DNA of 64,000 nucleotides from Shimia sagamensis (GTDB taxonomy: Bacteria > Pseudomonadota > Alphaproteobacteria > Rhodobacterales > Rhodobacteraceae). The DNA lies in contig NZ_FXTY01000009.1 of the NCBI RefSeq assembly GCF_900182745.1, forward strand, positions 62,001-126,000. Reading direction: 5' to 3'. The translations under genes were made by a program, and so were the position numbers. Positions 1 through 64,000 of the stretch are shown here, in pieces. The number at the start of each line of letters is the position of its first letter. The first letter of the stretch is position 1. The notes beneath the pieces were generated by a model, which saw nothing but the letters and a program-made list of their open reading frames with translations, ran no database searches and was not told the DNA's origin.

Positions 1-142
1 CCGAAGACAGATATGGGTTCAGGATGGAAGGCGCTTGCCAATAAATGATGTTCACGTGGCCGTCCGAACCGCGCTCTGCCATGGCCGCTGGGGCCATCAC
101 AAACGCTGCTGCGGCGCCAAGCATCAAAGTTTTTGCTTTCAT
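1..142 (-). CDS. Peptide ABC transporter substrate-binding protein, N-terminal fragment
   Basis: Only the first 47 codons are present; the gene runs off the left edge. Read on the minus strand it starts MKAKTLMLGAAAAFVMAP and has a typical signal peptide: a basic start, an alanine-rich hydrophobic core and an AMA cleavage site. The mature part contains VNIIYWQAPSILNPYLSS, which I recognise as the start of family 5 (DppA/OppA-like) peptide-binding proteins. It would deliver oligopeptides to an inner-membrane importer. It is divergent from the fused OppDF ATPase at 444, which supports the assignment. The permease genes should lie to the left, outside the window. Confidence 0.75.
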   Translation of the reverse strand, partial: MKAKTLMLGAAAAFVMAPAAMAERGSDGHVNIIYWQAPSILNPYLSS

Positions 143-443
143 GTCTCACTCCATGTTGGTGCACGCTGGTTGCGTGCCGTTCAGGCGGATTGATTCCACC
201 CGGTTTTTGCTTGTCAGGAAAGGACACAGATGTTGCCATCTACGGTTCCACATGGTGGAAAAGTCGTACACCCCTCCGACTGCAGGCATCACAGACCAGT
301 GGGGGTGAAATTGCAAGGGGCCAAATTGAATAAATGTTCATTCAGAGCCGGAATCTGGCCTTACATTGTTTGACCATTGCTTTTGTGGGCGGTAGCGTCG
401 GCGCGAGGGACAAACAAAAACAATACTCAGGGGAGCCACCTTC
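143..443. promoter_or_regulatory. Divergent promoter region of the peptide transporter genes
   Basis: This 301-bp stretch separates the binding-protein gene (leftward) from the OppDF ATPase gene (rightward). I find no convincing coding frame in it. It must hold both promoters. Near 331-341 there is a short AT-rich palindromic patch (AATGTTCATT) that is too weak to call an operator. The ATPase ribosome-binding site GGGGAG lies just before its ATG at 444. Confidence 0.4.
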
Positions 444-2264
444 ATGTTGGACAACGCCATTGCGTCAATCGAGAATCTGCGAGTCGAGTTCCAAACCAAG
501 GATGGGCCTGTGGTGGGCGTGGAGGATGTGTCCTTCAAGGTGAACCCTGGCGAAACCGTTTGTATTGTTGGTGAATCTGGGTCCGGGAAATCCGTATCTT
601 CGCTCTCTTTGATGCGCCTGGTAGAATTCGGCGGGGGTGATATTGCGGGCGGCAGGTTGCTGTTTGACCGCAAAGATAACGACGATGTGGATTTGGCCAA
701 AGCCGACCAAGACCTGATGCGCACGATTCGCGGCAATGAAATTGGCATGATCTTCCAAGAGCCAATGACCGCCTTGAACCCGGTTTTCACGGTTGGGCGT
801 CAGTTGACCGAAGGTCTGCGGTTACACAAGAAACTGTCGAAGGCGGACGCCGAAGCCCGCGCGATTGAGCTTTTGCGCGAAGTTCGAATTCCGGAACCTG
901 AGCGCCGCCTACAACAATATCCGCATGAGTTGTCCGGTGGCATGCGTCAGCGTGTGGTGATCGCTATGGCAATGGCCTGTGAGCCGCGCTTGCTGATTGC
1001 AGATGAACCAACAACGGCTTTGGATGTGACCATTCAGGCCGAGATTCTCGCGCTGATGGACCGCCTAAAACGCGAAACCGGTACGGCTGTGATGTTCATC
1101 ACCCACGACATGGCAGTTGTGGCGCAGATGGCGGACCGCGTTGTCGTGATGTTCCGCGGCAACAAAGTTGAAGAGGGCACTGTCGAAGAAATCTTCGAGA
1201 ACCCAACACATGATTACACAAAGGCACTTTTGGCGGCTGTGCCAAAGTTGGGTGAAATGACCGGCACGGATGTGCCAAGCCCAATGAAGCTGTTTGGCGA
1301 CAACACCCACAGCACCGATCCGATCCCGGGCACTGAAGAGCCTATCCTAGAGGTTAAGAACCTTGTCACGCGTTTCCCGGTAAAAGGCGGCTTGATGCGT
1401 CGGACCGTGGCCAATGTACACGCGGTCGAGGACTTGTCTTTCACCGTAAACAAAGGGCAAACCTTGTCGCTGGTCGGGGAATCCGGCTGTGGTAAGTCGA
1501 CGGCTGGCCGTTCTTTGTTGCGCCTGGTGGAGCCGACCTCCGGTGAAGTGACGTTTGATGGTCAGGACGTCATTTCTTTGAACCCCAAAGAGATGCACTC
1601 AGCGCGCCAGCAGATGCAGATGATCTTTCAGGACCCCTTTGCATCATTGAACCCGCAGATGATGTTGCAGGATCAGGTGTCCGAACCAATGCGCAACTAT
1701 GGCACACACTCGGGTAAAGAGCTGCAGAAGCGCGTCGAGATGCTGTTTGACCGCGTTGAGTTGCCGCGCAGCTTTATGCGTCGCTACCCGCACGAAATGT
1801 CCGGTGGCCAGCGTCAGCGCATCGCGATTGCCCGTGCGCTTGCCTTGAACCCCAAACTGATTGTGTCTGACGAAGCTGTGTCCGCGCTCGATGTCTCTGT
1901 GCAGGCGCAGGTGTTGAACCTGATGATGGAACTGCAGGCTGAGCTAGGCATTTCTTACGTCTTTATCAGCCACGACATGGCGGTTGTGGAACGTGTGAGC
2001 CACCACGTTGGCGTGATGTATCTGGGCCGGATCGTGGAACTTGGTCCGCGTCGTGCGGTGTTTGAGAACCCGCAACACCCATACACACAAGCGTTGATGA
2101 AGGCGGTTCCAATTGCGGATCCGCGTCAGCGGAAATCGGAGAAGGACCTTAATTTCAAACCGATCCCGTCACCAATCCATGACGTAGGTTATGAAGCCGC
2201 TCCTTCTGAGTACAAAGAAGTTGGTCCAGGTCACAAAGTGCTGATTACCGACAGCGGGTATTAA
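444..2264 (+). CDS. Fused dipeptide/oligopeptide ABC transporter ATPase (OppD-OppF type)
   Basis: This 606-residue protein carries two complete ABC ATPase domains in one chain. The first has Walker A GESGSGKS at residues 43-50, signature LSGGMRQR and Walker B LLIADEPTTALD. The second has GESGCGKS, MSGGQRQR and LIVSDEAVSALD. Each half ends with the oligopeptide-transporter C-terminal extension (NPTHDYTKALL and NPQHPYTQALM), so these are OppD- and OppF-like units joined together. The protein would power peptide uptake at the inner membrane. The ATG follows GGGGAG. It is divergent from a family 5 binding protein, and the ArgE-like gene follows after 4 bp, probably in the same transcript. The fused form is common in alphaproteobacteria. 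Confidence 0.92.
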   Translation: MLDNAIASIENLRVEFQTKDGPVVGVEDVSFKVNPGETVCIVGESGSGKSVSSLSLMRLVEFGGGDIAGGRLLFDRKDNDDVDLAKADQDLMRTIRGNEIGMIFQEPMTALNPVFTVGRQLTEGLRLHKKLSKADAEARAIELLREVRIPEPERRLQQYPHELSGGMRQRVVIAMAMACEPRLLIADEPTTALDVTIQAEILALMDRLKRETGTAVMFITHDMAVVAQMADRVVVMFRGNKVEEGTVEEIFENPTHDYTKALLAAVPKLGEMTGTDVPSPMKLFGDNTHSTDPIPGTEEPILEVKNLVTRFPVKGGLMRRTVANVHAVEDLSFTVNKGQTLSLVGESGCGKSTAGRSLLRLVEPTSGEVTFDGQDVISLNPKEMHSARQQMQMIFQDPFASLNPQMMLQDQVSEPMRNYGTHSGKELQKRVEMLFDRVELPRSFMRRYPHEMSGGQRQRIAIARALALNPKLIVSDEAVSALDVSVQAQVLNLMMELQAELGISYVFISHDMAVVERVSHHVGVMYLGRIVELGPRRAVFENPQHPYTQALMKAVPIADPRQRKSEKDLNFKPIPSPIHDVGYEAAPSEYKEVGPGHKVLITDSGY

Positions 2265-2268
2265 GCGC

Positions 2269-3432
2269 ATGGCGGAGCGTCTGAGCCCGCGGGCTATTTT
2301 GGATATGCTGGTGTCGTTTCCGACTGTGTCGAGCGACACCAACCTACCGTTGATAGAGTGGGTGCAAGACTATCTTGCGTCCCACGGTATCGAAGCGCAC
2401 CAACATCCACATGAAACAGACCCGGCCAAGGCCGGACTGTTTGCCCATGTGGGCCCGATGGTTGAGGGCGCGGTTGTGTTTTCTGGGCATACCGATGTGG
2501 TTCCGGTTGAAGGGCAGCCTTGGTCAACCGACCCGTTTGAAGTGGTCGAGAAAGACGGCAAGCTGTTTGGCCGCGGTACCTGCGACATGAAAGGCTTTGA
2601 CGCGCTGGCGATCTGGGCTGTTGTCGAAGGAAGCTACGCTGATCTGAAGCGGCCGTTGCAGTTGGCGTTGTCATATGATGAAGAAATCGGCTGCACCGGC
2701 GCGGCGCCGCTGATTGAGAGCATCGACAAACATTTCCCCAAAGGATCTGCGGTCATTGTTGGTGAGCCGTCTATGATGGGCGCAGTGACCGGCCACAAAG
2801 GCGGGCAGGGCTTCAACGTGCATGTGCGCGGCTTTGAAGTGCACAGCTCGCTGATGCACACTGGCGTGAACGCAATCATGTATGGCGCCAAGCTGATCGA
2901 ATGGGCCAATGAGATGAACGCGGAAAACCGCGCCAAAGATGCAGGCCCTGTGGCGGCGACGTTTGAGCCGCCGTGGACGACCGTGCATGTCGGTGTGATT
3001 GAGGGCGGCACCGCCCACAACATCACGGCGTTGGATTGCCGCTTTGGTCTCGATTTCCGCATAGTGCCGGATGAGAACCGCGACGACTGGATTGCCCGTT
3101 TTAAAGCCAAAGTGGCCGAGGTTGAGGCGGAGATGCAGGCGGTTGTGCCGGAGAGCCATATTGCGCTGGAGGAGAAGTTCTACGTGCCGGGGCTGATGCC
3201 GGAAGAGGCTGGCGAGGCGGAGGCCTTGGTGCGCCAATTGACCGGGGACAACGCGTCCCGTGTGGTGAGCTACGGGACCGAAGGCGGCCATTTCCAAAAT
3301 GCGGACTATTCGACTGTCATCTGTGGCCCTGGCGACATTGCCCAGGCCCATCAGCCGGACGAGTTCCTCTCTGTGGCCCAGTTTGAGGCCGGAAAAGGCT
3401 TTATGCAGAGGCTGATCACGGCCTGTTTCTGA
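2269..3432 (+). CDS. argE: Acetylornithine deacetylase (ArgE, M20 family)
   Basis: M20 zinc metallohydrolase of 387 residues. The family reaction is removal of the acetyl group from N-acetylornithine to give ornithine in arginine synthesis. Visible motifs are SGHTDVVPVEG (metal-binding His and the following Asp), GRGTCDMKG (bridging Asp), DEEIGCTG (catalytic Glu and metal Glu), and the C-terminal GTEGGHFQ and GPGDIAQAHQPDEF, the last carrying a metal-ligand His. The M20 dimerisation lid lies between. It follows the OppDF gene by 4 bp, so it is probably co-transcribed with the peptide importer. It could therefore act on imported acetylated amino acids or dipeptides instead of, or as well as, acetylornithine. 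Confidence 0.85.
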   Translation: MAERLSPRAILDMLVSFPTVSSDTNLPLIEWVQDYLASHGIEAHQHPHETDPAKAGLFAHVGPMVEGAVVFSGHTDVVPVEGQPWSTDPFEVVEKDGKLFGRGTCDMKGFDALAIWAVVEGSYADLKRPLQLALSYDEEIGCTGAAPLIESIDKHFPKGSAVIVGEPSMMGAVTGHKGGQGFNVHVRGFEVHSSLMHTGVNAIMYGAKLIEWANEMNAENRAKDAGPVAATFEPPWTTVHVGVIEGGTAHNITALDCRFGLDFRIVPDENRDDWIARFKAKVAEVEAEMQAVVPESHIALEEKFYVPGLMPEEAGEAEALVRQLTGDNASRVVSYGTEGGHFQNADYSTVICGPGDIAQAHQPDEFLSVAQFEAGKGFMQRLITACF

Positions 3433-3454
3433 TGTCTTACCAAAGGGACACGAA

Positions 3455-3477
3455 ATTAACCGAAATGAACGGTTAAT
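3455..3477. repeat. Inverted repeat after argE
   Basis: Perfect 8-bp arms ATTAACCG and CGGTTAAT are separated by 7 nt, about 20 bp past the argE stop. No T-run follows, so it is not a classic terminator. It could be a regulator site upstream of bpt or an RNA hairpin ending the argE transcript. Confidence 0.4.
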
Positions 3478-3506
3478 GCCCATCAAATTTTAACCATAGC
3501 TCCAGA

Positions 3507-3544
3507 AACCCGCCTATTACCCCCTACGGAGGGCTTGGCGGGTT
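3507..3544. other. Strong stem-loop upstream of bpt
   Basis: The arms AACCCGCC (3507-3514) and GGCGGGTT (3537-3544) pair perfectly, and an inner C-run/G-run pair extends the helix. It ends 47 nt before the bpt start and has no U-tract. It may be a 5' leader structure of bpt or the 3' end of the upstream transcript. Confidence 0.4.
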
Positions 3545-3591
3545 AACAACCTGTTGATAACGTCGGAAGCGTTCAGAGGTGATGGAGTGTC

Positions 3592-4413
3592 ATGCGTCAT
3601 AGTCTTCCGATAGTTCCGCAGTTCTACGTGACCGCGCCGCAGCCGTGCCCTTATCTGGAAGGGCGGCTGGAGCGTAAACTTTTCACGGCGCTGCAAGGTG
3701 ACAATGCGACCGCGCTGAATGACTCCTTGTCTCAGCAAGGCTTTCGTCGCTCTCAGAACGTGCTCTATCGGCCGTCGTGCACCGATTGTAATGCCTGTAT
3801 GTCCGCGCGGATTGATGTGTCGAAATTCACCGCGACCAAAAGCCAACGTCGTGCGGCACGTCGCAATACGCATTTGAAACGTAGAGCGACGTCACCATGG
3901 GCAACGGAAGAACAGTTCGATCTTTTTCGCCGCTATCTGGACAGCCGTCATGCGGAGGGCGGCATGGCGGATATGGATGTGTTCGAATTTGCTGCGATGA
4001 TTGAAGAAACTCCCATTCGCAGCCGGGTGGTGGAGTATTCCGATCAAGACAACGATCAGCTTATCGGGGTGTGTTTAACGGACGTTCTCGAAGACGGCGT
4101 CAGCATGGTCTATTCGTTTTATGACCCCAAGATGAGCCGGACCTCCTTGGGGACGTTCCTGATCCTGGATCACATTGAAATCGCCCGTGAGGCAGGCTTG
4201 CCCTACGTGTATTTGGGCTATTGGGTGCCTGGCAGTCAAAAAATGGGCTACAAGGCAAAGTTCTCTGGTCTTGAGGTGTTTGTGGGTGGCCGCTGGCAGC
4301 CGATGAGCGATCCTGAGGAGTTCTCGGAAGATCACCACCCACTGTCCTCGCCACCAATTGCGGAACAGGTGGCGAATATTGCGTTGCCGGAGGTGCGTGG
4401 GAGGAAGGTCTGA
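3592..4413 (+). CDS. bpt: Aspartate/glutamate leucyltransferase (arginyltransferase family, Bpt)
   Basis: The 273-residue protein matches the bacterial Bpt/Ate1-like family in length and N-terminal pattern: [20 protein letters not shown], then the cysteine-containing [18 protein letters not shown], and the later [15 protein letters not shown] and [17 protein letters not shown]. Bpt moves leucine from leucyl-tRNA onto proteins with N-terminal Asp or Glu, marking them for ClpS/ClpAP in the N-end rule. It is cytoplasmic. The ATG at 3592 is preceded by a purine-rich GGTGATGGAG stretch. A VOC-family gene starts 1 bp after its stop. Confidence 0.93.
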
Positions 4414-4414
4414 C

Positions 4415-4819
4415 GTGTCGCGCCATCTGTACGCGATCGCGCTCGTGGTACCCGACTACGACGTCGGCTTAGATTTCTATGTCAAAAAACTTGGTTTTGT
4501 GTTGCGCGAAGATGTGAGGCTTTCTGAGGAAAAACGCTGGGTTGTGATTGCACCAGACATGGATTGTGCGACCAACATTCTTTTGGCCAAGGCGCGTGGT
4601 GTCGACCAGAAAGCTGCGATCGGTGATCAATTTGGGGGACGTGTTGGGCTGTTTCTGAACACCGACGATTTTGACCGAGAGTATCAAAAAATGCAGGCAG
4701 CGGGCGTGCACTTTGAGGAAGAGCCGCGGGCTGAAGATTACGGCAAGGTAGCCGTATGGCGTGATCCATTTGGCAACCGGTGGGATTTGTTAGAGCTGAA
4801 GGCACACAAGCTGACATAA
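4415..4819 (+). CDS. VOC (glyoxalase/bleomycin resistance) family protein
   Basis: I chose the GTG at 4415, 1 bp after the bpt stop, because GGGAGGA sits just upstream inside the end of bpt. A longer reading would overlap bpt. The 134-residue product is a single VOC module: YAIALVVPDYDVGLDFYVKK gives the first beta-alpha-beta unit and KVAVWRDPFGNRWDLLE the typical C-terminal strand with the metal-ligand Glu region. VOC proteins are small metal-dependent lyases, dioxygenases or resistance proteins; the substrate cannot be read from sequence. The tight coupling to bpt suggests co-translation. Confidence 0.85.
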   Translation: MSRHLYAIALVVPDYDVGLDFYVKKLGFVLREDVRLSEEKRWVVIAPDMDCATNILLAKARGVDQKAAIGDQFGGRVGLFLNTDDFDREYQKMQAAGVHFEEEPRAEDYGKVAVWRDPFGNRWDLLELKAHKLT

Positions 4820-4879
4820 TCCTGCCTTCTCTGAGCGCCGATTTCCAATGATGATGCTCTGCAACGAGAGTTGAAAAGA

Positions 4880-4909
4880 TGTTGCCGCCAAACTGGATTG
4901 GCGACAACA
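4880..4909. terminator. Hairpin between convergent VOC and binding-protein genes
   Basis: The arms TGTTGCCGCCAA (4880-4891) and TTGGCGACAACA (4898-4909) pair with one mismatch around a 6-nt loop. The hairpin lies between two converging genes, where a shared terminator is expected, but it lacks a clear T-tract on either side. Confidence 0.45.
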
Positions 4910-4921
4910 CACTCATTTGGT

Positions 4922-6001
4922 TTAGTTGGTCGCGCTCATGCCCGTGGCGCGTTTGGAGATCAGCTCAATCGCATTGCCCGCTGCGCGGGTGTATGGCGGC
5001 CAGAACATGCTCTCCTCAAAGAAGTCCGGGTTGGCTTCGATCAGAGGGTTGGCGTCCACCACAGAGGAAGAGGCGACCATGCCTAGGCCTTCAACCACGC
5101 GGGTCTGGACCTCTTTGCCGATGAAGTGGTTGGCAAAGATTTCAGCCGCTTCCAGCTTGTCACCTTCGAGGTGTTTGGCAAAGTTGATGGTGTCGAGCCA
5201 GACGGTATTGCCTTCCCCAAACGGCACCAGGCCCCAGTTGCCGCCTTCTGCAATCGCGGCGGAGGCCCCTACGCCATAAGAGGCCACCAGATCATATTCG
5301 CCGGTGAAGGGTGGTGAGGCGCTCCAGAAGTGGCCAACCTGGCCGTAGAGCGCATTCACGGTTTGCTGCAGATCGCTGTCCGGGGAGGCGAGGGCGCCCA
5401 AGGCGGCGCGGTCGCCTGAGACGTCGTTCACCTCAAAGGCGGAGCGGCCAAGCGCCAATAGGGCCAGCGATACGTTTGGATGCACCTGACCATCGGTTAG
5501 CGACAGGCGGCCTTTCCACTCAGGTTCCAGCATGGCTTTCACGGAGGTTGGCATGTCCTGCACCGTGTCGAGGTTGGCCCAGATGCCGTAGGCACCGCCA
5601 CCCCATGGAATATAGAGGTGCTGATCACCTTTCATGCCCATCGGAATGTCGGTCAGCGCTGTGGACAGGTGCTGGTAGTTTTCCAGTCGTGGGGAGTTCA
5701 CGTTGATCGGCTGCAACATGTTGGCAGAGGGGCTACCTTCCATGTTGATGTAGTTCAGCGTCAGGAAGGACACATCCACATCACCTGAGCGCAGCATGTC
5801 AAACATCTGCTGCGGGCCTTCCGCCACGGTTTCAAGCAGGTTGACCTGAACGTCGTACCCTTGCTCTTTCAGGAGGGCATTGACTGCCGCAATCTCGGTG
5901 TCGTTGACGTAGCCGTCCCAAGTAAAAATATTGAGCTGTTCGGTTGCATGCGCCATGCTTGCGCTTGCCGCCAAAATACATCCCATCAAAGCGTGTTTCA
6001 T
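4922..6001 (-). CDS. Polyamine-type ABC transporter substrate-binding protein (orphan)
   Basis: The 359-residue protein has a short signal peptide ending AHA before TEQLNIFTWDGYV. That opening is characteristic of PotD/PotF-like polyamine-binding proteins, which start their first strand with a Trp-Gly/Asp-Tyr pattern. It would bind spermidine, putrescine or a related cation or amine in the periplasm. No permease or ATPase gene lies next to it: rplY with its own terminator is upstream and a convergent VOC gene is downstream. It must share a transporter encoded elsewhere, for example at 21-25 kb, or serve as a sensor. Ligand not certain. Confidence 0.82.
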   Translation of the reverse strand: MKHALMGCILAASASMAHATEQLNIFTWDGYVNDTEIAAVNALLKEQGYDVQVNLLETVAEGPQQMFDMLRSGDVDVSFLTLNYINMEGSPSANMLQPINVNSPRLENYQHLSTALTDIPMGMKGDQHLYIPWGGGAYGIWANLDTVQDMPTSVKAMLEPEWKGRLSLTDGQVHPNVSLALLALGRSAFEVNDVSGDRAALGALASPDSDLQQTVNALYGQVGHFWSASPPFTGEYDLVASYGVGASAAIAEGGNWGLVPFGEGNTVWLDTINFAKHLEGDKLEAAEIFANHFIGKEVQTRVVEGLGMVASSSVVDANPLIEANPDFFEESMFWPPYTRAAGNAIELISKRATGMSATN

Positions 6002-6192
6002 CTAAGCACCCCAGTTGTTGAAAACAGTGTTTGTGCGACCGGCCAAATGGTCTCCGATCGACTTGGCGCCAGATTGCGGCGCAACTCCTAACAACCTGTG
6101 AATGTATTACGTGACCTATGCGGGGTTTATGGTTGAATGTCGCGCTAAGTTGATAAGCAGTTGTTTTCAATTGTGTTCAGTTGACGGGATAA

Positions 6193-6224
6193 CAAAAAAC
6201 GCGGCGCCCGGAGGCACCGCGTTT
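6193..6224 (-). terminator. Rho-independent terminator of rplY
   Basis: Read on the minus strand, AACGCGGTGCC pairs with GGCGCCGCGTT (one G-U pair) around a TCCG tetraloop, followed by a run of Ts. It starts about 28 nt past the rplY stop, so it ends that transcript before the downstream binding-protein gene. Confidence 0.88.
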
Positions 6225-6251
6225 CCACAAACCGCAGATGCGGTGATGTGA

Positions 6252-6890
6252 TTATTCTTCGGCTGCGGCTTCTTCACCTTCAGCAGCTTCACCTTCGTCG
6301 TCTTCACCGGCAGAGCGCAGGCCGGACGGTGCGGACAGATTGGCAATCACGAAGTCACGATCGATGGTTGGCTTTGCGCCTTCCGGCAGGTCGATCTGGC
6401 TGATGGTGATGGTGTCGCCGATATCTTTACCAGTCAGGTCCACAACCAGACGCTCAGGAATGTCACCTGCGGTCACGTTCAGCTCAACTTCAGGGCGCAC
6501 GATGGTCAGCACGCCGCCTTTTTTGATGCCGGGTGCTTCTTCTTCGTTTTCGAAATCAACGTGGATGAACAGGCTGATTTTGGAAGTGCGACGCAGACGC
6601 AGCAGGTCGATGTGGGTTGGCAGATCTTTGATGACGTCGCGCTGAACGCCGCGGCAGATCACACGCACGTCTTCCTGACCTTCAACCTTCAGGTTGAACA
6701 GGGTGGACAGGAAGCGGCCGTCTTTCAGTTTCTTGAGCAGAACATTGAAAGGGATCTGGATTGCAACCGGGTCGGCTTCGCCGCCGTATACAACACCAGG
6801 AACCATACCAGCGCGACGTGCTTGACGAGCGGCGCCCTTGCCTGTCCCCGTACGTGCTTCGGCGATAAGATCAGGAATTTGACCAGCCAT
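6252..6890 (-). CDS. rplY: 50S ribosomal protein L25 (long Ctc form)
   Basis: The 212-residue protein begins [20 protein letters not shown] and has the L25 5S-rRNA-binding N-terminal domain followed by the Ctc C-terminal beta domain ([20 protein letters not shown], then [14 protein letters not shown]). The tail is an acidic, alanine/glutamate-rich stretch. It binds 5S rRNA in the large subunit; the long form is also known as general stress protein Ctc. The ATG follows GGAGAATTCAAA. In many alphaproteobacteria rplY is followed by pth; here a strong terminator and an unrelated gene follow instead. Confidence 0.95.
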
Positions 6891-6994
6891 TTTGAATTCT
6901 CCATATACATAGGCAGGGATCCTCCAAGGCTGTATCCCCGCGTGAAGCCGCGCCTATACCGCGGATTTGTCTGAATGCAAAGGGGATTCGCGCC

Positions 6995-7621
6995 CTAAAT
7001 ACTCCGAAATTCCCGTAATACGCCGCCGGCCGCAACAACTCTGTCATAAAGCTCAAAATCCGCGGGGCGTGCGGCGCGAAATGCCGCCTCCACGTCGGGT
7101 GATAGAGTGGCCTCCACGTGAGGGGAGACATTTTTTTGGCGTGGAAGAACCTTTGCCCCAAAACGCTCTTCGATAAAAGCTTGAAGCAGCTCTTGGCGAT
7201 CATAAGCAAAAAGGTGATCGACTGGGACGTCTCCTTCCGCCAAAGACAGGAAGGACGCTTGGGAGCCGATGCCAGCGGCTTTGGATGGGTGTTTGCTGAT
7301 TGCGTCGCTGACATAGTCATCAAAGCTTATGCCGCCGTGGCACGTGGGTGCATTGGGGGCCATTCGCTCGGGGCTGCGGTATTTGTACCAACTGCGCGCA
7401 TGGTCAATTGGATCTCGGATCACCGCAAAGCGTTCCGGGGCAAGGCCATAGGTCTCTTTGAGGAAGGGCGCAAACTTGGCGTGGTATTTTCCGAGTGTCA
7501 TGTGTTTCACCCCTTTGGTGAAAATCACATCAGCCCGCGGTCTCAGCGCCAGTTCATAAGCCGTGGAGCCGGTTTTGGGCACCGATATAAATGCCAGATT
7601 TGGTTTGAAAAAGACCAACAT
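6995..7621 (-). CDS. Sulfotransferase family protein
   Basis: The 208-residue protein begins with the PAPS-binding loop FISVPKTGST (residues 11-20), the 5'-phosphosulfate motif of sulfotransferases. The 3'-phosphate motif AVIRDPIDHARSWYKYRS starts near residue 66, with R69 and S77 at the expected places. It would move a sulfo group from PAPS to an unknown acceptor. It lies between the dehydrogenase gene upstream and rplY downstream, all on the minus strand, with no clear functional link to either. No signal peptide or membrane segment is seen. The family is clear, the substrate unknown. Confidence 0.8.
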   Translation of the reverse strand: MLVFFKPNLAFISVPKTGSTAYELALRPRADVIFTKGVKHMTLGKYHAKFAPFLKETYGLAPERFAVIRDPIDHARSWYKYRSPERMAPNAPTCHGGISFDDYVSDAISKHPSKAAGIGSQASFLSLAEGDVPVDHLFAYDRQELLQAFIEERFGAKVLPRQKNVSPHVEATLSPDVEAAFRAARPADFELYDRVVAAGGVLREFRSI

Positions 7622-7686
7622 AAACGTGATACCTCTTGCCCGATGCGTTTATGGCGCGCCGGACAAGAGCTTGTCAAAGCAATTGG

Positions 7687-8853
7687 TTAAGCCTGCCAGC
7701 TGCCTTCGAAGTTTTCTGGCACCAGGAGGATGTCGCGATCCAGCTCGTCAATGGTGCGGCGCCCACATAGGGCCATGGACACGTCGAGCTCTTTGTGGAT
7801 CACTTCCAGCGTTTTGGTGACTCCGGATTCGCCCATAGCGCCAAGGCCGTAGATAAAGGCGCGGCCGATGTAAGTGCCTTTGGCGCCCAGTGCCAGAGCC
7901 TTAAGGACGTCCTGACCGGAACGGATTCCGCTATCAAGATGCACTTCGACCTGATCGCCAACGGCCTCCATGATCGACGGCAGCGCGCGAATGGCACTGA
8001 GCGCACCGTCGAGCTGGCGACCGCCGTGGTTGGATACGATGATGGCATCCGCGCCAACCGTGAGCGCCATTTTGGCGTCATCCGCATCCAAAATGCCTTT
8101 GAGTATGACTTTGCCGCCCCACTTTTCTTTAATTTTGGCAACTTTGTCCCAATCCAATGTGAGATCAAAGCTTTCGGCAGTCCAGGCACCAAGGTCCGCG
8201 GTGTCGGTAATACCGTCAACATGTCCCACGATGTTGCCAAAGTTGCGCCGCTTTGCGCCCAGCATCTCGATTCCCCAACGCCATTTGGTCATCAGGTTGG
8301 CAATGGTGGAAGGTGTCAGCTTGGGGGGGGCAGAGAGACCATTCTTGAGGTCTTTGTGGCGTTGGCCAAGGATTTGCAGATCTAGCGTGATCACCAAAGC
8401 CGCGCATTTCGCATCTTTGGCACGCTGGATCAACCGGTCGACAAAGTCCTCATCCGTCATGGTATAAAGCTGAAACCAGAACGGTTTGGTGGTGGCCTCT
8501 GCGACCTCTTCAATCGAGTTGATCGACATGGTTGAGAGCGTGAAAGGAACACCGAATTTTTCGGCAGCGCGCGCAGCTTTGATCTCTCCATCCGCACATT
8601 GCATGCCCGTGAGGCCAACGGGTGCTAGGGCGACGGGCATTGCCACATCCTGCCCGATCATCTGGCTTGCTGTGGAGCGCCCAGACATGTCTACGGCCAC
8701 ACGTTGGCGCAAATAGATGTCAGTGAAGTCAGAGGTGTTCTCGGCAAAGGTTTTTTCTGTCCAGCTGCCGGTTTCGGCGTAGTCAAAAAACATTCGTGGC
8801 GCGCGGCGTTTATAGAGGCGTTTGAGGTCTGCAACGGAGGTGATGACGGGCAT
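7687..8853 (-). CDS. lldD: FMN-dependent alpha-hydroxy-acid dehydrogenase (L-lactate dehydrogenase type)
   Basis: I chose the ATG at 8853 (MPVITSVADLKRLYKRRAP) instead of an in-frame start 14 codons upstream, because the extra residues look non-conserved and would cover an inverted repeat. The 388-residue enzyme has the FMN-binding alpha/beta barrel pattern: FDYAETGSWTE near the N-terminus, VILKGILDADDA, the catalytic VSNHGGRQLDGA with the active-site His, and HLDSGIRSGQDVLKALALGA for phosphate binding. The family oxidises L-lactate or other 2-hydroxy acids and passes electrons to quinone or oxygen. It is divergent from the H-NOX gene. The lactate assignment is from family resemblance. Confidence 0.85.
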   Translation of the reverse strand: MPVITSVADLKRLYKRRAPRMFFDYAETGSWTEKTFAENTSDFTDIYLRQRVAVDMSGRSTASQMIGQDVAMPVALAPVGLTGMQCADGEIKAARAAEKFGVPFTLSTMSINSIEEVAEATTKPFWFQLYTMTDEDFVDRLIQRAKDAKCAALVITLDLQILGQRHKDLKNGLSAPPKLTPSTIANLMTKWRWGIEMLGAKRRNFGNIVGHVDGITDTADLGAWTAESFDLTLDWDKVAKIKEKWGGKVILKGILDADDAKMALTVGADAIIVSNHGGRQLDGALSAIRALPSIMEAVGDQVEVHLDSGIRSGQDVLKALALGAKGTYIGRAFIYGLGAMGESGVTKTLEVIHKELDVSMALCGRRTIDELDRDILLVPENFEGSWQA

Positions 8854-8874
8854 AGACTTACTTTCAGGCCGGTT

Positions 8875-8895
8875 TTGGTAAATGTTTTTTACCAA
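8875..8895. promoter_or_regulatory. Inverted repeat in the lldD/H-NOX divergent promoter
   Basis: Perfect 8-bp arms TTGGTAAA (8875-8882) and TTTACCAA (8888-8895) flank a 5-nt spacer. The site is about 20 bp upstream of the dehydrogenase ATG and 100 bp upstream of the H-NOX gene. TTGGT...ACCAA half-sites are typical of FadR/LldR-type GntR regulators, though the spacing here is wider than their usual three bases. Confidence 0.5.
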
Positions 8896-8997
8896 TGCAG
8901 CGGATTTTGCGCAATACCCCTTTTGAGGTTAACATCATGTTTACCCTTTGTTCTTATTGTTGACTGGTTGAGATTTTTCAGTCACGCGGAGGTTTCC

Positions 8998-9543
8998 ATG
9001 AAAGGCATTGTTTTTGTCGAATTGATCCGAATGGCCGAGTCTGTGATGGGCGAAGAGGCCGTTGATGACATCTTAGAAAAAGCGAAGTTGGAAAATGATG
9101 GCGCGTTTACTGCGGTGGGCAACTATCCCTGTCGGGAACTTTTGGCGATTGTCGATGCGATTGGCGCCGAACTTGGCGCGCCGATAGAAGCATTGCACAA
9201 GCAATTTGGCCATTGGATGTTTGGCCGGTTTGTCGAAGGGTACCCTGTTTTCTTTGAAGGCAAAAACGACGGCTTTGACATGTTGGAGTCGATTGAAGGT
9301 GAGGTCCATGTTGAAGTGCGCAAGCTTTATCCAGAGGTAGAGCTTCCGACGTTTGCGACAGAGCGGTTGGAGGATGGCCGGTTTAAGATGGTCTATTCCA
9401 GCGAGCGGCCGTTGCAGCATTTTTGCCATGGCTTGATCGAGGCTTGCTTGCAGCACTTTGAACACGATGCTTCGATCCAGATGACGGAGCAAAAAGGTGG
9501 TGGCAAGTTCTGTGCCGAGTTTTTGATGCAGAAGGCTGTCTGA
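8998..9543 (+). CDS. H-NOX heme nitric-oxide/oxygen sensor
   Basis: I chose the ATG at 8998 because GGAGG lies 5 nt before it and because H-NOX proteins begin MKGxxF, as this does. The 181-residue product has the heme-binding H-NOX fold: proximal His at position 104 in GEVHVEVRKLYPEVELPTF, and the heme-propionate motif YxSxR as Y133-S135-R137 (VYSSERPL). H-NOX proteins bind NO tightly and control a partner signalling protein. The next gene, a hybrid histidine kinase, overlaps the stop codon (TGATG), so the two form a translationally coupled sensor-kinase pair. No distal-pocket Tyr assignment was attempted, so O2 binding cannot be judged. Confidence 0.93.
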   Translation: MKGIVFVELIRMAESVMGEEAVDDILEKAKLENDGAFTAVGNYPCRELLAIVDAIGAELGAPIEALHKQFGHWMFGRFVEGYPVFFEGKNDGFDMLESIEGEVHVEVRKLYPEVELPTFATERLEDGRFKMVYSSERPLQHFCHGLIEACLQHFEHDASIQMTEQKGGGKFCAEFLMQKAV

Positions 9544-10916
9544 TGTATCTGCGCGAGCCCATAGCCCCGCCTTCCGATGCTGTCTCGCGTCGGAGGTACA
9601 TGCGGGAGCGCGTGGGGCGTGAGGAAGCGGAGTCAATTCTGGAGGGAAAAAGTCGAGAGCTTTATGAAGCCAATCAACGGTTGCAGAAACTCCTTGGCAC
9701 AATGGAACAGGCCGTGCGTGACCGCACAAGCGAGTTAGAAGAGGCTCGCGTTGCTGCAGAGTCGGCAAATGAGGCCAAATCGGCATTTCTGGCCTCGATG
9801 AGCCATGAAATCCGTACCCCCCTAAATGGCATTCTTGGTATGGCCCAAGCGCTGGACGACAGCGGTTTGAGTGATGATCAGGCCAAATTGGTGGCGATTT
9901 TGGGGGAAAGTGGTCGCTTGTTGTTGGCGATCATCAATGACGTTTTGGATATCTCCAAGATTGAAGCAGGTAAGTTGGAGTTTGAGATCATCCCTTACAA
10001 ATTGTCGGATTTGGTGGATGGCATGCGGCACCACTACCAATTCCGGGCAGAAGAAAAGGGGCTCAATTTTGAAGCTGTGCTGTCAGAGGCGGCCAATTGC
10101 TCTGTGCACACGGATCCGGTGCGGTTGCAACAGGTCGTGGGCAACCTTTTGTCCAATGCAATTAAGTTCACCGACACGGGCTCTGTTTCCCTGTTTATTG
10201 ACCTGGTGCCACATAGGTCGGGAAAGATAGTTCTGAGCCTAAAAGTTCGGGACACAGGGCCTGGCATTCCGAAATCTCAGCAGCTGCGGTTGTTTGAGCG
10301 GTTTAATCAAGCAAACACCAGCGTGACACGCATGCACGGCGGCACCGGTTTGGGCTTGGCAATTTCGCGACATATTTGTGAGCTAATGGGCGGGGAGGTA
10401 TCCCTTCGGTCCAAACCCGGTGCAGGCGCTGAGTTTCATGCCAAAGTTCTGGTTGATCCGGCTGAAGACAGAACAGGTTCGATTGCGTCCGTGACGGCCG
10501 CAGATGCAGGGCGCAGCCTGGCTGGCTTGAGGATTTTGGCGGCGGAAGACAATCGTACCAACCAAATAGTGCTCAAGCACATGTTAAAGAAGGTTGGTCT
10601 CACGCTGGAGATTGTTGAGAACGGGAGCGCTGCAGTGCATGCTTGGAAAGCAGCGCATTACGACATGATTTTGATGGACATAAATATGCCCGTTATGGAT
10701 GGGCTAGAGGCCACGCGACAAATCCGCGAAATTGAAAGTCGAGACATGCTGGAGACGACGCCAATCTTGGCGGTGAGTGCAAATGCTATGGTTCATCAGG
10801 TGGCGGGTTATCTGTCCGAGGGCATGAGCGGGCATGTTGCCAAACCCATCAGCAGAGAATGCCTGGTGCAAGCCATGGCCAATGCGCTGGCCGCGGAGGG
10901 ACGTTGGCCAGACTAG
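9543..10916 (+). CDS. Hybrid histidine kinase partnered with H-NOX
   Basis: The 457-residue soluble protein has no membrane segment or PAS domain. Residues 25-80 form a probable coiled coil. The HisKA phosphoacceptor is H88 in SMSHEIRTPLNG. The ATPase domain shows N-box NLLSNAIKFT (201-210), DTGPGIP and GTGLGLAI. A C-terminal receiver starts at ILAAEDNRTN, with phosphoacceptor D379 in LMDINMPVMDG and the conserved Lys in VAKPI. Input should come from the H-NOX protein encoded by the overlapping upstream gene. Being hybrid, it needs an HPt protein and a final response regulator, neither of which is encoded nearby. Confidence 0.93.
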   Translation: MYLREPIAPPSDAVSRRRYMRERVGREEAESILEGKSRELYEANQRLQKLLGTMEQAVRDRTSELEEARVAAESANEAKSAFLASMSHEIRTPLNGILGMAQALDDSGLSDDQAKLVAILGESGRLLLAIINDVLDISKIEAGKLEFEIIPYKLSDLVDGMRHHYQFRAEEKGLNFEAVLSEAANCSVHTDPVRLQQVVGNLLSNAIKFTDTGSVSLFIDLVPHRSGKIVLSLKVRDTGPGIPKSQQLRLFERFNQANTSVTRMHGGTGLGLAISRHICELMGGEVSLRSKPGAGAEFHAKVLVDPAEDRTGSIASVTAADAGRSLAGLRILAAEDNRTNQIVLKHMLKKVGLTLEIVENGSAAVHAWKAAHYDMILMDINMPVMDGLEATRQIREIESRDMLETTPILAVSANAMVHQVAGYLSEGMSGHVAKPISRECLVQAMANALAAEGRWPD

Positions 10917-10935
10917 TCACGGGCATGCTTGGGGG

Positions 10936-10964
10936 GGGCAGGCAAACCCAGCTAACACCTGCCC
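10936..10964. terminator. Weak hairpin between convergent genes
   Basis: GGGCAGG (10936-10942) pairs with CCTGCCC (10958-10964) across a 15-nt loop, in the short space between the kinase stop and the MttB-like stop. An eight-G run precedes it. There is no U-tract, so termination is only a guess. Confidence 0.3.
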
Positions 10965-10982
10965 ACAGCTTGCGACGTGCAT

Positions 10983-12554
10983 TCAAATGGTGTCCACTTT
11001 TCCGGAATAGACCTGCACAATATGCTTGTCTGCTGCGGTGGTCAGTGCCGCAATCTCTTTGTTCTGAATGGTGGATAAGAAACCGGCTTGTGGTGCCTTT
11101 GCAATCGCTGAAAGAGCCTTGTCCCTGGCAATTTCAAAGGCGCCACGCCGTCCATCTGCCTCGTAGTCATCACGCCCAATGCGCTGAAAAACTTCAGGAA
11201 TATGCTGATCCCGGCAGCCTGCAACCGTGTGGTTGCTATCGAGAAAATGCCCACCCACAGGAACTTTGAGCATTTCTTCGAAGTTCAGCGCGGCATCATT
11301 TACATCCGGCACCTGCAAAAAGCGTCGTGTCATACCGCCAAGCTCGTTGTCCAAGACCGCCTGCACTGGGCAGAACACTGTCGCACATTCCAATTGGCCA
11401 ATCCCGCCAAGGATATCCGCACCTGACAGTGCCACGGTTTGCATCAATAGCGCGCGCTCGGCCATGGATTGATGATCCGTATCCGGCGTGTCGGATCCGG
11501 ATCCGTAAGTGTGCGCCATCAAGCCAAACCCGTGCTTGACCAATTGTATGGAAAGCGAGGCGGCTTGCATGGCTTCCACAGAAGATTGCAGGGCACTGCC
11601 GGTGCGCATGTCCAAAGCAAACATTAAAGGCGTGGCGATCACCGGCAGTCCAGGGGACAGCACATGTGCCATCGTGACCATGCCCACCACTTCGGCGCCA
11701 GCCATCACCGCAAGTGCCGCCGGGGACAGGGGGGCGGTCCCGCCAGCACTGGGTAGCGAACAGGCATGTACCGGTACGCCGTATTTGCCACATGCGATGA
11801 TCACTTCAGTGTCCATGAATTTGAACTCAAGAGGTGAAAATGAGCAGGTGATGGTGCTTGTGGAAGGATTGGCCCGCAGCGCGTCTTCACCGCCGGCGGC
11901 AATGGCGGCGATCTTCAGAAGATAGTCAACGTTCTCTTTTTGATAGGGCTGCATCCACACGTGCTTTTGTGTGTTGGCAGAGATGGCCGCAAAGCTGTGA
12001 ATGTCAGCTGTAACCTCCGGAACGCCATGCACAAACGGGTGGGCGATGAACCCGACCTGATCCAAAGAATTGGCCACAGCCGCAATTTCACGTGTCGCGG
12101 TGAGGTCCATGTTGCGGTAGCTGGCGTCGTACGGATCAATATAGCCATGCCCACCCGTGCCTGTTCGTAAGATGAACCCTCCGTCGGCACGCGGGACGGC
12201 CATGTCAAAGATGCGGTCGCGCCCGGCTAGCCGGCAGGATTTTGGTGTTGCATCTAAAGCCTCTTGGATCATTTGGCGCGGCATCTTTAGGCGTCCGGCC
12301 TCGCTGCCTTCCGTGGCGCCCGCTGCCAGGAGAGCAGCTTTTGCCTCTGGATGCACCACCATGACACCGTAGTCCGCCAGCAGGTCCAAAACGCGACCTT
12401 TGAGGGTTGCCATGCGATCGCTGTCTAAAAATCCAAATTGCGCGCGCGGTCGAATGACATGTTCAAGAGAAAAGGCATCCGCTGACGCGCGGCTGACCGG
12501 CGGTGATTTGCGACCGCGGCGTTTTCGAGGGGCTGAGGAATGGTCAGTAGGCAT
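10983..12554 (-). CDS. Trimethylamine methyltransferase (MttB) family protein, non-pyrrolysine
   Basis: The 523-residue protein has the size of the MttB superfamily and runs uninterrupted, without the in-frame amber codon that encodes pyrrolysine in true trimethylamine methyltransferases. Related non-Pyl enzymes (MtgB type) demethylate glycine betaine or other quaternary amines to a corrinoid protein. Visible family stretches include GTGGHGYIDPYDASYRNMDL and ADILGGIGQLECATVFCP. The N-terminus is basic (RKRRGRKSPPVSR). No corrinoid protein, reductive activator or methyltransferase partner lies nearby, so its methyl acceptor would come from another locus. It is convergent with the kinase gene and upstream of trpA. 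Confidence 0.8.
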   Translation of the reverse strand: MPTDHSSAPRKRRGRKSPPVSRASADAFSLEHVIRPRAQFGFLDSDRMATLKGRVLDLLADYGVMVVHPEAKAALLAAGATEGSEAGRLKMPRQMIQEALDATPKSCRLAGRDRIFDMAVPRADGGFILRTGTGGHGYIDPYDASYRNMDLTATREIAAVANSLDQVGFIAHPFVHGVPEVTADIHSFAAISANTQKHVWMQPYQKENVDYLLKIAAIAAGGEDALRANPSTSTITCSFSPLEFKFMDTEVIIACGKYGVPVHACSLPSAGGTAPLSPAALAVMAGAEVVGMVTMAHVLSPGLPVIATPLMFALDMRTGSALQSSVEAMQAASLSIQLVKHGFGLMAHTYGSGSDTPDTDHQSMAERALLMQTVALSGADILGGIGQLECATVFCPVQAVLDNELGGMTRRFLQVPDVNDAALNFEEMLKVPVGGHFLDSNHTVAGCRDQHIPEVFQRIGRDDYEADGRRGAFEIARDKALSAIAKAPQAGFLSTIQNKEIAALTTAADKHIVQVYSGKVDTI

Positions 12555-12670
12555 GGCGCAAGCTCCTTAATACTTGGAAAAAGGCACACACCGATTACGC
12601 TCACTGCCTGCCGACTTGAGCAGGATAAGTGTAGCATGACGCGGCGAACCGCGCCAAAGTTTTGATGTCA

Positions 12671-13462
12671 TCAGGCGCGGTGGGCACCGTCCGCCAGAGA
12701 TTTTACAAAGGCTAGAACGTCTTTTACGGGCTTCCCAGCGCCAATCTGGCTGACAATGGCAGATCCAACCACTGCACCGTCCGCGACGGAGGCAATGTTT
12801 TGCGCCTTTTCCGGTGTGTTGATGCCAAAGCCCACGATCACTGGCAAATCTGTTTTGGATTTGATCCGGGTCACTTCCGGTCCTACATCCGTGGCCTCTG
12901 CCTCTGCAGAGCCGGTGATGCCAGTGATGGAGACATAGTACACAAACCCAGAAGTGTTCTGTAGAACCTTGGGCAGGCGTTTGTCATCGGTAGTTGGCGT
13001 CGCGAGCCGGATGAAATTCAGGCCCGCAGCCTGTGCCGGAATACAGAGCTCGGCATCTTCCTCTGGCGGTAGGTCCACCACAATCAACCCATCAATGCCA
13101 GCAAGCTTTGCGTCGATCAAAAACTTGTCGACGCCACGGGAATAGATCGGATTGTAGTAGCCCATCAACACAATTGGGGTGGTGTCGTCAACGCGTCGAA
13201 ACTCAGTGGCCAGATCAAGAGTTTGTTCCATTGTCATGCCGCCGTCGAGCGCGCGTTGGCCTGCAAGCTGAATGGTTGGGCCGTCAGCCATTGGATCGGT
13301 AAACGGCAGCCCAAGTTCGATGATGTCGACGCCGGCGCCAGGAAGGCCTTTGATGATCTCCAATGATGTATCGTAGTCTGGGTCTCCGGCCATGACATAA
13401 GCCACAAAGGCTTTTTTGCCAGCGGCATTCAGTTCGGCGAATTTGGCGTCGATGCGTGTCAT
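12671..13462 (-). CDS. trpA: Tryptophan synthase alpha chain
   Basis: TrpA of 263 residues. It cleaves indole-3-glycerol phosphate to indole and glyceraldehyde 3-phosphate; indole then passes to TrpB. The catalytic residues fall exactly at the standard numbers: E49 in [11 protein letters not shown] and D60 in [10 protein letters not shown]. The C-terminal phosphate-binding GFGINTPE and GAVVGSAIV are present. TrpB is not adjacent, so trpA stands apart from trpFB in this genome. The start ATG at 13462 begins [19 protein letters not shown], which fits the family. Downstream lies the MttB-like gene on the opposite side of a 116-bp gap. Confidence 0.97.
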
Positions 13463-13515
13463 GAACAGTCCTCAGAGTTTGCTGACAGAAGATGTGCCGA
13501 AAATTCTAAGGGAAA

Positions 13516-13668
13516 TCAATCCTTGCTGAGCATGTGCTGCATCCCAACCTTTGGTGGGGCATCTGTAAAGCACATCTTCACAATGTCATTGGCATCAAAG
13601 ACTGCAGAACAGACATCCTTGGCTTCTTCGCTGGTGCAATCGAAGCAAACGTAAGGAAAAAATGTCAT
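13516..13668 (-). CDS. 50-residue hypothetical protein with CxxC-like motif
   Basis: Short gene beginning MTFFPYVCFDCTSEEAKDVC, supported by a good ribosome-binding site AAGGAG 6 nt before the ATG at 13668. The longer in-frame reading lacks such a site and would extend into the ychF promoter. It has four cysteines, two of them as CFDC, and an even mix of charged residues, with no signal peptide. I do not recognise the family. It lies upstream of trpA on the same strand, 53 bp away, and divergent from ychF. It may bind a metal or be redox-active; that is inference. Confidence 0.6.
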   Translation of the reverse strand: MTFFPYVCFDCTSEEAKDVCSAVFDANDIVKMCFTDAPPKVGMQHMLSKD

Positions 13669-13766
13669 CACAATCTCCTTGTTTAATGGGTCTATCCTAA
13701 CACGCGGCTTGCGCCGGACCCAAACTCTGCCTAAGAGCAGCACAAACATGTGACAGGAGACCGGAC

Positions 13767-14864
13767 ATGGGTTTCAAGATGGGCATCGTTGGCTTGCCAA
13801 ATGTTGGCAAATCCACGCTCTTTAACGCGCTGACCAAAACCGCTGCAGCGCAGGCGGCAAACTTTCCGTTCTGCACCATTGAGCCCAACGTGGGTGAAGT
13901 GGGCGTGCCAGACGCACGTTTGGACAAACTGGCAGCCATTGCGCAGTCCAAATCCATTATCCCAACCCGCATGACCTTTGTGGACATTGCCGGTCTGGTG
14001 AAAGGTGCGTCCAAAGGTGAAGGTCTGGGTAACCAGTTCCTTGCCAATATTCGTGAGACCGACGCGATTGCCCATGTTCTGCGTTGTTTTGAAGATGGCG
14101 ACGTGACCCACGTGGATGGCCGGGTTGATCCGGTGGCAGACGCAGAAACCATTGAAACCGAGCTGATGTTGGCGGATCTGGAAAGCATTGAGAAGCGTCT
14201 TCAGGGCATCGTGCGCAAGGTGCGCGGTGGCGATAAGGAAGCGGTTCAGCAGGAGCGTTTGCTGAAAGCGGCGCAAGAGATGCTGGAAGACGGCAAACCT
14301 GCGCGTCTGCTCGAAGTTGACGAAGACGATGTGAAGGCGTGGAAAATGTTGCAACTTCTGAGCACCAAGCCGGTGCTCTATGTGTGTAACGTGGGCGAGT
14401 CTGAATCTGCTGAAGGCAACGATCATTCCGCTAAAGTGGCGGAAATGGCCGCTGCACAGGGCAACAGCCACGTAATCATCTCCGCGCAGATTGAAGAAGA
14501 GATTAGCCAGTTGGAAGATGATGAGGCCATCATGTTCCTTGAGGAGATGGGTCTGGCAGAAGCTGGGTTGGATCGCCTGATCCGCGCAGGTTACGAACTT
14601 TTGCATTTGGAAACCTATTTCACCGTAGGCCCAAAAGAGGCCCGCGCCTGGACCATCCGTCAGGGCACCATGGCGCCTCAGGCAGCCGGTGTGATCCACG
14701 GCGACTTTGAAAAAGGCTTCATTCGCGCTGAAACCATTGCGTATGAGGATTACATCGCTTGCGACGGTGAAAGCGGTGCCAAGGAAGCGGGTAAGATGCG
14801 CGCAGAAGGCAAAGGCTATGAAGTGAAAGACGGCGACGTCATGCACTTCCTTTTTAACACGTAA
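13767..14864 (+). CDS. ychF: Redox-regulated ATPase YchF (Obg-like)
   Basis: YchF/OLA1 of 365 residues, a conserved P-loop NTPase that prefers ATP and associates with ribosomes. It begins MGFKMGIVGLPNVGKST, giving the G1 loop. G3 is VDIAGLVKGASKGEGLGNQ, with the Obg-type glycine patch. A coiled-coil arm (about 125-200) and the C-terminal TGS-like domain (TYFTVGPKEARAWTIRQGT to VKDGDVMHFLFNT) complete the family pattern. The ATG follows GACAGGAGACCGGAC. A strong terminator follows the stop by about 25 nt, so it is monocistronic. Confidence 0.97.
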   Translation: MGFKMGIVGLPNVGKSTLFNALTKTAAAQAANFPFCTIEPNVGEVGVPDARLDKLAAIAQSKSIIPTRMTFVDIAGLVKGASKGEGLGNQFLANIRETDAIAHVLRCFEDGDVTHVDGRVDPVADAETIETELMLADLESIEKRLQGIVRKVRGGDKEAVQQERLLKAAQEMLEDGKPARLLEVDEDDVKAWKMLQLLSTKPVLYVCNVGESESAEGNDHSAKVAEMAAAQGNSHVIISAQIEEEISQLEDDEAIMFLEEMGLAEAGLDRLIRAGYELLHLETYFTVGPKEARAWTIRQGTMAPQAAGVIHGDFEKGFIRAETIAYEDYIACDGESGAKEAGKMRAEGKGYEVKDGDVMHFLFNT

Positions 14865-14886
14865 CTTGGATAGACATATCTGACTT

Positions 14887-14919
14887 GAAAAAGCCCGCTG
14901 CTATGACAGCGGGCTTTTT
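14887..14919. terminator. Bidirectional terminator between ychF and the amino-acid transporter
   Basis: GCCCGCTG (14893-14900) pairs perfectly with CAGCGGGC (14907-14914) around a 6-nt loop. It is flanked by As on the left and Ts on the right, so it works in both directions: for ychF on the plus strand and for the ABC operon ending at 14965 on the minus strand. Confidence 0.92.
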
Positions 14920-14964
14920 GTTGGGATTGGTCAAGGCGTGTGCCATGCGACTTCGCGGATGGAG

Positions 14965-15696
14965 CTACTTGAGCGCCCTCGCCAAAAATGCCTGTGTGTC
15001 GGGATGTTGTGGCGCATCGAACAGCGCGCTGGGCGGGCCTTCCTCAATCACTTTTCCAGCTTTTAGAAAACAGACCTTATCCGCCGCCTCGCGGGCAAAA
15101 CCCATCTCGTGCGTGGCAAGAACCATGGTCATTCCGCTGCCTTTTAGGAGCCGCAAAACGTCCAGAACTTCGCCCACCAACTGGGGATCCAGCGCCGAGG
15201 TGATCTCGTCAAACAGCATCACTTCGGGCTTCATCGCCAAAGCGCGCACAATGGCGACCCGTTGCTGTTGCCCACCGGACAGTTGGTCCGGATAGTGGTC
15301 CATACGATCCGCCAACCCAAAGCGCTCAAACAACTCGGCCACCTCGCTCCGTAACTCCGCGCGCTTCTTGTTGTAAACCCTGCGCGGCGCTAGCATCACA
15401 TTTTCGACAGCCGTCATATGGGGAAACAGATTAAAGCTCTGAAACACCATGCCAATGCGACGGCGAACTGGTTGCGGGTTCAATCCGGGTAGAGAAATAT
15501 CCTCGCCATCGAGAAGGATTTCCCCGTCCTCGATGGTTTCCAGCAGGTTGATACAGCGCAGCAGAGTGGATTTTCCGGCGCCCGATGCCCCAATCAGGCA
15601 GACCATCTGGCCTTCCTCGACTTCAAGGTTGATGCCATCACAGACCGTGTTGTCGCCAAACCGTTTTTCTACGCTTTTTAAGGTGATTTTTGCCAT
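14965..15696 (-). CDS. Amino-acid ABC transporter ATP-binding protein
   Basis: The 243-residue ATPase has Walker A GASGAGKST, signature LSGGQQQR, Walker B VMLFDEITSALD and the switch His in VLATHEMGFA. The sequence is of the HisP/GlnQ polar amino-acid group. I start it at the ATG at 15696, which overlaps the upstream permease stop (TGATG). It powers the importer formed with the permease and binding protein encoded just upstream. Only one permease gene is present, so the channel is probably a homodimer. Confidence 0.92.
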   Translation of the reverse strand: MAKITLKSVEKRFGDNTVCDGINLEVEEGQMVCLIGASGAGKSTLLRCINLLETIEDGEILLDGEDISLPGLNPQPVRRRIGMVFQSFNLFPHMTAVENVMLAPRRVYNKKRAELRSEVAELFERFGLADRMDHYPDQLSGGQQQRVAIVRALAMKPEVMLFDEITSALDPQLVGEVLDVLRLLKGSGMTMVLATHEMGFAREAADKVCFLKAGKVIEEGPPSALFDAPQHPDTQAFLARALK

Positions 15697-16529
15697 CAAC
15701 TGCGCTCCCGGTTCTGCTTGGCCATGAGATAGTCGGCGTAGCGTGTGGCGGGAATGGTAACCGCGAGGAAGATCGCTGCTGCGCCCACATAAGGAGTGAA
15801 GTTTGCCAGAAGGGATTTGAACACGCCTGCTTGGCGGAAGATTTCAACCGGACCGATAAAACTCAACAACGCCACGTCTTTTTGCAGGGCAATAAACATA
15901 TTCATCTGCGCGGGGATAACCCGGCGAATGGCTTGTGGCAGGATCACAAAGCGCATGTTGTCCGCGTCAGACAGGCCCAAAGATTGTGCGGCAGCACGTT
16001 GGCTTTTGTGTACGCTTTCGATGCCGGAACGGAAGATTTCCGCCACATATGCCGAGTATGTCAAAATGAGAGCCAGCGAGCCCCAGATGTACGGGGAATT
16101 CCACGGGCGGGGCAGTCCAAGGCCGGGAATGCCAAAGCCAATCAAGTAGACGGTCAGCACCACCGGTACACCGCGAAAGATATCTGTGTAAGCCGCACCC
16201 AGAATGCGGAGCGGAAACAAAGCGGGATTGCGTGTGTCACGTGCCAGTGCAACCAGCAGCCCAAGGATCACAATGGCGGGGGCGCTCCATAAGAAGATCG
16301 CAACATCCAACTTGAAGGCTTCAAGCAGCTTTGGAAAAGTTTTGGCAAAGACTTCCCAGTTAAAGAAGCTGGCTTTGACACGGTCCCAACCCGGTGCCAG
16401 TGGCACCAGAAGGATCACGGTCAAAAACACAGCCAAAGTGCTGCCACCCGCGATCAGCATGGAGCGGCGGCGCAGGCGGTCTTCGTATATTTGGCGGCGG
16501 GTTTTGCCCGCCGCGTTGGTCTTGCTCAT
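15696..16529 (-). CDS. Amino-acid ABC transporter permease
   Basis: The 277-residue membrane protein has several hydrophobic segments and the polar amino-acid permease (HisM/GlnP) pattern, including the EAA loop around QRAAAQSLGLSDADNMRFVI and the start IYTDIFRGVPVVLTVYLIG-like region. A basic N-terminal tail (KTRRQIYEDRLRRRS) precedes the first membrane helix. It sits 1 bp after the binding-protein gene and overlaps the ATPase gene by 1 nt, so the three are one operon. Confidence 0.9.
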   Translation of the reverse strand: MSKTNAAGKTRRQIYEDRLRRRSMLIAGGSTLAVFLTVILLVPLAPGWDRVKASFFNWEVFAKTFPKLLEAFKLDVAIFLWSAPAIVILGLLVALARDTRNPALFPLRILGAAYTDIFRGVPVVLTVYLIGFGIPGLGLPRPWNSPYIWGSLALILTYSAYVAEIFRSGIESVHKSQRAAAQSLGLSDADNMRFVILPQAIRRVIPAQMNMFIALQKDVALLSFIGPVEIFRQAGVFKSLLANFTPYVGAAAIFLAVTIPATRYADYLMAKQNRERS

Positions 16530-16530
16530 A

Positions 16531-17346
16531 TTATTTGATCAGCGGCACACCAGTGGTTTCCTGCAACCACTCGGCCTCAATGGCGGCCAACTTCCCTGTT
16601 TCTGTTAGGGATGCGATAGCCTCATCGACACATGCTTTCAAGGGGTTGCCCTCTTCAAGCAGGAGACCAAACCGGTCTGGGTTTTCGGTGCGATCTGCCG
16701 GGAATTGGCCGATCACAGCCGAGCCCTCGACAACAACGGCGCTTAGGTACAATGCGGTGGGCAGATCAAAAAGCGCTGCATCAATCTGGCCCGCCTGCAT
16801 TGCCGCCGTCACGTCAGCGTTGTCACCATAGAGCAACGGCATGTCATTTGGACCAATAGCGTCCATCAATACGGGCACTGCAGTGGTGCCGCCCATGGCG
16901 CCCCACTTTAGGCCTTTGAGGGCATCTACCGTTGCAGCCGTTCCTTTTGCATCCGCAGAGGCCAAAATCGCCATAGGCGCCGCGTAGTAGGCAGAAGAAA
17001 AGTCGACCATCTTCTCGCGTTCTTCGGTTATGGAGAACTGCTGCAAGTTGAAGTCGAAATCTTTCGGGCCTGGCTGGATTGCCTGATCAAAGGAGGAGCG
17101 GGCCCATGTTACCTTTTCTGCAGCAAAACCCATTTCTTCGGCCACGGCGTAGGCGACAGCGGCTTCAAAACCTTTGCCGCTTTCCGGCGCGTCATCCATG
17201 ACCCACGGATAATAGGCGGGGTTGCCTGTTGCGATGGTCAGAGTGCCATCGGTCAAGGTTTTACCGTCGGCGCAATGGCCTGCTGCGAAAGCTGCGGAGG
17301 TGGTCAGCGCGGTGAGCGCAGTGGCGGCAATGACTTTGTGAAACAC
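16531..17346 (-). CDS. Amino-acid ABC transporter substrate-binding protein
   Basis: I chose the GTG at 17346. It is preceded by AGGGAAGA and gives a clean signal peptide, MFHKVIAATALTALTTSAAF, ending in AFA-A; an upstream TTG start would add a charged tail in front of it. The 271-residue precursor is a family 3 binding protein, with ESGKGFEAAVAYAVAEEMGF, FDFNLQQFSITEEREKMVDF and a final WLQETTGVPLIK. It captures a polar amino acid or small amide in the periplasm. First gene of the three-gene operon. The ligand is not identifiable from sequence. Confidence 0.88.
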   Translation of the reverse strand: MFHKVIAATALTALTTSAAFAAGHCADGKTLTDGTLTIATGNPAYYPWVMDDAPESGKGFEAAVAYAVAEEMGFAAEKVTWARSSFDQAIQPGPKDFDFNLQQFSITEEREKMVDFSSAYYAAPMAILASADAKGTAATVDALKGLKWGAMGGTTAVPVLMDAIGPNDMPLLYGDNADVTAAMQAGQIDAALFDLPTALYLSAVVVEGSAVIGQFPADRTENPDRFGLLLEEGNPLKACVDEAIASLTETGKLAAIEAEWLQETTGVPLIK

Positions 17347-17592
17347 GGAGCTATCTTCCCTTTTGAACTCTTTGGTCAAAACATGCGGGGGAAGGGGTTT
17401 GTTGTCCAGTACATCTGTTTACAAAAAGAGCTATCGGAAGCGGGAAACGGGAGCAGACCGAACTAAAAGGAACACGTCAACTTTCTGTTGAGCGCATGTG
17501 TGCATTTTGTAGCGCTCTTTTTTGGAGTTGTGCCAGCGTGTCCTTTTGATGGCGGCATAAGGAGGCCGAGTATTGCCTTTCTGATGCCTGTT

Positions 17593-18581
17593 TTAGCCAA
17601 TGGTGACAGGCGTGCCCTGTCGCCAGGACAGGTTGGCCGCATCCGCTAACATTTGAGCCCGTAGTCCATCGTTGATATCGGGAGACGGTTGCGAACCGCT
17701 TGAGATGGCTTGGGCAAAATGCGCCAGCCCAAGGCGGTAGGCGGCCTCGTAGCGCTCCAGAAAAAGTGTTGTGCCGGGGCTTTTCGAAAGCCGGAGGCAG
17801 AAGCCATTTCAACAGTATTTTCCAGCACGTTTTCTGCCCGGAGCATATCTTTGGACCCATGTACTTCAATCCGTTGATCATAGCCGTAGGTTGCCCGTCG
17901 GGAGTTGGAAATTTGGCAAATCTTGCCGGTTGCCGTGGTCAAAGTGACGGCGCCGGTGTCGATATCACCAGCATTGCCAATTTCCGGATCCACAAGGGAA
18001 GACCCAACGGCAAAAACAGATGTTGGTTCTTCGCCGAGTAAAAAACGGGCCATATCAAGATCATGTATCATCATGTCTCGGAATAATCCGCCGGAAGTGG
18101 CAATGTACTCAAGTGACGGTGGCGCGGGATCGCGTGAGAGGATTGTGACAATCTCAACGGAACCAATTTCGCCTCGTGTTATTCGAGACTGAATTTGAGA
18201 GAAGTTTGGGTCAAACCGACGGTTGAAGGCCGTCATAAAAGGCACCCCCGCATCTTCGACCGCCCAGACGCAATCACGGATTCGGTCTGCGGACATGTCG
18301 ATCGGTTTTTCGCAAAAAATTGCTTTGCGGGCTTTGCAGGCGGCATGAATAAGATCGTAGTGGGTATTTGTCGGAGTTCCGATAAGAACCGCATCGACCT
18401 CCGGACTGGCGATGAGCGCGGCCGCGGACATCACTTGAGCATCGGTTTCTCCTGCCAGTTCTTGGGCCGAAGCCGCGGAGGTATCCGCGACCGCTGCAAT
18501 AGCGACACTGTCCAGTTGGCCAACTGAGCGGGCGTGCACCCGCCCAATGCGGCCACAGCCTAAAAGACCAATTTTCAACAA
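17593..18581 (-). pseudogene. iolG: Inositol 2-dehydrogenase (IolG), single-base frameshift near the 3' end
   Basis: Gfo/Idh/MocA enzyme that would oxidise myo-inositol to scyllo-inosose with NAD. The N-terminal Rossmann loop is GLLGCGRIG, the catalytic motif CEKPIDM, and IHDLDMARFLLGE and ATYGYDQRIEVHGS match IolG. After QHFF the frame breaks: the open frame runs on as WSATRPPTALG and stops at 17646. In the neighbouring frame the true tail continues as LERYEAAYRLGLAHFAQAI and ends DAANLSWRQGTPVTIG with TAA at 17593. The break lies in a run of five As on the plus strand (17761-17765); a sixth would restore a 329-residue protein. Either a real recent mutation or a sequencing error. Confidence 0.85.
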
Positions 18582-19266
18582 ATCTTGCTCCCTTGGGTTG
18601 GGGCTGGCTGACGTGAGAGCGGTTCTCCTCCGAATTTGCGGTGATTTGTCCGTTTTGCCAATACCCGAGCCGAAAATTGCAAAGGCAATAGCGTGTCACG
18701 GCGTGAAGTGCTTTGGGCCAAGGCTGCGACACAGTGTACCCTCTGCGCGGGCGAAGAAAATTCAGATATTGGTGCGCTAAGGTATTTGTGACTTTGGCAA
18801 TTATGGGAATGGCAAGGCGGGGGTGATGGAGCGGGTACAGAAATCTACGATTGGCCATAATGCAGTACCAATCCATCGCGAGAAGCTATTTGCGACTCCG
18901 CCGCGGTTCCGATCTCTTATTTTGGCGGCACTTGTCTGAGGCGTTTGGACCGATCAATGACCAATGATTGCGGAACCTCGCTATGTGGTTTTGAAAGAGG
19001 GTAGCAATATTGGGTAGATGCTTTTTGTTTTGTGCGTGGATGGCTCAAGTTCCGAGTGGAGCCCTGAATCTCTTCGCTATCTGACTTAGGCTGTGGTTGT
19101 GGCAGAAAACGCCCCGTGGCTGATTTGCATGGTGACACGTTTCGGTCTCTTTTTGGTGACCCAAATTCAGATCATCCGGCCTTCGCTTAAGCGACACTGA
19201 TTTGGAGTGGATGATTGTGACGTTCGGTGTCTTTGGTGTGAATTTAAGAGAGCCTCTTTCGCTGAG
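18582..19266. other. 685-bp gene-free stretch upstream of iolG
   Basis: Between the iolG start and the end of the GntR gene I find no frame with a plausible protein. The part near 18582-18700 should hold the iolG promoter; it contains a small palindrome ATTGC-AAAG-GCAAT at 18676-18689. The rest looks AT-richer and unstructured. It may be the remains of a lost gene, or hold a small RNA, but I see no terminator-promoter pair that would support one. Confidence 0.4.
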
Positions 19267-19941
19267 CTACAGGAACTCGGTGTCTTCTAGTTCTGCTCTT
19301 AGAACACGAATGCGGGCGCGTTGACCGGCGGTGATATGTATCTGCATGGCTGCCTCGGCCGCATCGCCATCGCGGGCGACAAGAGCGTCTAGAATCGCAT
19401 TATGCTCCACTATGGCACTCTCGTAACGCTCTTCATCAGCCAAAGTGGTGCGGCCTAGGATTAACATGGCTTTCTGCAAACTCAGCATGGACTTAATCAG
19501 GAAGCGATTTTTAGCAGCCTCCAGAAGCGCGCGATGGAACTGGCGATTCAGGCGGGCGGCGTCCGTGCCTTTGCCCACCTTGGAGATTTCGTCACTGATT
19601 GCGGTGAGCTCAGTTATTTCCACAGATGAGGCGGACCGGGCTGCCATTCGAGCGGCGGTGCACTCCAAAACGCAGCGCATTTCGTACAGCTCCATGATCT
19701 CGGAGTAATCCAACTTTCGCACCGTGGCGCCGATCCTAGGGAGATGCGCCACAAGACCGTCGGTTTCCAGCTGGCGAATGGCTTCGCGTACAGGAGTGCG
19801 ACTGACGCCAAAGCGTTTGGCAAGTTCGGTTTCTCGCAGGCGGTCGCCGGGGGAAAGATGCCCGTCGCGGATTTCCGCAAGAAGAGCGCCGTAGGCCGCG
19901 TTTCCATGTAGTTTTTCTGGTGAGGCCAGGTCGTCGCTCAT
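19267..19941 (-). CDS. GntR family transcriptional regulator (FCD domain)
   Basis: I start at the ATG at 19941 (MSDDLASPEKLHG). The 224-residue protein has a winged-helix N-terminal domain with LRETELAKRFGVSRTPVREA and QLETDGLVAHLPRIG, then an all-helical FCD ligand-binding domain (from about residue 80: YEMRCVLECTAARMAA; NRQFHRALLEAAKN), whose conserved His/Asp residues usually bind a metal and a carboxylate ligand. It is divergent from the AbrB-type membrane protein. A large palindrome lies between them, overlapping both promoters, so it probably controls the transporter and itself. Confidence 0.92.
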   Translation of the reverse strand: MSDDLASPEKLHGNAAYGALLAEIRDGHLSPGDRLRETELAKRFGVSRTPVREAIRQLETDGLVAHLPRIGATVRKLDYSEIMELYEMRCVLECTAARMAARSASSVEITELTAISDEISKVGKGTDAARLNRQFHRALLEAAKNRFLIKSMLSLQKAMLILGRTTLADEERYESAIVEHNAILDALVARDGDAAEAAMQIHITAGQRARIRVLRAELEDTEFL

Positions 19942-19965
19942 TGGGTTTTGACCATAACTTGTGAT

Positions 19966-19997
19966 ATTGCATCCGAATGTATACAGTCGGATGCAAT
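19966..19997. promoter_or_regulatory. Probable operator of the GntR regulator
   Basis: Perfect 11-bp inverted arms, ATTGCATCCGA (19966-19976) and TCGGATGCAAT (19987-19997), surround a 10-nt centre that itself contains the palindrome TGTATACA (19978-19985). The core matches the GTATAC-type sites of FCD-group GntR regulators. It lies 25 bp from each start codon, where it could block both promoters. Confidence 0.8.
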
Positions 19998-20022
19998 CGG
20001 TCAATCAAGATTGGAATCACCC

Positions 20023-21060
20023 GTGTCTACTCTGCGACTTCGGGCCTTCACCTTTGCGGTGGCGGCGATTGGGGCCATGTTTTTCTGGGTGTTGAATTTG
20101 CCGCTGCCTTTCTTGTTCGGGCCGATGGCTGCGTGTCTCATTGCGGCGCTGAGCGGTGCGCGGTTTGCCGGTTTTGGAGAGATTACTGCTGGCGCACGAA
20201 CCATTCTTGGCGTGGCTGTGGGGACGTCCATAACGCCTGAAGTGGCGGCGCAATTGCCAGGAATGGCGGGGTCGATTGCGTTAATGCCGCTTTACATATT
20301 TGTGATCGCGTTGATTGGGGTGCCGTTCTTCCACAAGGTCTGCAAATTTGACCCTGTGACGTCATACTATGCGGCGATGCCGGGCGGTTTGCAGGACATG
20401 ATCTTGTTTGGCGAAGAGGCGGGGGGAAATGCGCGCATATTGTCCTTGATCCACGCGACTCGGGTTCTGGTGATTGTGTCAGTGGCACCGATCATGTTGA
20501 TCTCCGTGTATGGCGTGAGCCTATCCAACCCGATAGGTCAGCCTGCATCTGAACTGCCGGTGCAAGAGATGGTGATCATGGCGGTGGCTGCAATTGTCGG
20601 TTGGAAAGGCGGCGAACGCATTGGATTGTTTGGCGCGTCCATCTTGGGACCCATGATTGTGTCTGCAGCTCTGACCATGGGCGGGGTACTGCACTCGCGT
20701 CCACCACAAGAAGCGATTTGGACTGCGCAGTTTTTTATTGGTGTGGTGATTGGTGTTTATTACGTCGGTGTCACCATGCGCGAGTTACGCAGTGTAGTAC
20801 TGTCTGGGCTGGCGTTTATGGTTGTTCTGGCGGTGCTGGCGGCGGGCTTTGCCGAAATCGCAACGCGGCTTGGTCTTGCGCCTGCTATGGAGGCATTTTT
20901 GGCCTTTGCGCCGGGCGGGCAGGCGGAGATGACAGTCTTGGCGATTGTGGTTGGTGCTGACCTTGGATTTGTCATTGCCCATCACCTGACGCGGATTGTT
21001 CTAGTGATTTTAGGCGCGCCGATTGCGGCGCGCCTGTTGAAGCCGAAGGCCTCGGGTTAG
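20023..21060 (+). CDS. AbrB-family membrane protein (putative transporter)
   Basis: I start at the GTG at 20023 (MSTLRLRAFTFAVAA); a start further upstream would translate the palindromic operator. The 345-residue protein is almost entirely membrane-spanning and is built as an internal duplication: the LPLPFLFGPMAACLIAAL pattern of the first half recurs as IGLFGASILGPMIVSAAL in the second, and PGGLQDMI recurs as PGGQAEMTVLA. This is the PF05145 family, named AbrB or ammonia monooxygenase for historical reasons; it has no DNA-binding or oxygenase domain and is probably a transporter. Its stop overlaps the stop of the convergent ABC permease gene by 3 nt. Confidence 0.88.
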   Translation: MSTLRLRAFTFAVAAIGAMFFWVLNLPLPFLFGPMAACLIAALSGARFAGFGEITAGARTILGVAVGTSITPEVAAQLPGMAGSIALMPLYIFVIALIGVPFFHKVCKFDPVTSYYAAMPGGLQDMILFGEEAGGNARILSLIHATRVLVIVSVAPIMLISVYGVSLSNPIGQPASELPVQEMVIMAVAAIVGWKGGERIGLFGASILGPMIVSAALTMGGVLHSRPPQEAIWTAQFFIGVVIGVYYVGVTMRELRSVVLSGLAFMVVLAVLAAGFAEIATRLGLAPAMEAFLAFAPGGQAEMTVLAIVVGADLGFVIAHHLTRIVLVILGAPIAARLLKPKASG

Positions 21061-21908
21061 TTTTTCTTCTGAAACGCGATCATGACCAAGGCCAGCAGCG
21101 ATGATCCCAGCATCAAGAGCAAGCTGACTGCGTTCAGCAGTGGGGTGGACCCCTCTTTGAGACGGTCAAACATGGCGATGGTCAATGGTGCATCAGATCC
21201 AACGAGCATCAACGTGGTGTTGAAGTTCTCAAAGCTCATCAGGAAAGCCACTACAAAGGCGCCGATCATGGCAGGCGCCAGATAGGGCAGAGTGACCGTA
21301 CGGATTGCCGTCAAACGACCGGCGCCGAGGTTGAGCGCGGCCTCTTCCAAAGTCTTGTCAAACTTTTGCAGACGGGCCCCAATCACCAAGGTTGCAATTG
21401 TGGTGATGAAGGAGAATTGGCCAAGGATCACTAACCAAAGGCCGGGGCGCAGGGCTTCTACATCCCATTGAAACCCATCCCAAAGGCCGTTGGCCAAGCG
21501 GCTGGACGCTACCAGAATGGAGATACCAAGTACGATACCGGGGATCACCAGGGGCAGCAGCATAAAGACGTAGAGGATACTTTGCCCGCGAAACTTGTAA
21601 CGGTTGAACAGGAAGGCATTGGACAAGCCAACGACCATAGAGAGCGCGGAGACACAAAAGGCCACAAACACGGACGTTCCAATCGCGCGCAGAATTGAGC
21701 GTTCATGGAATACGCCAATCATCGGGCGTTCCGAGCCAAAGAACCAGTTCCAGGTAAACCCCTCCCAAGGCAGGGAAGGGAACTGGCTGTCATTGAAGGC
21801 AAAGGCCGCCACAACGATCAATGGCAGCGCAAGGAAGACGAAAAAGAGCAGCACATATGCTTTGTAAGCCGTGGTGACAAAGCGGGACTGTGGGATGGAA
21901 GGGATCAT
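21057..21908 (-). CDS. ABC transporter permease, polyamine type (PotC-like)
   Basis: The 283-residue protein has about six hydrophobic segments and the binding-protein-dependent permease loop LEEAALNLGAGRLTAIRTVT, which contacts the ATPase. Phe/Trp-rich periplasmic stretches such as FPSLPWEGFTWNWFFGSERP are typical of PotC/PotI. It is the last gene of a four-gene operon (binding protein, ATPase, permease, permease), with an 11-bp gap from the preceding permease gene. It converges with and overlaps the AbrB-type gene. Confidence 0.9.
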   Translation of the reverse strand: MIPSIPQSRFVTTAYKAYVLLFFVFLALPLIVVAAFAFNDSQFPSLPWEGFTWNWFFGSERPMIGVFHERSILRAIGTSVFVAFCVSALSMVVGLSNAFLFNRYKFRGQSILYVFMLLPLVIPGIVLGISILVASSRLANGLWDGFQWDVEALRPGLWLVILGQFSFITTIATLVIGARLQKFDKTLEEAALNLGAGRLTAIRTVTLPYLAPAMIGAFVVAFLMSFENFNTTLMLVGSDAPLTIAMFDRLKEGSTPLLNAVSLLLMLGSSLLALVMIAFQKKN

Positions 21909-21919
21909 GTTGCTTCTCC

Positions 21920-22777
21920 TTATCCCATAGTCTTTTCAAGGGACTGCCCGGTGAGGCGCAACATGCCCCAGACAATCACCGAAGATAGGATCAACAGCAG
22001 GAAGCCAAAGGCAGCGCCGAGCTCCCAGTTGAAACGTACAATGAACTGAGAATAGATCAGCTCAGTGAACCAGAGGCTTTCTTTGCCACCTAGCATAGTG
22101 GGAGTCAGATAGTTGCCGAGGCAGAGCATAAAGACCACGATGGAGCCCGACACGATGCCTGGCATGGCGTGAGGAATGATGATTTCACGCAAAACGCTGA
22201 AGCCGCTGCCGCCGAGATCGTAGCCAGCTTCGACCACTTCGTCAGACAGGCTCTCGAGTGTTGTGATCAGCGGTACGACCATGAAGAGCATAGAGGTATA
22301 AACAAGACCCACCATGATGGCGGCATCGTTGTACAACATCTCTACGGGGCCCTGAGCGAGACCTACGGATTGCAAGAGGTTGGAAATGATGCCGGTTTCT
22401 CTCAGCAATATCATCCAGCCAAACGTCCGCACCAGCTCCGAGACCCAAAACGGCACTAGGCAGAGCAGGAAAAGCGCGGATTGCGTGCGGCCCTTGGCCA
22501 TTTTTGCGATGTAGTAAGCGACTGGAAAACCAATCAGCAGGGTCAAGATTGTCGCAAAGATCGACATCACCGCAGTGCGTAGAAAGGTGACGATATACAG
22601 CGGTTCCGTGAAGAAGGTGAGGTAGTTCCCAAGGCTGATTTCATATTGGCCAACACCAACACGCTCGCGCAGGGAGACCAGTAAGAGGTCGATGTGAGGG
22701 ATCACAATCAGCAGGCTGAGCCAGAGAAGAAATGGCGTCAGCAAAAGGATGAGTCCAAGTTTGGCTTCGCGGTGCAT
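21920..22777 (-). CDS. ABC transporter permease, polyamine type (PotB-like)
   Basis: I start at the ATG at 22777 (MHREAKLGLILLLTPFLLW), which overlaps the ATPase stop as TGATG; upstream codons would lengthen it into the ATPase gene. The 285-residue protein has six probable membrane helices and the ATPase-contact loop VVEAGYDLGGSGFSVLREII. The stretch LVPFWVSELVRTFGWMILL matches the PotB/PotH group. It pairs with the following permease to form the channel. Confidence 0.9.
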   Translation of the reverse strand: MHREAKLGLILLLTPFLLWLSLLIVIPHIDLLLVSLRERVGVGQYEISLGNYLTFFTEPLYIVTFLRTAVMSIFATILTLLIGFPVAYYIAKMAKGRTQSALFLLCLVPFWVSELVRTFGWMILLRETGIISNLLQSVGLAQGPVEMLYNDAAIMVGLVYTSMLFMVVPLITTLESLSDEVVEAGYDLGGSGFSVLREIIIPHAMPGIVSGSIVVFMLCLGNYLTPTMLGGKESLWFTELIYSQFIVRFNWELGAAFGFLLLILSSVIVWGMLRLTGQSLEKTMG

Positions 22778-23877
22778 CAGGATGCTCCCGCAGAGAAGCA
22801 ATTGGCTTGATCGCTGGCCCAACCGATGTGCACCGGAGCGCCTTTGGTGAGATTTGCAAATTCACCAGATTGCGGCAGGTTCACGGCAACTTCTTCGTGG
22901 CCTTCCGTATCACGGACCATCACACGTGATGCGGCGCCGTTGAACAGAATAGAGGTGACTGTGCCGGAGATTTGGTTATCAAAGCTGGCAAGATCTTCGG
23001 CATTGTGGGCAATGCGGATGGCTTCGGGCCGCACAAAAGCGTCGATCGTATCACCTTGAGAGAGCGAACGCCCTTGGGTCGCCCCGCGTAATGTTAGGCC
23101 GCTGGTGGTTTGGACAAGCGTGTTTTCACCGTCCTGTTTGACGACTTTGCCCGACCACCGGTTGCTGTCCCCGACAAAACCCGCAACAAAAGCGGTGTCA
23201 GGGCGGTAGTATAGGTCTTGTGCGCTGCCTACCTGCTCAAAGCGCCCGGCGTTCATCACGGCGATGTTGTCAGACATCACCAACGCCTCTGATTGGTCAT
23301 GCGTGATGTATACAAAAGTGGTGTCAAAGGCCGCCTGAAGGGTCTTCAGCTCCACCTTCATGTGCTCGCGCAGTTTGAGATCGAGTGCACCAAGAGGTTC
23401 GTCGAGCAAAAGGACGTCTGGCTCAAGCACCATACAACGGGCAATGGCCACACGTTGTTTTTGTCCGCCAGAGAGTTCGTCCACACGGCGGTGTCCAATA
23501 CCAGGCAGGCCGATACGTTCGAGCGCTTCGTCTACCTTAAAACCAATATCTTTTTTGTGCATACCAGCGCGACGCAAGCCGTAGCCGATGTTGTCCGCGA
23601 TGTTCATCATCGGGAAGAGGGCCAAGTGCTGGAACACCATGTTCACATGCCGCTTGTTGGGCGGCACATTCAGGACCGAGTTGCCTTTGATCTGGATGTC
23701 GCCGCTGCTTGGTTCCAAAAAACCGGCGATCATACGCATGATGGTGGTTTTGCCACAACCGGATGGGCCGAGTATCGAGAAAAATGACCCCGCCGGGACA
23801 GAGAAGGAGACATTGTCCACCGCTGTTGTCTCGCCAAATTTTTTGGTGAGGTTGGTGCACTGCAGATCGGGCGTCAT
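22777..23877 (-). CDS. ABC transporter ATP-binding protein, polyamine type (PotA-like)
   Basis: I start at the ATG at 23877 (MTPDLQCTNLTKKFG), which has AAAGGA 8 nt upstream. The 366-residue protein has Walker A GPSGCGKTT, signature LSGGQKQR, Walker B LLLDEPLGALD and switch His in YITHDQSEA. A C-terminal TOBE regulatory domain begins near residue 265 (VRPEAIRIAHN). This is the PotA/PotG architecture. The gene follows the binding-protein gene by 75 bp and overlaps the next permease. Confidence 0.92.
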   Translation of the reverse strand: MTPDLQCTNLTKKFGETTAVDNVSFSVPAGSFFSILGPSGCGKTTIMRMIAGFLEPSSGDIQIKGNSVLNVPPNKRHVNMVFQHLALFPMMNIADNIGYGLRRAGMHKKDIGFKVDEALERIGLPGIGHRRVDELSGGQKQRVAIARCMVLEPDVLLLDEPLGALDLKLREHMKVELKTLQAAFDTTFVYITHDQSEALVMSDNIAVMNAGRFEQVGSAQDLYYRPDTAFVAGFVGDSNRWSGKVVKQDGENTLVQTTSGLTLRGATQGRSLSQGDTIDAFVRPEAIRIAHNAEDLASFDNQISGTVTSILFNGAASRVMVRDTEGHEEVAVNLPQSGEFANLTKGAPVHIGWASDQANCFSAGAS

Positions 23878-23901
23878 TGGGAGGTCCTTTAAAGTCGTAA
23901 A

Positions 23902-23927
23902 AGCGTGCGCCCGTGAGGACACACGCT
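23902..23927 (-). terminator. Intra-operon hairpin after the binding-protein gene
   Basis: On the minus strand AGCGTG pairs with CACGCT, with additional inner pairing, and is followed by TTTT. It lies between the binding-protein stop and the ATPase start. Such partial terminators usually leave more transcript for the binding protein than for the membrane parts. Confidence 0.5.
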
Positions 23928-23952
23928 GATTTAGAAGTTGAAAAGCGCTGGT

Positions 23953-25023
23953 TTATTTAGCGGCTTTAACGCGGTCCAGAACACCACCTTCGATGGCTTC
24001 AAGACCAGCTGGTACTGGTGGGTACCATTTGATGTTGTCGATGGCTTCGGCTGGGAAAGATCCCTGGTAGCGCGCCTTCAGGTCCGCGGAGGCAAATTCG
24101 TCAGCACCTTTGGATGCGGTGAAGTTACCAGCAGCTGCGGTGATCATTGCGGCCACTTCTGGCTGCATCACAAAGTTGATCCATGCGTATGCCGCGTCAT
24201 CTGCTTTGCCTTTGGCTGGCAGAACAAAGGTGTCAACCCAACCCAAAGCGCCAGCAGCAGGCGCCACAAAGGTGATGTCTGCATTGTCGGAGTTCAGTTT
24301 CCAACCGCCGGTGTCCCACGCCATGGAGGCCACAACTTCGCCGGAGCGCATCAGGCCCATCAGCTCGTCGCCGCCACCCCAGTAGGTTTTGACGCCCGCT
24401 TTACATTCGATCAGCTTGGCTTCGACCTGAGACATGATGTCAGCATAAGCCGCCTCGTCACCGTATGCGGCGAACGGGTCTAGACCCATGGAGAAAGCGA
24501 AACCGATCAAAGTTGGGCGCTTCAGACGGTAGGACACTTTGCCTGCAACGTCCGACGCGCAAAGGTCGGTGTAATCCTGAACCATGGAGGCTTTGGCGGT
24601 GTCGACCACAAGACCGGAGGTGCCCCACACGTGTGGCACGCCGTAGACGTCACTGCCAACGGTGGTGTTGCCTTGGGTGGCTTCTAGCATCGACGGGATG
24701 AAGAGCGACGCGTCAATTTTGGACAGATCGATTGGTTTGTAAATCCCGAACTCAGCCTGTGGGCCGGCAATGCGGTCTTGGCTTGGCTGTGCCAGGTCAA
24801 AGCCGCCGCCGCCTGTGGCGCGCAACTTGGCAATCATTTCTTCGTTGTTGGATTTGGTCACCTCAACGGTGTGGCCGGTTTCGGCCTCAAATTTTGCAAC
24901 AACGTCTTCTGGTGCATAGCCGCCCCAGGTCAAAAGGCGCAGCGTGTCTGCAGATGCGGCGCCTGCGCTGAGCATTGCTGCAACAGCAACCGTCATAGAC
25001 AGCTTAAATGTTTGATTTTTCAT
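23953..25023 (-). CDS. Polyamine-type ABC transporter substrate-binding protein
   Basis: I start at the ATG at 25023 (MKNQTFKLSMTVAVAAML), which gives a standard signal peptide cleaved after ASA. The 356-residue precursor begins its mature part DTLRLLTWGGYAPEDVVAKF, the PotD/PotF opening. It carries QPSQDRIAGPQAEFGIYKP and YGVPHVWGTSGLVVD. It would bind a polyamine or similar cationic compound in the periplasm. First gene of the operon, followed by an attenuating hairpin. Divergent from the cytochrome P450 gene by 277 bp. Confidence 0.9.
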   Translation of the reverse strand: MKNQTFKLSMTVAVAAMLSAGAASADTLRLLTWGGYAPEDVVAKFEAETGHTVEVTKSNNEEMIAKLRATGGGGFDLAQPSQDRIAGPQAEFGIYKPIDLSKIDASLFIPSMLEATQGNTTVGSDVYGVPHVWGTSGLVVDTAKASMVQDYTDLCASDVAGKVSYRLKRPTLIGFAFSMGLDPFAAYGDEAAYADIMSQVEAKLIECKAGVKTYWGGGDELMGLMRSGEVVASMAWDTGGWKLNSDNADITFVAPAAGALGWVDTFVLPAKGKADDAAYAWINFVMQPEVAAMITAAAGNFTASKGADEFASADLKARYQGSFPAEAIDNIKWYPPVPAGLEAIEGGVLDRVKAAK

Positions 25024-25088
25024 GGAACATATCCCCCCGGGATCTTTTCTTATGTTGTTTGATGCCGCTACCATGGGGGGAATGTATC

Positions 25089-25100
25089 ATTTGGTCAAAT
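25089..25100. promoter_or_regulatory. Short palindrome upstream of the polyamine-type operon
   Basis: ATTTGGTCAAAT has 5-bp arms (ATTTG, CAAAT) around GT and lies 66 bp upstream of the binding-protein ATG, in the divergent region with the P450 gene. Its position suits a repressor site, but 12 bp is little evidence. Confidence 0.35.
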
Positions 25101-25300
25101 ATTTTCGTGCCGCGTTACAAAAGTTTTAATCTTGGAAAGATCACGGGGTGATGGACTGATGAAATCAGAGTGAGATTGCGTGAATTTTTTCGATAATTGG
25201 ATCGGCGACATGCGAGTTTCATCCATGTATTGGCTTACTATTGGCATTTACTTCGGGTGGAATAGAAGTATTTTCCAGCCTTCATTTGTGCGAGGACAAC

Positions 25301-26542
25301 ATGCTTACGGACCCAGCCAGCCGGATTTCTTTGGACCCACAAAGCACGGGCTTTGCCGCGGACCCCTATGCCACCTATGCCGCCATGCGCGCATTGGATG
25401 CCCCCTATTTCTGGGAGAGCGCGAATACATGGATGCTGACAAAAATGGCGGACGTGGAGGCCGTGGCGCTCGATAAAACCATGTTGCGCAACAACGAGGA
25501 ATTCATCGAGGACGTTGACCGAAGAGCACAGCAGCGGGCAATCAACTTCCACGACATGCCTTATCACGAGCGTTACGTGCAGGTGAACTTGCTCGAAAGC
25601 GAGGGCGCTACGCACGCGCGGTTGCGCAAGGTGGTTTTTCGTGAATTTTCGCCTGCGATGATCGCGCGGCAGCGCCCGGCTATTCAGGATTTTGTGGATA
25701 CTCTTCTAGAGGAGTTGTGCGAGCAAGAAGAAGTCGATTTTGTTGCTGAGTTTGCCGCGCATGTACCTGGCCATATCATTGGACGTGTTTTGGGTGTGCC
25801 TGACGAAGATGCTCCAATGCTGCGTCATTGGTCTGAAGAAGTGGTCCGATTTTTTGATCCTGAGAGGGGTGCAGAAGACAAGGCACGTGCGGAAACCGCG
25901 ACCAAAGAGTTCTACGAATATTTGTTGGTCCTTTTGGCCAATCGGGAAAAGGCGCCGAAAGAAGATCTGTTGAGCGGTCTGATTGCGTATCGTGATGCGG
26001 GTCAGCTGAGTCAAGATGAACTGGTTTCCACAGCCATGCTGATATTGATGGCAGGGCATGGCTCAACCATAGATGTGTTGGGGAGTGGTCTGCACGCGCT
26101 TCTGCGATTTCCAGACCAGCATCAGCGGTTGCGGGACGATCCCAGTCTGATGAAAACGGCAGTTCAGGAGATGTTTCGGTATGAATCTCCGCTACCCTAT
26201 TTTCACCGATTTGCGACGGAGGACACCGAAGTGGGCGGCAAGCTGTTCCCAGCCGGAACGCGCTTTGGTTTGCTTTACGGGGCGGCCAATCGTGATCCTG
26301 TTCGATTTGAACGTCCGGATTTGTTTGACGTTGGTCGGACGCCTAATCGGCACATGGCCTTTGGTGGAGGAGGGCACTTCTGCCTTGGCAACCATTTGGC
26401 GCGACTGGATATGGATGTAATCTTCTCTACTCTGAATGCGCGGTTTTCAGAAATTGAGCTCGCCGAGGTTGTGCCAGAGTATAAGCGGGGATTGTCGGTG
26501 CGAGGTCCAAAAAACCTACGCATAAGTTGGAAGCGCGCATAA
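25301..26542 (+). CDS. Cytochrome P450
   Basis: I start at the ATG at 25301, preceded by GAGGA. The 413-residue soluble bacterial P450 has the heme-binding loop FGGGGHFCLGNHLARLD with axial Cys361, the ExxR motif E290-M-F-R293, and THARLRKVVFREFSP of the C helix. The I-helix reads AGHGSTID (251-258): the usual acid-alcohol pair of AGxxT(T/S) is changed, with Gly where Asp or Glu normally lies. It would hydroxylate an unknown small molecule. The next gene, 15 bp on, encodes a matching [2Fe-2S] ferredoxin, so it is a class I system. No ferredoxin reductase is nearby. Confidence 0.95.
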   Translation: MLTDPASRISLDPQSTGFAADPYATYAAMRALDAPYFWESANTWMLTKMADVEAVALDKTMLRNNEEFIEDVDRRAQQRAINFHDMPYHERYVQVNLLESEGATHARLRKVVFREFSPAMIARQRPAIQDFVDTLLEELCEQEEVDFVAEFAAHVPGHIIGRVLGVPDEDAPMLRHWSEEVVRFFDPERGAEDKARAETATKEFYEYLLVLLANREKAPKEDLLSGLIAYRDAGQLSQDELVSTAMLILMAGHGSTIDVLGSGLHALLRFPDQHQRLRDDPSLMKTAVQEMFRYESPLPYFHRFATEDTEVGGKLFPAGTRFGLLYGAANRDPVRFERPDLFDVGRTPNRHMAFGGGGHFCLGNHLARLDMDVIFSTLNARFSEIELAEVVPEYKRGLSVRGPKNLRISWKRA

Positions 26543-26557
26543 AGGCGAGACAAGAAG

Positions 26558-26878
26558 ATGGTCAAATTGAAGTTTGTTCAGTCAAACGGCACTGAAATCG
26601 AAACCGACGCAGCGCTTGGCATGTCCGTCATGCAGGCGGCTGTTAATGCCGGGGTGAATGAGATTGCGGCGGAATGCGGAGGGGCCTGCGCGTGTGGAAC
26701 TTGTCATTGCGTTTTGCCACAGGAGTGGTTTGACCGAGTTGCTGCGCCTCAAGATGACGAAATTGACATGTTGGAGTTTGTCATTGAGCCGCAACCAACC
26801 AGCCGGTTGAGTTGCCAGATCGTGGTGAGCGAAGACTTGCAAGGCATGGAGATCAACGTGCCGGACTCGCAGGTCTAA
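26558..26878 (+). CDS. [2Fe-2S] ferredoxin (putidaredoxin/adrenodoxin type)
   Basis: The 106-residue protein has the exact cluster spacing C-x5-C-x2-C-x36-C (C40, C46, C49, C86), in AECGGACACGTCHC and RLSCQIVV, of vertebrate-type ferredoxins that feed P450s. MLEFVIEPQPTSRLSCQ matches putidaredoxin-like proteins. It should carry electrons from a reductase encoded elsewhere to the upstream P450. Its stop overlaps the start of the AraC regulator gene (TAATG), so the P450, ferredoxin and regulator form one transcription unit. Confidence 0.95.
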   Translation: MVKLKFVQSNGTEIETDAALGMSVMQAAVNAGVNEIAAECGGACACGTCHCVLPQEWFDRVAAPQDDEIDMLEFVIEPQPTSRLSCQIVVSEDLQGMEINVPDSQV

Positions 26879-27720
26879 TGTCCTTTGGGGCGTTTGAAAC
26901 TTCGACAATTGTTTTTAATGCAGCGCAGGAAAATAGCGACCTCTGGCCCTACCACGTTCCCGTCGCTGGACGTACGGTGGCCCGACATGATGACGGGATG
27001 GTTTGCCAAAACTTTCACGAACATGTCTTGATCCTCGGCCTCAGCGGGAACGGATGTGTTGAATTGGGACGAGAGCGCTTTGAGCTTTTGCCCGGTGACT
27101 TGGCCTGGATCGATACTGCTCTGAGTTACGCGCATGGCGCGGACGCCAAGTCAGATTGGACATATTTGTGGATGTCTTTTGCAGGGCATCGGGTGGATGC
27201 GTTGCATGCTCATCTTGGGTTTCAACAGGCGCCGATCGTTCATGGCTGTGCTGATCAAAAACCAAGGTTTGATGCGGTAAAGGAAGCGCTGTCTGTAAAC
27301 TCCGCCTGCTCACCAGGGCTGGTGAGTGCAAAAATTTCAGACCTGCTCGCTGACTTGGCCTCATTGCGCAGTGCACAAGGACACATGGGTCCATCGGGTG
27401 TTGTGATGCGTGTGTCGCATAGTTTGCGTTCGCAGTTGGATCGGGCTTGGAGTGTCGAAGATTTGGCTGAGATTGCTGGCATCAGTCAGTCGCAACTTTT
27501 CCGCCGGTTTAAGGAGGAAACGGGCAACAGCCCCATGGCTTGGCTGCGTAGAGAGCGAATGGTGTTGGCTTGCTATCTCTTGCGCACAACAGAACATCCA
27601 GTTTCGCATGTAGCACTTAAATGTGGCTACGCAGATCCGTTTCACTTTAGCCGTGACTTCAAGCGTCACCAGGGGTGCGCACCGCGCCATTTTCGAGCAG
27701 AGATTCGTGGGGAAGCGTGA
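26878..27720 (+). CDS. AraC family transcriptional regulator
   Basis: I start at the ATG at 26878, which overlaps the ferredoxin stop. The 280-residue protein has an N-terminal cupin-like sensing domain (HEHVLILGLSGNGCVELGRE, then LLPGDLAWIDTAL) and a C-terminal double helix-turn-helix: WSVEDLAEIAGISQSQLFRR and HVALKCGYADPFHFSRDFKR. The family usually activates neighbouring catabolic genes. Its place in the P450 operon suggests it controls the P450 and possibly the divergent transporter. Its last 62 bp overlap the convergent glycosyltransferase gene. Confidence 0.92.
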   Translation: MSFGAFETSTIVFNAAQENSDLWPYHVPVAGRTVARHDDGMVCQNFHEHVLILGLSGNGCVELGRERFELLPGDLAWIDTALSYAHGADAKSDWTYLWMSFAGHRVDALHAHLGFQQAPIVHGCADQKPRFDAVKEALSVNSACSPGLVSAKISDLLADLASLRSAQGHMGPSGVVMRVSHSLRSQLDRAWSVEDLAEIAGISQSQLFRRFKEETGNSPMAWLRRERMVLACYLLRTTEHPVSHVALKCGYADPFHFSRDFKRHQGCAPRHFRAEIRGEA

Positions 27721-29533
27721 TTTGTTCCAGGGCCTCCAGATGAATTGCCGTGGTTTTCTTTTTTCCGCTGAGTTTGACGGAGAGCATGCTTTCCAGTGTG
27801 AAGTAGGCGCGCATGAGACGGAATACAGTGTACTCCGGCAGGCAAAGAACAGCTCGAGGTGTGCGGTTTATCAGCACTGCAGCCACCCCAACCAAGGTCG
27901 GAGCGCCAAGAATAACGGCGGCTATTGCGGTCCAAAGTGGGCGCGGCCCTGTGCCGAAAGGTTCCAGAAACTCGATTAGGCCAAATATCACCAGCGGCAA
28001 ACCCATTGTGCGCACTGATGTGTTGAGCAACATGATGGGTAAGATAACCCAGCCACGCAGGGATGGATTTCCAATTTCGGTTGCCTGTCGGCAGCGGGCT
28101 GTGATGTGGAAAGCGGATCGAAACCAGCGCATGCGTTGTTCGCGCATGTGCGCGTAAGTGGCTGGCACTTCGGACTCATAGCGCACGTAAGGATCTACTT
28201 GTATGCGGTAGCCCAATTCGCCGATGCGCATCGACATATCACTGTCTTCGCCATTGAGGCCAAAGGCAAATCCGCCAAGGTGACGAACGAGTGCAGAACG
28301 ATAAACGGCAAACATACCCGGAATGGCAACCTGCCCGTCGATGGCGGTGTTGGCGATGGCGTAATAGCCGTGATTGATCAAAACTTCGGCCAAACGGGCA
28401 CGCTCGAAAAAGGAACGGCCTTGGGTGTTGGGTACGCCTCCTAAACATCCGAGTTGCGGATCCTTAAAATGCCTCAGTGCCAAGTGCAGGGAGTCTTTGT
28501 CTATCTGTGTGTCCGCGTCGATGCGGATGACGAGTTCTGTCTGGACAGCGGCAAAACCTTTATTGAGGGCATGCGCCTTACCCGCACGAGGCTCGTTGAT
28601 GACACGGCCTTCAGCATTTTCAAAAGAGGCGAATGTGGCCTGCGCCACGTCGAAGGTTGCATCAACGGAGTTGTTATTGACCACATAGACAATGACACGC
28701 CCTTTGTAGTGACCAGCAGCCCTGTCCACCGCCTTGAGCGTGTCGGCAATAATGTATTCTTCATTGTGAGCCGGAATGACGATGGTCACGTCCTGATCGA
28801 AGTCATCAGTTTGATCTTCTTTTCGCCGGTCCCACATTGCCAAGAAATACATCAACAAGAAGAATGAAGGCAGGAACAGAAACACTCCTGGTCCCAGTCC
28901 ACCCAGCAATGCTCTGCCGCGTAGCCACGTCACGGTTTCCAGGTCCAGTTGATTGACCCACCAAGAAAAAACGCCTGCGGCAGCGACAAGTATCCAAAAC
29001 CGGCCGAAAGAACGGCCGGGATGTGTTGGTGTGACTTTCATGTGCACGGGTGAGGGCATTTCGCCCCAAGAATACAGGCGAGCAGAGAACAGAGCGAAGC
29101 CAACCAAACCTGTCGCGATTTGCAGGTTTCTGAGAGAAATTGGAGCGTCAAAGCTGTGCGACAAGAAAACTGAAAAGAGGTCGATGGCAAGACAGATCAC
29201 AAGAAAAGACAGGCAAAGATCTGCAATGAACTTAAGTCTTGTGAGGAACGGGCCGTTTGAAAACAGGCCAAAACTCACAAAAAAGACAAGCAGGAAATGC
29301 CGGATTGCAATGAAGTGTTGCCCCGGCACCGGCGCAAAGATCCAATCGTTGGCGGGAAAAAAAGCGCCCAACAGAGTGTCGTTTTGCAGAACAATCAAAG
29401 TGAGCATACTCAGGATCGCAAAGGTCGCCAGAACCGCAGGAGCTTTCCAAAGCGCAACGGGGCCGGACAGCTTGGCGGGCTGGCTGTCGACGGACCAGTA
29501 TTCGTTTTGGGATGCTTTCTGCGGTTGGCTCAC
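27659..29533 (-). CDS. Membrane-bound family 2 glycosyltransferase
   Basis: I chose the GTG at 29533 (MSQPQKASQNEYW), because upstream in-frame codons run back through the sqdB terminator into sqdB. The 624-residue protein has about five N-terminal membrane helices, then a GT2 catalytic domain with VTIVIPAHNEEYIIADTLKA, the metal-binding RIDADTQID, GEDSDMSMRI and the QRMRWFRS (QxxRW) acceptor motif, then more helices. This is the layout of processive beta-glycosyltransferases. The donor and acceptor are unknown. It lies 73 bp downstream of sqdB on the same strand, though a terminator intervenes. Its 3' end overlaps the AraC gene by 62 bp. Confidence 0.85.
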   Translation of the reverse strand: MSQPQKASQNEYWSVDSQPAKLSGPVALWKAPAVLATFAILSMLTLIVLQNDTLLGAFFPANDWIFAPVPGQHFIAIRHFLLVFFVSFGLFSNGPFLTRLKFIADLCLSFLVICLAIDLFSVFLSHSFDAPISLRNLQIATGLVGFALFSARLYSWGEMPSPVHMKVTPTHPGRSFGRFWILVAAAGVFSWWVNQLDLETVTWLRGRALLGGLGPGVFLFLPSFFLLMYFLAMWDRRKEDQTDDFDQDVTIVIPAHNEEYIIADTLKAVDRAAGHYKGRVIVYVVNNNSVDATFDVAQATFASFENAEGRVINEPRAGKAHALNKGFAAVQTELVIRIDADTQIDKDSLHLALRHFKDPQLGCLGGVPNTQGRSFFERARLAEVLINHGYYAIANTAIDGQVAIPGMFAVYRSALVRHLGGFAFGLNGEDSDMSMRIGELGYRIQVDPYVRYESEVPATYAHMREQRMRWFRSAFHITARCRQATEIGNPSLRGWVILPIMLLNTSVRTMGLPLVIFGLIEFLEPFGTGPRPLWTAIAAVILGAPTLVGVAAVLINRTPRAVLCLPEYTVFRLMRAYFTLESMLSVKLSGKKKTTAIHLEALEQITLPHESLLENGAVRTPGDA

Positions 29534-29552
29534 CCGAAATCTCTGATTGAAG

Positions 29553-29590
29553 GAAAAAATACCGGCCCGATTATTGTATCGGACCGGGCG
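29553..29590 (-). terminator. Terminator downstream of sqdB
   Basis: On the minus strand CCGGTCCGAT pairs with ATCGGGCCGG (one mismatch) around a 6-nt loop, followed by TATTTTTT. It lies between the sqdB stop and the glycosyltransferase start. Ts also follow on the plus strand, so it may be bidirectional. Confidence 0.8.
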
Positions 29591-29606
29591 TGTTTTTGGG
29601 AAGAAA

Positions 29607-30839
29607 TTATGCAGCCGGTTGAACTTGACCCGCAATCAGCGCCTCTTTGGTCACAACGCCTGCGTGCTGCTCTTTGGTCCAGATGGAAGCGGCAGCCACT
29701 GTGGCGCTGTCAAAACGCTCTGCATAGCGTTCGGCGATTTCCACGGTTTCTTCCAACAGACCTTCTTCCAGAGTTGTCGGTTTCAGACCGAGTGCGATGA
29801 AACTTGCATTGCTGACGCGCAGGTCGTTTTCGGCGGCCTCTTTGCGTGGGTTGTCAACCATAGCCACTTGCGCACCGTTTGTGGATGCCACGAGTTTTGC
29901 CAGGTCCCGCACACGGTGCGTTTCAGTCATCTGGTTGCGGATCACAACACGGTCGCCTTTAGCGGGTGGGTTTTCAATGGCCAGGCGGATGCAGCGCACC
30001 GTGTCCCGAATGTGAATGAATGCGCGGGTTTGACCGCCTGTGCCGTGCACGGTCAGGGGGTGACCAACAGCGGCTTGGACCAGAAAGCGGTTGAGGACTG
30101 TGCCGTAATCACCGTCATAGTCGAACCGGTTGATAAGGCGATCATCCAGTTTTGTTTCCGGTGTCTGGGTGCCCCATACGATCCCTTGGTGCAGGTCCGT
30201 GACGCGGATCTGGTCGTTTTTTGCGTAAAACTGGAACAGCAACTGATCCATCGATTTGGTCATGTGGTACACGCTGCCCGGGTTGGTGGGGTAGAGGATC
30301 TCACGCTGGTAAATGACATTGTCATCGCCTGCCACCATCACCTTTTGATAACCTTCGGGAATTTCCAACCCATCGCCATCGTAGCCATAGACGCCCATTG
30401 TGCCGAGGTGGACAACGTGGGTGTCCAGATCAAGCGCGGCGATCGCAGCCAAAATATTGTGGGTGGCGTTGATATTGTTGTCCACAGTGTAGCGTTTCTC
30501 GGTCAGGCCGCGCATGGAGTAGGGGGCCGCGCGTTGCTCACCAAAGTGGACAACCGCTTCTGGCTTTAGCTCTTCCAGCAGCGCGTGCAAGGCATCAAAC
30601 TGCTGAGATGCGTCGATGTTTTCGAAGCGAATGGTGTTGCCGCTGACTTCTTTCCAAGCGGTCAGGCGGTCCTCCATGGATGCGATAGGCGTGAGGCTTT
30701 TGGCGCCCAGCTCCTCGTCGATCCGCCGGCGAGACAGGTTGTCCACAATTGTGACATTGTAGCCGCCACGCGACAGATGCAAAGATGTTGGCCAGCCGCA
30801 GAAACCGTCGCCGCCGATGACAATGATATTTTTTTCCAT
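29607..30839 (-). CDS. sqdB: UDP-sulfoquinovose synthase
   Basis: The 410-residue NAD-dependent enzyme belongs to the extended SDR group. It makes UDP-sulfoquinovose from UDP-glucose and sulfite, the head-group donor for the sulfolipid SQDG. The Rossmann loop is GGDGFCG (9-15). The catalytic triad is T147 in GTMGVYGYDG, Y191 and K195 in SVYHMTKSMDQ, as in plant SQD1. RGGYNVTIVDNLSRRRID is typical of SqdB. I start at the ATG at 30839, with GGAGGGAA upstream. The usual partners sqdD and sqdC are not seen; the neighbour is a GT2 glycosyltransferase. Confidence 0.95.
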   Translation of the reverse strand: MEKNIIVIGGDGFCGWPTSLHLSRGGYNVTIVDNLSRRRIDEELGAKSLTPIASMEDRLTAWKEVSGNTIRFENIDASQQFDALHALLEELKPEAVVHFGEQRAAPYSMRGLTEKRYTVDNNINATHNILAAIAALDLDTHVVHLGTMGVYGYDGDGLEIPEGYQKVMVAGDDNVIYQREILYPTNPGSVYHMTKSMDQLLFQFYAKNDQIRVTDLHQGIVWGTQTPETKLDDRLINRFDYDGDYGTVLNRFLVQAAVGHPLTVHGTGGQTRAFIHIRDTVRCIRLAIENPPAKGDRVVIRNQMTETHRVRDLAKLVASTNGAQVAMVDNPRKEAAENDLRVSNASFIALGLKPTTLEEGLLEETVEIAERYAERFDSATVAAASIWTKEQHAGVVTKEALIAGQVQPAA

Positions 30840-30970
30840 AGTAGTTCCCTCCAATAGGTGTTTGTTGTGTTGGAGAGATTTCGCGTTTCCCTTTTTGGAG
30901 CCCTCGAAGTTCTCGCTTCATCTCATGAACTACAGATGGGGTAAGTTAATAGGATTCACTTAAGAGTTTG

Positions 30971-31006
30971 AGACAGGCTTTTTGGCGTTCGTGCCAACCT
31001 GTCGGA
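30971..31006. other. Hairpin between the porin and sqdB genes
   Basis: GACAGG and TTGGC (plus strand 30971-30987 region) pair with GCCAA and CCTGTC up to 31006, with a short bulge and a 6-nt loop. It lies just past the porin stop. It has no U-tract in the leftward direction, so it may be an imperfect terminator of the porin transcript or part of the sqdB leader. Confidence 0.35.
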
Positions 31007-31043
31007 GTGTGTCAAAAATTTTGGGTGCTGGCAGGTTTGGATT

Positions 31044-32162
31044 TTAAAAAGTCCAACGTGCACCAGCCAGAAGAGCCAGGCTGTCTTGATACTGGGCTGT
31101 GGAGTCGGTGTATTCGTACCGGCGCAGGAGCGCATAAAGGTCAATTTTGGGGGATTTAATCTTTTGGACAATTGCGATGCCGTAGGAGCGGCTGGAGCTA
31201 CTTTGAACTGGCGATGATCTGTTTTGGTAGATGTCATCCCCATCGTACATGTCAATCGAGATTGCGGTTTGGCCAATATCAAACCAGCGGCCGATGTATC
31301 CGATTTTGCCGTAGTAGTAATTCGCGCCGCTAGTTTCGTGCCCCGTGGCCAGGGTAACATTCCAACCGCTAGGGCGGTGAAGCAAAGAGCCGGAGGCGAT
31401 AGCCACATTCGGGCGTTCTTCGATCCATCGGAACGCACCTCCCGCCCGAATACGGAAGTCCCCGTGATCTCCGTCGTATCGCAGCGAAGTGTCTGCATAG
31501 AGTTGGTCATCATTGTACGAAAGAACTTCTTGACCCGCAGCGGCAACAAATTGCCAACCATTATTGATTGGGGCGTCAAAGCGTAAGCGCAGTCGACGGG
31601 AGCTTCCCATCGATCGGAAAGCCTGTTTAATTTTCTTATTGCTGGGATCGTAAGCGCCATTGGGGACCAAAAATTGCCCACCGGCGGCGTCTTGGACAGG
31701 TGTGCCCGCAACAACAGTGGTTAAAGACAAATCGAGGCCCGTGATGCCGTCCGCCGACATGGCGCCTTGACCTAGTGTAATCCTACCGAAGGTGTCATGG
31801 ACAAACCCAACCTCAAGTTTTCTAAGCTCGGTCCGGTCAAACTTGTATGCCTCATCGTGTGGATCGTTCCGATTAACGGCATTTGTTTCTTTCCACTTCA
31901 GCGCAATTTCTCCACGCGCGTGGAGGCGCCAGCCATTTTCCAAAGGTGTGTCAAAAGTCGCGCCAAGGCGAGAAACGGATTTGGAATTGTCGACAAACCA
32001 ATAGGTGTGATCCGTCGGGCCATCGTCATACCGCAGCACGCCCCTGTTGATCTGGCCATAAACAGCAAACCCTTGGGATGGGGTTTCCTTCTGCTGGGAT
32101 ACGGCAACAGAGGCGGCGCAAGCCGCAAACGCAACTCCAAAAAATAAGTTTCCTGTACGCAT
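31044..32162 (-). CDS. Outer-membrane porin
   Basis: The 372-residue protein has a signal peptide (MRTGNLFFGVAFAACAASVA) and an alternating polar/hydrophobic pattern of beta-strands. It opens with GFAVYGQINRGVLRYDDG and ends LALLAGARWTF, with the C-terminal Phe required for outer-membrane insertion. SVSRLGATFDTPLENGWRLHARGE and GRITLGQGAMSADG are typical of alphaproteobacterial general porins. It lies 112 bp downstream of the sugar-catabolic operon on the same strand and may be its dedicated outer-membrane channel, as OmpG is for the ycj genes. Independent transcription is also possible. Confidence 0.82.
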   Translation of the reverse strand: MRTGNLFFGVAFAACAASVAVSQQKETPSQGFAVYGQINRGVLRYDDGPTDHTYWFVDNSKSVSRLGATFDTPLENGWRLHARGEIALKWKETNAVNRNDPHDEAYKFDRTELRKLEVGFVHDTFGRITLGQGAMSADGITGLDLSLTTVVAGTPVQDAAGGQFLVPNGAYDPSNKKIKQAFRSMGSSRRLRLRFDAPINNGWQFVAAAGQEVLSYNDDQLYADTSLRYDGDHGDFRIRAGGAFRWIEERPNVAIASGSLLHRPSGWNVTLATGHETSGANYYYGKIGYIGRWFDIGQTAISIDMYDGDDIYQNRSSPVQSSSSRSYGIAIVQKIKSPKIDLYALLRRYEYTDSTAQYQDSLALLAGARWTF

Positions 32163-32274
32163 GAAGCCTCCCTCCCGCAGGTATCAGAAGGGATGTGCCG
32201 CAGCGATTCAAGTAAAAGCCAGAGCGGCGCAAGAAATTGCGGCGATGTGGCAACAGGCCTAACGTGCTTCCAAA

Positions 32275-33390
32275 TTAAAGCGCGTGCCAAGCGCTGTTTG
32301 CGACTGAGGATTGTTGACAGGCATGGATGAAACGCATCCCTGCCACACCGTCTGACAGCCTGGGCACGTCCTTTGCTGCATCAGTTTTGCCGGCCAAAGC
32401 ACAGGCTATGTCGCGGTAAAGGGTGGCAAAGGCTTCCAGGTAACCCTCCGGGTGGCCAGCCGGGATACGAGACACCGCGTTTGCTGCGTCTCCAGCGCCA
32501 GACCCTGCGCGTGTGATACGTTGTTCAACGCCGCCCAATGCGGTGAATATCAATTGATTTGGGTTTTCTTGCTCCCAAAACAGTCCGCCTTTTGTCCCGT
32601 GAATGCGCAGTTTAAGCCCATTTTCGGATCCTGTTGCCACTTGGCTTGCAAAGATTGATCCGCGAGCGCCAGACCCGAACCTTAATAGGATGTTGGCGTT
32701 GTCATCCACTTTCCGCCCTTCCACAAAGCTGTTGAGATCGGCGGCCAGGTGGCTGGCTTGTTCATTCAAAACGAATGTCGCGAGGTGATAGGCGTGGGTG
32801 CCAATATCCCCTATGGCGCCCGCGCCCCCGGTACGGGATGGATCGGTGCGCCAAGCGGCTTGCGCATTTTCTGGTTCCGCCGGGCGAGAAAGCCAATCTT
32901 GCAGATATTCCGCATGGATCAGGCGGATGTCACCCAAGTCGCCGTTGGCGACCATCGCTTTGGCCTGACGGATCATAGGGGTGGCGCTGTAGTTGTGGGT
33001 CAGGAAGAAATGGTGTTCGTAATTTTCGCACTCCGCTGCAAAAGCTTCGGCTTGGGCCAAATCTGTGGTCAGAGGTTTGTCACAAAGAACATGGATGCCG
33101 GCCTGCAAAAAGGCGCGGGCAATCGGGATGTGCATATGGTTCGGAGTTACAATTGAAACGGCATCGATCCCATCTGTGCGGGCGCGCTCACGCGCTGCCA
33201 TTTCTTCGAAAGAGCTATAGCTGCGTGCCAACCCCAAAACTTCTGCGCTGCGATGAGCTTTCTCGGCGGTGGACGAAAGGCAGCCGGCAACCAGATCCCA
33301 ATGGCCGTCCAGGTTAGCTGCCATCCGATGTACCGCTCCGATGAAAGCCCCATCTCCGCCGCCAACCATGCCCAATTTCAGTTTACGCAT
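32275..33390 (-). CDS. Gfo/Idh/MocA family sugar dehydrogenase (first of two)
   Basis: The 371-residue protein has an N-terminal Rossmann fold with GMVGGGDGAFIGAVHR and catalytic Lys in CDKPLTTDLAQ, where the common EKP motif reads DKP. The C-terminal sheet domain carries GGAGAIGDIGTHAYHLATF with the active-site Asp and His. It resembles the glycoside 3-dehydrogenase/ThuB group, which oxidises the C3 hydroxyl of glucosides with NAD. It is the last enzyme gene of the sugar operon, 8 bp after the TIM-barrel gene. The substrate is inferred only from context. Confidence 0.88.
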   Translation of the reverse strand: MRKLKLGMVGGGDGAFIGAVHRMAANLDGHWDLVAGCLSSTAEKAHRSAEVLGLARSYSSFEEMAARERARTDGIDAVSIVTPNHMHIPIARAFLQAGIHVLCDKPLTTDLAQAEAFAAECENYEHHFFLTHNYSATPMIRQAKAMVANGDLGDIRLIHAEYLQDWLSRPAEPENAQAAWRTDPSRTGGAGAIGDIGTHAYHLATFVLNEQASHLAADLNSFVEGRKVDDNANILLRFGSGARGSIFASQVATGSENGLKLRIHGTKGGLFWEQENPNQLIFTALGGVEQRITRAGSGAGDAANAVSRIPAGHPEGYLEAFATLYRDIACALAGKTDAAKDVPRLSDGVAGMRFIHACQQSSVANSAWHAL

Positions 33391-33398
33391 GTGATTTC

Positions 33399-34454
33399 CT
33401 AAAGTCCAAGTAAAGCACGGGTGTCAGCTTTGCTGAGGCCGCTGTCCGCAAAATCATCAAAGGCTTTTTCAGTAACCTTGATGATGTGATCGGCGATGAA
33501 GGGTGCGCCTTCGGCCGCGCCCGTAGCCGCGTCTTTGAGGCAGCACTCCCACTCCAGCACAGCCCAGCTGTCATATCCGTATTGGGCCAGCTTTGAAAAG
33601 ATTGCACCAAAATCGACCTGACCGTCTCCGAGGGAGCGGAAGCGCCCCGCACGTTGTATCCAAGGTTGATAGCCAGAGTAGACACCTTGACGGCCATCAG
33701 GACGGAACTCTGCGTCTTTCACGTGAAAAGCAGTGATGCGTTCATGGTAGATGTCGATGAACGCAAGATAGTCCAGCTGTTGAAGCAGAAAGTGACTCGG
33801 ATCATAGTTGATTGTGCAGCGTCTATGGCCATTGAGGCGATCGAGCAGCATTTCGAAGGTTGCGCCGTCAAATAGGTCTTCGCCTGGGTGCAGCTCAAAC
33901 GCGATGTCCACGCCAACCTCGTCATAGGCATTCATGACTGGGAGCCATCGTTTGGCCAGTTCATCAAATGCCTCTTCTATCAAACCCGCTGGACGTTGAG
34001 GCCAGGGGTAGAGATAGGGGAAGGCCAGAGACCCGGAGAAGCTCACCGAAGTGGTGAGGCCGAGGTTTTGGGAGGCCTTCGCGGCCTTGAGCAATTGATC
34101 ATGGGCCCAGTCCTGGCGCGCTTTGGGGTTGGCGTGCACGGTCACGGGGGCAAAGCCGTCAAACTGTTTGTCATAGGCTGGATGTACCGCGAGCAATTGG
34201 CCTTGAATGTGGGTGGAGAGTTCTGTGATCTCCATCTCGCGATCGGCCAACACGCCTGTAACCTCGTCGCAATAGGTTTGTGAAGTTGCGGCCTTGTCCA
34301 GATCAAAGAGCCGCATATCCCCTGACGGGATTTGTAACCCCTTGTAGCCCAGAGCCGCCGCCCAGTCGGCAATGGCCTCCAAGGAATTGAAGGGCGCTTC
34401 ATCTGAGGCAAACTGTGCAAGGAACAGTCCGGGGCCTTTGAGGTTGGACGGCAT
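33399..34454 (-). CDS. Sugar isomerase/epimerase-type TIM barrel protein (long)
   Basis: The 351-residue protein is of the xylose-isomerase-like TIM-barrel family. Probable metal ligands are visible in order: Glu in IAFELHPGEDLF, Asp in INYDPSHFLL, His in ITAFHVKDAEF and Glu in WAVLEWECCL. It has an extended insertion near YSGYQPWIQRAGRFRSLGDG. Such proteins isomerise, epimerise or lyse sugars, including 3-keto sugars. Its ATG overlaps the stop of the upstream dehydrogenase gene (TGATG). Together with the second TIM barrel at 35587 it could supply elimination and hydration steps. Confidence 0.88.
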   Translation of the reverse strand: MPSNLKGPGLFLAQFASDEAPFNSLEAIADWAAALGYKGLQIPSGDMRLFDLDKAATSQTYCDEVTGVLADREMEITELSTHIQGQLLAVHPAYDKQFDGFAPVTVHANPKARQDWAHDQLLKAAKASQNLGLTTSVSFSGSLAFPYLYPWPQRPAGLIEEAFDELAKRWLPVMNAYDEVGVDIAFELHPGEDLFDGATFEMLLDRLNGHRRCTINYDPSHFLLQQLDYLAFIDIYHERITAFHVKDAEFRPDGRQGVYSGYQPWIQRAGRFRSLGDGQVDFGAIFSKLAQYGYDSWAVLEWECCLKDAATGAAEGAPFIADHIIKVTEKAFDDFADSGLSKADTRALLGL

Positions 34455-35584
34455 CAGGTCTCCTCCAGTTCCATAATGGCAAAGGCATCATCTGCACCAA
34501 AGGGCGCTGGACGCTCGCAAGTGCTTTGGATGTCCACGGAATTGCCGGTGTCACCAGACTGCAGAATTGCGCCCATAACTTCGACGACATGCAGCGCCAA
34601 CTCGTTGTTGCAGCGGTGCTGTCGTCCGTCTCGGATGGCGGCAGCCATGTCGGCCAATCCCGCACCACGGTAATTGGCGTTTTCACCGTCGTTGGGTTTG
34701 GAGAAGGGATGACCCGTTGAAATCAGAGCTTCGTCATCGTCACTGCGCACAAGCCGCAGTTGGCCGCCAAAGAAGTTGGGATCTGGGACGAAGAGGGTGC
34801 CGTCCAATCCATAGAGTTCCATATTGTTGTGTTCATGGGATTTCACATCCCAGCTGGTGCCATAACTGATGATGGCTCCGTTTGTGAACTTCAGGATCGA
34901 ATGTACAGTGGTCGGGGTCTCAACTGGGACTTGCTCGCCGCTGCGCGGACCGCAAGCAATCGTGCGGTGGTTGCGAGGAGTGCTGCTAAATGCGGTGACG
35001 CTTTTCACTGGTCCGAGCAATTGTACGAGGTTGGTTACGTAATAGGGGGCGAGGTCAAAGATGGGACCGGCACCGGGAAGGAAAAAGAAGTCCGGGTTCG
35101 GATGCCAATGCTCCATACCACCGCTCATCACATGGATCGTCCCTGAGGTCACCTGCCCGATGTCGCCGTTGTCTAACAGTTCTCGAGCCTTTTGGTGGCT
35201 GCCACCCATAAATGTGTCAGGAGCTGAGCCGATGCGCAGATTGCGGGTTGCCGCAAGTTCAGACAATTGTGCGCCTTCCTCGGCGGTTAGCACAAATGGC
35301 TTCTCCGAATACACGTGCTTGCCAGCGCTCAGGATTTGGCTGGACACCTCAAAGTGCGCTGCAGGAATAGTCAGGTTCACGACAATTTCGATTTCGGGGT
35401 TCGCCAAGAGGTCTTCAATGCTCAAGGCCTGCAAATCAAACTCAGCAGCCCGTGCTTCGGCTGCTTCGGTATTCAAATCGGCGCAAGCCACAACTTTGTA
35501 GTCTTTGAAAAACTGCCCCATGCGCATGTAGGTTGTGGAGATGTTGCCGCATCCGATGATGCCAACTTTTACTGCGGAGCTCAT
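34454..35584 (-). CDS. Gfo/Idh/MocA family sugar dehydrogenase (second of two)
   Basis: I start at the ATG at 35584 (MSSAVKVGIIGCGNIS), 2 bp after the upstream gene; a TTG two codons earlier is less likely. The 376-residue protein has GIIGCGNIS for NAD binding, catalytic Lys in HVYSEKPFVLT, and a C-terminal domain with GAGPIFDLAPYYVTNLVQLLG, where the position after the Asp is not the HHxxD-type histidine of the first dehydrogenase. The two dehydrogenases are clearly different and probably act at different steps, one oxidising and one reducing. Part of the sugar operon. Confidence 0.88.
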   Translation of the reverse strand: MSSAVKVGIIGCGNISTTYMRMGQFFKDYKVVACADLNTEAAEARAAEFDLQALSIEDLLANPEIEIVVNLTIPAAHFEVSSQILSAGKHVYSEKPFVLTAEEGAQLSELAATRNLRIGSAPDTFMGGSHQKARELLDNGDIGQVTSGTIHVMSGGMEHWHPNPDFFFLPGAGPIFDLAPYYVTNLVQLLGPVKSVTAFSSTPRNHRTIACGPRSGEQVPVETPTTVHSILKFTNGAIISYGTSWDVKSHEHNNMELYGLDGTLFVPDPNFFGGQLRLVRSDDDEALISTGHPFSKPNDGENANYRGAGLADMAAAIRDGRQHRCNNELALHVVEVMGAILQSGDTGNSVDIQSTCERPAPFGADDAFAIMELEET

Positions 35585-35586
35585 AA

Positions 35587-36333
35587 TCAAATGTCCTTCA
35601 GGTTGGCCATGGATACGGAAGCAAAGCGCACCGCGTCGCTAGGATTGTCTTGTTCCGCAATCAGGAGGGCGTTTGGGGCCTGGGCGCGAATTTGCCGGAT
35701 CAAGCCTGGCCAATCCATTACGCCTTCACCGATGTCGGACCAGCCGTCCTCGTCCAGCCCTTCGCCGGCCTTGGCGATGTCCTTTACATGTACGGCGATG
35801 AGACGGTCGGCGTATTTTTCCACGATGGGGGCCGGGTCTAGGCCGGCACGGGCAACCCAGCCCAAGTCCGCTTCCCAGCTGATATCAGGCGCGGTACGAA
35901 GGATGATGTCCATCGGGTAACTACCGTCCTCTAGCGCTTCAAATTCGAAGTCGTGGTTGTGCCAGGAGAAGGTCCTACCGGTTTCGCGGACCTTAGCACC
36001 GATCTCCGACAGTTCCCTAGCTAAGGCTTGCCAGCCGGCCTTGTCGGTAGGGCGGGCCTCAGCCTCGAGGTAAGGCACGATCACGTGTTTGATGCCAAAT
36101 GTGTCCGCGAGCATCATGACGTTGTCGAAGTTGTCGCGCAGATCGTTGATGCCAAAGTGACCACTGGGCATCGTTAGGCCGCTTGCGGACATCGCTGAGA
36201 AAAACGACTGCGGATCGTCATAGACGCCTCCATAGCCTTCGACGCTGGTGTAGCCCAGTTCCGCAAGTTGGGAGAGGAAGATTTCTTGGCTCGCGACGTT
36301 GCGCGAAGAGTACAGTTGGAATGAGAAGCTCAT
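35587..36333 (-). CDS. Sugar isomerase/epimerase-type TIM barrel protein (short)
   Basis: The 248-residue protein is a compact xylose-isomerase-like TIM barrel. Likely metal ligands lie in FSWHNHDFEFE, SWEADLGWVARAG, LIAVHVKDIAKAG and LLIAEQDNPSD. The family includes 3-keto-sugar hydratases/lyases and IolE/YcjR-like enzymes. It lies between the ATPase gene (21 bp upstream) and the second Gfo/Idh gene (2 bp downstream), so it is the first catabolic enzyme gene in the operon. The exact reaction cannot be read from sequence. Confidence 0.88.
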   Translation of the reverse strand: MSFSFQLYSSRNVASQEIFLSQLAELGYTSVEGYGGVYDDPQSFFSAMSASGLTMPSGHFGINDLRDNFDNVMMLADTFGIKHVIVPYLEAEARPTDKAGWQALARELSEIGAKVRETGRTFSWHNHDFEFEALEDGSYPMDIILRTAPDISWEADLGWVARAGLDPAPIVEKYADRLIAVHVKDIAKAGEGLDEDGWSDIGEGVMDWPGLIRQIRAQAPNALLIAEQDNPSDAVRFASVSMANLKDI

Positions 36334-36354
36334 GTAAGTCTCCAGAAATGAGCG

Positions 36355-37437
36355 TCAAAGACGCTTTTCAGTTGTTTTGTCAAAGAGGGATCCCTGGGCG
36401 GGGTCAAAGCCGATTTTGAGCGTGTCACCTGCGGCGACGGAGGCCTTTCCGCTCATTCGGAACCGGAATGGGGTTCCAGCCAGCGTGGTGTATATCAGCG
36501 TGTCCGATCCCATCGGTTCCACAAGCTCAACGGTAATATCAGCAGTGAATGGCTGCTGCGCCACATCGGTACCGGTAATCACAGCTTCAGGACGGATGCC
36601 AAGCCATGCTGGGCGTGCTGTTAGGGCACCTTGTGTGGCTTCATATCCCGTGAGTGGGAAGTGCAAGTCTGCGGAAAGAAATTCACGTCCGCCGTCGGTG
36701 ATCGAACCCTCGAAGAAATTGATGGTAGGGGAGCCAATGAAGCCAGCGACATACTTGTTGGATGGGCGGTCATACACTTCTGACGGGCTTGCAATCTGTT
36801 GCACCACGCCGCCACGCATGATCGCAATACGGTCAGCCAAGGTCATGGCTTCCACTTGATCGTGTGTCACATAGATCATGGTGTTGTCGAGTTTTTGGTG
36901 GAGGAGTTTGAGTTCCACCCGAAGGTCTGCCCTTAGTTTGGCGTCCAGATTAGACAGAGGTTCATCAAACAGGAAAACATCCACGTCACGTACAAGCGCG
37001 CGGCCAATGGCAACCCGCTGCCGCTGGCCTCCGGAAAGAGCTGCGGGTTTGCGCTTCAAGAGTGGCTCGATTTGTAGGATTTCAGCGGCGCGCGCAACCC
37101 GCTTTGCTATCTCCGGTTTTGGGACGCGCGCATTCTTGAGGCCAAAGGAGAGATTTCCCTCTACTGACATTTGCGGGTAGAGCGCGTAGGATTGAAACAC
37201 CATTCCGATGCCGCGCTCTGACGGTTCTTCCCAGGTGACATTTCGACCACCGATGTGGATTTCGCCATCGGAAATGTCGAGCAAGCCGGCAATGCAATTG
37301 AGCAAAGTAGATTTGCCGCAGCCCGACGCCCCTAGGAGAACTAGAAATTCACCTTCCTGAATGTCGATGTTCAGTTTGTCCAGAACTCTGACGGCGCCAA
37401 AATCGAGGGTCAGGTCTTTTACGGTTACATTGGTCAT
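36355..37437 (-). CDS. Sugar ABC transporter ATP-binding protein (UgpC/MsmK type)
   Basis: The 360-residue ATPase has Walker A GASGCGKST, signature LSGGQRQR, Walker B FLFDEPLSNLD and YVTHDQVEAMTLADRI with the switch His. The C-terminal TOBE/OB domain begins near residue 235 (VAGFIGSPTINFFEGSI). This is the multi-sugar importer ATPase type, which can serve several CUT1 transporters. It is 2 bp downstream of the permease gene and upstream of the enzyme genes. Confidence 0.93.
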   Translation of the reverse strand: MTNVTVKDLTLDFGAVRVLDKLNIDIQEGEFLVLLGASGCGKSTLLNCIAGLLDISDGEIHIGGRNVTWEEPSERGIGMVFQSYALYPQMSVEGNLSFGLKNARVPKPEIAKRVARAAEILQIEPLLKRKPAALSGGQRQRVAIGRALVRDVDVFLFDEPLSNLDAKLRADLRVELKLLHQKLDNTMIYVTHDQVEAMTLADRIAIMRGGVVQQIASPSEVYDRPSNKYVAGFIGSPTINFFEGSITDGGREFLSADLHFPLTGYEATQGALTARPAWLGIRPEAVITGTDVAQQPFTADITVELVEPMGSDTLIYTTLAGTPFRFRMSGKASVAAGDTLKIGFDPAQGSLFDKTTEKRL

Positions 37438-37439
37438 GG

Positions 37440-38381
37440 TCAGCCCTTTACTGCGCCAGCGGCAATGCCGCGCACGAAGAGTTTGCCGGAGGCAAAATAA
37501 ATGATGAGGGGAACAAGGCCGGTGAGCATCGTCGCGGCCATGTTGACGTTGTATTCTTTCACACCTTGCACCGAATTCACGATGTTGTTGAGTTGCACCG
37601 TCATTGGGTACGTATCAGGCTTGGTAAAAATCACGCCAAAGAGGAAGTCGTTCCAGATGCCGGTGACCTGCAGGATGATGGCCACGACAAAGATCGGCAG
37701 CGCCATTGGCAGCATGATCTGAAAATAGATCTGCCAGAAGCCTGCTCCGTCCACGCGAGCAGCCTTGAACAGCTCCTCGGGAACTGAGGCAAAGTAGTTG
37801 CGGAACAAGAGGGTCAGGATGGGCATGCCGAAGATGGTGTGTACAATCACAAGCCCCCAAATGCTGCCCATAAGACGGATTTTGGTGCCTGTAACCGCTG
37901 AAAGAACCTCCCCAGCTTCTCGCAAAAGGATCACAATTGGATAGATCATCACTTGATAGGGAATGAAGGCGCCAAAAATCAGTATGGTGAAAAAAACCTC
38001 TGAGCCTTTGAACTTCCAAAGGGACAGTGCGTAGCCATTGATTGATGCGATAGCGATGGAGATCACCACTGACGGGACCAATATCTGTACTGAGTTCCAG
38101 AAGCCGCGAGACAGTCCGTCGCAATTTATGCCTGTACATGCTTGAGCCCATGCTTTGACCCAAGGTTCGAATGTGACCTCAACCGGAGGTGCAAATACAT
38201 TACCAAGGCGAATTTCTGGCATGCCTTTTAGTGAGGTCACGAGCATCACATAAAGCGGCAGAAGATAGTAAACAGAGGCAACAAAAAGCGTGCCATAAAG
38301 CATGATATTGGTGGGCGTGAGGCGTTTGCGAGGCTTGGCGCCGCGTGGAGTTACGCCCAAGTTGGAAGGTGCATCAGTCAC
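37440..38381 (-). CDS. Carbohydrate ABC transporter permease (MalG-like)
   Basis: I chose the GTG at 38381, which has GGAGG 8 nt before it; a TTG five codons earlier would remove that site. The 313-residue protein has six probable membrane helices and the ATPase-contact loop ELFKAARVDGAGFWQIYFQI. The segment FGAFIPYQVMIYPIVILL and final LFVRGIAAGAVKG are typical of CUT1 MalG-type permeases. It overlaps the upstream permease gene by 8 nt. Confidence 0.92.
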   Translation of the reverse strand: MTDAPSNLGVTPRGAKPRKRLTPTNIMLYGTLFVASVYYLLPLYVMLVTSLKGMPEIRLGNVFAPPVEVTFEPWVKAWAQACTGINCDGLSRGFWNSVQILVPSVVISIAIASINGYALSLWKFKGSEVFFTILIFGAFIPYQVMIYPIVILLREAGEVLSAVTGTKIRLMGSIWGLVIVHTIFGMPILTLLFRNYFASVPEELFKAARVDGAGFWQIYFQIMLPMALPIFVVAIILQVTGIWNDFLFGVIFTKPDTYPMTVQLNNIVNSVQGVKEYNVNMAATMLTGLVPLIIYFASGKLFVRGIAAGAVKG

Positions 38382-39306
38382 GGCGTTTGCCTCCAAATTC
38401 GAGATAGGCCCATGGGATCAAAACGACGAGGACCGAGAGTAGCATCATGGTGGACGCAGCGAAGCCTTGACCGAGGTTTTGGGATTGGAACATTTTCTCG
38501 ATGACGTATTTGGCGGGAACTTCGGAGGAGATGCCTGGACCCCCGGACGTCTGGGCCACAACCAAGTCATAGACTTTGATGATGCCGGCTGCGATCAGCA
38601 CAAGAGCCGTCACAAATATCGGGCGCATCATCGGAATGATGATAAAAATGTATGTTTTCCAAGCCGGGATGCCTTCGACGCGAGAAGCTTTCCAGATGTC
38701 TTCATCAATTCCACGCAAACCAGCAAGAAGGATTACCATTATGAAGCCGGAGCCTTGCCATATGCCCGCGATGAGAATGCCGTATATGACAATGTTGGCA
38801 TTATTGAGCGGATCAAATGTGAAACTTTCCCAGCCCCATCGCTGGACAACACCTTGAATGCCGAATTGTGGATTCAGAATCCACTGCCAGACTAGGCCGG
38901 TGACAATGAAGCTGAGCGCGAACGGATATAGAAAAATCGTGCGAAAAATGCCCTCGCCACGGATTTTCCTGTCCAGAAGTGCGGCCAGAGTGAAGCCAAT
39001 TACCAAACTCAAGACAAGCGAGCAGATGCCGTAAATCGCTAGGTTCTCTATCGACACCAGCCAGCGACGTGTGCTCCACAAGCGCTCGTATTGGTCCAAG
39101 CCGACCCACTTTTCTGGTGCTGGCAGCAATTTGGATTTGGTGAACGAGTGGTAGATCGTCCAAACAGTACATCCAATGAACACCACAAGAGCGGTGAAAA
39201 TCATTGGTATGGTGGCGATTTTCGCCGTCATGTTTTTGAAGAGGCGGTTTGGTCGCTTGGAAATGGTCCGTCGGGACACTTCCTGCGCACCATCGGTCAC
39301 AGCCAT
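38374..39306 (-). CDS. Carbohydrate ABC transporter permease (MalF-like)
   Basis: The 310-residue protein has six probable membrane helices, a basic N-terminus (RRTISKRPNRLFKN) and the ATPase-contact loop DIWKASRVEGIPAWKTYIFI. FRTIFLYPFALSFIVTGLVW matches CUT1 MalF-type permeases. It is separated from the binding-protein gene by 107 bp containing a strong hairpin, and overlaps the second permease gene. Confidence 0.92.
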   Translation of the reverse strand: MAVTDGAQEVSRRTISKRPNRLFKNMTAKIATIPMIFTALVVFIGCTVWTIYHSFTKSKLLPAPEKWVGLDQYERLWSTRRWLVSIENLAIYGICSLVLSLVIGFTLAALLDRKIRGEGIFRTIFLYPFALSFIVTGLVWQWILNPQFGIQGVVQRWGWESFTFDPLNNANIVIYGILIAGIWQGSGFIMVILLAGLRGIDEDIWKASRVEGIPAWKTYIFIIIPMMRPIFVTALVLIAAGIIKVYDLVVAQTSGGPGISSEVPAKYVIEKMFQSQNLGQGFAASTMMLLSVLVVLIPWAYLEFGGKRRD

Positions 39307-39382
39307 GGCTTAAGTCTCCAGCCTGACGTGAGAAAGCAACACATCAGGTTCGATTGGGGAAATTGGGGTGGTGTACAAGTTG

Positions 39383-39404
39383 GGAGCCCGGCGTGTCGGG
39401 CTCC
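39383..39404 (-). other. Strong GC hairpin between binding-protein and permease genes
   Basis: Perfect 8-bp arms GGAGCCCG (39383-39390) and CGGGCTCC (39397-39404) enclose a 6-nt loop. No U-tract follows. In sugar ABC operons, hairpins in this position protect the upstream binding-protein message from decay, so the binding protein is made in excess. Confidence 0.65.
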
Positions 39405-39413
39405 TCAACAGGG

Positions 39414-40643
39414 TCAGTCGGCTTCCGCGATGATTTCAGCGTATTTCGCTTGAGCATCTGCCGCTGAGTATGATGAGTCATTCCAGAACTCGACCATCAG
39501 ATCTTCGATCTGGCCTGAAGTGTCTGCTGACAGAACCTGATCACCCGATTGCAGGATGTTGCCTGCCGCCAGGATTTCCAGACCCTTTTTCATACAATCG
39601 TTGGCTGAAGAGAGGTCGATGTCTCCCCGCACAGGCAATGATCCCTTCTTCAAGTTGAAGTTCACCTGGACTTCAGGACTTAGCAGGAGTTTTGCCAGTT
39701 CCTTCTGAGCGGCTTCGATCTCTGGATCGTCTTGCTTAGGGAAGTAAAATGCGTCACCACCGGTGGAGATAATTTCGTTTACACCCAGCCCGGGCAGGCA
39801 CGTGTAATCCTGTCCTGCAACCTGTCCGGCGACTTGAAATTCACCTTGTGCCCAATCGCCCATGACTTGACCGCCGGCTTGGCCGGTGATCACGAGATTG
39901 GTCGCTTGGTTCCAGTCCTGAACTTTCGAGTTGGCGGCCATTGCACGCGCGGCAGCGGCGGCCTCAAAAACCTTCGCCATCTCGGGGCCGGCTGCAGCTT
40001 CAGCATCTTTCTCGACATTGATTTTGTTCCAGAGATCTGGGCCACCAACGGCAACGTTAATAACACCAAATGCGCCTGAGGACTGCCAAGCCTGCTGTCC
40101 CATTGCGAGAGGGATTTTCCCGGCGTCTTCCAGGGCTTTTGCGGAAGCAACAAATTCATCCCAGTTGGAAGGAACAGCTACACCTGCATCAGAGTAGGCC
40201 TGATGGCTGAGCCAAATCCACTGCCAAGAGTGAATGTTAACCGGGGCGCAATAGATCTTGCCATCAACTGTACAGCTGTCGAGCAGGGATGTCGGGTTCA
40301 CCAGGTCAGTCCAACCTTCAGCCTCCGCCACGTCTGTCAGGTCCAACATCAGCCCTGCTTCAATCAACTCCTCGGCCTGGCGCCCGTGGTTGAGCTGGGT
40401 GGCGTGCATGGGGTCGCCGCCGATTATGCGGCTGACAATGATCGGGCGTGCGGTGCCGCCTGAGCCCGCAATGGCGCCATCAACCCAGGTATTACCTGTG
40501 GCATCAAAGGCTTTGGCAAATTCTGAGACAGCGGCTGCTTCTCCACCTGAAGTCCACCAGTGGGTGACCTCCAACTCGGCCGCGGAAACAGCGCCGGCTG
40601 AGCAGAATGCAACAGCTGCTGTGGTTGCTTTGTAATAGTTCAT
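39414..40643 (-). CDS. Carbohydrate ABC transporter substrate-binding protein
   Basis: The 409-residue precursor has a signal peptide (MNYYKATTAAVAFCSAGAVS, cleaved near SAA) and a mature start ELEVTHWWTSGGEAAAV, the CUT1 family 1 pattern seen in glucose/glucoside-binding proteins. Four cysteines may form disulfides (LLDSCTVDGKIYC; YTCLPG; NDCMKKG). It would capture a sugar or glycoside in the periplasm. First gene of the operon; its ribosome-binding site GGGAGGA is clear. It is divergent from the LacI regulator gene, with two palindromic sites between. Confidence 0.92.
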   Translation of the reverse strand: MNYYKATTAAVAFCSAGAVSAAELEVTHWWTSGGEAAAVSEFAKAFDATGNTWVDGAIAGSGGTARPIIVSRIIGGDPMHATQLNHGRQAEELIEAGLMLDLTDVAEAEGWTDLVNPTSLLDSCTVDGKIYCAPVNIHSWQWIWLSHQAYSDAGVAVPSNWDEFVASAKALEDAGKIPLAMGQQAWQSSGAFGVINVAVGGPDLWNKINVEKDAEAAAGPEMAKVFEAAAAARAMAANSKVQDWNQATNLVITGQAGGQVMGDWAQGEFQVAGQVAGQDYTCLPGLGVNEIISTGGDAFYFPKQDDPEIEAAQKELAKLLLSPEVQVNFNLKKGSLPVRGDIDLSSANDCMKKGLEILAAGNILQSGDQVLSADTSGQIEDLMVEFWNDSSYSAADAQAKYAEIIAEAD

Positions 40644-40657
40644 ATTTTCCTCCCAAT

Positions 40658-40693
40658 ATCGACCAACAAGGCCGTATCGACCAACAAGGCCGT
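40658..40693. repeat. Tandem 18-bp duplication in the promoter/leader region
   Basis: The unit ATCGACCAACAAGGCCGT occurs twice with no gap, at 40658-40675 and 40676-40693, exactly between the ribosome-binding site of the binding-protein gene and the first LacI-type palindrome. It lengthens the leader by 18 bp and looks like a recent slippage event. Confidence 0.9.
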
Positions 40694-40706
40694 GTAATCG
40701 ATTACA
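40693..40706. promoter_or_regulatory. LacI-type operator, proximal copy
   Basis: Perfect 14-bp palindrome TGTAATCGATTACA with the central CG typical of LacI/PurR family sites, 50 bp upstream of the binding-protein ATG. An identical copy lies 85 bp away, nearer the regulator gene. Confidence 0.85.
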
Positions 40707-40777
40707 TATCCTCCCAGAACATCACCGTGGCAACCGCGCCCCATGAAGGGGGCAATTGCGGCGCATTGACAGCAACG

Positions 40778-40791
40778 TGTAATCGATTACA
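40778..40791. promoter_or_regulatory. LacI-type operator, distal copy
   Basis: Second exact copy of TGTAATCGATTACA, 56 bp upstream of the LacI-family start codon. The surrounding bases GTGTAATCGATTACATATC also match the first copy. The 85-bp spacing is close to eight helical turns, so both sites face the same side of the DNA and could be bridged by a tetramer. Confidence 0.85.
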
Positions 40792-40846
40792 TATCGGTAG
40801 CTCCGTCGGTCGATGTGAGTCAAGAAATAATTTGAGGCGCAAAATA

Positions 40847-41896
40847 ATGACACTGCAGCGAAAGCCCAAAGTTATCGACGTCGCGCGCCTCTCCGGGGTT
40901 TCAACCGCAACGGTCAGTAGGGTATTGAACGACCCTGCAGTGGTGTCGGAAGCAACGAGGGAAGCGGTTTTAGCGGCGGTTAAGCAGACAGGATATCGCG
41001 TAAATCGAGCGGCCCGAAGCCTTAGAACCAATACGTCCCGTACAATCCTCGCTTTGGTCCCCAATTTGTCCAACCCTTTCTTTTCCAACATCCTTTCCGG
41101 CCTGGAAAGGGAATTGAGCGCCGCAGACTACAGCTTGTTGATCACTGACAGTGGTGACGCAAAGCTGACGGCGGATCATATTCAGCGCTACGTTGCAGCA
41201 GGCCAGGCGGACGGGTTGATCATTTTGGACGGTGGAGTTGACTTGCAGCAGCTTGAGGTTGTGCAGTCAGCCGCTCCAACTGTGCCAATTGTGTTTGCCT
41301 GTGAGTGGGTCGAAGGTTTCAAAGGGGCGTCGGTTCGAGCGGACAATGCAGGGGGGATTCGGATGTTAGTGGATCATCTTTGGCAGCTAGGACATAGAAA
41401 ATTTGGACACGTCTCCGGCCCGGACACAAATGTACTGTCGCACTATCGCCAACGCGCGTTTGAACAACATGTTGTTGATCTGGGTGGTGAGCTACGGCCT
41501 GAATGGATACTGCCAGGTGACTTTTCCATCGCGGCTGGTAAACACGCGGCCGCACAAGTGATCAACATGCCGGAGAAACCGACAGCTTGGATTTGCGCAA
41601 GTGATCAAATCGCGTTTGGCTTAATCGCGGGCCTAACAGAGGCAGGGGTGCGGGTTCCGGCAGATGTGTCTGTGACAGGCTTTGACAATATCGAGATGAC
41701 GGAAGTGTTTAACCCGCCGTTGACCACGATTCACCAGCATCGCAATAAAATGGGGAATGAAGCCGCGCGCAGATTATTAGCGCAACTTCATGACTATGAG
41801 ACTGAGGTCAATACGCCAACTGTAATGCCGGTTTATTTGGTGGAACGCCAAAGCACGGGGCCTGTCTCGAAAAAGGTCGAGATGTGCTCCCCGTAA
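40847..41896 (+). CDS. LacI family transcriptional regulator
   Basis: I start at the ATG at 40847, after GAGG; earlier codons in the frame would translate both operators. The 349-residue protein has the LacI helix-turn-helix IDVARLSGVSTATVSRVLND, hinge NRAARSLRTNTSRTI, and a periplasmic-binding-protein-like sugar domain with ILALVPNLSNPFFSNILSG and PADVSVTGFDNIEMTEVFNP. It should repress the divergent sugar operon and itself until the inducing sugar binds. Its stop is 2 bp from the stop of the convergent moaA. Confidence 0.95.
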   Translation: MTLQRKPKVIDVARLSGVSTATVSRVLNDPAVVSEATREAVLAAVKQTGYRVNRAARSLRTNTSRTILALVPNLSNPFFSNILSGLERELSAADYSLLITDSGDAKLTADHIQRYVAAGQADGLIILDGGVDLQQLEVVQSAAPTVPIVFACEWVEGFKGASVRADNAGGIRMLVDHLWQLGHRKFGHVSGPDTNVLSHYRQRAFEQHVVDLGGELRPEWILPGDFSIAAGKHAAAQVINMPEKPTAWICASDQIAFGLIAGLTEAGVRVPADVSVTGFDNIEMTEVFNPPLTTIHQHRNKMGNEAARRLLAQLHDYETEVNTPTVMPVYLVERQSTGPVSKKVEMCSP

Positions 41897-41898
41897 AA

Positions 41899-42903
41899 CT
41901 AGCCACCTGTGTGGCTCATATGCCTAGACATTTGGCCATCCACTTTTTGTCGTGAATAGTCAAAATCATGCCCTTTTGGCTTGAGCGCAATGGCCGCTCG
42001 AATGGCTGCTTCCAGCACAGAGTCCCCTTCGCTGCTTCGCAAGGCACCGCGCAGATCGGCCATGTCTTCTTGACCCAAGCACATAAAAAGCTGACCAGTA
42101 CAGGTGAGGCGCACGCGGTTGCAGCTTTCACAGAAATTATGCGTCATTGGAGTGATGAAGCCAATTTTTTGGCCGGTCTCTTCAAGGCGTACGTATCGGG
42201 CAGGACCGCCTGTCCGTTCCGCAAGATCTGTTAAAGTGTAGCGTTCCGCCAACCTGCCGCGCAATTCGTCCAGGGACCAATATTGGCCGATGCGATCTTC
42301 GTTGCCCAAATCGCCCATAGGCATCACTTCGATCCAGGTCATATCCATATCGCGATCCGCACACCATTCGGCGAGTGTGAAGAGTTCGTCTTCGTTGAAA
42401 CCTTTGAGCGCTACCGCATTGATTTTGATCCGCAGACCGGCAGCTTGTGCCGCATCAACACCACGCATGACTTGTTCGAGACGTCCCCAGCGTGTGATGT
42501 CGGCGAATTTCTTTTCGTCGATGGTGTCTAGAGAAATATTTACCCGCCGAACGCCGCAAGCATAAAGCTCTTCTGCAAAGCGTTCCAGCTGGGATCCATT
42601 TGTCGTCAGCGTGAGTTCTTTAAGCGCACCACTGTCCAAATGCCGTTTCATTGCACGGAAAAAGGTCATGATATCGCGACGGACCAAAGGTTCCCCGCCA
42701 GTGATCCGCAGTTTTTCCACACCCAAACGAATAAACGTTGAGCACATTCGATCCAGCTCTTCCAGAGTCAGGAGTTCCTTCTTGGGGAGGAACGTCATGT
42801 TCTCGGCCATGCAATACACACAGCGGAAATCACATCTGTCGGTGACGGATACGCGCAAATAAGACACGGCGCGATGGAACGGATCAATCAATGGTGCAGT
42901 CAT
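41899..42903 (-). CDS. moaA: GTP 3',8-cyclase (molybdenum cofactor synthesis)
   Basis: I start at the ATG at 42903 ([19 protein letters not shown]). The 334-residue radical-SAM enzyme has the CxxxCxxC cluster motif in [12 protein letters not shown] and a second cluster site near the C-terminus ([20 protein letters not shown]). It converts GTP to the 3',8-cyclo intermediate, the first step of molybdopterin synthesis, together with MoaC. The GRITGGEPL-type loop appears as [13 protein letters not shown]. moaC is not adjacent. Confidence 0.97.
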
Positions 42904-43003
42904 AAGACATTGGTAGTCTGACAATCAGAAATGAGCAAGGGCGGCTAAAGTTGTAGTCACCTATCGACGGAAGCCGTGGATTAACTCCCTGTGCCCGGCA
43001 AGC

Positions 43004-43696
43004 CTACTTTTCGCTCAAAGGAAGAAATCTTGACGCCTCTTTGACAGCAAAAGGTTTCATGTTGTCAGTATGTTGCTCCAAAAAAACTTGCACACGCGTC
43101 GCATCGTGTTTGGATAGGTCACGCAGCCACCAAGCTACCGCTTTCTGTATGAACCAAGTGTGGTCAGTTACATAAGACGCGGCCCATCCCAATACCCGGT
43201 CCCTGGCTTCCAATTCTGCCGGTTTCGGAAAGTTCTGTTTTGTCCAAGGCAAAGTGATTACCAGCGCGGCACGTCGGGTCCACATGTGCTCCGAAGAGGT
43301 CCAAGATTCCACCGCATCCAAGCGAGAGGGATCAGCGACCAGGCGTTTTTGTCCAGCCATGCAGGCATGATCGGCAATTGCCCAGCTATCAAAGTCTGGA
43401 GTCCAACTTGCTATCAAGTCCCAAGCATCATTGTCTGGCCGAAGCCGGGCCTGAGTGAGGACTTTTGCGGCGACGATGCGCGCCTCAAAGATGTCGGTTT
43501 TCCAGAGTTCTGAGGCTAGTGAGACACGTTGCTCCACAGTCAGCGACTGACGCCAGGTTTTGCTTAGATCGTTCAGAGCAGGATTGGGAATACCTAAAAC
43601 ACGCCGTGTTTGTTTGTGATACGCTGCCATACCTTCGGCGCGACCTGGTTCGATCTGCGCTTCCAGCGCGCTTAGGGCATCCTGAAGTTCCATCAT
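43004..43696 (-). CDS. DNA alkylation repair protein (AlkD-like, HEAT repeats)
   Basis: The 230-residue protein is predicted all-helical, with HEAT-like repeats, and resembles AlkC/AlkD-type DNA glycosylases. The stretch WTPDFDSWAIADHACMAG holds the Trp and Asp expected at the DNA-binding face, and WTRRAALVITLPWTKQNFP and WFIQKAVAWWLRDLSKHD match the family. It would excise N3- or N7-alkylated purines. The first ATG overlaps the glmS stop, so the gene is coupled to glmU-glmS. ATG at 43693 is an alternative start one codon later. Confidence 0.85.
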   Translation of the reverse strand: MMELQDALSALEAQIEPGRAEGMAAYHKQTRRVLGIPNPALNDLSKTWRQSLTVEQRVSLASELWKTDIFEARIVAAKVLTQARLRPDNDAWDLIASWTPDFDSWAIADHACMAGQKRLVADPSRLDAVESWTSSEHMWTRRAALVITLPWTKQNFPKPAELEARDRVLGWAASYVTDHTWFIQKAVAWWLRDLSKHDATRVQVFLEQHTDNMKPFAVKEASRFLPLSEK

Positions 43697-45516
43697 TCTA
43701 CCGTCACCGACTTTGCGAGGTTGCGTGGTTGGTCCACGTCCGTACCTTTTGCAACAGCGGTATGGTAAGCCAACAGCTGTGCTGGAATGGCATATAGAAT
43801 GGGGGACAGAATGTCAGACACTTGTGGCATCTGAATGGTGTCCCACGTACCTTCTGCTCCGTCTTTCAAACCTTTTGCATCCGTGATCAAAAGTACCTTG
43901 CCTGCGCGTGCCATGACCTCCTGCATGTTGGAGATTGACTTGTCATAAAGCTCGTCGTGGGGTGCCAGAACAACAACAGGCACATGTTGGTCAATGAGAG
44001 CGATGGGGCCATGCTTAAGCTCGCCGGATGCGTAAGCTTCGGCGTGTATGTAGCTGATTTCTTTGAGCTTTAGAGCACCTTCTAAGGCGAGGGGGAACAT
44101 GCGGCCACGGCCCAGAAATAGAATGTCACGTGTTTCGGCCAGTTTTGCGGCCACTTGGGAAATTTTGGATTCAGATCCGATGGCCTGATTGATTAGGCCA
44201 GGCAATGCACGCAGGTCGCAAAGATGTTGGTTCAACTCTTCTGCCCCGAGCTGTCCACGGTCCTGCGCTGCTTTCAGTGCGAGGATGAGGAGAACGCTGA
44301 GTTGGCAAGTAAAGGCTTTGGTTGAGGCTACACCAATCTCTGCTCCTGCAAGAATGGGCAGAGCTAGATCACTTTCCCTTGCAATTGAGCTCTCGGGGAC
44401 ATTGATGACCGAAACAATCCTGTCAGCTTTGCCTGAGCAATAACGTAGCGCCGCAAGTGTGTCCGCGGTTTCTCCGGATTGCGACACAAAGAGCGCAACA
44501 GTGCCTTCGGTGATCGGCGGCTCGCGGTAGCGGAATTCGGATGCCACATCTACCTCGACGGGAATGCCGGCGATTTGTTCAAACCAGTATTTGGCAGTCA
44601 AACAAGCATAAGACGCAGTGCCACATGCCACCATGACCAGTCGCTTCACTTTAGAAAAGTCCAGGTCCCCACCTGGAAGGCAGATTTGAGTGCCATCGTT
44701 CGGCAAATAGTGCCGGATTGCCTCCCCCAGCACCGTTGGTTGTTCGGCGATCTCCTTGGCCATGAAGTGTTTATGACCACCTTTGTCGACCTGTGTTTGG
44801 TCGATGTTGATGGTTTTACACTCCCGTTGGACAACTTCGCCTAACTCGTTCCTTATTGTCACGCTAGCACGCGTCACAACGGCGCTGTCACCTTCTTCTA
44901 GGTAGGTGACCCGGTCGGTAAGGGGGGAAAGCGCGATGGCATCAGAGCCAACAAACATTTCTCCTTCGCCATGCCCGATGGCCAGAGGAGAGCCCTTGCG
45001 GGCGGCCACAATGAGATCCTCTTCACCTTCAAACAGGAAGGCCAAGGCAAAAGCGCCTTCAAGCTGCGCAATTGTTTTCAGCGCAGCGTCAATTGGTTGC
45101 AGGCCGGATTGCATGTGTGATTGAGCTACAAGAGCGATGGTTTCGGTGTCTGTTTCCGTTACAAACGAAATACCTTTTTCAGCCAGCTCTGCACGGAGCT
45201 CCCGGAAGTTTTCGACGATCCCGTTGTGCACAACTGCGACTGGCCCTGCTTGGTGAGGGTGTGCATTGGTGATGCTCGGCGCACCGTGTGTCGCCCAACG
45301 GGTGTGGCCAATCCCGGATTTGCCGCGCAATGGCTCATGAACCAGAAGATCAGACAAGTTGACCAGCTTGCCCACTGCCCGACGGCGATCCAAAGTGCTG
45401 TCATTGACAGTGGCAATTCCTGCGCTGTCATAGCCGCGGTATTCCAACCTTTTGAGCGCCTCAACAAGGATTGGTGCCACTTCGTGGTTGCCAAGTACCC
45501 CAACAATTCCACACAT
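43693..45516 (-). CDS. glmS: Glutamine-fructose-6-phosphate aminotransferase
   Basis: GlmS of 607 residues. It makes glucosamine 6-phosphate from fructose 6-phosphate and glutamine, the entry step to peptidoglycan and LPS amino sugars. The glutaminase nucleophile is Cys2 in MCGIVGVLG, with HTRWATHG and HNGIVENF. Two SIS domains follow (VACGTASYACL; LGRGRMFPLALEGALKLKE), and the C-terminal active-site loop is LAKSVTVE. The ATG overlaps the glmU stop (TAATG), forming a glmU-glmS operon. No glmS ribozyme is needed or seen in this overlap. Confidence 0.98.
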   Translation of the reverse strand: MCGIVGVLGNHEVAPILVEALKRLEYRGYDSAGIATVNDSTLDRRRAVGKLVNLSDLLVHEPLRGKSGIGHTRWATHGAPSITNAHPHQAGPVAVVHNGIVENFRELRAELAEKGISFVTETDTETIALVAQSHMQSGLQPIDAALKTIAQLEGAFALAFLFEGEEDLIVAARKGSPLAIGHGEGEMFVGSDAIALSPLTDRVTYLEEGDSAVVTRASVTIRNELGEVVQRECKTINIDQTQVDKGGHKHFMAKEIAEQPTVLGEAIRHYLPNDGTQICLPGGDLDFSKVKRLVMVACGTASYACLTAKYWFEQIAGIPVEVDVASEFRYREPPITEGTVALFVSQSGETADTLAALRYCSGKADRIVSVINVPESSIARESDLALPILAGAEIGVASTKAFTCQLSVLLILALKAAQDRGQLGAEELNQHLCDLRALPGLINQAIGSESKISQVAAKLAETRDILFLGRGRMFPLALEGALKLKEISYIHAEAYASGELKHGPIALIDQHVPVVVLAPHDELYDKSISNMQEVMARAGKVLLITDAKGLKDGAEGTWDTIQMPQVSDILSPILYAIPAQLLAYHTAVAKGTDVDQPRNLAKSVTVE

Positions 45517-46871
45517 TATTTGCTCTCCAATGCGCGTTTTCGTTTTCTCTTTTTTAAGATTTCAAACAATTTTTGGGCGACGCCTGGTTTTGTCTGTTGC
45601 TCTGCCCGGGCAATTGCCAACGCGGTATCTGGCACGTCTTTGGTGATCACGGAACCTGAGCCTGTCATGGCCTCGTTGCCCACTGAGACAGGAGCAATGA
45701 GCATTGTGTTAGACCCAATAAAGGCTTTGTCACCAATTGTGGTTCGATGTTTCATGACACCGTCGTAGTTGCAGGTAATTGTGCCCGCGCCGATGTTGGT
45801 GCCAGTTCCCAATGTTGCGTCGCCAATATAGGAAAGGTGATTCACTTTGGTACCCTCGCCAATCTCTGCGTTTTTGATTTCTACAAAGTTACCAACATGC
45901 ACGTTTTCTGAAAGCTCAGCGCCAGGGCGGAGGCGCGCATACGGTCCAACTATGGCACCGCGCGAAACATGGCACCCTTCGAGATGGGAAAAGGTTCGTA
46001 TGCGGGCGCCGGATTCGACTGTCACGCCAGGTCCAAAATAGACATTTGGCTCAATTATTGTGTCGCGACCAATGACGGTGTCAAAAGATAGCATCACGGT
46101 ATCGGGTTGCTGAAGCGTTACACCCAACTCCATCAGTTCTTGCCGCGCATGGGTCTGAAAAACCGCCTCTGCCTCAGCCAAATGGACCCGTGAATTGATC
46201 CCCAGAGTTTCGCTTTCCTCACAGGCCACAGCAGTGACACCCAAACCGCGTTTATGGGCCAGTCCAACAACATCGGTCAGGTAGAATTCTCCCTGCGCAT
46301 TGTTCGGTGTTATGTCGTCAATCAGAGAGAAAAGTGTTTCTCGATCAGCAAGCATTACGCCAGAGTTACAGAAGGTTACAGCGCGTTCTTCTTCGGACGC
46401 ATCGGCAAACTCGACGATCCGTACTAGCTGATCTTCTGACATTAGCAGGCGACCGTACTTTCCAGGATCCGCCGCTTCAAAACCCAGAACAACCACGGCG
46501 TTTTGTGCCTTGGCAGCCACCATGGCTTCCAGTGTTTCGGCCCGGACAAATGGTGTGTCGCCAAAAAGAACAATTACGTCACCGTCAAAGTCTTTGAGCG
46601 CGTCACGGCAAACCTCAACCGCATGGGCCGTGCCGTTTTGCTCTTTTTGTTCGACGACAAAAACACCCTCGTCAAAACCTGTGGCAGCGGATCGCACCGC
46701 GTCAAACCCGTGCCCGGCCACAACCACGACGCGCTCCGGAGCCAACGCAGCGCCAGCCTGCATGGCGTGAACCAACATGGGCGCGTTGGCAATGGGGTGC
46801 AGAACCTTCGGCAGGTCTGAATTCATCCGTGTGCCTTTGCCTGCGGCCAGGATGACAAGTGCAATGCTCAT
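45516..46871 (-). CDS. glmU: Bifunctional UDP-N-acetylglucosamine pyrophosphorylase/glucosamine-1-phosphate acetyltransferase
   Basis: GlmU of 451 residues. The N-terminal uridyltransferase has LAAGKGTRMNSDLPKVLHP. The C-terminal left-handed beta-helix acetyltransferase has hexapeptide repeats (IGEGTKVNHLSYIGDATLG; GAGTITCNYDG) with the catalytic His in NHLSYIGD. It makes UDP-GlcNAc for the cell wall and lipid A. First gene of a glmU-glmS-alkD-like operon and divergent from the phosphatase gene across 134 bp. Confidence 0.98.
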   Translation of the reverse strand: MSIALVILAAGKGTRMNSDLPKVLHPIANAPMLVHAMQAGAALAPERVVVVAGHGFDAVRSAATGFDEGVFVVEQKEQNGTAHAVEVCRDALKDFDGDVIVLFGDTPFVRAETLEAMVAAKAQNAVVVLGFEAADPGKYGRLLMSEDQLVRIVEFADASEEERAVTFCNSGVMLADRETLFSLIDDITPNNAQGEFYLTDVVGLAHKRGLGVTAVACEESETLGINSRVHLAEAEAVFQTHARQELMELGVTLQQPDTVMLSFDTVIGRDTIIEPNVYFGPGVTVESGARIRTFSHLEGCHVSRGAIVGPYARLRPGAELSENVHVGNFVEIKNAEIGEGTKVNHLSYIGDATLGTGTNIGAGTITCNYDGVMKHRTTIGDKAFIGSNTMLIAPVSVGNEAMTGSGSVITKDVPDTALAIARAEQQTKPGVAQKLFEILKKRKRKRALESK

Positions 46872-47005
46872 CTGATTTCTCTTTTATTTCGATTGTCCCC
46901 GTTTTATCCGAGTGCTGGAAGGGTGCAAGGCCAACGGCCATCAATTCAGGTTGCGCCCTGTAACAGCGATGCGCGGGAAGTCGCGCAGGCGGCAGGGAGC
47001 AGTAC

Positions 47006-47680
47006 ATGAGAACCGTGGTTTTTGATCTGGATGGTACACTTGCGGACACTAGCGGTGATCTGATTGCTGCTGCCAATGTGTGTTTTCGCGATATGGGATA
47101 TGGAGATGTACTTTCGGTGGAAAAAGACGCGGGAGTTGCGTTGCGCGGAGGACGGCGCATGTTGACCGAAGGGCTTTCTCGTTTGGAAGTGCTGGATGAG
47201 GCCACCGTGACAAAATATTATCCCATTTTGTTAGAGGCTTATGGTGGTGCGATTGCTACACATACGGTGATATACGATGGGGCCATGGAAGCGGTTGAGA
47301 CGCTCAAGTCACGAGGCTATGGCGTTGGCATCTGTACCAACAAACCGGAAGCCCTTGCGGGGCAGCTTTTAAACGCGCTTGGCGTTCGGGAGGCTTTTGG
47401 CGCTTTGGTTGGGGCCGACACTTTACCTGTACGCAAGCCCGATCCTTTGCCGTTGCAGGAAACAGCACGGCGGTTGAACGGCGATCCAGCGCAGACGTTG
47501 CTTGTTGGTGACAGCGACACAGACCGAAACACTGCGCGGGCGGCTGGAGTGCCAAGCGTTTTAGTAACCTTTGGGCCAAGTGGCGAGGATATGGCTGCAC
47601 TGGAACCTGAAGCGTTACTGCATGACTATGCGGCTCTGCCGCAAGTTGTTACGGCGTTGATTGGCCAAAATACGAATTGA
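47006..47680 (+). CDS. gph: Phosphoglycolate phosphatase-type HAD hydrolase
   Basis: The 224-residue HAD protein has nucleophile motif DLDGTLADTSGDL, motif II in GICTNKPEAL, Lys in PVRKPDPLP, and motif IV LLVGDSDTDRNTARAAG. This matches Gph, which removes phosphate from 2-phosphoglycolate made by photorespiration or DNA repair. In alphaproteobacteria gph is often divergent from glmU, as here. The substrate call rests on family and context. Confidence 0.88.
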   Translation: MRTVVFDLDGTLADTSGDLIAAANVCFRDMGYGDVLSVEKDAGVALRGGRRMLTEGLSRLEVLDEATVTKYYPILLEAYGGAIATHTVIYDGAMEAVETLKSRGYGVGICTNKPEALAGQLLNALGVREAFGALVGADTLPVRKPDPLPLQETARRLNGDPAQTLLVGDSDTDRNTARAAGVPSVLVTFGPSGEDMAALEPEALLHDYAALPQVVTALIGQNTN

Positions 47681-47739
47681 TTTCAGATGTGCATCGCCAA
47701 CCACATCTCTGATGTGACCACCCAACTGCGAGTGTCAAA

Positions 47740-48933
47740 ATGAGCGAAGATTTTACAGGCAATTTCACCCAGCAACTGCCGATCTCCGAGGAGGCCATCC
47801 AGGCTGCTGTCTCAGTGATGCGGGGCGGGCGATTGCACCGATACAACCTAACAGAGGGGGAGATTGGAGAGGTTTCCCTTCTGGAACAGGAATTTGCAGC
47901 CTACGTCGGGAGCAATTTTTGTTTGGCTGTGGCCTCGGGAGGCTATGCGCTTGCCTGTGCTCTGCGCGCGATGGACGTGAAGCCGGGCGATCGAGTTTTG
48001 ACCAATGCCTTCACTTTGGCGCCGGTGCCGGGCGCAATTGCAAGTATTGGTGCGGTGCCGGTCTTTGTTGGTGTGACGGAGGGGCTGGTGATTGATCTGG
48101 CGGACTTGGAAGTCAAAGCGGATCAAGCGGATGTTCTCATGTTGTCTCATATGCGCGGGCATATCTGCGATATGGAAGCGCTTATGGCGATTTGTGACGC
48201 ACATGGTGTCACAGTGATTGAAGATTGCGCGCATACGATGGGAGGAGGATGGAAAGGGGTTCCCTCTGGACGTCATGGGGCAATGGCCTGTTATTCCACC
48301 CAGACCTATAAACACATCAACTCTGGTGAAGGCGGTTTCCTGATCAGCGATGATGAGACCCTCATGGCACGAGCTGTGATGCTATCAGGCAGTTACATGC
48401 TCTATGAGCGACACGGCGCTGCCCCGTCTCCTGAAATTTTCGAAGGAGTAAAGTACCACACCCCCAACGTGTCCGGTCGGATGGATCATTTGCGTGCAGC
48501 CATTTTGCGGCCGCAGTTGCGTGAACTGGATGCCCAAGTGGTGGCCTGGAATGAGCGGCATGATATCTTGCTGTCTGGATTGCAGGGAACCCCGGGCCTT
48601 ACGGTTGTTGAGCGCCCTGAAGACGAGGCTTACGTTGGTAGCTCTATTCAGATGGTTTTGTTGGATTGGCCTGAAGAGCAGATCAATGAGGTGCTGACTC
48701 GCTGCGGCAAGCGGGGGGTTGAGCTCAAATGGTTTGGTGGCGCTGAACCTGTCGCCTTTACTTCGCGCTACGACAGTTGGCGCTACGCGCCTTCTGAGGC
48801 AATGCCGAAGACGGATCGCATCTTGAAGGGTATTGTGGATATGCGCATCCCGCTCACCTTCTCAGAGGCGGATTGCGCGTTGATCGCACGCATTATTCGG
48901 GATGAAGTAAGCGCGGTTTTTCAGGCTGGCTGA
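47740..48933 (+). CDS. DegT/DnrJ/EryC1/StrS family aminotransferase
   Basis: The 397-residue PLP enzyme has the DegT pattern: ASGGYALACALRAMDVKPGD in the cofactor-binding region, D162 in VIEDCAHTMGGG, and the PLP Lys K191 in STQTYKHINSGEGGF. The family transaminates keto-sugars for surface polysaccharides or antibiotics, or acts as dehydratase when the Lys is lost; here the Lys is present. No nucleotide-sugar genes adjoin it, so it is an isolated member. It lies 59 bp after gph and converges on the ArsC-like gene 5 bp away. Confidence 0.88.
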   Translation: MSEDFTGNFTQQLPISEEAIQAAVSVMRGGRLHRYNLTEGEIGEVSLLEQEFAAYVGSNFCLAVASGGYALACALRAMDVKPGDRVLTNAFTLAPVPGAIASIGAVPVFVGVTEGLVIDLADLEVKADQADVLMLSHMRGHICDMEALMAICDAHGVTVIEDCAHTMGGGWKGVPSGRHGAMACYSTQTYKHINSGEGGFLISDDETLMARAVMLSGSYMLYERHGAAPSPEIFEGVKYHTPNVSGRMDHLRAAILRPQLRELDAQVVAWNERHDILLSGLQGTPGLTVVERPEDEAYVGSSIQMVLLDWPEEQINEVLTRCGKRGVELKWFGGAEPVAFTSRYDSWRYAPSEAMPKTDRILKGIVDMRIPLTFSEADCALIARIIRDEVSAVFQAG

Positions 48934-48938
48934 CGCCC

Positions 48939-49277
48939 TTAGAGGATGTCGAGAACCGCTTCTGGCGGACGGCCAAATGCGGCTTTGCCGTTGGCGATCA
49001 CGATTGGGCGTTCAATCAGCTTGGGGTGTGCGGCCATAGCGGCCAGCAATTTGGCATCGTCATCTGATTTGGAGAGGCCAAGCTCTTTGAACAAGCCCTC
49101 TTTAGGGCGCATCATTTCGATAGTCGTCACGCCTAGGAGTTCTTTGATTGACGCCAATTCGTCTAGGCTTGGAGTGTCCTCGAGGTAACGACGCACAGTA
49201 ACGCCGCCCTTTTCCTCAACAAGTGTCAGTGTTTGACGGGACTTAGAACAGCGTGGGTTGTGCCAAATAGTGATCAT
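48939..49277 (-). CDS. arsC: Arsenate reductase family protein (ArsC, glutaredoxin type)
   Basis: The 112-residue protein begins [20 protein letters not shown], with the active-site Cys in a single-cysteine thioredoxin fold, and ends [20 protein letters not shown], the ArsC C-terminal pattern. It would reduce arsenate to arsenite with glutaredoxin, or be a related Spx/YffB-type protein. It overlaps pyrD by 4 bp and has no arsenite efflux or regulator genes nearby, so the arsenic role is uncertain. Confidence 0.85.
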
Positions 49278-50341
49278 AGCCAGTCCTCTCGTTTGCTGCC
49301 CACAGCCTCAGAGACATTGTCAAACCCGTCCTTTTGCAGAAGTTTGTCCAGGTCGCGAATGATGGTTTCGGCCAACGAGAAGCCGCCATACACCAAAGCG
49401 GTATAGAGTTGCACAGCGCCGGCGCCGGCGCAGATTTTTGCATAGGCTTGTTCGGCTGACCCAATACCACCAACTCCGATCAGTGGGATGTTGCCGTCCG
49501 TCAGTTTGGACAGCTGCGCCAATACGCGTGTCGACTTCTCAAACAGCGGTGCGCCGGACAGCCCGCCAGTTTGATCTTTGTGAGCACTCAAAAGGCCCTC
49601 GCGAGACAGGGTTGTGTTGCTTGCGATGATTGCGTCCAAGCCGCTTTCGGCGGCCACTTCGGCAATCTCCGCAAGCTCAGTTTCGGTCAAATCGGGGGCG
49701 ATCTTTAGGAACACCGGAATCTTGCGGTCAAGATCTTCACGGGCTTCCATTACGCCGGCCAAAAGTGCAGAAAGCGCTGCTTTACCCTGCAGGTCACGCA
49801 ATTTCTCGGTGTTCGGGGAGCTTACGTTCACTGTGGCAAAATCCAGATGTTCGCCGCAGTGTGCCAGAACACGCGCAAAATCTTCTGCGCGGTTCTCGCT
49901 GTCTTTGTTGGCCCCGAGATTGAGGCCGATCACGGCATCTTTGGGCCGTTGGGCTAGTCGGGTGTTGATAGTGGCCATGCCGTCGTTGTTAAACCCAAAG
50001 CGATTGATCGCGGCTTTGTCTTCAGTCAGACGGAACAAACGGGGCCTTGGATTGCCAGGTTGCGGACGTGGGGTGGCGGCGCCAACTTCAACAAAACCAA
50101 AGCCGGATTTGGACAGCGCGGCCAACGCGGTCGCGTTCTTGTCAAAACCTGCTGCAAGGCCAACTGGATTTGGCAGGTCAAGTCCGGCCAGCGTTGTCTT
50201 GAGGCGCGATGAGGTTATCGCACCCGGTGCATTCCCCAGGCCCATTTCCAATGCTTTAAGCGCCAGGCCGTGTGATTTTTCGGGATCCATGTTGCGTAGC
50301 ACATTCATTCCGACGGTTTCGAGGCCTCGCTTCAGGCTCAT
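49274..50341 (-). CDS. pyrD: Dihydroorotate dehydrogenase (quinone)
   Basis: Class 2 PyrD of 355 residues, membrane-associated and quinone-dependent. It oxidises dihydroorotate to orotate in pyrimidine synthesis. FMN and substrate motifs are visible: [50 protein letters not shown] (active-site Ser), [13 protein letters not shown] and [13 protein letters not shown]. It overlaps the DUF952 gene upstream by 4 bp and the ArsC-like gene downstream by 4 bp, so all three are co-transcribed. Confidence 0.97.
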
Positions 50342-50679
50342 GACAATACTCCAGCAGGAAATTCATGTTGTCCGTCAATCAACGGCAAAGGTTGTGCCCA
50401 CGTCACGTCCAACAGGCGGAACTCGCGGTACAAATGTGGGAACTCTGCGCCACCGCGTGACACTTCCCATTTCAAATCATCCCCCATTGGCTCACTTTCG
50501 CAGGCCAAAAGGAATAAGTCCTCTTCGTCCGCGAAATGCTTGGCCGCAGTTTCAGCGGCCTGCTTTGCAGTGGAGAAATGAATGTAGCCATCGGCCACAT
50601 CAACAGGCGCGCCTGCGGATTGCCCGTTGGCTCGCAGGGCCGCCCATTCATCGGAGCGGAATATCTTGAAGATCAGCAT
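50338..50679 (-). CDS. DUF952 domain protein
   Basis: I start at the ATG at 50679 ([19 protein letters not shown]); codons further upstream would run into the promoter of the divergent nucleotidase gene. The 113-residue protein is a DUF952 member, with [18 protein letters not shown] and [20 protein letters not shown]. The fold resembles ADP-ribosyl-type proteins but the function is unknown. In alphaproteobacteria it often lies beside pyrD, as here with a 4-bp overlap. Confidence 0.88.
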
Positions 50680-50801
50680 AGCCTGCTCATGCAACGGACA
50701 AGGCGTTAGGTCAAGCGCGTCCTTATATGTAATATCTTTGACATTTGAGCCGTTTAAACGGCACGATATTGACTGAATGATAAAAAGAGAGGGGATTCTC
50801 C

Positions 50802-52361
50802 ATGATTGCTCGTTTGATGACAGGGGCGGCAGCACTGGCCGTAACAGCCGGAATGGCCGCAGCGGATTACACGCTGACAGTTTTGCACACCAATGATTTT
50901 CATGCTCGGTTTGAGCCTATTTCCAAATACGATTCAGGTTGCGGCGAAGAGTCCAACGCTGAAGGTAAATGCTTTGGCGGTTCCGCGCGTTTGGTGACTG
51001 CGCTGGCTGACGCCCGTGCACGTTCTAACAACTCGATTCTAGTGGACGGCGGTGACCAATTCCAGGGCACGCTGTTTTATACCTACTACAAAGGTAAACT
51101 TGCGGCCGAAATGATGAACAAGCTTGGTTATGACGGCATGACCGTTGGCAACCACGAGTTTGACGATGGCCCAGAAGTTTTGCGTGGCTTCATGGACGCG
51201 GTGAATTTCCCAGTTCTGATGTCAAATGCTGACTTTTCCGGTGAAGCGCTTTTGGCGGATAAGCTGCTGAAATCCACGGTGATCGAACGTGGCGGCGAAA
51301 AAATTGGCCTCATTGGCCTTACACCTCAGGACACAGATGAGCTTGCAAGCCCAGGTCCAAACATCACGTTCACCGACCCATCAGAAGCTGTTCAAGGTGA
51401 AGTTGATAAGCTTACCGAGATGGGGGTGAACAAAATTATTGTGCTGAGCCACTCTGGCTATGGTGTGGATCAGAAGGTTGCGGCCAATACCACTGGCGTT
51501 GACGTGATCGTCGGTGGCCATTCCAACACGCTGTTGTCCAACACGTCCGACCGTGCTGAAGGCCCATACCCAACCATGGTTGGCACCACCGCCATTGTGT
51601 CTGCATACGCCTACGGCAAATTCCTTGGCGAGTTGAATGTGACCTTCAACGATGCAGGCGAAATTGTGGAAGCCGCCGGTGAGCCGATCATTATGGATGC
51701 TGCTGTAGCTGAAGATGAAGCCACCAAAGCGCGTATTGCAGAAGCTGCGGCACCGCTGGAAGAAATCCGCAAACGGGTTGTCGCGGAGACAGCAGAAGCG
51801 ATTGACGGTGAGCGGGGGTCTTGCCGTGCCGGAGAATGCACCATGGGCAACCTGATTGCCGATGCAATGCTGGATCGTGTGAAAGATCAGGGTGTGCAGA
51901 TTGCCATCCAAAACGGCGGTGGCATCCGTGCCTCCATTGATGCGGGTGAAGTGACCATGGGTGAAGTTCTGACCGTTCTTCCGTTCCAGAACACGCTGTC
52001 CACTTTCCAAGTTACCGGCGAAACCATTGTTGCTGCACTGGAAAATGGCGTGAGCCAGCATGAAGAAGGTGCCGGCCGGTTCCCACAGGTTGCGGGCATG
52101 TCTTATGCCTTTGATGCGAGCCAAGAGGCTGGCAGCCGAGTAAGCGACGTGATGGTTGGTGGCGAGCCAATCGACGCCGGTAAGCTCTATAACGTGGTGT
52201 CCAACAACTATGTGCGCAATGGCGGCGACGGCTACAAAATGTTCCGCGATGCGCAGAACGCTTATGATTATGGTCCGGACCTGGCGGATGTAACTGCTGA
52301 GTATCTGGCGGCCCAAGGGCCGTTCAAACCATTCTTGGATGGCCGTATCACTATGAAGTAA
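50802..52361 (+). CDS. Periplasmic 5'-nucleotidase/metallophosphatase
   Basis: The 519-residue precursor has a signal peptide (MIARLMTGAAALAVTAGMAA). The metallophosphatase domain has LHTNDFHARFEP, VDGGDQFQGTLF, VGNHEFDDGPEVL, LSHSGYG and VGGHSNTLLS, all ligands of a two-metal centre. The C-terminal nucleotidase domain has QNGGGIRASIDAGEVT, which binds the base. It would dephosphorylate extracellular nucleotides so the nucleoside and phosphate can be taken up. A terminator follows 20 bp past the stop. Confidence 0.95.
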   Translation: MIARLMTGAAALAVTAGMAAADYTLTVLHTNDFHARFEPISKYDSGCGEESNAEGKCFGGSARLVTALADARARSNNSILVDGGDQFQGTLFYTYYKGKLAAEMMNKLGYDGMTVGNHEFDDGPEVLRGFMDAVNFPVLMSNADFSGEALLADKLLKSTVIERGGEKIGLIGLTPQDTDELASPGPNITFTDPSEAVQGEVDKLTEMGVNKIIVLSHSGYGVDQKVAANTTGVDVIVGGHSNTLLSNTSDRAEGPYPTMVGTTAIVSAYAYGKFLGELNVTFNDAGEIVEAAGEPIIMDAAVAEDEATKARIAEAAAPLEEIRKRVVAETAEAIDGERGSCRAGECTMGNLIADAMLDRVKDQGVQIAIQNGGGIRASIDAGEVTMGEVLTVLPFQNTLSTFQVTGETIVAALENGVSQHEEGAGRFPQVAGMSYAFDASQEAGSRVSDVMVGGEPIDAGKLYNVVSNNYVRNGGDGYKMFRDAQNAYDYGPDLADVTAEYLAAQGPFKPFLDGRITMK

Positions 52362-52384
52362 ATCGTCTGACTTGACGATCTTTG

Positions 52385-52417
52385 CCCTCGCTAGGAAACT
52401 GGCGGGGGTTTTCTTTT
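52385..52417 (+). terminator. Terminator after the 5'-nucleotidase gene
   Basis: CCCTCGC (52385-52391) pairs with GCGGGGG (52402-52408), including one G-U pair, around a 10-nt loop, and is followed by TTTTCTTTT. It ends just before the DUF1992 start. Confidence 0.8.
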
Positions 52418-52426
52418 GGGGCAGTC

Positions 52427-52732
52427 ATGGACCATCCGCTTTCTTATCCGATCAATCAGAAAATCTGCTGGGCGGAAGCGGGAGGTGAATTTGATAACCT
52501 TGAGGGCGCGGGCAAGCCATTGCGAACAGACGCGGCCCTCGGAAACGTGTTGCTCAATCGGTTGGTCGATGTAGCCGGCGGTGAACCCAAGATTGTTCCG
52601 CTGTCGCGGGAGCCCGGCAAGTTGCGGGGAAATCTGCGCGAAGTGGAGGGCCAATGCCAACGTCAGGACATCTTTTGGGATATGCCGATGTCGGAAGCCA
52701 AGATTGATCTGGCACGAAAGGTGCATGGCTGA
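52427..52732 (+). CDS. DUF1992 (DnaJ-homologue subfamily C) protein
   Basis: I start at the ATG at 52427 (MDHPLSYPINQKICWAEAGG); earlier codons would cover the terminator. The 101-residue protein has the DUF1992 pattern EFDNLEGAGKPL, then LLNRLVDVAGGEPKIVPLS. Despite the DnaJ name it has no J-domain HPD. Function unknown. Its stop overlaps the start of the SRAP gene (TGATG), so the two are translated together. Confidence 0.85.
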   Translation: MDHPLSYPINQKICWAEAGGEFDNLEGAGKPLRTDAALGNVLLNRLVDVAGGEPKIVPLSREPGKLRGNLREVEGQCQRQDIFWDMPMSEAKIDLARKVHG

Positions 52733-53388
52733 TGTGTGGTAGGTTCGCCATAACGCTTCCCACTGATGCTATGGCGCAGCTGTTTTCGGCCACACCCGCC
52801 AACAATCTTCCAGATGTTCCAAATTTCAATGTTTGTCCTACCAATCAGGTTCACGTCGTGTTGGGCGAAAAAGATGTGGCAAGGCGATTGGTGTCTATGC
52901 GGTGGGGGTTCGTTCCCCATTGGTACAAAACACCATCGGATGGACCGTTGTTGATCAATGCCCGCGCGGAGACATTGGCAGAAAAGCCAGCATTTCGAGT
53001 ACCTTGTCGAGAGCGGCGGTGCTTGATTCCGGTGACCGGGTTTTATGAATGGACCAAGGACGACGAAGGGGTTCGGTGGCCGTGGTACATTTCAGCAGAA
53101 GCGCCTTTGGCTTTGGCCGGGGTTTGGCAGGAGTGGTCGCAGGGAGATGAGGTCAAATCCACTTGCGCGATTGTGACCACCAACGCGAATGAGACAGTTT
53201 CCCAGATCCACCATCGCATGCCAGTGGTGATTGACGAAGAAGATTGGGGGTTGTGGCTTGGGGAGCAAGGGCATGGAGCCGCGACATTGATGAAATCTGC
53301 GGGCGCGGATCTTCTGTCCTTTCATCAGGTCGACCGTGCAGTGAACTCAAACCGTGCCTCCGGCCGCGAGCTAGTTGATCCACTCTAG
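52732..53388 (+). CDS. SOS response-associated peptidase (SRAP/YedK/HMCES)
   Basis: The 218-residue protein starts MCGRF, with the catalytic Cys2 that forms a thiazolidine link to abasic sites in single-stranded DNA. The other conserved parts are MRWGFVP, LLINARAETLAEKPAFR, CLIPVTGFYEW and IHHRMPVV with the active-site His. It shields abasic sites from error-prone cleavage. It overlaps the DUF1992 gene by 1 nt. I see no clear LexA box near it. Confidence 0.95.
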   Translation: MCGRFAITLPTDAMAQLFSATPANNLPDVPNFNVCPTNQVHVVLGEKDVARRLVSMRWGFVPHWYKTPSDGPLLINARAETLAEKPAFRVPCRERRCLIPVTGFYEWTKDDEGVRWPWYISAEAPLALAGVWQEWSQGDEVKSTCAIVTTNANETVSQIHHRMPVVIDEEDWGLWLGEQGHGAATLMKSAGADLLSFHQVDRAVNSNRASGRELVDPL

Positions 53389-53524
53389 TATTCGATTTTG
53401 CGCGAAGGTCGCGGGCTGATTTTCAAGAAATCTGCGACAATCCTTCAGCTTCTGAGGGGCGGCAAGTGCCTTGGCGTTAGGCGGCTGGCCTGAGATGATG
53501 TGGTGAACTTAATGGAGGGTCCCA

Positions 53525-54343
53525 ATGTCCCGGTCTTCGTATTATGCACCGCAAGGTGGCTTGCCGCCACAAACACAACTTCTGACTGACAGAGCCATGT
53601 TTACTGAGAGCTTTGCCGTCATTCCGAAAGGCACGCTTACAGACATTGTGACGTCCAATTTGCCATTTTGGTCCGATACGCGCGTTTGGGTGATAGCGCG
53701 GCCTATGAGCGGGTTTTCAGAGACGTTTTCCCACTATATCGCCGAAGTGGCACCCGGAGGTGGGAGTGACACACCAGAATTAAACCCCGAAGCACAGGGT
53801 GTGCTGTTTGTTGTTGAGGGCAGTGTTTCCGTCTCTATCGCCGGCAAGAGCCACCAGCTAGGTGACGGTGGATATGCGTACCTGCCAGCCGGTTGTGAAT
53901 GGACGCTCAAGAATACCAGCGATGCACCAGCGAAGTTTCACTGGATTCGTAAGAAATATGAAGCGGTTGAGGGCATTGACGCGCCAGAAGCCTTTGTCAC
54001 CTCAGATGCGGAAACACCGCTTAATTACATGCCGGACACCGACGGGAAATGGGGCACCACGCGCTTTGTGGAGCCGGATGATTTGCGCCACGACATGCAC
54101 GTGAACATCGTCACGTTTGAGCCGGGTGGAGTGATTCCGTTTTTGGAGACACACGTGATGGAGCACGGGCTCTATGTGCTGGAAGGCAAGGCGGTCTATA
54201 AACTCAACCAAGATTGGGTTGAGGTTGAAGCCGGTGATTACATGTGGCTGCGCGCCTTCTGCCCACAGGCCTGTTATGCCGGTGGTCCTGCCAAATTTCG
54301 CTACCTGCTCTACAAAGATGTGAACCGGCATATGACTCTCTGA
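53525..54343 (+). CDS. allE: (S)-ureidoglycine aminohydrolase
   Basis: The 272-residue bicupin matches AllE/UGlyAH: SYYAPQGGLPPQTQLLTDRA, two cupin barrels with metal-ligand motifs in GVLFVVEGSVSVSIAG and ETHVMEHGLYVLEGKAVYKL, and CPQACYAGGPAKFRYLLYKD at the end. It hydrolyses ureidoglycine to ureidoglycolate and ammonia in purine breakdown. The ATG follows GGAGG. No other purine-catabolism gene is adjacent. A terminator lies about 80 nt past the stop. Confidence 0.9.
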   Translation: MSRSSYYAPQGGLPPQTQLLTDRAMFTESFAVIPKGTLTDIVTSNLPFWSDTRVWVIARPMSGFSETFSHYIAEVAPGGGSDTPELNPEAQGVLFVVEGSVSVSIAGKSHQLGDGGYAYLPAGCEWTLKNTSDAPAKFHWIRKKYEAVEGIDAPEAFVTSDAETPLNYMPDTDGKWGTTRFVEPDDLRHDMHVNIVTFEPGGVIPFLETHVMEHGLYVLEGKAVYKLNQDWVEVEAGDYMWLRAFCPQACYAGGPAKFRYLLYKDVNRHMTL

Positions 54344-54424
54344 GACTGACAATTTGGCTGTTTTGCATACAGCTCATAGGGTTGTGGCAAAATGCCTTGG
54401 CTTGATAGCGGTAACAAGCGGTTG

Positions 54425-54447
54425 GGGGCGGGTTTTCCGCCCCTTTT
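54425..54447 (+). terminator. Terminator after the ureidoglycine aminohydrolase gene
   Basis: GGGGCGG (54425-54431) and CCGCCCC (54437-54443) form a 7-bp GC stem with a 5-nt loop, followed by TTTT. It is 63 bp before the GAPDH-type start. Confidence 0.8.
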
Positions 54448-54510
54448 GGGGTGGCAATTGTAGACCAAACCCTATCAATTGACCTTTCAGAGCAAACTGG
54501 GACGCGTGTC

Positions 54511-55509
54511 ATGACTGAACGCAAGATCAAAATATTCATCAATGGGTTTGGTCGAATTGGCCGGACGGTTTTGCGCATCCTTGCCAAAGGCCAGCATTCT
54601 GAGTTTGAGATCGTTGGCATCAACGATATCGAGTCGCTGGAAACCTGCGCCTATCTATTTGAGTTTGATAGTGTTTTTGGTGCTTATCCAGGGGTTGTTG
54701 TGAACGACAGCCAAACCCTCAGCGTGGACGGATTGACCATTCCGTTTTTTGCTGAACGCGATCTGAGTGCGCTGGATTTGCGCGATGTCGACGTGGTGTT
54801 GGAATGTACCGGCATGGCGGGCGCTCGGGCAATTGCGGAACGTGGATTGGCGGCTGGTGCCTCAAAAGTACTGATTTCTGGGCCTTCTGACGAAGCAGAT
54901 GACACGATTGTGCTGGGCGCCAATCAGGAAATTTTAAAAGATCAGAAGATTCTATCCAATGCCTCGTGCACGACCAATGCGTTGGCACCGTTGATGCGGG
55001 TATTGGATGAAGAGTTTGGGCTGATCAGTGGGCATATGACCACCGTACATTGCTACACAGGTAGCCAACCAACGGTGGACAAACCGCGAGCGGACCTAGC
55101 GCGCAGCCGAGCGGCGGCGTTGTCGATGGTGCCAACAACCACTTCGGCGCAACGGTTGATAGGGACGGTCTTGCCACACCTCAATGGTCGGGTGGAGGCG
55201 CGTGCTATTCGCGTTCCAACGGCGAGTGTGTCAGCGATTGATATGACAATTCAGACCGAAAAAGATGTTACAGTTGAGGCGGTTAACGCGTGCCTGAAAG
55301 CAGCAGCGGAAAGAGACGGTATCTTGGGTTGGAGCACCAAGCCGCTTGTCTCAACGGACCTGCGGGCGCGGCCGGAATCGTTGATAGTGAGTGAGCGAGA
55401 AACCAGCGTGTCAGTGGGCGGGCTTCTGCGCGTCTTTGGCTGGTATGACAATGAATGGGGCTTTTCCAACCGGATGTTGGATATGGCCAGAGCAATGGGG
55501 CGGCGCTGA
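54511..55509 (+). CDS. Glyceraldehyde-3-phosphate dehydrogenase family protein (divergent)
   Basis: I start at the ATG at 54511 (MTERKIKIFINGFGRIG). The 332-residue protein has the NAD loop NGFGRIGRTV, catalytic C153 in LSNASCTTNALAP and H180 in TTVHCYTGSQP. It differs from ordinary Gap in several places: SGPSDEADDTIVLGAN in the substrate loop, TNALAP where most have TNCLAP, and RVPTASVSAIDMTIQ, which recalls erythrose-4-phosphate dehydrogenase and GapB-like forms. It may therefore be a secondary, gluconeogenic GAPDH or an Epd-like enzyme. It is 32 bp upstream of the malic enzyme gene, which fits gluconeogenesis. Confidence 0.85.
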   Translation: MTERKIKIFINGFGRIGRTVLRILAKGQHSEFEIVGINDIESLETCAYLFEFDSVFGAYPGVVVNDSQTLSVDGLTIPFFAERDLSALDLRDVDVVLECTGMAGARAIAERGLAAGASKVLISGPSDEADDTIVLGANQEILKDQKILSNASCTTNALAPLMRVLDEEFGLISGHMTTVHCYTGSQPTVDKPRADLARSRAAALSMVPTTTSAQRLIGTVLPHLNGRVEARAIRVPTASVSAIDMTIQTEKDVTVEAVNACLKAAAERDGILGWSTKPLVSTDLRARPESLIVSERETSVSVGGLLRVFGWYDNEWGFSNRMLDMARAMGRR

Positions 55510-55541
55510 GCTGCGCGAGGGGATTTGGGAGAATACAAGAG

Positions 55542-57818
55542 ATGACAAACACCAAAGATCAGGACCGCGCGCGTCAGGCCGCACTCAACTACCACGAGTT
55601 TCCCAAACCGGGTAAACTGGAAATACGCGCCACCAAGCCAATGGCAACCGGGCGTGATCTCAGTCGTGCCTACAGTCCAGGTGTAGCAGATGCCTGTCTT
55701 GAGATTGAGAAAAACCCCGCAGATGCAACGCGCTATACAGCCAAAGGCAACTTGGTTGCGGTGATTTCCAATGGTACGGCCGTACTTGGCCTCGGCAATA
55801 TTGGAGCGCAAGCATCCAAGCCGGTGATGGAAGGCAAAGCGGTTCTTTTCAAAAAATTTGCCGGGATCGACTGTTTTGACATCGAAGTGAACGAGTCCGA
55901 CCCGGAAAAGCTCGCAGATTTGGTATGCCGTCTGGAACCCACTTTCGGGGCCATCAATTTAGAAGACATTAAAGCGCCGGACTGCTTCCTTGTGGAGCGG
56001 ATCTGCAAAGAGCGTATGAACATTCCGGTGTTCCACGACGATCAGCATGGCACCGCGATTGTGGCGGCTGCCGCGGCGTTTAATGCCTTGATTGTGGCGA
56101 AGAAAAACGTCGAAGACATCAAGGTTGTGGCGCTGGGCGCGGGGGCGGCGGGGATTGCGTGCCTCAAGATGCTGATGACCATGGGTGTGCAGCACGAAAA
56201 CATCCTGATGCTGGATTCCAAGGGCGTGGTGCACAAGCAGCGCAATGACCTGACGGCAGAGAAAGCGGAGTTCGCGCAAGACACTGATAAACGGACCACA
56301 ATGGAGGCCATGGAAGGTGCGGACTTGTTCCTTGGTGTGTCTGGTCCTGGCCTTTTGACCAAGGAGATGGTTGAGCAGATGGCGGATGATCCAATCATCT
56401 TTGCGCTGGCCAACCCGACGCCTGAGATCATGCCAGAGCTGGCACGAGAGGCAGCACCTGGCGCGTTGATCGCCACAGGACGCTCTGACTACCCGAACCA
56501 GGTCAACAACGTGCTGTGCTTCCCGTTTATCTTCCGTGGAGCGCTGGATGCGGGTGCGACCGAGATTAACGACGCGATGAAATTGGCCTGTGTAGAGGCA
56601 ATTGCCGGCTTGGCGCGGGAAACCACGTCTGCGGAAGTTGGGGTAGCATACAAAGGTGAGACACTGGCATTTGGGCCTAACTACCTGATCCCAAAGCCGT
56701 TTGACCCTCGTCTTCTGCCGACTATTGCGGTTGCTGTGGCCAAGGCTGCAATTGAGTCCGGTGTGGCAACAAAAGATCTCGATCTGCATGCGTATGAGAA
56801 CAAGCTGCAGGCGCAGGTGTTCCGCTCTTCGATGATCATGCGTCCGGTGTATGAGGCTGCGAGCATGAGCCGCCGTCGGGTTGTGTTTGCCGAGGGTGAA
56901 GACGAGCGGGTGCTGCGGACGGCGCAGGCGATGCTGGAGGATACGGTTGACACACCGGTACTGATTGGTCGACCCGAAGTTGTCGCGCATCGCCTTGAAA
57001 AGGCAGGACTAAAGATCAAGCCGGGGGTGGATTTTGAGCTGATCAACCCCGAGCAAGATGAGCGGTACCGTGATTACTGGACCCACTATCATGCCAAGCT
57101 GCGTCGTCAGGGTGTGAGCCCTGATAGTGCGCGGGCTATCATGCGGACCAATAACACGGCGATTGCGGCGATTGCGGTGGATCGTGGGGACGCGGACAGC
57201 ATGATTTGCGGCACCTTTGGGGAATACCGCTGGCATCTGCGCTACGTGACAGAGATGTTGAAAAACAAGCACTTGCATCCGGTTGGGTCGCTGTCGCTGA
57301 TCATTCTTGATAAGGGGCCGCTGTTCCTCGCGGACACGCATATTCACATCGAGCCAACCTCTGAGCAGGTGGCCGAAACGGTGATTGCAGCGGCGCGGCA
57401 TGTGCGGCGGTTTGGGGTCGACCCAAAGATTGCGCTGTGCTCTGGAAGCCAGTTTGGTAACCTTGACAGTCACTCTGGTCGGGTGATGCGCGGGGCGTTG
57501 GATCTGCTGGATCAGAACGAGTATGACTTTGAATATGAAGGGGAAATGCACACTGATGCGGCCCTTGATCCCGAGTTGCGCGAGCGGTTGTTCCCCGGTG
57601 GGCGTTTGAGTGGAAAGGCCAATGTGCTGGTCTACTCCAACACGGATGCGGCGGGCGCGACCCGTAACATCTTGAAATCCGTGTCAGATGGTCTGGAAGT
57701 GGGGCCGATTTTGATGGGCATGGGCAACCGTGCGCACATCGTGACGCCATCCATCACAGTGCGTGGGTTGCTGAACATTGCTGCCTTGGCGGGCACCGAG
57801 GTGTCGACCTACGGTTAA
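55542..57818 (+). CDS. maeB: NADP-dependent malic enzyme (MaeB type, with phosphotransacetylase-like domain)
   Basis: I start at the ATG at 55542 ([17 protein letters not shown]); GGGAG lies upstream. The 758-residue protein matches MaeB (about 759 in E. coli). The N-terminal malic domain has [32 protein letters not shown] and the NAD(P) loop [13 protein letters not shown]. From about residue 435 a phosphotransacetylase-like domain follows ([37 protein letters not shown]), which lacks PTA activity but is regulatory in this family. It converts malate to pyruvate and CO2, making NADPH. Likely co-transcribed with the GAPDH-type gene. A terminator follows. Confidence 0.96.
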
Positions 57819-57838
57819 GCCACATTTGTAGAGATGCA

Positions 57839-57877
57839 ACAGGCCCCGTTAACCTTGGTTTTCGGGGTCTGTTTTTT
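57839..57877 (+). terminator. Terminator of maeB
   Basis: ACAGGCCCCG (57839-57848) pairs with CGGGGTCTGT (57863-57872), with one G-U pair, around a 14-nt loop, followed by six Ts. It lies 20 bp past the maeB stop. Confidence 0.85.
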
Positions 57878-57957
57878 GTCTTTATAACGTTGGTATCGCG
57901 TCGGTAGTACGTCGGTGCGACCTTTGTGCCCCCGCAAATGGTAAACACAGCGCGCGG

Positions 57958-59730
57958 TCAAAGTGGCCAGAACACCAGAATGGCCGGGATCGAGACCACA
58001 ACCACCAAAATTTCCAGGGGCAGGCCCATGCGCCAGTAATCGCCAAAGCTATAGCCGCCCGGACCAAGGATCAGCGTGTTGTTCTTGTGGCCAATAGGGG
58101 TGAGGAAGGCGGAGGAGGCGGCAACAGCGACCGCCATCAGGAAAGGGTCTGCGGACACGCCGAGCGCCTGTGCCATTTGGATGCCCACTGGGGCGGCGAC
58201 GATGGTGGTGGCGGTGTTGTTGAGAACGTCACTGAGGGTCATGGTGACCAGCATCAACACAGTGAGCACGGCCCAAGCGGGTAAGCCAGCGGTCAGTCCA
58301 ACAAGCGCGTTGGCAATTAAGGCGGTGCCACCGGAGCTGTCAAGCGCCGCACCAAGTGGGATCACGGATCCGAGAAGCACCACCACCGGCCATTCAACAT
58401 GATCATAAAGTTCGGAGAGTGGGATGATTTTGGCAAGTACGTAAGCAATCACCACGAGGCCCAAAGCAATGGGCAGGTAGATGAGGCCCAAAGAGGCGGC
58501 AGCGACGGCGCCGACAAACAGACCAATGGCGAGCCACATCTTGCTGTTGGCGGTCACAGTCAGGCCGCGATCCGCCAGAGGTAAGCAGCCAAGCCAGTCG
58601 GTGACATCGGGGCCGCGGTCTTTGTGCACGAGGATCAGGAGGATGTCGCCGGGTTGCACCACGGTTTTGCGGATCTGGCTGCGGATGCGCCGGCCTTCGC
58701 GGGAGATGCCCATAAGCACCGCGCCTTGCCGCCACGCAAGACCAAGGGCAGCGGCGGTTTTTCCGGCGATACGCGCGGTTTCGGGCACCACCACTTCGAC
58801 AATGTCGAGACCGTCTCCGGCGGCTTTGAGTTGTTCCTCGCGTTTCTCATCAGAGAAATTGAGCGAGAGGGCGGCGCGGAATTCGTCCAGCGCGTCTGGT
58901 GTGGCTTCGAGAACCAGCGCATCACCTTCGCGTAGGACGTTGGTGCGGGCGGAACCGTAGAGGCGTTTGCCGCCGCGCATCATGCCGATGATTTGAACAT
59001 CTGCTTCTTCGGCGTCGGGTTCCACTTCGCCAAGCCGTTTGCCAATCAATTTGCTTTCGGCGGGCACTGTGAGTTCGGCAATATATTGGCCCAGATCAGC
59101 AACCTTTTTACCGGCATCTTCGCGGTCCGGGATCAATCGCCAGCCAATCAGAGCGACAAACAGCAGGCCTGCGATGGCGGTGAGGCCTCCGACGGGTGCG
59201 AAGTCAAACATTTTGAACGGTTCGCCTAAGCGTTCCTCACGGATGGAGGCGATGATGATGTTGGGTGGGGTGCCGATCAGGGTGGCCATGCCGCCAAGGA
59301 TGGTGGCAAACGACAGCGGCATGAGGGATTTGGCGGGACTGCGGCCAGCTTTGCGGGCGGTTTGGATGTCCACCGGCATCAGCAGGGCCAGCGCGGCGAC
59401 GTTGTTCATAAAGGCGGAGAGCACCGCGCCCACCGCGCCGATGATGGCGATGTGGTTGCCAAGGGAGCGGGCGCTGTCGACCAGCGTGCGCGTGATCAAG
59501 CCCACAGCACCGGAGCGCACAAGACCGGCGGAGACAATGAGTACCAGCGCGACAATGAGCGTGGCTGGGTGGCCAAAACCTGAAAACGCGTCTTTGGTTG
59601 GGACCACTCCTGCGACAACAGCAATCATCAGCGCGGCAAAAGCCACCATGTCATAGCGGAAGCGCCCCCAAAGCAGCATGACAAATACACCACCAAAAAG
59701 GCTAAACAAAATGATCTGATCGGGTGTCAT
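57958..59730 (-). CDS. SLC13/DASS-type transporter with TrkA-C domains
   Basis: I start at the ATG at 59730 (MTPDQIILFSLFGGVFVML); codons upstream run into the YebC promoter. The 590-residue protein has an N-terminal set of membrane helices, a soluble middle part with two TrkA-C (RCK_C) domains (ELTVPAESKLIGKRLGEVEP; VEVVVPETARIAGKTAAAL), and a second set of helices. GTPPNIIIASIREE and FLTPIGHKNNTLILGPGGY are the substrate- and sodium-binding loops of the family. It would import a divalent anion such as sulfate or a dicarboxylate with sodium. The exact substrate is not known. Confidence 0.88.
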   Translation of the reverse strand: MTPDQIILFSLFGGVFVMLLWGRFRYDMVAFAALMIAVVAGVVPTKDAFSGFGHPATLIVALVLIVSAGLVRSGAVGLITRTLVDSARSLGNHIAIIGAVGAVLSAFMNNVAALALLMPVDIQTARKAGRSPAKSLMPLSFATILGGMATLIGTPPNIIIASIREERLGEPFKMFDFAPVGGLTAIAGLLFVALIGWRLIPDREDAGKKVADLGQYIAELTVPAESKLIGKRLGEVEPDAEEADVQIIGMMRGGKRLYGSARTNVLREGDALVLEATPDALDEFRAALSLNFSDEKREEQLKAAGDGLDIVEVVVPETARIAGKTAAALGLAWRQGAVLMGISREGRRIRSQIRKTVVQPGDILLILVHKDRGPDVTDWLGCLPLADRGLTVTANSKMWLAIGLFVGAVAAASLGLIYLPIALGLVVIAYVLAKIIPLSELYDHVEWPVVVLLGSVIPLGAALDSSGGTALIANALVGLTAGLPAWAVLTVLMLVTMTLSDVLNNTATTIVAAPVGIQMAQALGVSADPFLMAVAVAASSAFLTPIGHKNNTLILGPGGYSFGDYWRMGLPLEILVVVVSIPAILVFWPL

Positions 59731-59873
59731 AAAAAGGCCTGTGCGCAAATTTTGTTGCAACAGAGTCAATCGCAGAGGCAGGGGAAACGCAAGTCGCTTG
59801 CGGCCTTTGGCTGCCTTGACGTATAGAGAGCCCTGAAAAAGCGATACTGCCAATAGATAACCGGAGGCGAACC

Positions 59874-60614
59874 ATGGCCGGCCACAGTAAATGGGCAAAC
59901 ATTCAGCACCGCAAAGGGCGTCAGGACGCCGCGCGCTCCAAGCTGTTTTCCAAACTTTCCAAAGAGATCACCGTCGCAGCCAAGATGGGCGACCCTGATC
60001 CAGAGAAAAATCCACGTCTGCGTATGGCGGTGAAAGAAGCCAAGAGCCAGTCCGTTCCGAAAGATGTGATTGATCGCGCAATCAAGAAGTCGGTTGCGGG
60101 CGAAGGCGACGAATATGAGGAAATCCGCTATGAGGGCTACGGCCCAAATGGCGTAGCAGTAATTGTCGAAACCATGACCGACAACCGCAACCGAACAGCC
60201 TCCACCGTGCGTTCCACCTTCACCAAAAGTGGCGGCAACCTTGGCGAGACCGGATCTGTGGGCTTCATGTTCGACCGTAAAGGCGAAGTGACTTACGGCG
60301 CGGATGCCGGAGATGCGGACTCTGTTTTTGAAGCGGCGATTGAAGCCGGTGCCGAGGATGTCGAAAGCTCTGACGAGGGCCACATCATCTGGTGTGAAGA
60401 CACCGACTTGAACGAGGTATCCAATGCGCTGGAAGCGGCCTTGGGTGAATCGGTCAGCACCAAGCTGGTGTGGAAACCGACCACCACAACTGAGCTGGAT
60501 CTGGAAGGCATGCAAAAGTTGATGCGCTTGATTGATGCGCTGGAAGATGACGATGACGTGCAGCGCGTGACCGCCAACTTTGAAGCCTCAGACGAGGTGA
60601 TGGAGCAGCTTTAA
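59874..60614 (+). CDS. YebC/PmpR family transcriptional regulator
   Basis: The 246-residue protein begins [19 protein letters not shown], the family signature, and continues with [19 protein letters not shown] and [19 protein letters not shown]. Members are widely conserved; some bind DNA, others ease ribosome stalling at polyproline. The C-terminal part is acidic. GGAGG lies 7 nt before the ATG. A terminator follows closely. The ruvCAB neighbours common elsewhere are absent here. Confidence 0.97.
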
Positions 60615-60648
60615 GCCGTTTCATCATTGACAAAATATGAGCCCCGTC

Positions 60649-60669
60649 AGCCCCGCTGGCGGGGCTTTT
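60649..60669 (+). terminator. Terminator of the YebC-family gene
   Basis: AGCCCCG (60649-60655) pairs with CGGGGCT (60660-60666) around CTGG, followed by TTTG. It is 35 nt past the stop. An upstream GCCCCG could pair alternatively. Confidence 0.85.
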
Positions 60670-60764
60670 GTATTGGCGGGTTAACCATCCCACAGTTTCG
60701 CCGCATTTTGGTGGTAGTCTGAGCCCGGCACTACAAAGATTTCATTGATTTGAGGACTGAAGGC

Positions 60765-61856
60765 ATGCGGTTTGACCTTCTGGACGGGGTGCGTGGACAC
60801 CTGCTTTTTATGATGATGCTGGCGCATTTGGGGGCGCAGTCGGGCATGGGTTCTCTCTATGAGGTGCATCATGTGCAGGTCATCCAGCTTTTAAGTGCTG
60901 AGTTTCTGGTGGTCTTGTCAGGGCTGTTGGTTGGCATTCTCTATGCCATCAAATTTCAAGCTCCCGGGAAGCTGGCCCGGTTTCTGAAGCAACGTATCCG
61001 CAAGATTTACGTCTACTATCTGATTTCAGCGGGGCCATTTTTGATCCTGCTGGTTTTGGAAGGCGCGGGATTGAGACAATTTGCTTTTGGGCTTGGGGAG
61101 GTTCTGCTTATCCAGAATGGCGGGGCCTATTCCGATATCTTGCCAATCTATGTGTACTGCTTTGCCTTGCTGTTCCTGTTGAGTTTTGGGCTGGCCTACG
61201 TGCCGCAGGTGACGTTGCTGGTCCCGTCTGCGCTTATCTATGCCGTGAGTTTGTTCAACTACGACGGCGGGGTGTTTGGCTGGGGCGGCAAGTTTCTGGT
61301 GTTTGACATCGCGGCCTGGCAGTTCCTGTTCTTTCTGTCGTATTTGGCCGGGCTGTATTTTCGCGAAATTGTCGGGTGGCTCAATAGTTTGAGTGATGAG
61401 GCGTTTGTACTGCTGTTGGGTGGCTGTGCTGTGATGGCATTGGGGCAGAGGTGGGCCTTCTGGTATCCGACAATTGGCGCTTTGCCGGAGGGTGTACATG
61501 GCAACTGGTACCGCATGCATCTGCACCCTGTGCATCTGCTGCGCACCTTTGCCGTGGCGGCGTTTGTGACTGTGGTGTTGACCCGTTCGGTGCCGGTGAC
61601 AGTTTGGATGACGAAAAGCTTTCGCTGGTACTTTTCGTTGCCGTTGTTGCGCTACTGCGGCGTGTGGGCAATCCAGATGTTTGTGATTCACGTCTATATG
61701 GTTGCGTTGTTTGCCTATCTGTTGCCGCATTGGGGTCAGGCTGAGCGCTTAGGCTGGGCTGTTGGGTTTCAACTGGCCTATATGGCCATTCCTTATGGGA
61801 TTCACCACGCCATGGCACGGCGGAGGCAAGCTCTGGCGGCGCGTGGTGTCAGCTAA
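60765..61856 (+). CDS. OpgC-like membrane acyltransferase
   Basis: I start at the ATG at 60765 (MRFDLLDGVRGHLLFMMML), with GAGG upstream; a TTG five codons earlier is weaker. The 363-residue protein has about ten membrane helices and the OpgC pattern near the start (DLLDGVRG) and PGKLARFLKQRIRKIYVYYL. OpgC adds succinyl groups to periplasmic glucans. Related acyltransferase-3 proteins modify other glycans. No opgGH genes are nearby, so the acceptor is unknown. Its end overlaps the convergent argP-like gene by 8 nt. Confidence 0.8.
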   Translation: MRFDLLDGVRGHLLFMMMLAHLGAQSGMGSLYEVHHVQVIQLLSAEFLVVLSGLLVGILYAIKFQAPGKLARFLKQRIRKIYVYYLISAGPFLILLVLEGAGLRQFAFGLGEVLLIQNGGAYSDILPIYVYCFALLFLLSFGLAYVPQVTLLVPSALIYAVSLFNYDGGVFGWGGKFLVFDIAAWQFLFFLSYLAGLYFREIVGWLNSLSDEAFVLLLGGCAVMALGQRWAFWYPTIGALPEGVHGNWYRMHLHPVHLLRTFAVAAFVTVVLTRSVPVTVWMTKSFRWYFSLPLLRYCGVWAIQMFVIHVYMVALFAYLLPHWGQAERLGWAVGFQLAYMAIPYGIHHAMARRRQALAARGVS

Positions 61857-62724
61857 GGTGGTCGTGCGCAACTTGACGCACCGCTTTGGTCAGAGGAGTC
61901 AGAGCTGGGGCCAGCAGGCGACTGGATTGCCAATAGAGCGGCGTGTCGTAGGTGGTGTCCGGGATCAGCGGGACCAAAGCGCCGGTTGTGAGGTGCGGTC
62001 GTACCAGTGGCTCGGGGTTCATGCCCCAACCTAGGCCCAGCAGGCAGGCTTCGACAAATCCGGTGGAAGAGGGGAGGCGGTGGCTGGGCGGTGTTGGCGT
62101 GACGCCGAGATTTTGCGCCATCCAGTTTTGCTGCAGGCGGTCTTTTGCATCGAAAATCAACAAAGGTGCATGCGCGATGGCCTCCGCAGTGACGCCATTT
62201 GGAAAGTGTTTGGCCATATAAGCCGGGCTGGCGGAGGGCACGTACCGAAGTGGGCCAAGGGCGGTGCTGTCACAGCCTGCAATGGGCGCTTCATGCGCGG
62301 TGACTGCGGCGACCACTTCACCACGGCGCAGCCAATCTGCAGAGAAATCCTGATCATCGACCACCAGATCAAACAGCAGGTCAGGCACTTGTGCCGCGGC
62401 TTTCAGAAACCACGTGGCAAGACTGTCGGCGGTGACGGCAATACGCAGGCGGGCGGTTCGGGGCGAGAGCTTGGCAAGGTCACGAGATAAGGCGCTTTCC
62501 AGCATGCCAACCTGATCAAGGTGCGCGGCGAGGCGACGACCGGTTTCGGTGCCTTGGCATGGTGTGCCGCGCAGCACCAAGGGCATGCCGACGCGCTCTT
62601 CCAGAACTTTCAAACGTTGCGATACGGCGGATTGCGTCACGCCCAGTTCCTGTGCAGCGGCCTCAAAGCTGCCCGTGCGCAGGATAGCGGCCAGAGCAGC
62701 GAGGTGGGCGTAGTCGAGGGTCAT
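61849..62724 (-). CDS. argP: LysR family regulator, ArgP/LysG group
   Basis: The 291-residue protein begins MTLDYAHLAALAAILRTGSF, with the winged-helix AAAQELGVTQSAVSQRLKVLEE. The effector domain has ATWFLKAAAQVPDLLFDLVVDD and PYVPSASPAYM-like stretches of the ArgP/LysG group. Such regulators sense lysine and arginine and activate an exporter gene. The LysE/ArgO exporter is encoded nearby on the opposite strand, with one small gene between. It overlaps that small gene by 4 nt at its start. Confidence 0.92.
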   Translation of the reverse strand: MTLDYAHLAALAAILRTGSFEAAAQELGVTQSAVSQRLKVLEERVGMPLVLRGTPCQGTETGRRLAAHLDQVGMLESALSRDLAKLSPRTARLRIAVTADSLATWFLKAAAQVPDLLFDLVVDDQDFSADWLRRGEVVAAVTAHEAPIAGCDSTALGPLRYVPSASPAYMAKHFPNGVTAEAIAHAPLLIFDAKDRLQQNWMAQNLGVTPTPPSHRLPSSTGFVEACLLGLGWGMNPEPLVRPHLTTGALVPLIPDTTYDTPLYWQSSRLLAPALTPLTKAVRQVAHDHLS

Positions 62725-63095
62725 TGCAGCTTGGCGGCGGTGCCGTGGGTTGGCGTGCGATGGAACTGCTGGCTGCCAAAACGACCACCGTCATGGGCCA
62801 GCGCCCAGTTTCTTGCTTCGGACACGGACATGTCCAGGTTCCGCGCAAGTTTGTCAGCAAGAGCGCAGGCAGAGCGCGTTGGGTGCAGTTTTGCGAGCCG
62901 CGTGATGTGGCGCAAGCGGGCTTCGGGAAATTGGTCCAGACAGCGTTTCAAGGCTGTTTTTGGGAGGTGGAAATGAAAGGCCAATGCGGTGCGGAGGAAC
63001 AATTCATCATGCCCGGCTGCGTCCAGCCGGCGGCAATAGTCGACATTGCTTTCGCCGTTTACGGGCGGTAGCTTTTTGTAGTTGGGCAAGTCCAT
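62721..63095 (-). CDS. Hypothetical protein between argP and lysE
   Basis: The 124-residue protein begins MDLPNYKKLPPVNGESNVDY. It is basic, has no signal peptide or membrane segment, and is predicted mostly helical (HFHLPKTALKRCLDQFPEAR; ACALADKLARNLDMSVSEAR). I do not recognise the family. Its stop overlaps the ArgP start by 4 nt (ATGA), so the two are translated together, and it is divergent from the exporter gene. It may act with ArgP, but that is inference. Confidence 0.7.
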   Translation of the reverse strand: MDLPNYKKLPPVNGESNVDYCRRLDAAGHDELFLRTALAFHFHLPKTALKRCLDQFPEARLRHITRLAKLHPTRSACALADKLARNLDMSVSEARNWALAHDGGRFGSQQFHRTPTHGTAAKLQ

Positions 63096-63195
63096 AAGTT
63101 TTCCTAATGTGACGCCAGTTGTTTTAATTTGAGTAATTCACCTACTGGCCGTAGTCAAACCCCAAGATGACACGACTGACAAAGGCGCGGCGAGC

Positions 63196-63813
63196 ATGGG
63201 TGAGACAGGTATTTTTGGACCGGCATTGGCGGGATTTGCGCTTGGGTTCTCGCTGATTATGGCAATTGGCGCGCAGAATGCCTTTGTGTTGCGACAAGGA
63301 TTGCGCGGCGAATATGTGTTGCCACTGGTGCTGACCTGCGCGGTAAGTGATGCACTGTTGATTACGTTGGGAGTGGCTGGGTTTGGCGCCTTGATCGCTG
63401 CCAGTCCGGGTTTGATCGACTGGGTGCGCTACTTTGGGGCGGCCTTTTTGTTTGTCTATGGCGCGATGAATTTTCGGGCAGCGACGCAAGGGGGGGATGC
63501 GCTGGCGGACAAAGGACGCACGGCGGGCAGTTTGGGGGCGGCAGTGATGACTTGTGTGCTGCTGACCTGGGCCAATCCTCATGTGTACCTAGATACGGTT
63601 GTGTTGCTTGGGGGGATTTCGGCGCAGTACTCTCCGGCCTGGGCCTTTGGTTTGGGTGCGGTGGTGGCGAGTTTTACGTTTTTCTTCACGCTTGGGTTTG
63701 GCGCTAAATTGCTGCGCCCGTTTTTCACCAATCCGCGGTCGTGGCAGATTTTGGATGTGCTGGTTGGCGTGACCATGTGGGCGATTGCGGCCAAGCTGAT
63801 CTGGGGCATGTGA
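63196..63813 (+). CDS. LysE/ArgO family amino-acid exporter
   Basis: The 205-residue inner-membrane protein has six probable helices and the LysE opening GFALGFSLIMAIGAQNAFVLRQ, then TCAVSDALLITLGVAGFG and TWANPHVYLDTVVLLGG. LysE and ArgO export lysine and arginine when they build up. It is divergent from the small hypothetical gene and close to the ArgP-type regulator, the arrangement seen in Corynebacterium and in enterics. The 100-bp gap upstream should hold the ArgP-controlled promoter. Confidence 0.93.
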   Translation: MGETGIFGPALAGFALGFSLIMAIGAQNAFVLRQGLRGEYVLPLVLTCAVSDALLITLGVAGFGALIAASPGLIDWVRYFGAAFLFVYGAMNFRAATQGGDALADKGRTAGSLGAAVMTCVLLTWANPHVYLDTVVLLGGISAQYSPAWAFGLGAVVASFTFFFTLGFGAKLLRPFFTNPRSWQILDVLVGVTMWAIAAKLIWGM

Positions 63814-64000
63814 GGGGGCGCTGCTCCCGTCGCAGCAGGCTGCTACTCCCCCGGGATACTGGGGAATAATGAATGACAGGAGCAGAGCGGTTACGATTGG
63901 GTGCACATATGCTGTGCGTGGGCGCGGTTTGGCGGGCAAACGGATTGTGCGTATGGTGAGGCGTGACGAGAGGTGTGCCTTTCGGACATAAGCCAGCGAC
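63814..64000. other. Right-edge region without a recognised gene
   Basis: 187 bp to the end of the window. The first 60 bp are GC-rich with short complementary blocks (GCTGCT/AGCAGC) that may fold as a transcript end for the exporter gene, but there is no U-tract. I see no supported coding frame in the rest. Confidence 0.3.

What the first reader, a model, noticed from the sequence alone, without database searches (positions are those of the whole stretch)
31044..41896. Candidate 3-keto-sugar catabolic cluster with dedicated importer, regulator and porin
Seen: a divergent LacI regulator, a CUT1 importer (binding protein, two permeases, ATPase), two TIM-barrel sugar isomerase/epimerase-like proteins, two distinct Gfo/Idh/MocA dehydrogenases and a porin, nearly all tightly packed on one strand. 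Known: E. coli ycj-ompG has the same component types (ABC importer, Gfo/Idh enzymes, YcjR TIM barrel, LacI-type YcjW, OmpG), and the bacterial levoglucosan route uses two Gfo/Idh and two TIM-barrel enzymes for oxidation, elimination, hydration and reduction. Inferred: this cluster imports a glycoside or anhydrosugar and opens it through a 3-keto intermediate without a classical glycosidase. No glycoside hydrolase, phosphorylase or kinase gene is present, which argues for this chemistry. The substrate is unknown; algal sugars would fit a marine host.
Basis: partly seen in the sequence, partly recalled or inferred. Interest (0 to 1): 0.75.

Follow-up and report, generated by a model that had tools for sequence, protein, structure and literature searches.

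The report
Glucoside-splitting sugar operon without hydrolase
This is a conserved bacterial operon that most likely imports a beta-glucoside and splits it inside the cell by oxidising, eliminating, re-hydrating and reducing the sugar instead of hydrolysing it, a recently discovered kind of sugar metabolism seen here with a different first enzyme and a dedicated importer.

Summary
In detail: porin, two Gfo/Idh proteins, two TIM barrels, a CUT1 importer and a divergent LacI lie at 31044-41896 (LacI starts at 40847). The 3-keto reading is largely right and can be made specific. The 248-aa TIM barrel keeps all five metal/catalytic residues of the Agrobacterium O-glycoside beta-eliminase AtOGE; the 351-aa one is a close homologue of the 2-hydroxy-3-keto-glucal hydratase AtHYD. 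Oxidation, elimination, hydration and reduction is thus a published scheme; levoglucosan, inositol and ycj assignments fail. Step 1 differs: Agrobacterium uses a flavin GMC dehydrogenase; here a Gfo/Idh clade (GfoA) sits beside the eliminase in 60 of 61 GfoA loci, with a glucose-type CUT1 importer and no room for an export signal on the eliminase. Two TGTAATCGATTACA palindromes, the only exact copies in the genome, lie before importer and LacI; such sites occur in 27 of 27 loci with the LacI orthologue and 1 of 20 without. The no-hydrolase argument is weak: 14 of 38 orthologous operons carry GH43 or GH2. An algal substrate is unsupported. Verdict: new variant of a known kind; probable substrate beta-glucosides, untested.

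The parts
31044..32162 (-). Outer-membrane porin (Porin_4), 372 aa; accessory, found only in near relatives' loci
   Evidence: Pfam PF13609 E 1.7e-12; porin in 3 of 38 orthologous loci; 112-bp gap to GfoB (coordinates)
32275..33390 (-). GfoB: Gfo/Idh/MocA oxidoreductase, proposed NADH-dependent 3-keto-glucose reductase (step 4)
   Evidence: Nearest solved relative 3v5n E 9e-128, named only 'Oxidoreductase'; below LgdA/IolG cut-offs; GfoB-like gene in 73 of 80 HYD loci; D-x-x-x-H motif
33399..34454 (-). HYD: 2-hydroxy-3-keto-glucal hydratase (step 3)
   Evidence: 8RO4 AtHYD, E 2.6e-158, residues 4-351
34454..35590 (-). GfoA: Gfo/Idh/MocA dehydrogenase, proposed NAD-dependent glycoside 3-dehydrogenase (step 1); first codon TTG 35590, or ATG 35584
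   Evidence: Own clade, 100/99, in tree; K97, D179, Y183 invariant in 37 sequences; OGE adjacent in 60 of 61 loci; AlphaFold pLDDT 82.9
35587..36333 (-). OGE: 3-keto-O-glycoside beta-eliminase, TIM barrel, no room for an export signal (step 2)
   Evidence: 8BVK AtOGE E 2e-34; H125, H127, D156, H182, E227 invariant in 36; Foldseek's first five rows are 3-keto-glucopyranoside lyases and AtOGE; no in-frame start 15 or more codons upstream
36355..37437 (-). CUT1 ABC importer ATPase (UgpC/MalK type)
   Evidence: NCBIfam NF008653 437.6 bits, over cut-off 432
37440..38396 (-). CUT1 permease 2
   Evidence: PF00528; best NCBIfam GlcU, below cut-off
38374..39306 (-). CUT1 permease 1
   Evidence: PF00528; best NCBIfam GlcT, below cut-off
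39414..40643 (-). Solute-binding protein with signal-peptide-like start, related to solved ABC sugar-binding proteins incl. a glucose-binding protein
   Evidence: 5xpj/5dvf E about 1e-71, 2b3b glucose-binding protein E 2e-30; that 5xpj/5dvf are Pseudomonas glucose-binding proteins is recalled
40693..40706 (.). Operator O1, perfect palindrome TGTAATCGATTACA, starting 50 bp upstream of the SBP start
   Evidence: Exact copies only here and at O2 in the 4.5-Mb assembly; site present with LacI in 27 of 27 loci
40778..40791 (.). Operator O2, same palindrome, 55 bp before the LacI start; 85-bp spacing to O1
40847..41896 (+). LacI-family repressor, divergent, 349 aa
   Evidence: PF00356/PF13377 (run from 40844); start

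Best explanation
A LacI-repressed operon for cytosolic, hydrolase-free use of a small O-glucoside. The CUT1 importer brings the intact glucoside in (inferred from SBP homology). GfoA oxidises the sugar at C3 with NAD+ (inferred). OGE removes the aglycone or leaving sugar by Mn-dependent beta-elimination, giving 2-hydroxy-3-keto-glucal (by homology with conserved catalytic residues). HYD adds water to give 3-keto-glucose (by close homology). GfoB reduces it to glucose with NADH (inferred from HYD linkage and family). The net reaction is hydrolysis, the cofactor reduced in step 1 being re-oxidised in step 4. LacI binds the paired palindromes between the divergent genes and is released by the sugar or a keto-intermediate (inferred). 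Beta-linked glucosides are the likeliest substrates, because AtOGE prefers beta over alpha aryl-glucosides and cleaves 3-keto-cellobiose but not 3-keto-maltose.
For: OGE matches AtOGE (8BVK, E 2e-34, 122 bits; next best 58 bits) with His132, His134, Asp163, His189 and Glu233 all conserved (residues from PMC10628242 passages), invariant in 36 homologues. The OGE model (pLDDT 95.6) is closest by Foldseek to 3-keto-beta-glucopyranoside-1,2-lyases AL1 and BT1 and to AtOGE, with YcjR at rank 38. HYD matches 8RO4 AtHYD at E 2.6e-158. OGE lies beside GfoA in 60 of 61 loci; 17 of 38 loci have GfoA+OGE but no HYD/GfoB, which makes GfoA the likeliest source of OGE's keto-substrate. Operator. SBP. AtOGE anomer preference. 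Cytosolic OGE: 41 of 60 GfoA-linked OGE genes, the window's included, have no in-frame start 15 or more codons upstream.
Confidence: 0.74

Rival explanations
1. Levoglucosan or another anhydrosugar is the substrate, i.e. an Lgd-type pathway.
Against: Both proteins are far below the LgdA cut-off (51 and 145 against 650); GfoA is separate from LgdA-like rows (themselves below that cut-off) in the tree; relative G242 has a true LgdA (713 bits) with a CUT2 importer at one locus and the GfoA operon at another.
Confidence: 0.08
2. An inositol-type or free-sugar pathway (IolG/IolE-like), not glycoside cleavage.
For: GfoA's first Foldseek rows are scyllo-inositol dehydrogenase; GfoB is related to an 'inositol dehydrogenase homolog' 7d5n; both TIM barrels hit the IolE model weakly.
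Against: IolG and IolE cut-offs are missed by far (76 and 55 against 355; 57 and 46 against 290); the genome has its own IolG over cut-off elsewhere (438 bits); OGE and HYD match a named eliminase and hydratase much better.
Confidence: 0.06
3. A ycj-like 3-keto epimerisation pathway that converts one glycoside epimer into another.
For: Shared parts: ABC importer, Gfo dehydrogenase, TIM barrel, LacI, porin.
Against: No zinc-type YcjQ and no phosphorylases among the operon's genes; YcjR ranks 38th for OGE by Foldseek and 36th by VIA-align; a hydratase homologue is present.
Confidence: 0.05
4. Oligosaccharide module: the 3-keto enzymes handle one type of terminal residue of a mixed beta-linked oligosaccharide (xylose- or mannose-containing) and cytosolic hydrolases remove the others.
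For: 14 of 38 orthologous loci carry GH43 (11) and/or GH2 (6), between importer and enzymes or after GfoA; four of the GH43 loci also have the window-type LacI with HYD-GfoB.
Against: The window's operon and its closest relatives (L143, L144, L163-L168) have neither hydrolase.
Confidence: 0.3

Closest known systems
Agrobacterium tumefaciens non-hydrolytic glucoside pathway (GlycDH-AtOGE-AtHYD-Gfo; Bitter 2023 PMC10628242, abstract, passages and section 11 read; Kastner 2024 Angew Chem, seen only as a reference)
   Same: Same eliminase family with all catalytic residues, very close hydratase, a Gfo oxidoreductase in the same operon
   Different: First step here by a Gfo/Idh protein instead of a GMC flavoprotein with Tat-type partner; CUT1 importer and LacI in the operon
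Gut Bacteroidetes 3-keto-glycan pathway (AL1/BT1 lyases 8TCD, 8TCT; Nasseri 2024 Nature, seen only as a reference; that these structures belong to that paper is recalled)
   Same: Eliminase fold closest by Foldseek; dehydrogenase structures 8tdh and 8tdi are Gfo/Idh relatives of GfoB
   Different: OGE here is nearer to AtOGE by sequence (122 against 58 bits); ABC import; other dehydrogenase clade
Bacterial levoglucosan pathway (LgdA-LgdB1-LgdB2-LgdC; PMC7676230, passages)
   Same: Order of reactions: oxidation, elimination, hydration, reduction
   Different: Neither dehydrogenase reaches the LgdA model; a true LgdA locus in a relative has a CUT2 importer and no HYD within 19 kb
E. coli ycj-ompG
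   Same: ABC importer, one Gfo dehydrogenase, TIM barrel, LacI-type regulator, porin
   Different: ycj has YcjQ (zinc dehydrogenase) and two phosphorylases; YcjR is annotated as a 4-epimerase, not an eliminase
Puerarin C-glycoside pathway (DgpA and C-glycoside eliminase)
   Same: Gfo/Idh 3-oxidation then beta-elimination; DgpA shares the best E-value of GfoA in PDB (2e-17)
   Different: C-glycoside eliminases are unrelated in sequence to AtOGE (abstract of PMC10628242)

Membership tests
Agrobacterium-type O-glucoside beta-elimination pathway | OGE-type eliminase with His132/His134/Asp163/His189/Glu233 | tested here: met
   All five aligned and conserved; invariant in 36 homologues
Agrobacterium-type O-glucoside beta-elimination pathway | AtHYD-type hydratase | tested here: met
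   E 2.6e-158, residues 4-351
Agrobacterium-type O-glucoside beta-elimination pathway | GMC flavoprotein GlycDH with its Tat-type partner in the operon | tested here: not met
   No such gene among the operon's genes; the genome's 6 GMC matches all lie outside the window
Agrobacterium-type O-glucoside beta-elimination pathway | Gfo oxidoreductase orthologous to the Agrobacterium one (WP_038490970.1) | tested here: inconclusive
Agrobacterium-type O-glucoside beta-elimination pathway | Conversion of 3-keto-glucosides to glucose in vitro | not testable with these tools
   Needs enzyme assay
Levoglucosan (Lgd) pathway | LgdA equivalog NF052479, cut-off 650 bits | tested here: not met
   145 and 51 bits; own genome has no match at E 1e-100
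myo-Inositol catabolism | IolG TIGR04380 and IolE TIGR04379 cut-offs | tested here: not met
   76/55 against 355 and 57/46 against 290; separate IolG in the genome
E. coli ycj-ompG type | YcjQ-type zinc dehydrogenase and sugar phosphorylases | tested here: not met
CUT1 sugar ABC importer | SBP_bac_1, two BPD permeases, MalK-type ATPase with TOBE_2 | tested here: met
Local LacI-family regulon | Even palindrome with central CG at the divergent promoter, conserved with the regulator | tested here: met
   motif rules from PMC4052901 passages

The most novel reading that the evidence does not exclude
The 3-keto route is modular. A front module (oxidise and eliminate) exists in two compartments: a periplasmic GMC + exported eliminase, and the cytosolic NAD-dependent GfoA + OGE with its own CUT1 importer seen here. 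A common back module (HYD+GfoB) serves both, and where it sits alone with a CUT2 importer, as at a second locus of this very genome, it imports and finishes 2-hydroxy-3-keto-glucal or 3-keto-glucose released outside the cell, i.e. scavenges an unstable keto-sugar as a shared nutrient.
Probability: 0.35. Interest if true: 0.62.

Novelty: new variant of a known kind. Interest (0 to 1): 0.43.

Why it matters
It would put hydrolase-free glucoside use into about a quarter of the sampled genomes of one family (GfoA in 82 of 295, own genome included), where annotation reads only 'sugar phosphate isomerase' and 'Gfo/Idh oxidoreductase'. It names a testable first enzyme, a testable operator (TGTAATCGATTACA) and a named strain that carries the operon (Phaeobacter inhibens DSM 17395, plasmid pPGA1_78), and suggests that 3-keto-sugars may move between cells.

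Tried and rejected
Levoglucosan, inositol and ycj assignments were tested and rejected. Fold comparison to name GfoA's substrate led nowhere: rows are nearly tied. By Foldseek DgpA, which oxidises sugar C3, is rank 30, just above GFOR at 33; by VIA-align GFOR is rank 2 and the 3-ketoreductase KijD10 rank 38. No protein close to OGE was found beside the true LgdA (best 12 bits). A consensus promoter/terminator scan gave no more than shuffles (3 promoters against mean 7.2; 15 terminators against 13.0). The pSymB record meant for ThuB carries no annotation there, so ThuB was not compared. Paper searches: nothing with Phaeobacter inhibens and PGA1_78p tags, nothing with 4 of 6 terms on Phaeobacter/Roseobacter and 3-keto or glucoside; these cover only the open library. 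The first gene calling in relatives was spoiled by antisense ORFs and replaced by a codon-model version, which is approximate. My first support for a cytosolic OGE (alignment) was void, because my script always took the nearest start codon; one search replaced it: 19 of 60 genes do have a start 15 or more codons upstream, 4 of these with a hydrophobic stretch (L113, L121, L046, L049, the last three 228-561 codons long). In the tree the non-Gfo YcjQ row was kept (branch 9.5), L007 was dropped because no ORF was found, and deep branches are weak; the tool warns that a long own-genome row joins GfoA.
Full report
What is there. Eight genes on the minus strand run from the binding protein to GfoB. 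After a 107-bp gap behind the binding protein they are tightly packed: the permease ORFs overlap, OGE and GfoA overlap by 4 bp (or lie 2 bp apart if GfoA starts at ATG 35584), GfoA and HYD meet at 34454, HYD and GfoB are 8 bp apart. The porin follows after 112 bp. LacI runs the other way and starts at 40847, not at the ORF's first codon 40607, which would overlap the binding-protein start.

The two dehydrogenases. GfoB (32275-33390) is closest to 3v5n (E 9e-128), then to 3dty and 7d5m/n; the last two are titled inositol dehydrogenase homologues. A GfoB-like gene (44% or more identical) lies in 73 of 80 HYD loci, which include genomes labelled Acidobacteria, Gemmatimonadetes and Chitinophagales or Cytophagaceae, as a Gfo reductase belongs to the AtHYD operon of Agrobacterium. 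GfoA (34454-35590) has no close solved relative; DgpA and 3evn share the best E-value (2e-17). In a tree of 36 proteins GfoA orthologues form one clade (100/99), apart from the genome's IolG and from LgdA-like rows; deep branches are weak and long-branch warnings apply. Lys97 (EKP), Asp179 and Tyr183 are invariant in 37 orthologues; Tyr183 stands where GfoB, YcjS, IolG and LgdA-like rows have His. That GFOR and KijD10 use such a Tyr is recalled; a Y186F mutant of KijD10 is listed. Neither dehydrogenase reaches the curated cut-off of any NCBIfam model it hits.

Conservation. GfoA orthologues (E<=1e-90) are in 82 of 295 genomes of the family, own included; at E<=1e-60 in 13 of 24 genomes of the genus, own included, and 0 of 16 others in that call; and in 14 of 337 genomes drawn from the class, own and two family members included. 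So the operon is accessory. Of 61 loci with a full GfoA ORF (the window itself included and at least one species twice), 60 have OGE beside it. In 38 larger loci, fetched because they hold GfoA (L143-L180, a choice among the genomes): OGE 38; SBP, permeases and ATPase 37; HYD and GfoB 21; window-type LacI 19; another LacI 16; GH43 11; GH2 6; porin 3 (gene calls and clusters approximate). Window-type LacI occurs only with HYD-GfoB (19 with, 0 without); of the 19 loci without it, 2 have HYD. Pfam confirms one representative each as GH43 with the beta-xylosidase C domain and as a GH2-type protein with a mannosidase Ig domain.

Regulation. Two perfect copies of TGTAATCGATTACA (40693-40706 and 40778-40791) lie between the divergent genes; they are the only exact copies in the 4.5-Mb draft assembly, three further places having 2 mismatches. 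Scanning the region before the binding protein in 47 loci (one of 48 dropped, no SBP) with at most 2 mismatches: 27 of 27 loci with the LacI orthologue (43% or more identical) have the site, 26 of them twice; 1 of 20 loci without it has one; 0 of 47 reversed control regions. Eight of the 27 are near relatives of the window. An even palindrome with central CG near the divergent start is the rule for LacI factors (PMC4052901, passages).

Alternatives to the first step. In Agrobacterium the first step is a flavoenzyme with a Tat-type partner. The Palleronia plasmid locus L187 shows a GMC version in a relative: HYD, GfoB, CUT2 importer, an OGE-like protein with a signal-peptide-like start, GMC, subunit 3, DUF1080. 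Of 6 loci with a GMC match, 4 have an OGE-like protein, and 3 of these 4 can begin with an export-like segment, judged by eye. Of 60 GfoA-linked OGE genes, 41, the window's included, have no in-frame start 15 or more codons further upstream and so no room for a signal; of the other 19, 4 have a hydrophobic stretch, three of them in extensions of 228-561 codons. Among 54 HYD loci of at least 18 kb (of 80 kept from a capped list), 14 have GfoA, 13 of these with this CUT1 importer and 3 also with a CUT2 gene; 3 have GMC; none has both GfoA and GMC; 15 have CUT2 (cut-offs are mine). No GMC locus there has CUT2, so the link between GMC and CUT2 rests on L187. I read this as two compartments for the same chemistry; that is an inference.

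The same genome holds a second HYD-GfoB pair (64% and 53% identical) behind a CUT2 importer without OGE or GfoA in the 17 kb read. This leaves open that the back half alone finishes keto-sugars taken up from outside.

What it works like and what it is. It works like the four-step oxidation, elimination, hydration and reduction route described for levoglucosan (PMC7676230, passages), for Agrobacterium glucosides (PMC10628242) and, as recalled, in gut bacteria (Nasseri 2024, reference only). It is not a member of the levoglucosan, inositol or ycj systems by the tests made. It shares two tested enzymes with the Agrobacterium system but lacks that system's GMC first enzyme, so it is filed as a variant.

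Substrate. AtOGE prefers beta over alpha linkages and cleaves 3-keto-cellobiose but not 3-keto-maltose. The binding protein is related to solved ABC sugar-binding proteins (E about 1e-71) and to a glucose-binding protein (2b3b, E 2e-30). Both point to beta-glucosides, but no direct evidence exists. The absence of a hydrolase in this operon is not an argument by itself, since orthologous operons carry GH43 or GH2 and the host has a GH1 at C1:725666-726955; its only GH3 match is in a 348-aa frame, of NagZ size (recalled). Levoglucosan is unlikely: relative G242 carries a LgdA of 713 bits at one locus and a GfoA operon with GH2 at another.

Verdict. Novelty is moderate: the pathway is in print; the GfoA front step, its paired operator and its spread were not met in the open papers searched, which leave out most subscription journals.

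Noticed in passing
window 17605-18581 (-): An IolG-like gene looks split: the family model matches residues 2-278 in one frame (17757-18578) and 274-329 in another (17605-17772), while an intact IolG lies at C1:43840-44817. Pseudogene or sequencing error; not examined further.
   Followed up: partly
G000:C1:252675-254578 (L181:7670-9876): Second HYD-GfoB pair (64%/53% identical to the window's) behind a LacI and a CUT2 importer, with no eliminase or GfoA in the 17 kb read.
   Followed up: partly
window 25241-27720 (+): Cytochrome P450, 2Fe-2S ferredoxin and AraC-type regulator in a row, divergent from an ABC operon (21057-25074) that looks like a polyamine-type importer (by eye).
   Followed up: no
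window 27659-30839 (-): NAD-dependent epimerase and a family-2 glycosyltransferase directly downstream of the porin; the epimerase resembles SqdB (recalled). Both follow the porin in 3 relatives too (L163-L165).
   Followed up: no
window 40658-40693: An 18-bp stretch (ATCGACCAACAAGGCCGT) is repeated head to tail between the binding-protein start and operator O1.
   Followed up: no
L184 (NC_018287.1, Phaeobacter inhibens DSM 17395 plasmid pPGA1_78): The operon lies on a 78-kb plasmid of a roseobacter, split into two divergent halves: regulator-HYD-GfoB and SBP to GfoA.
   Followed up: partly
   Followed up: yes
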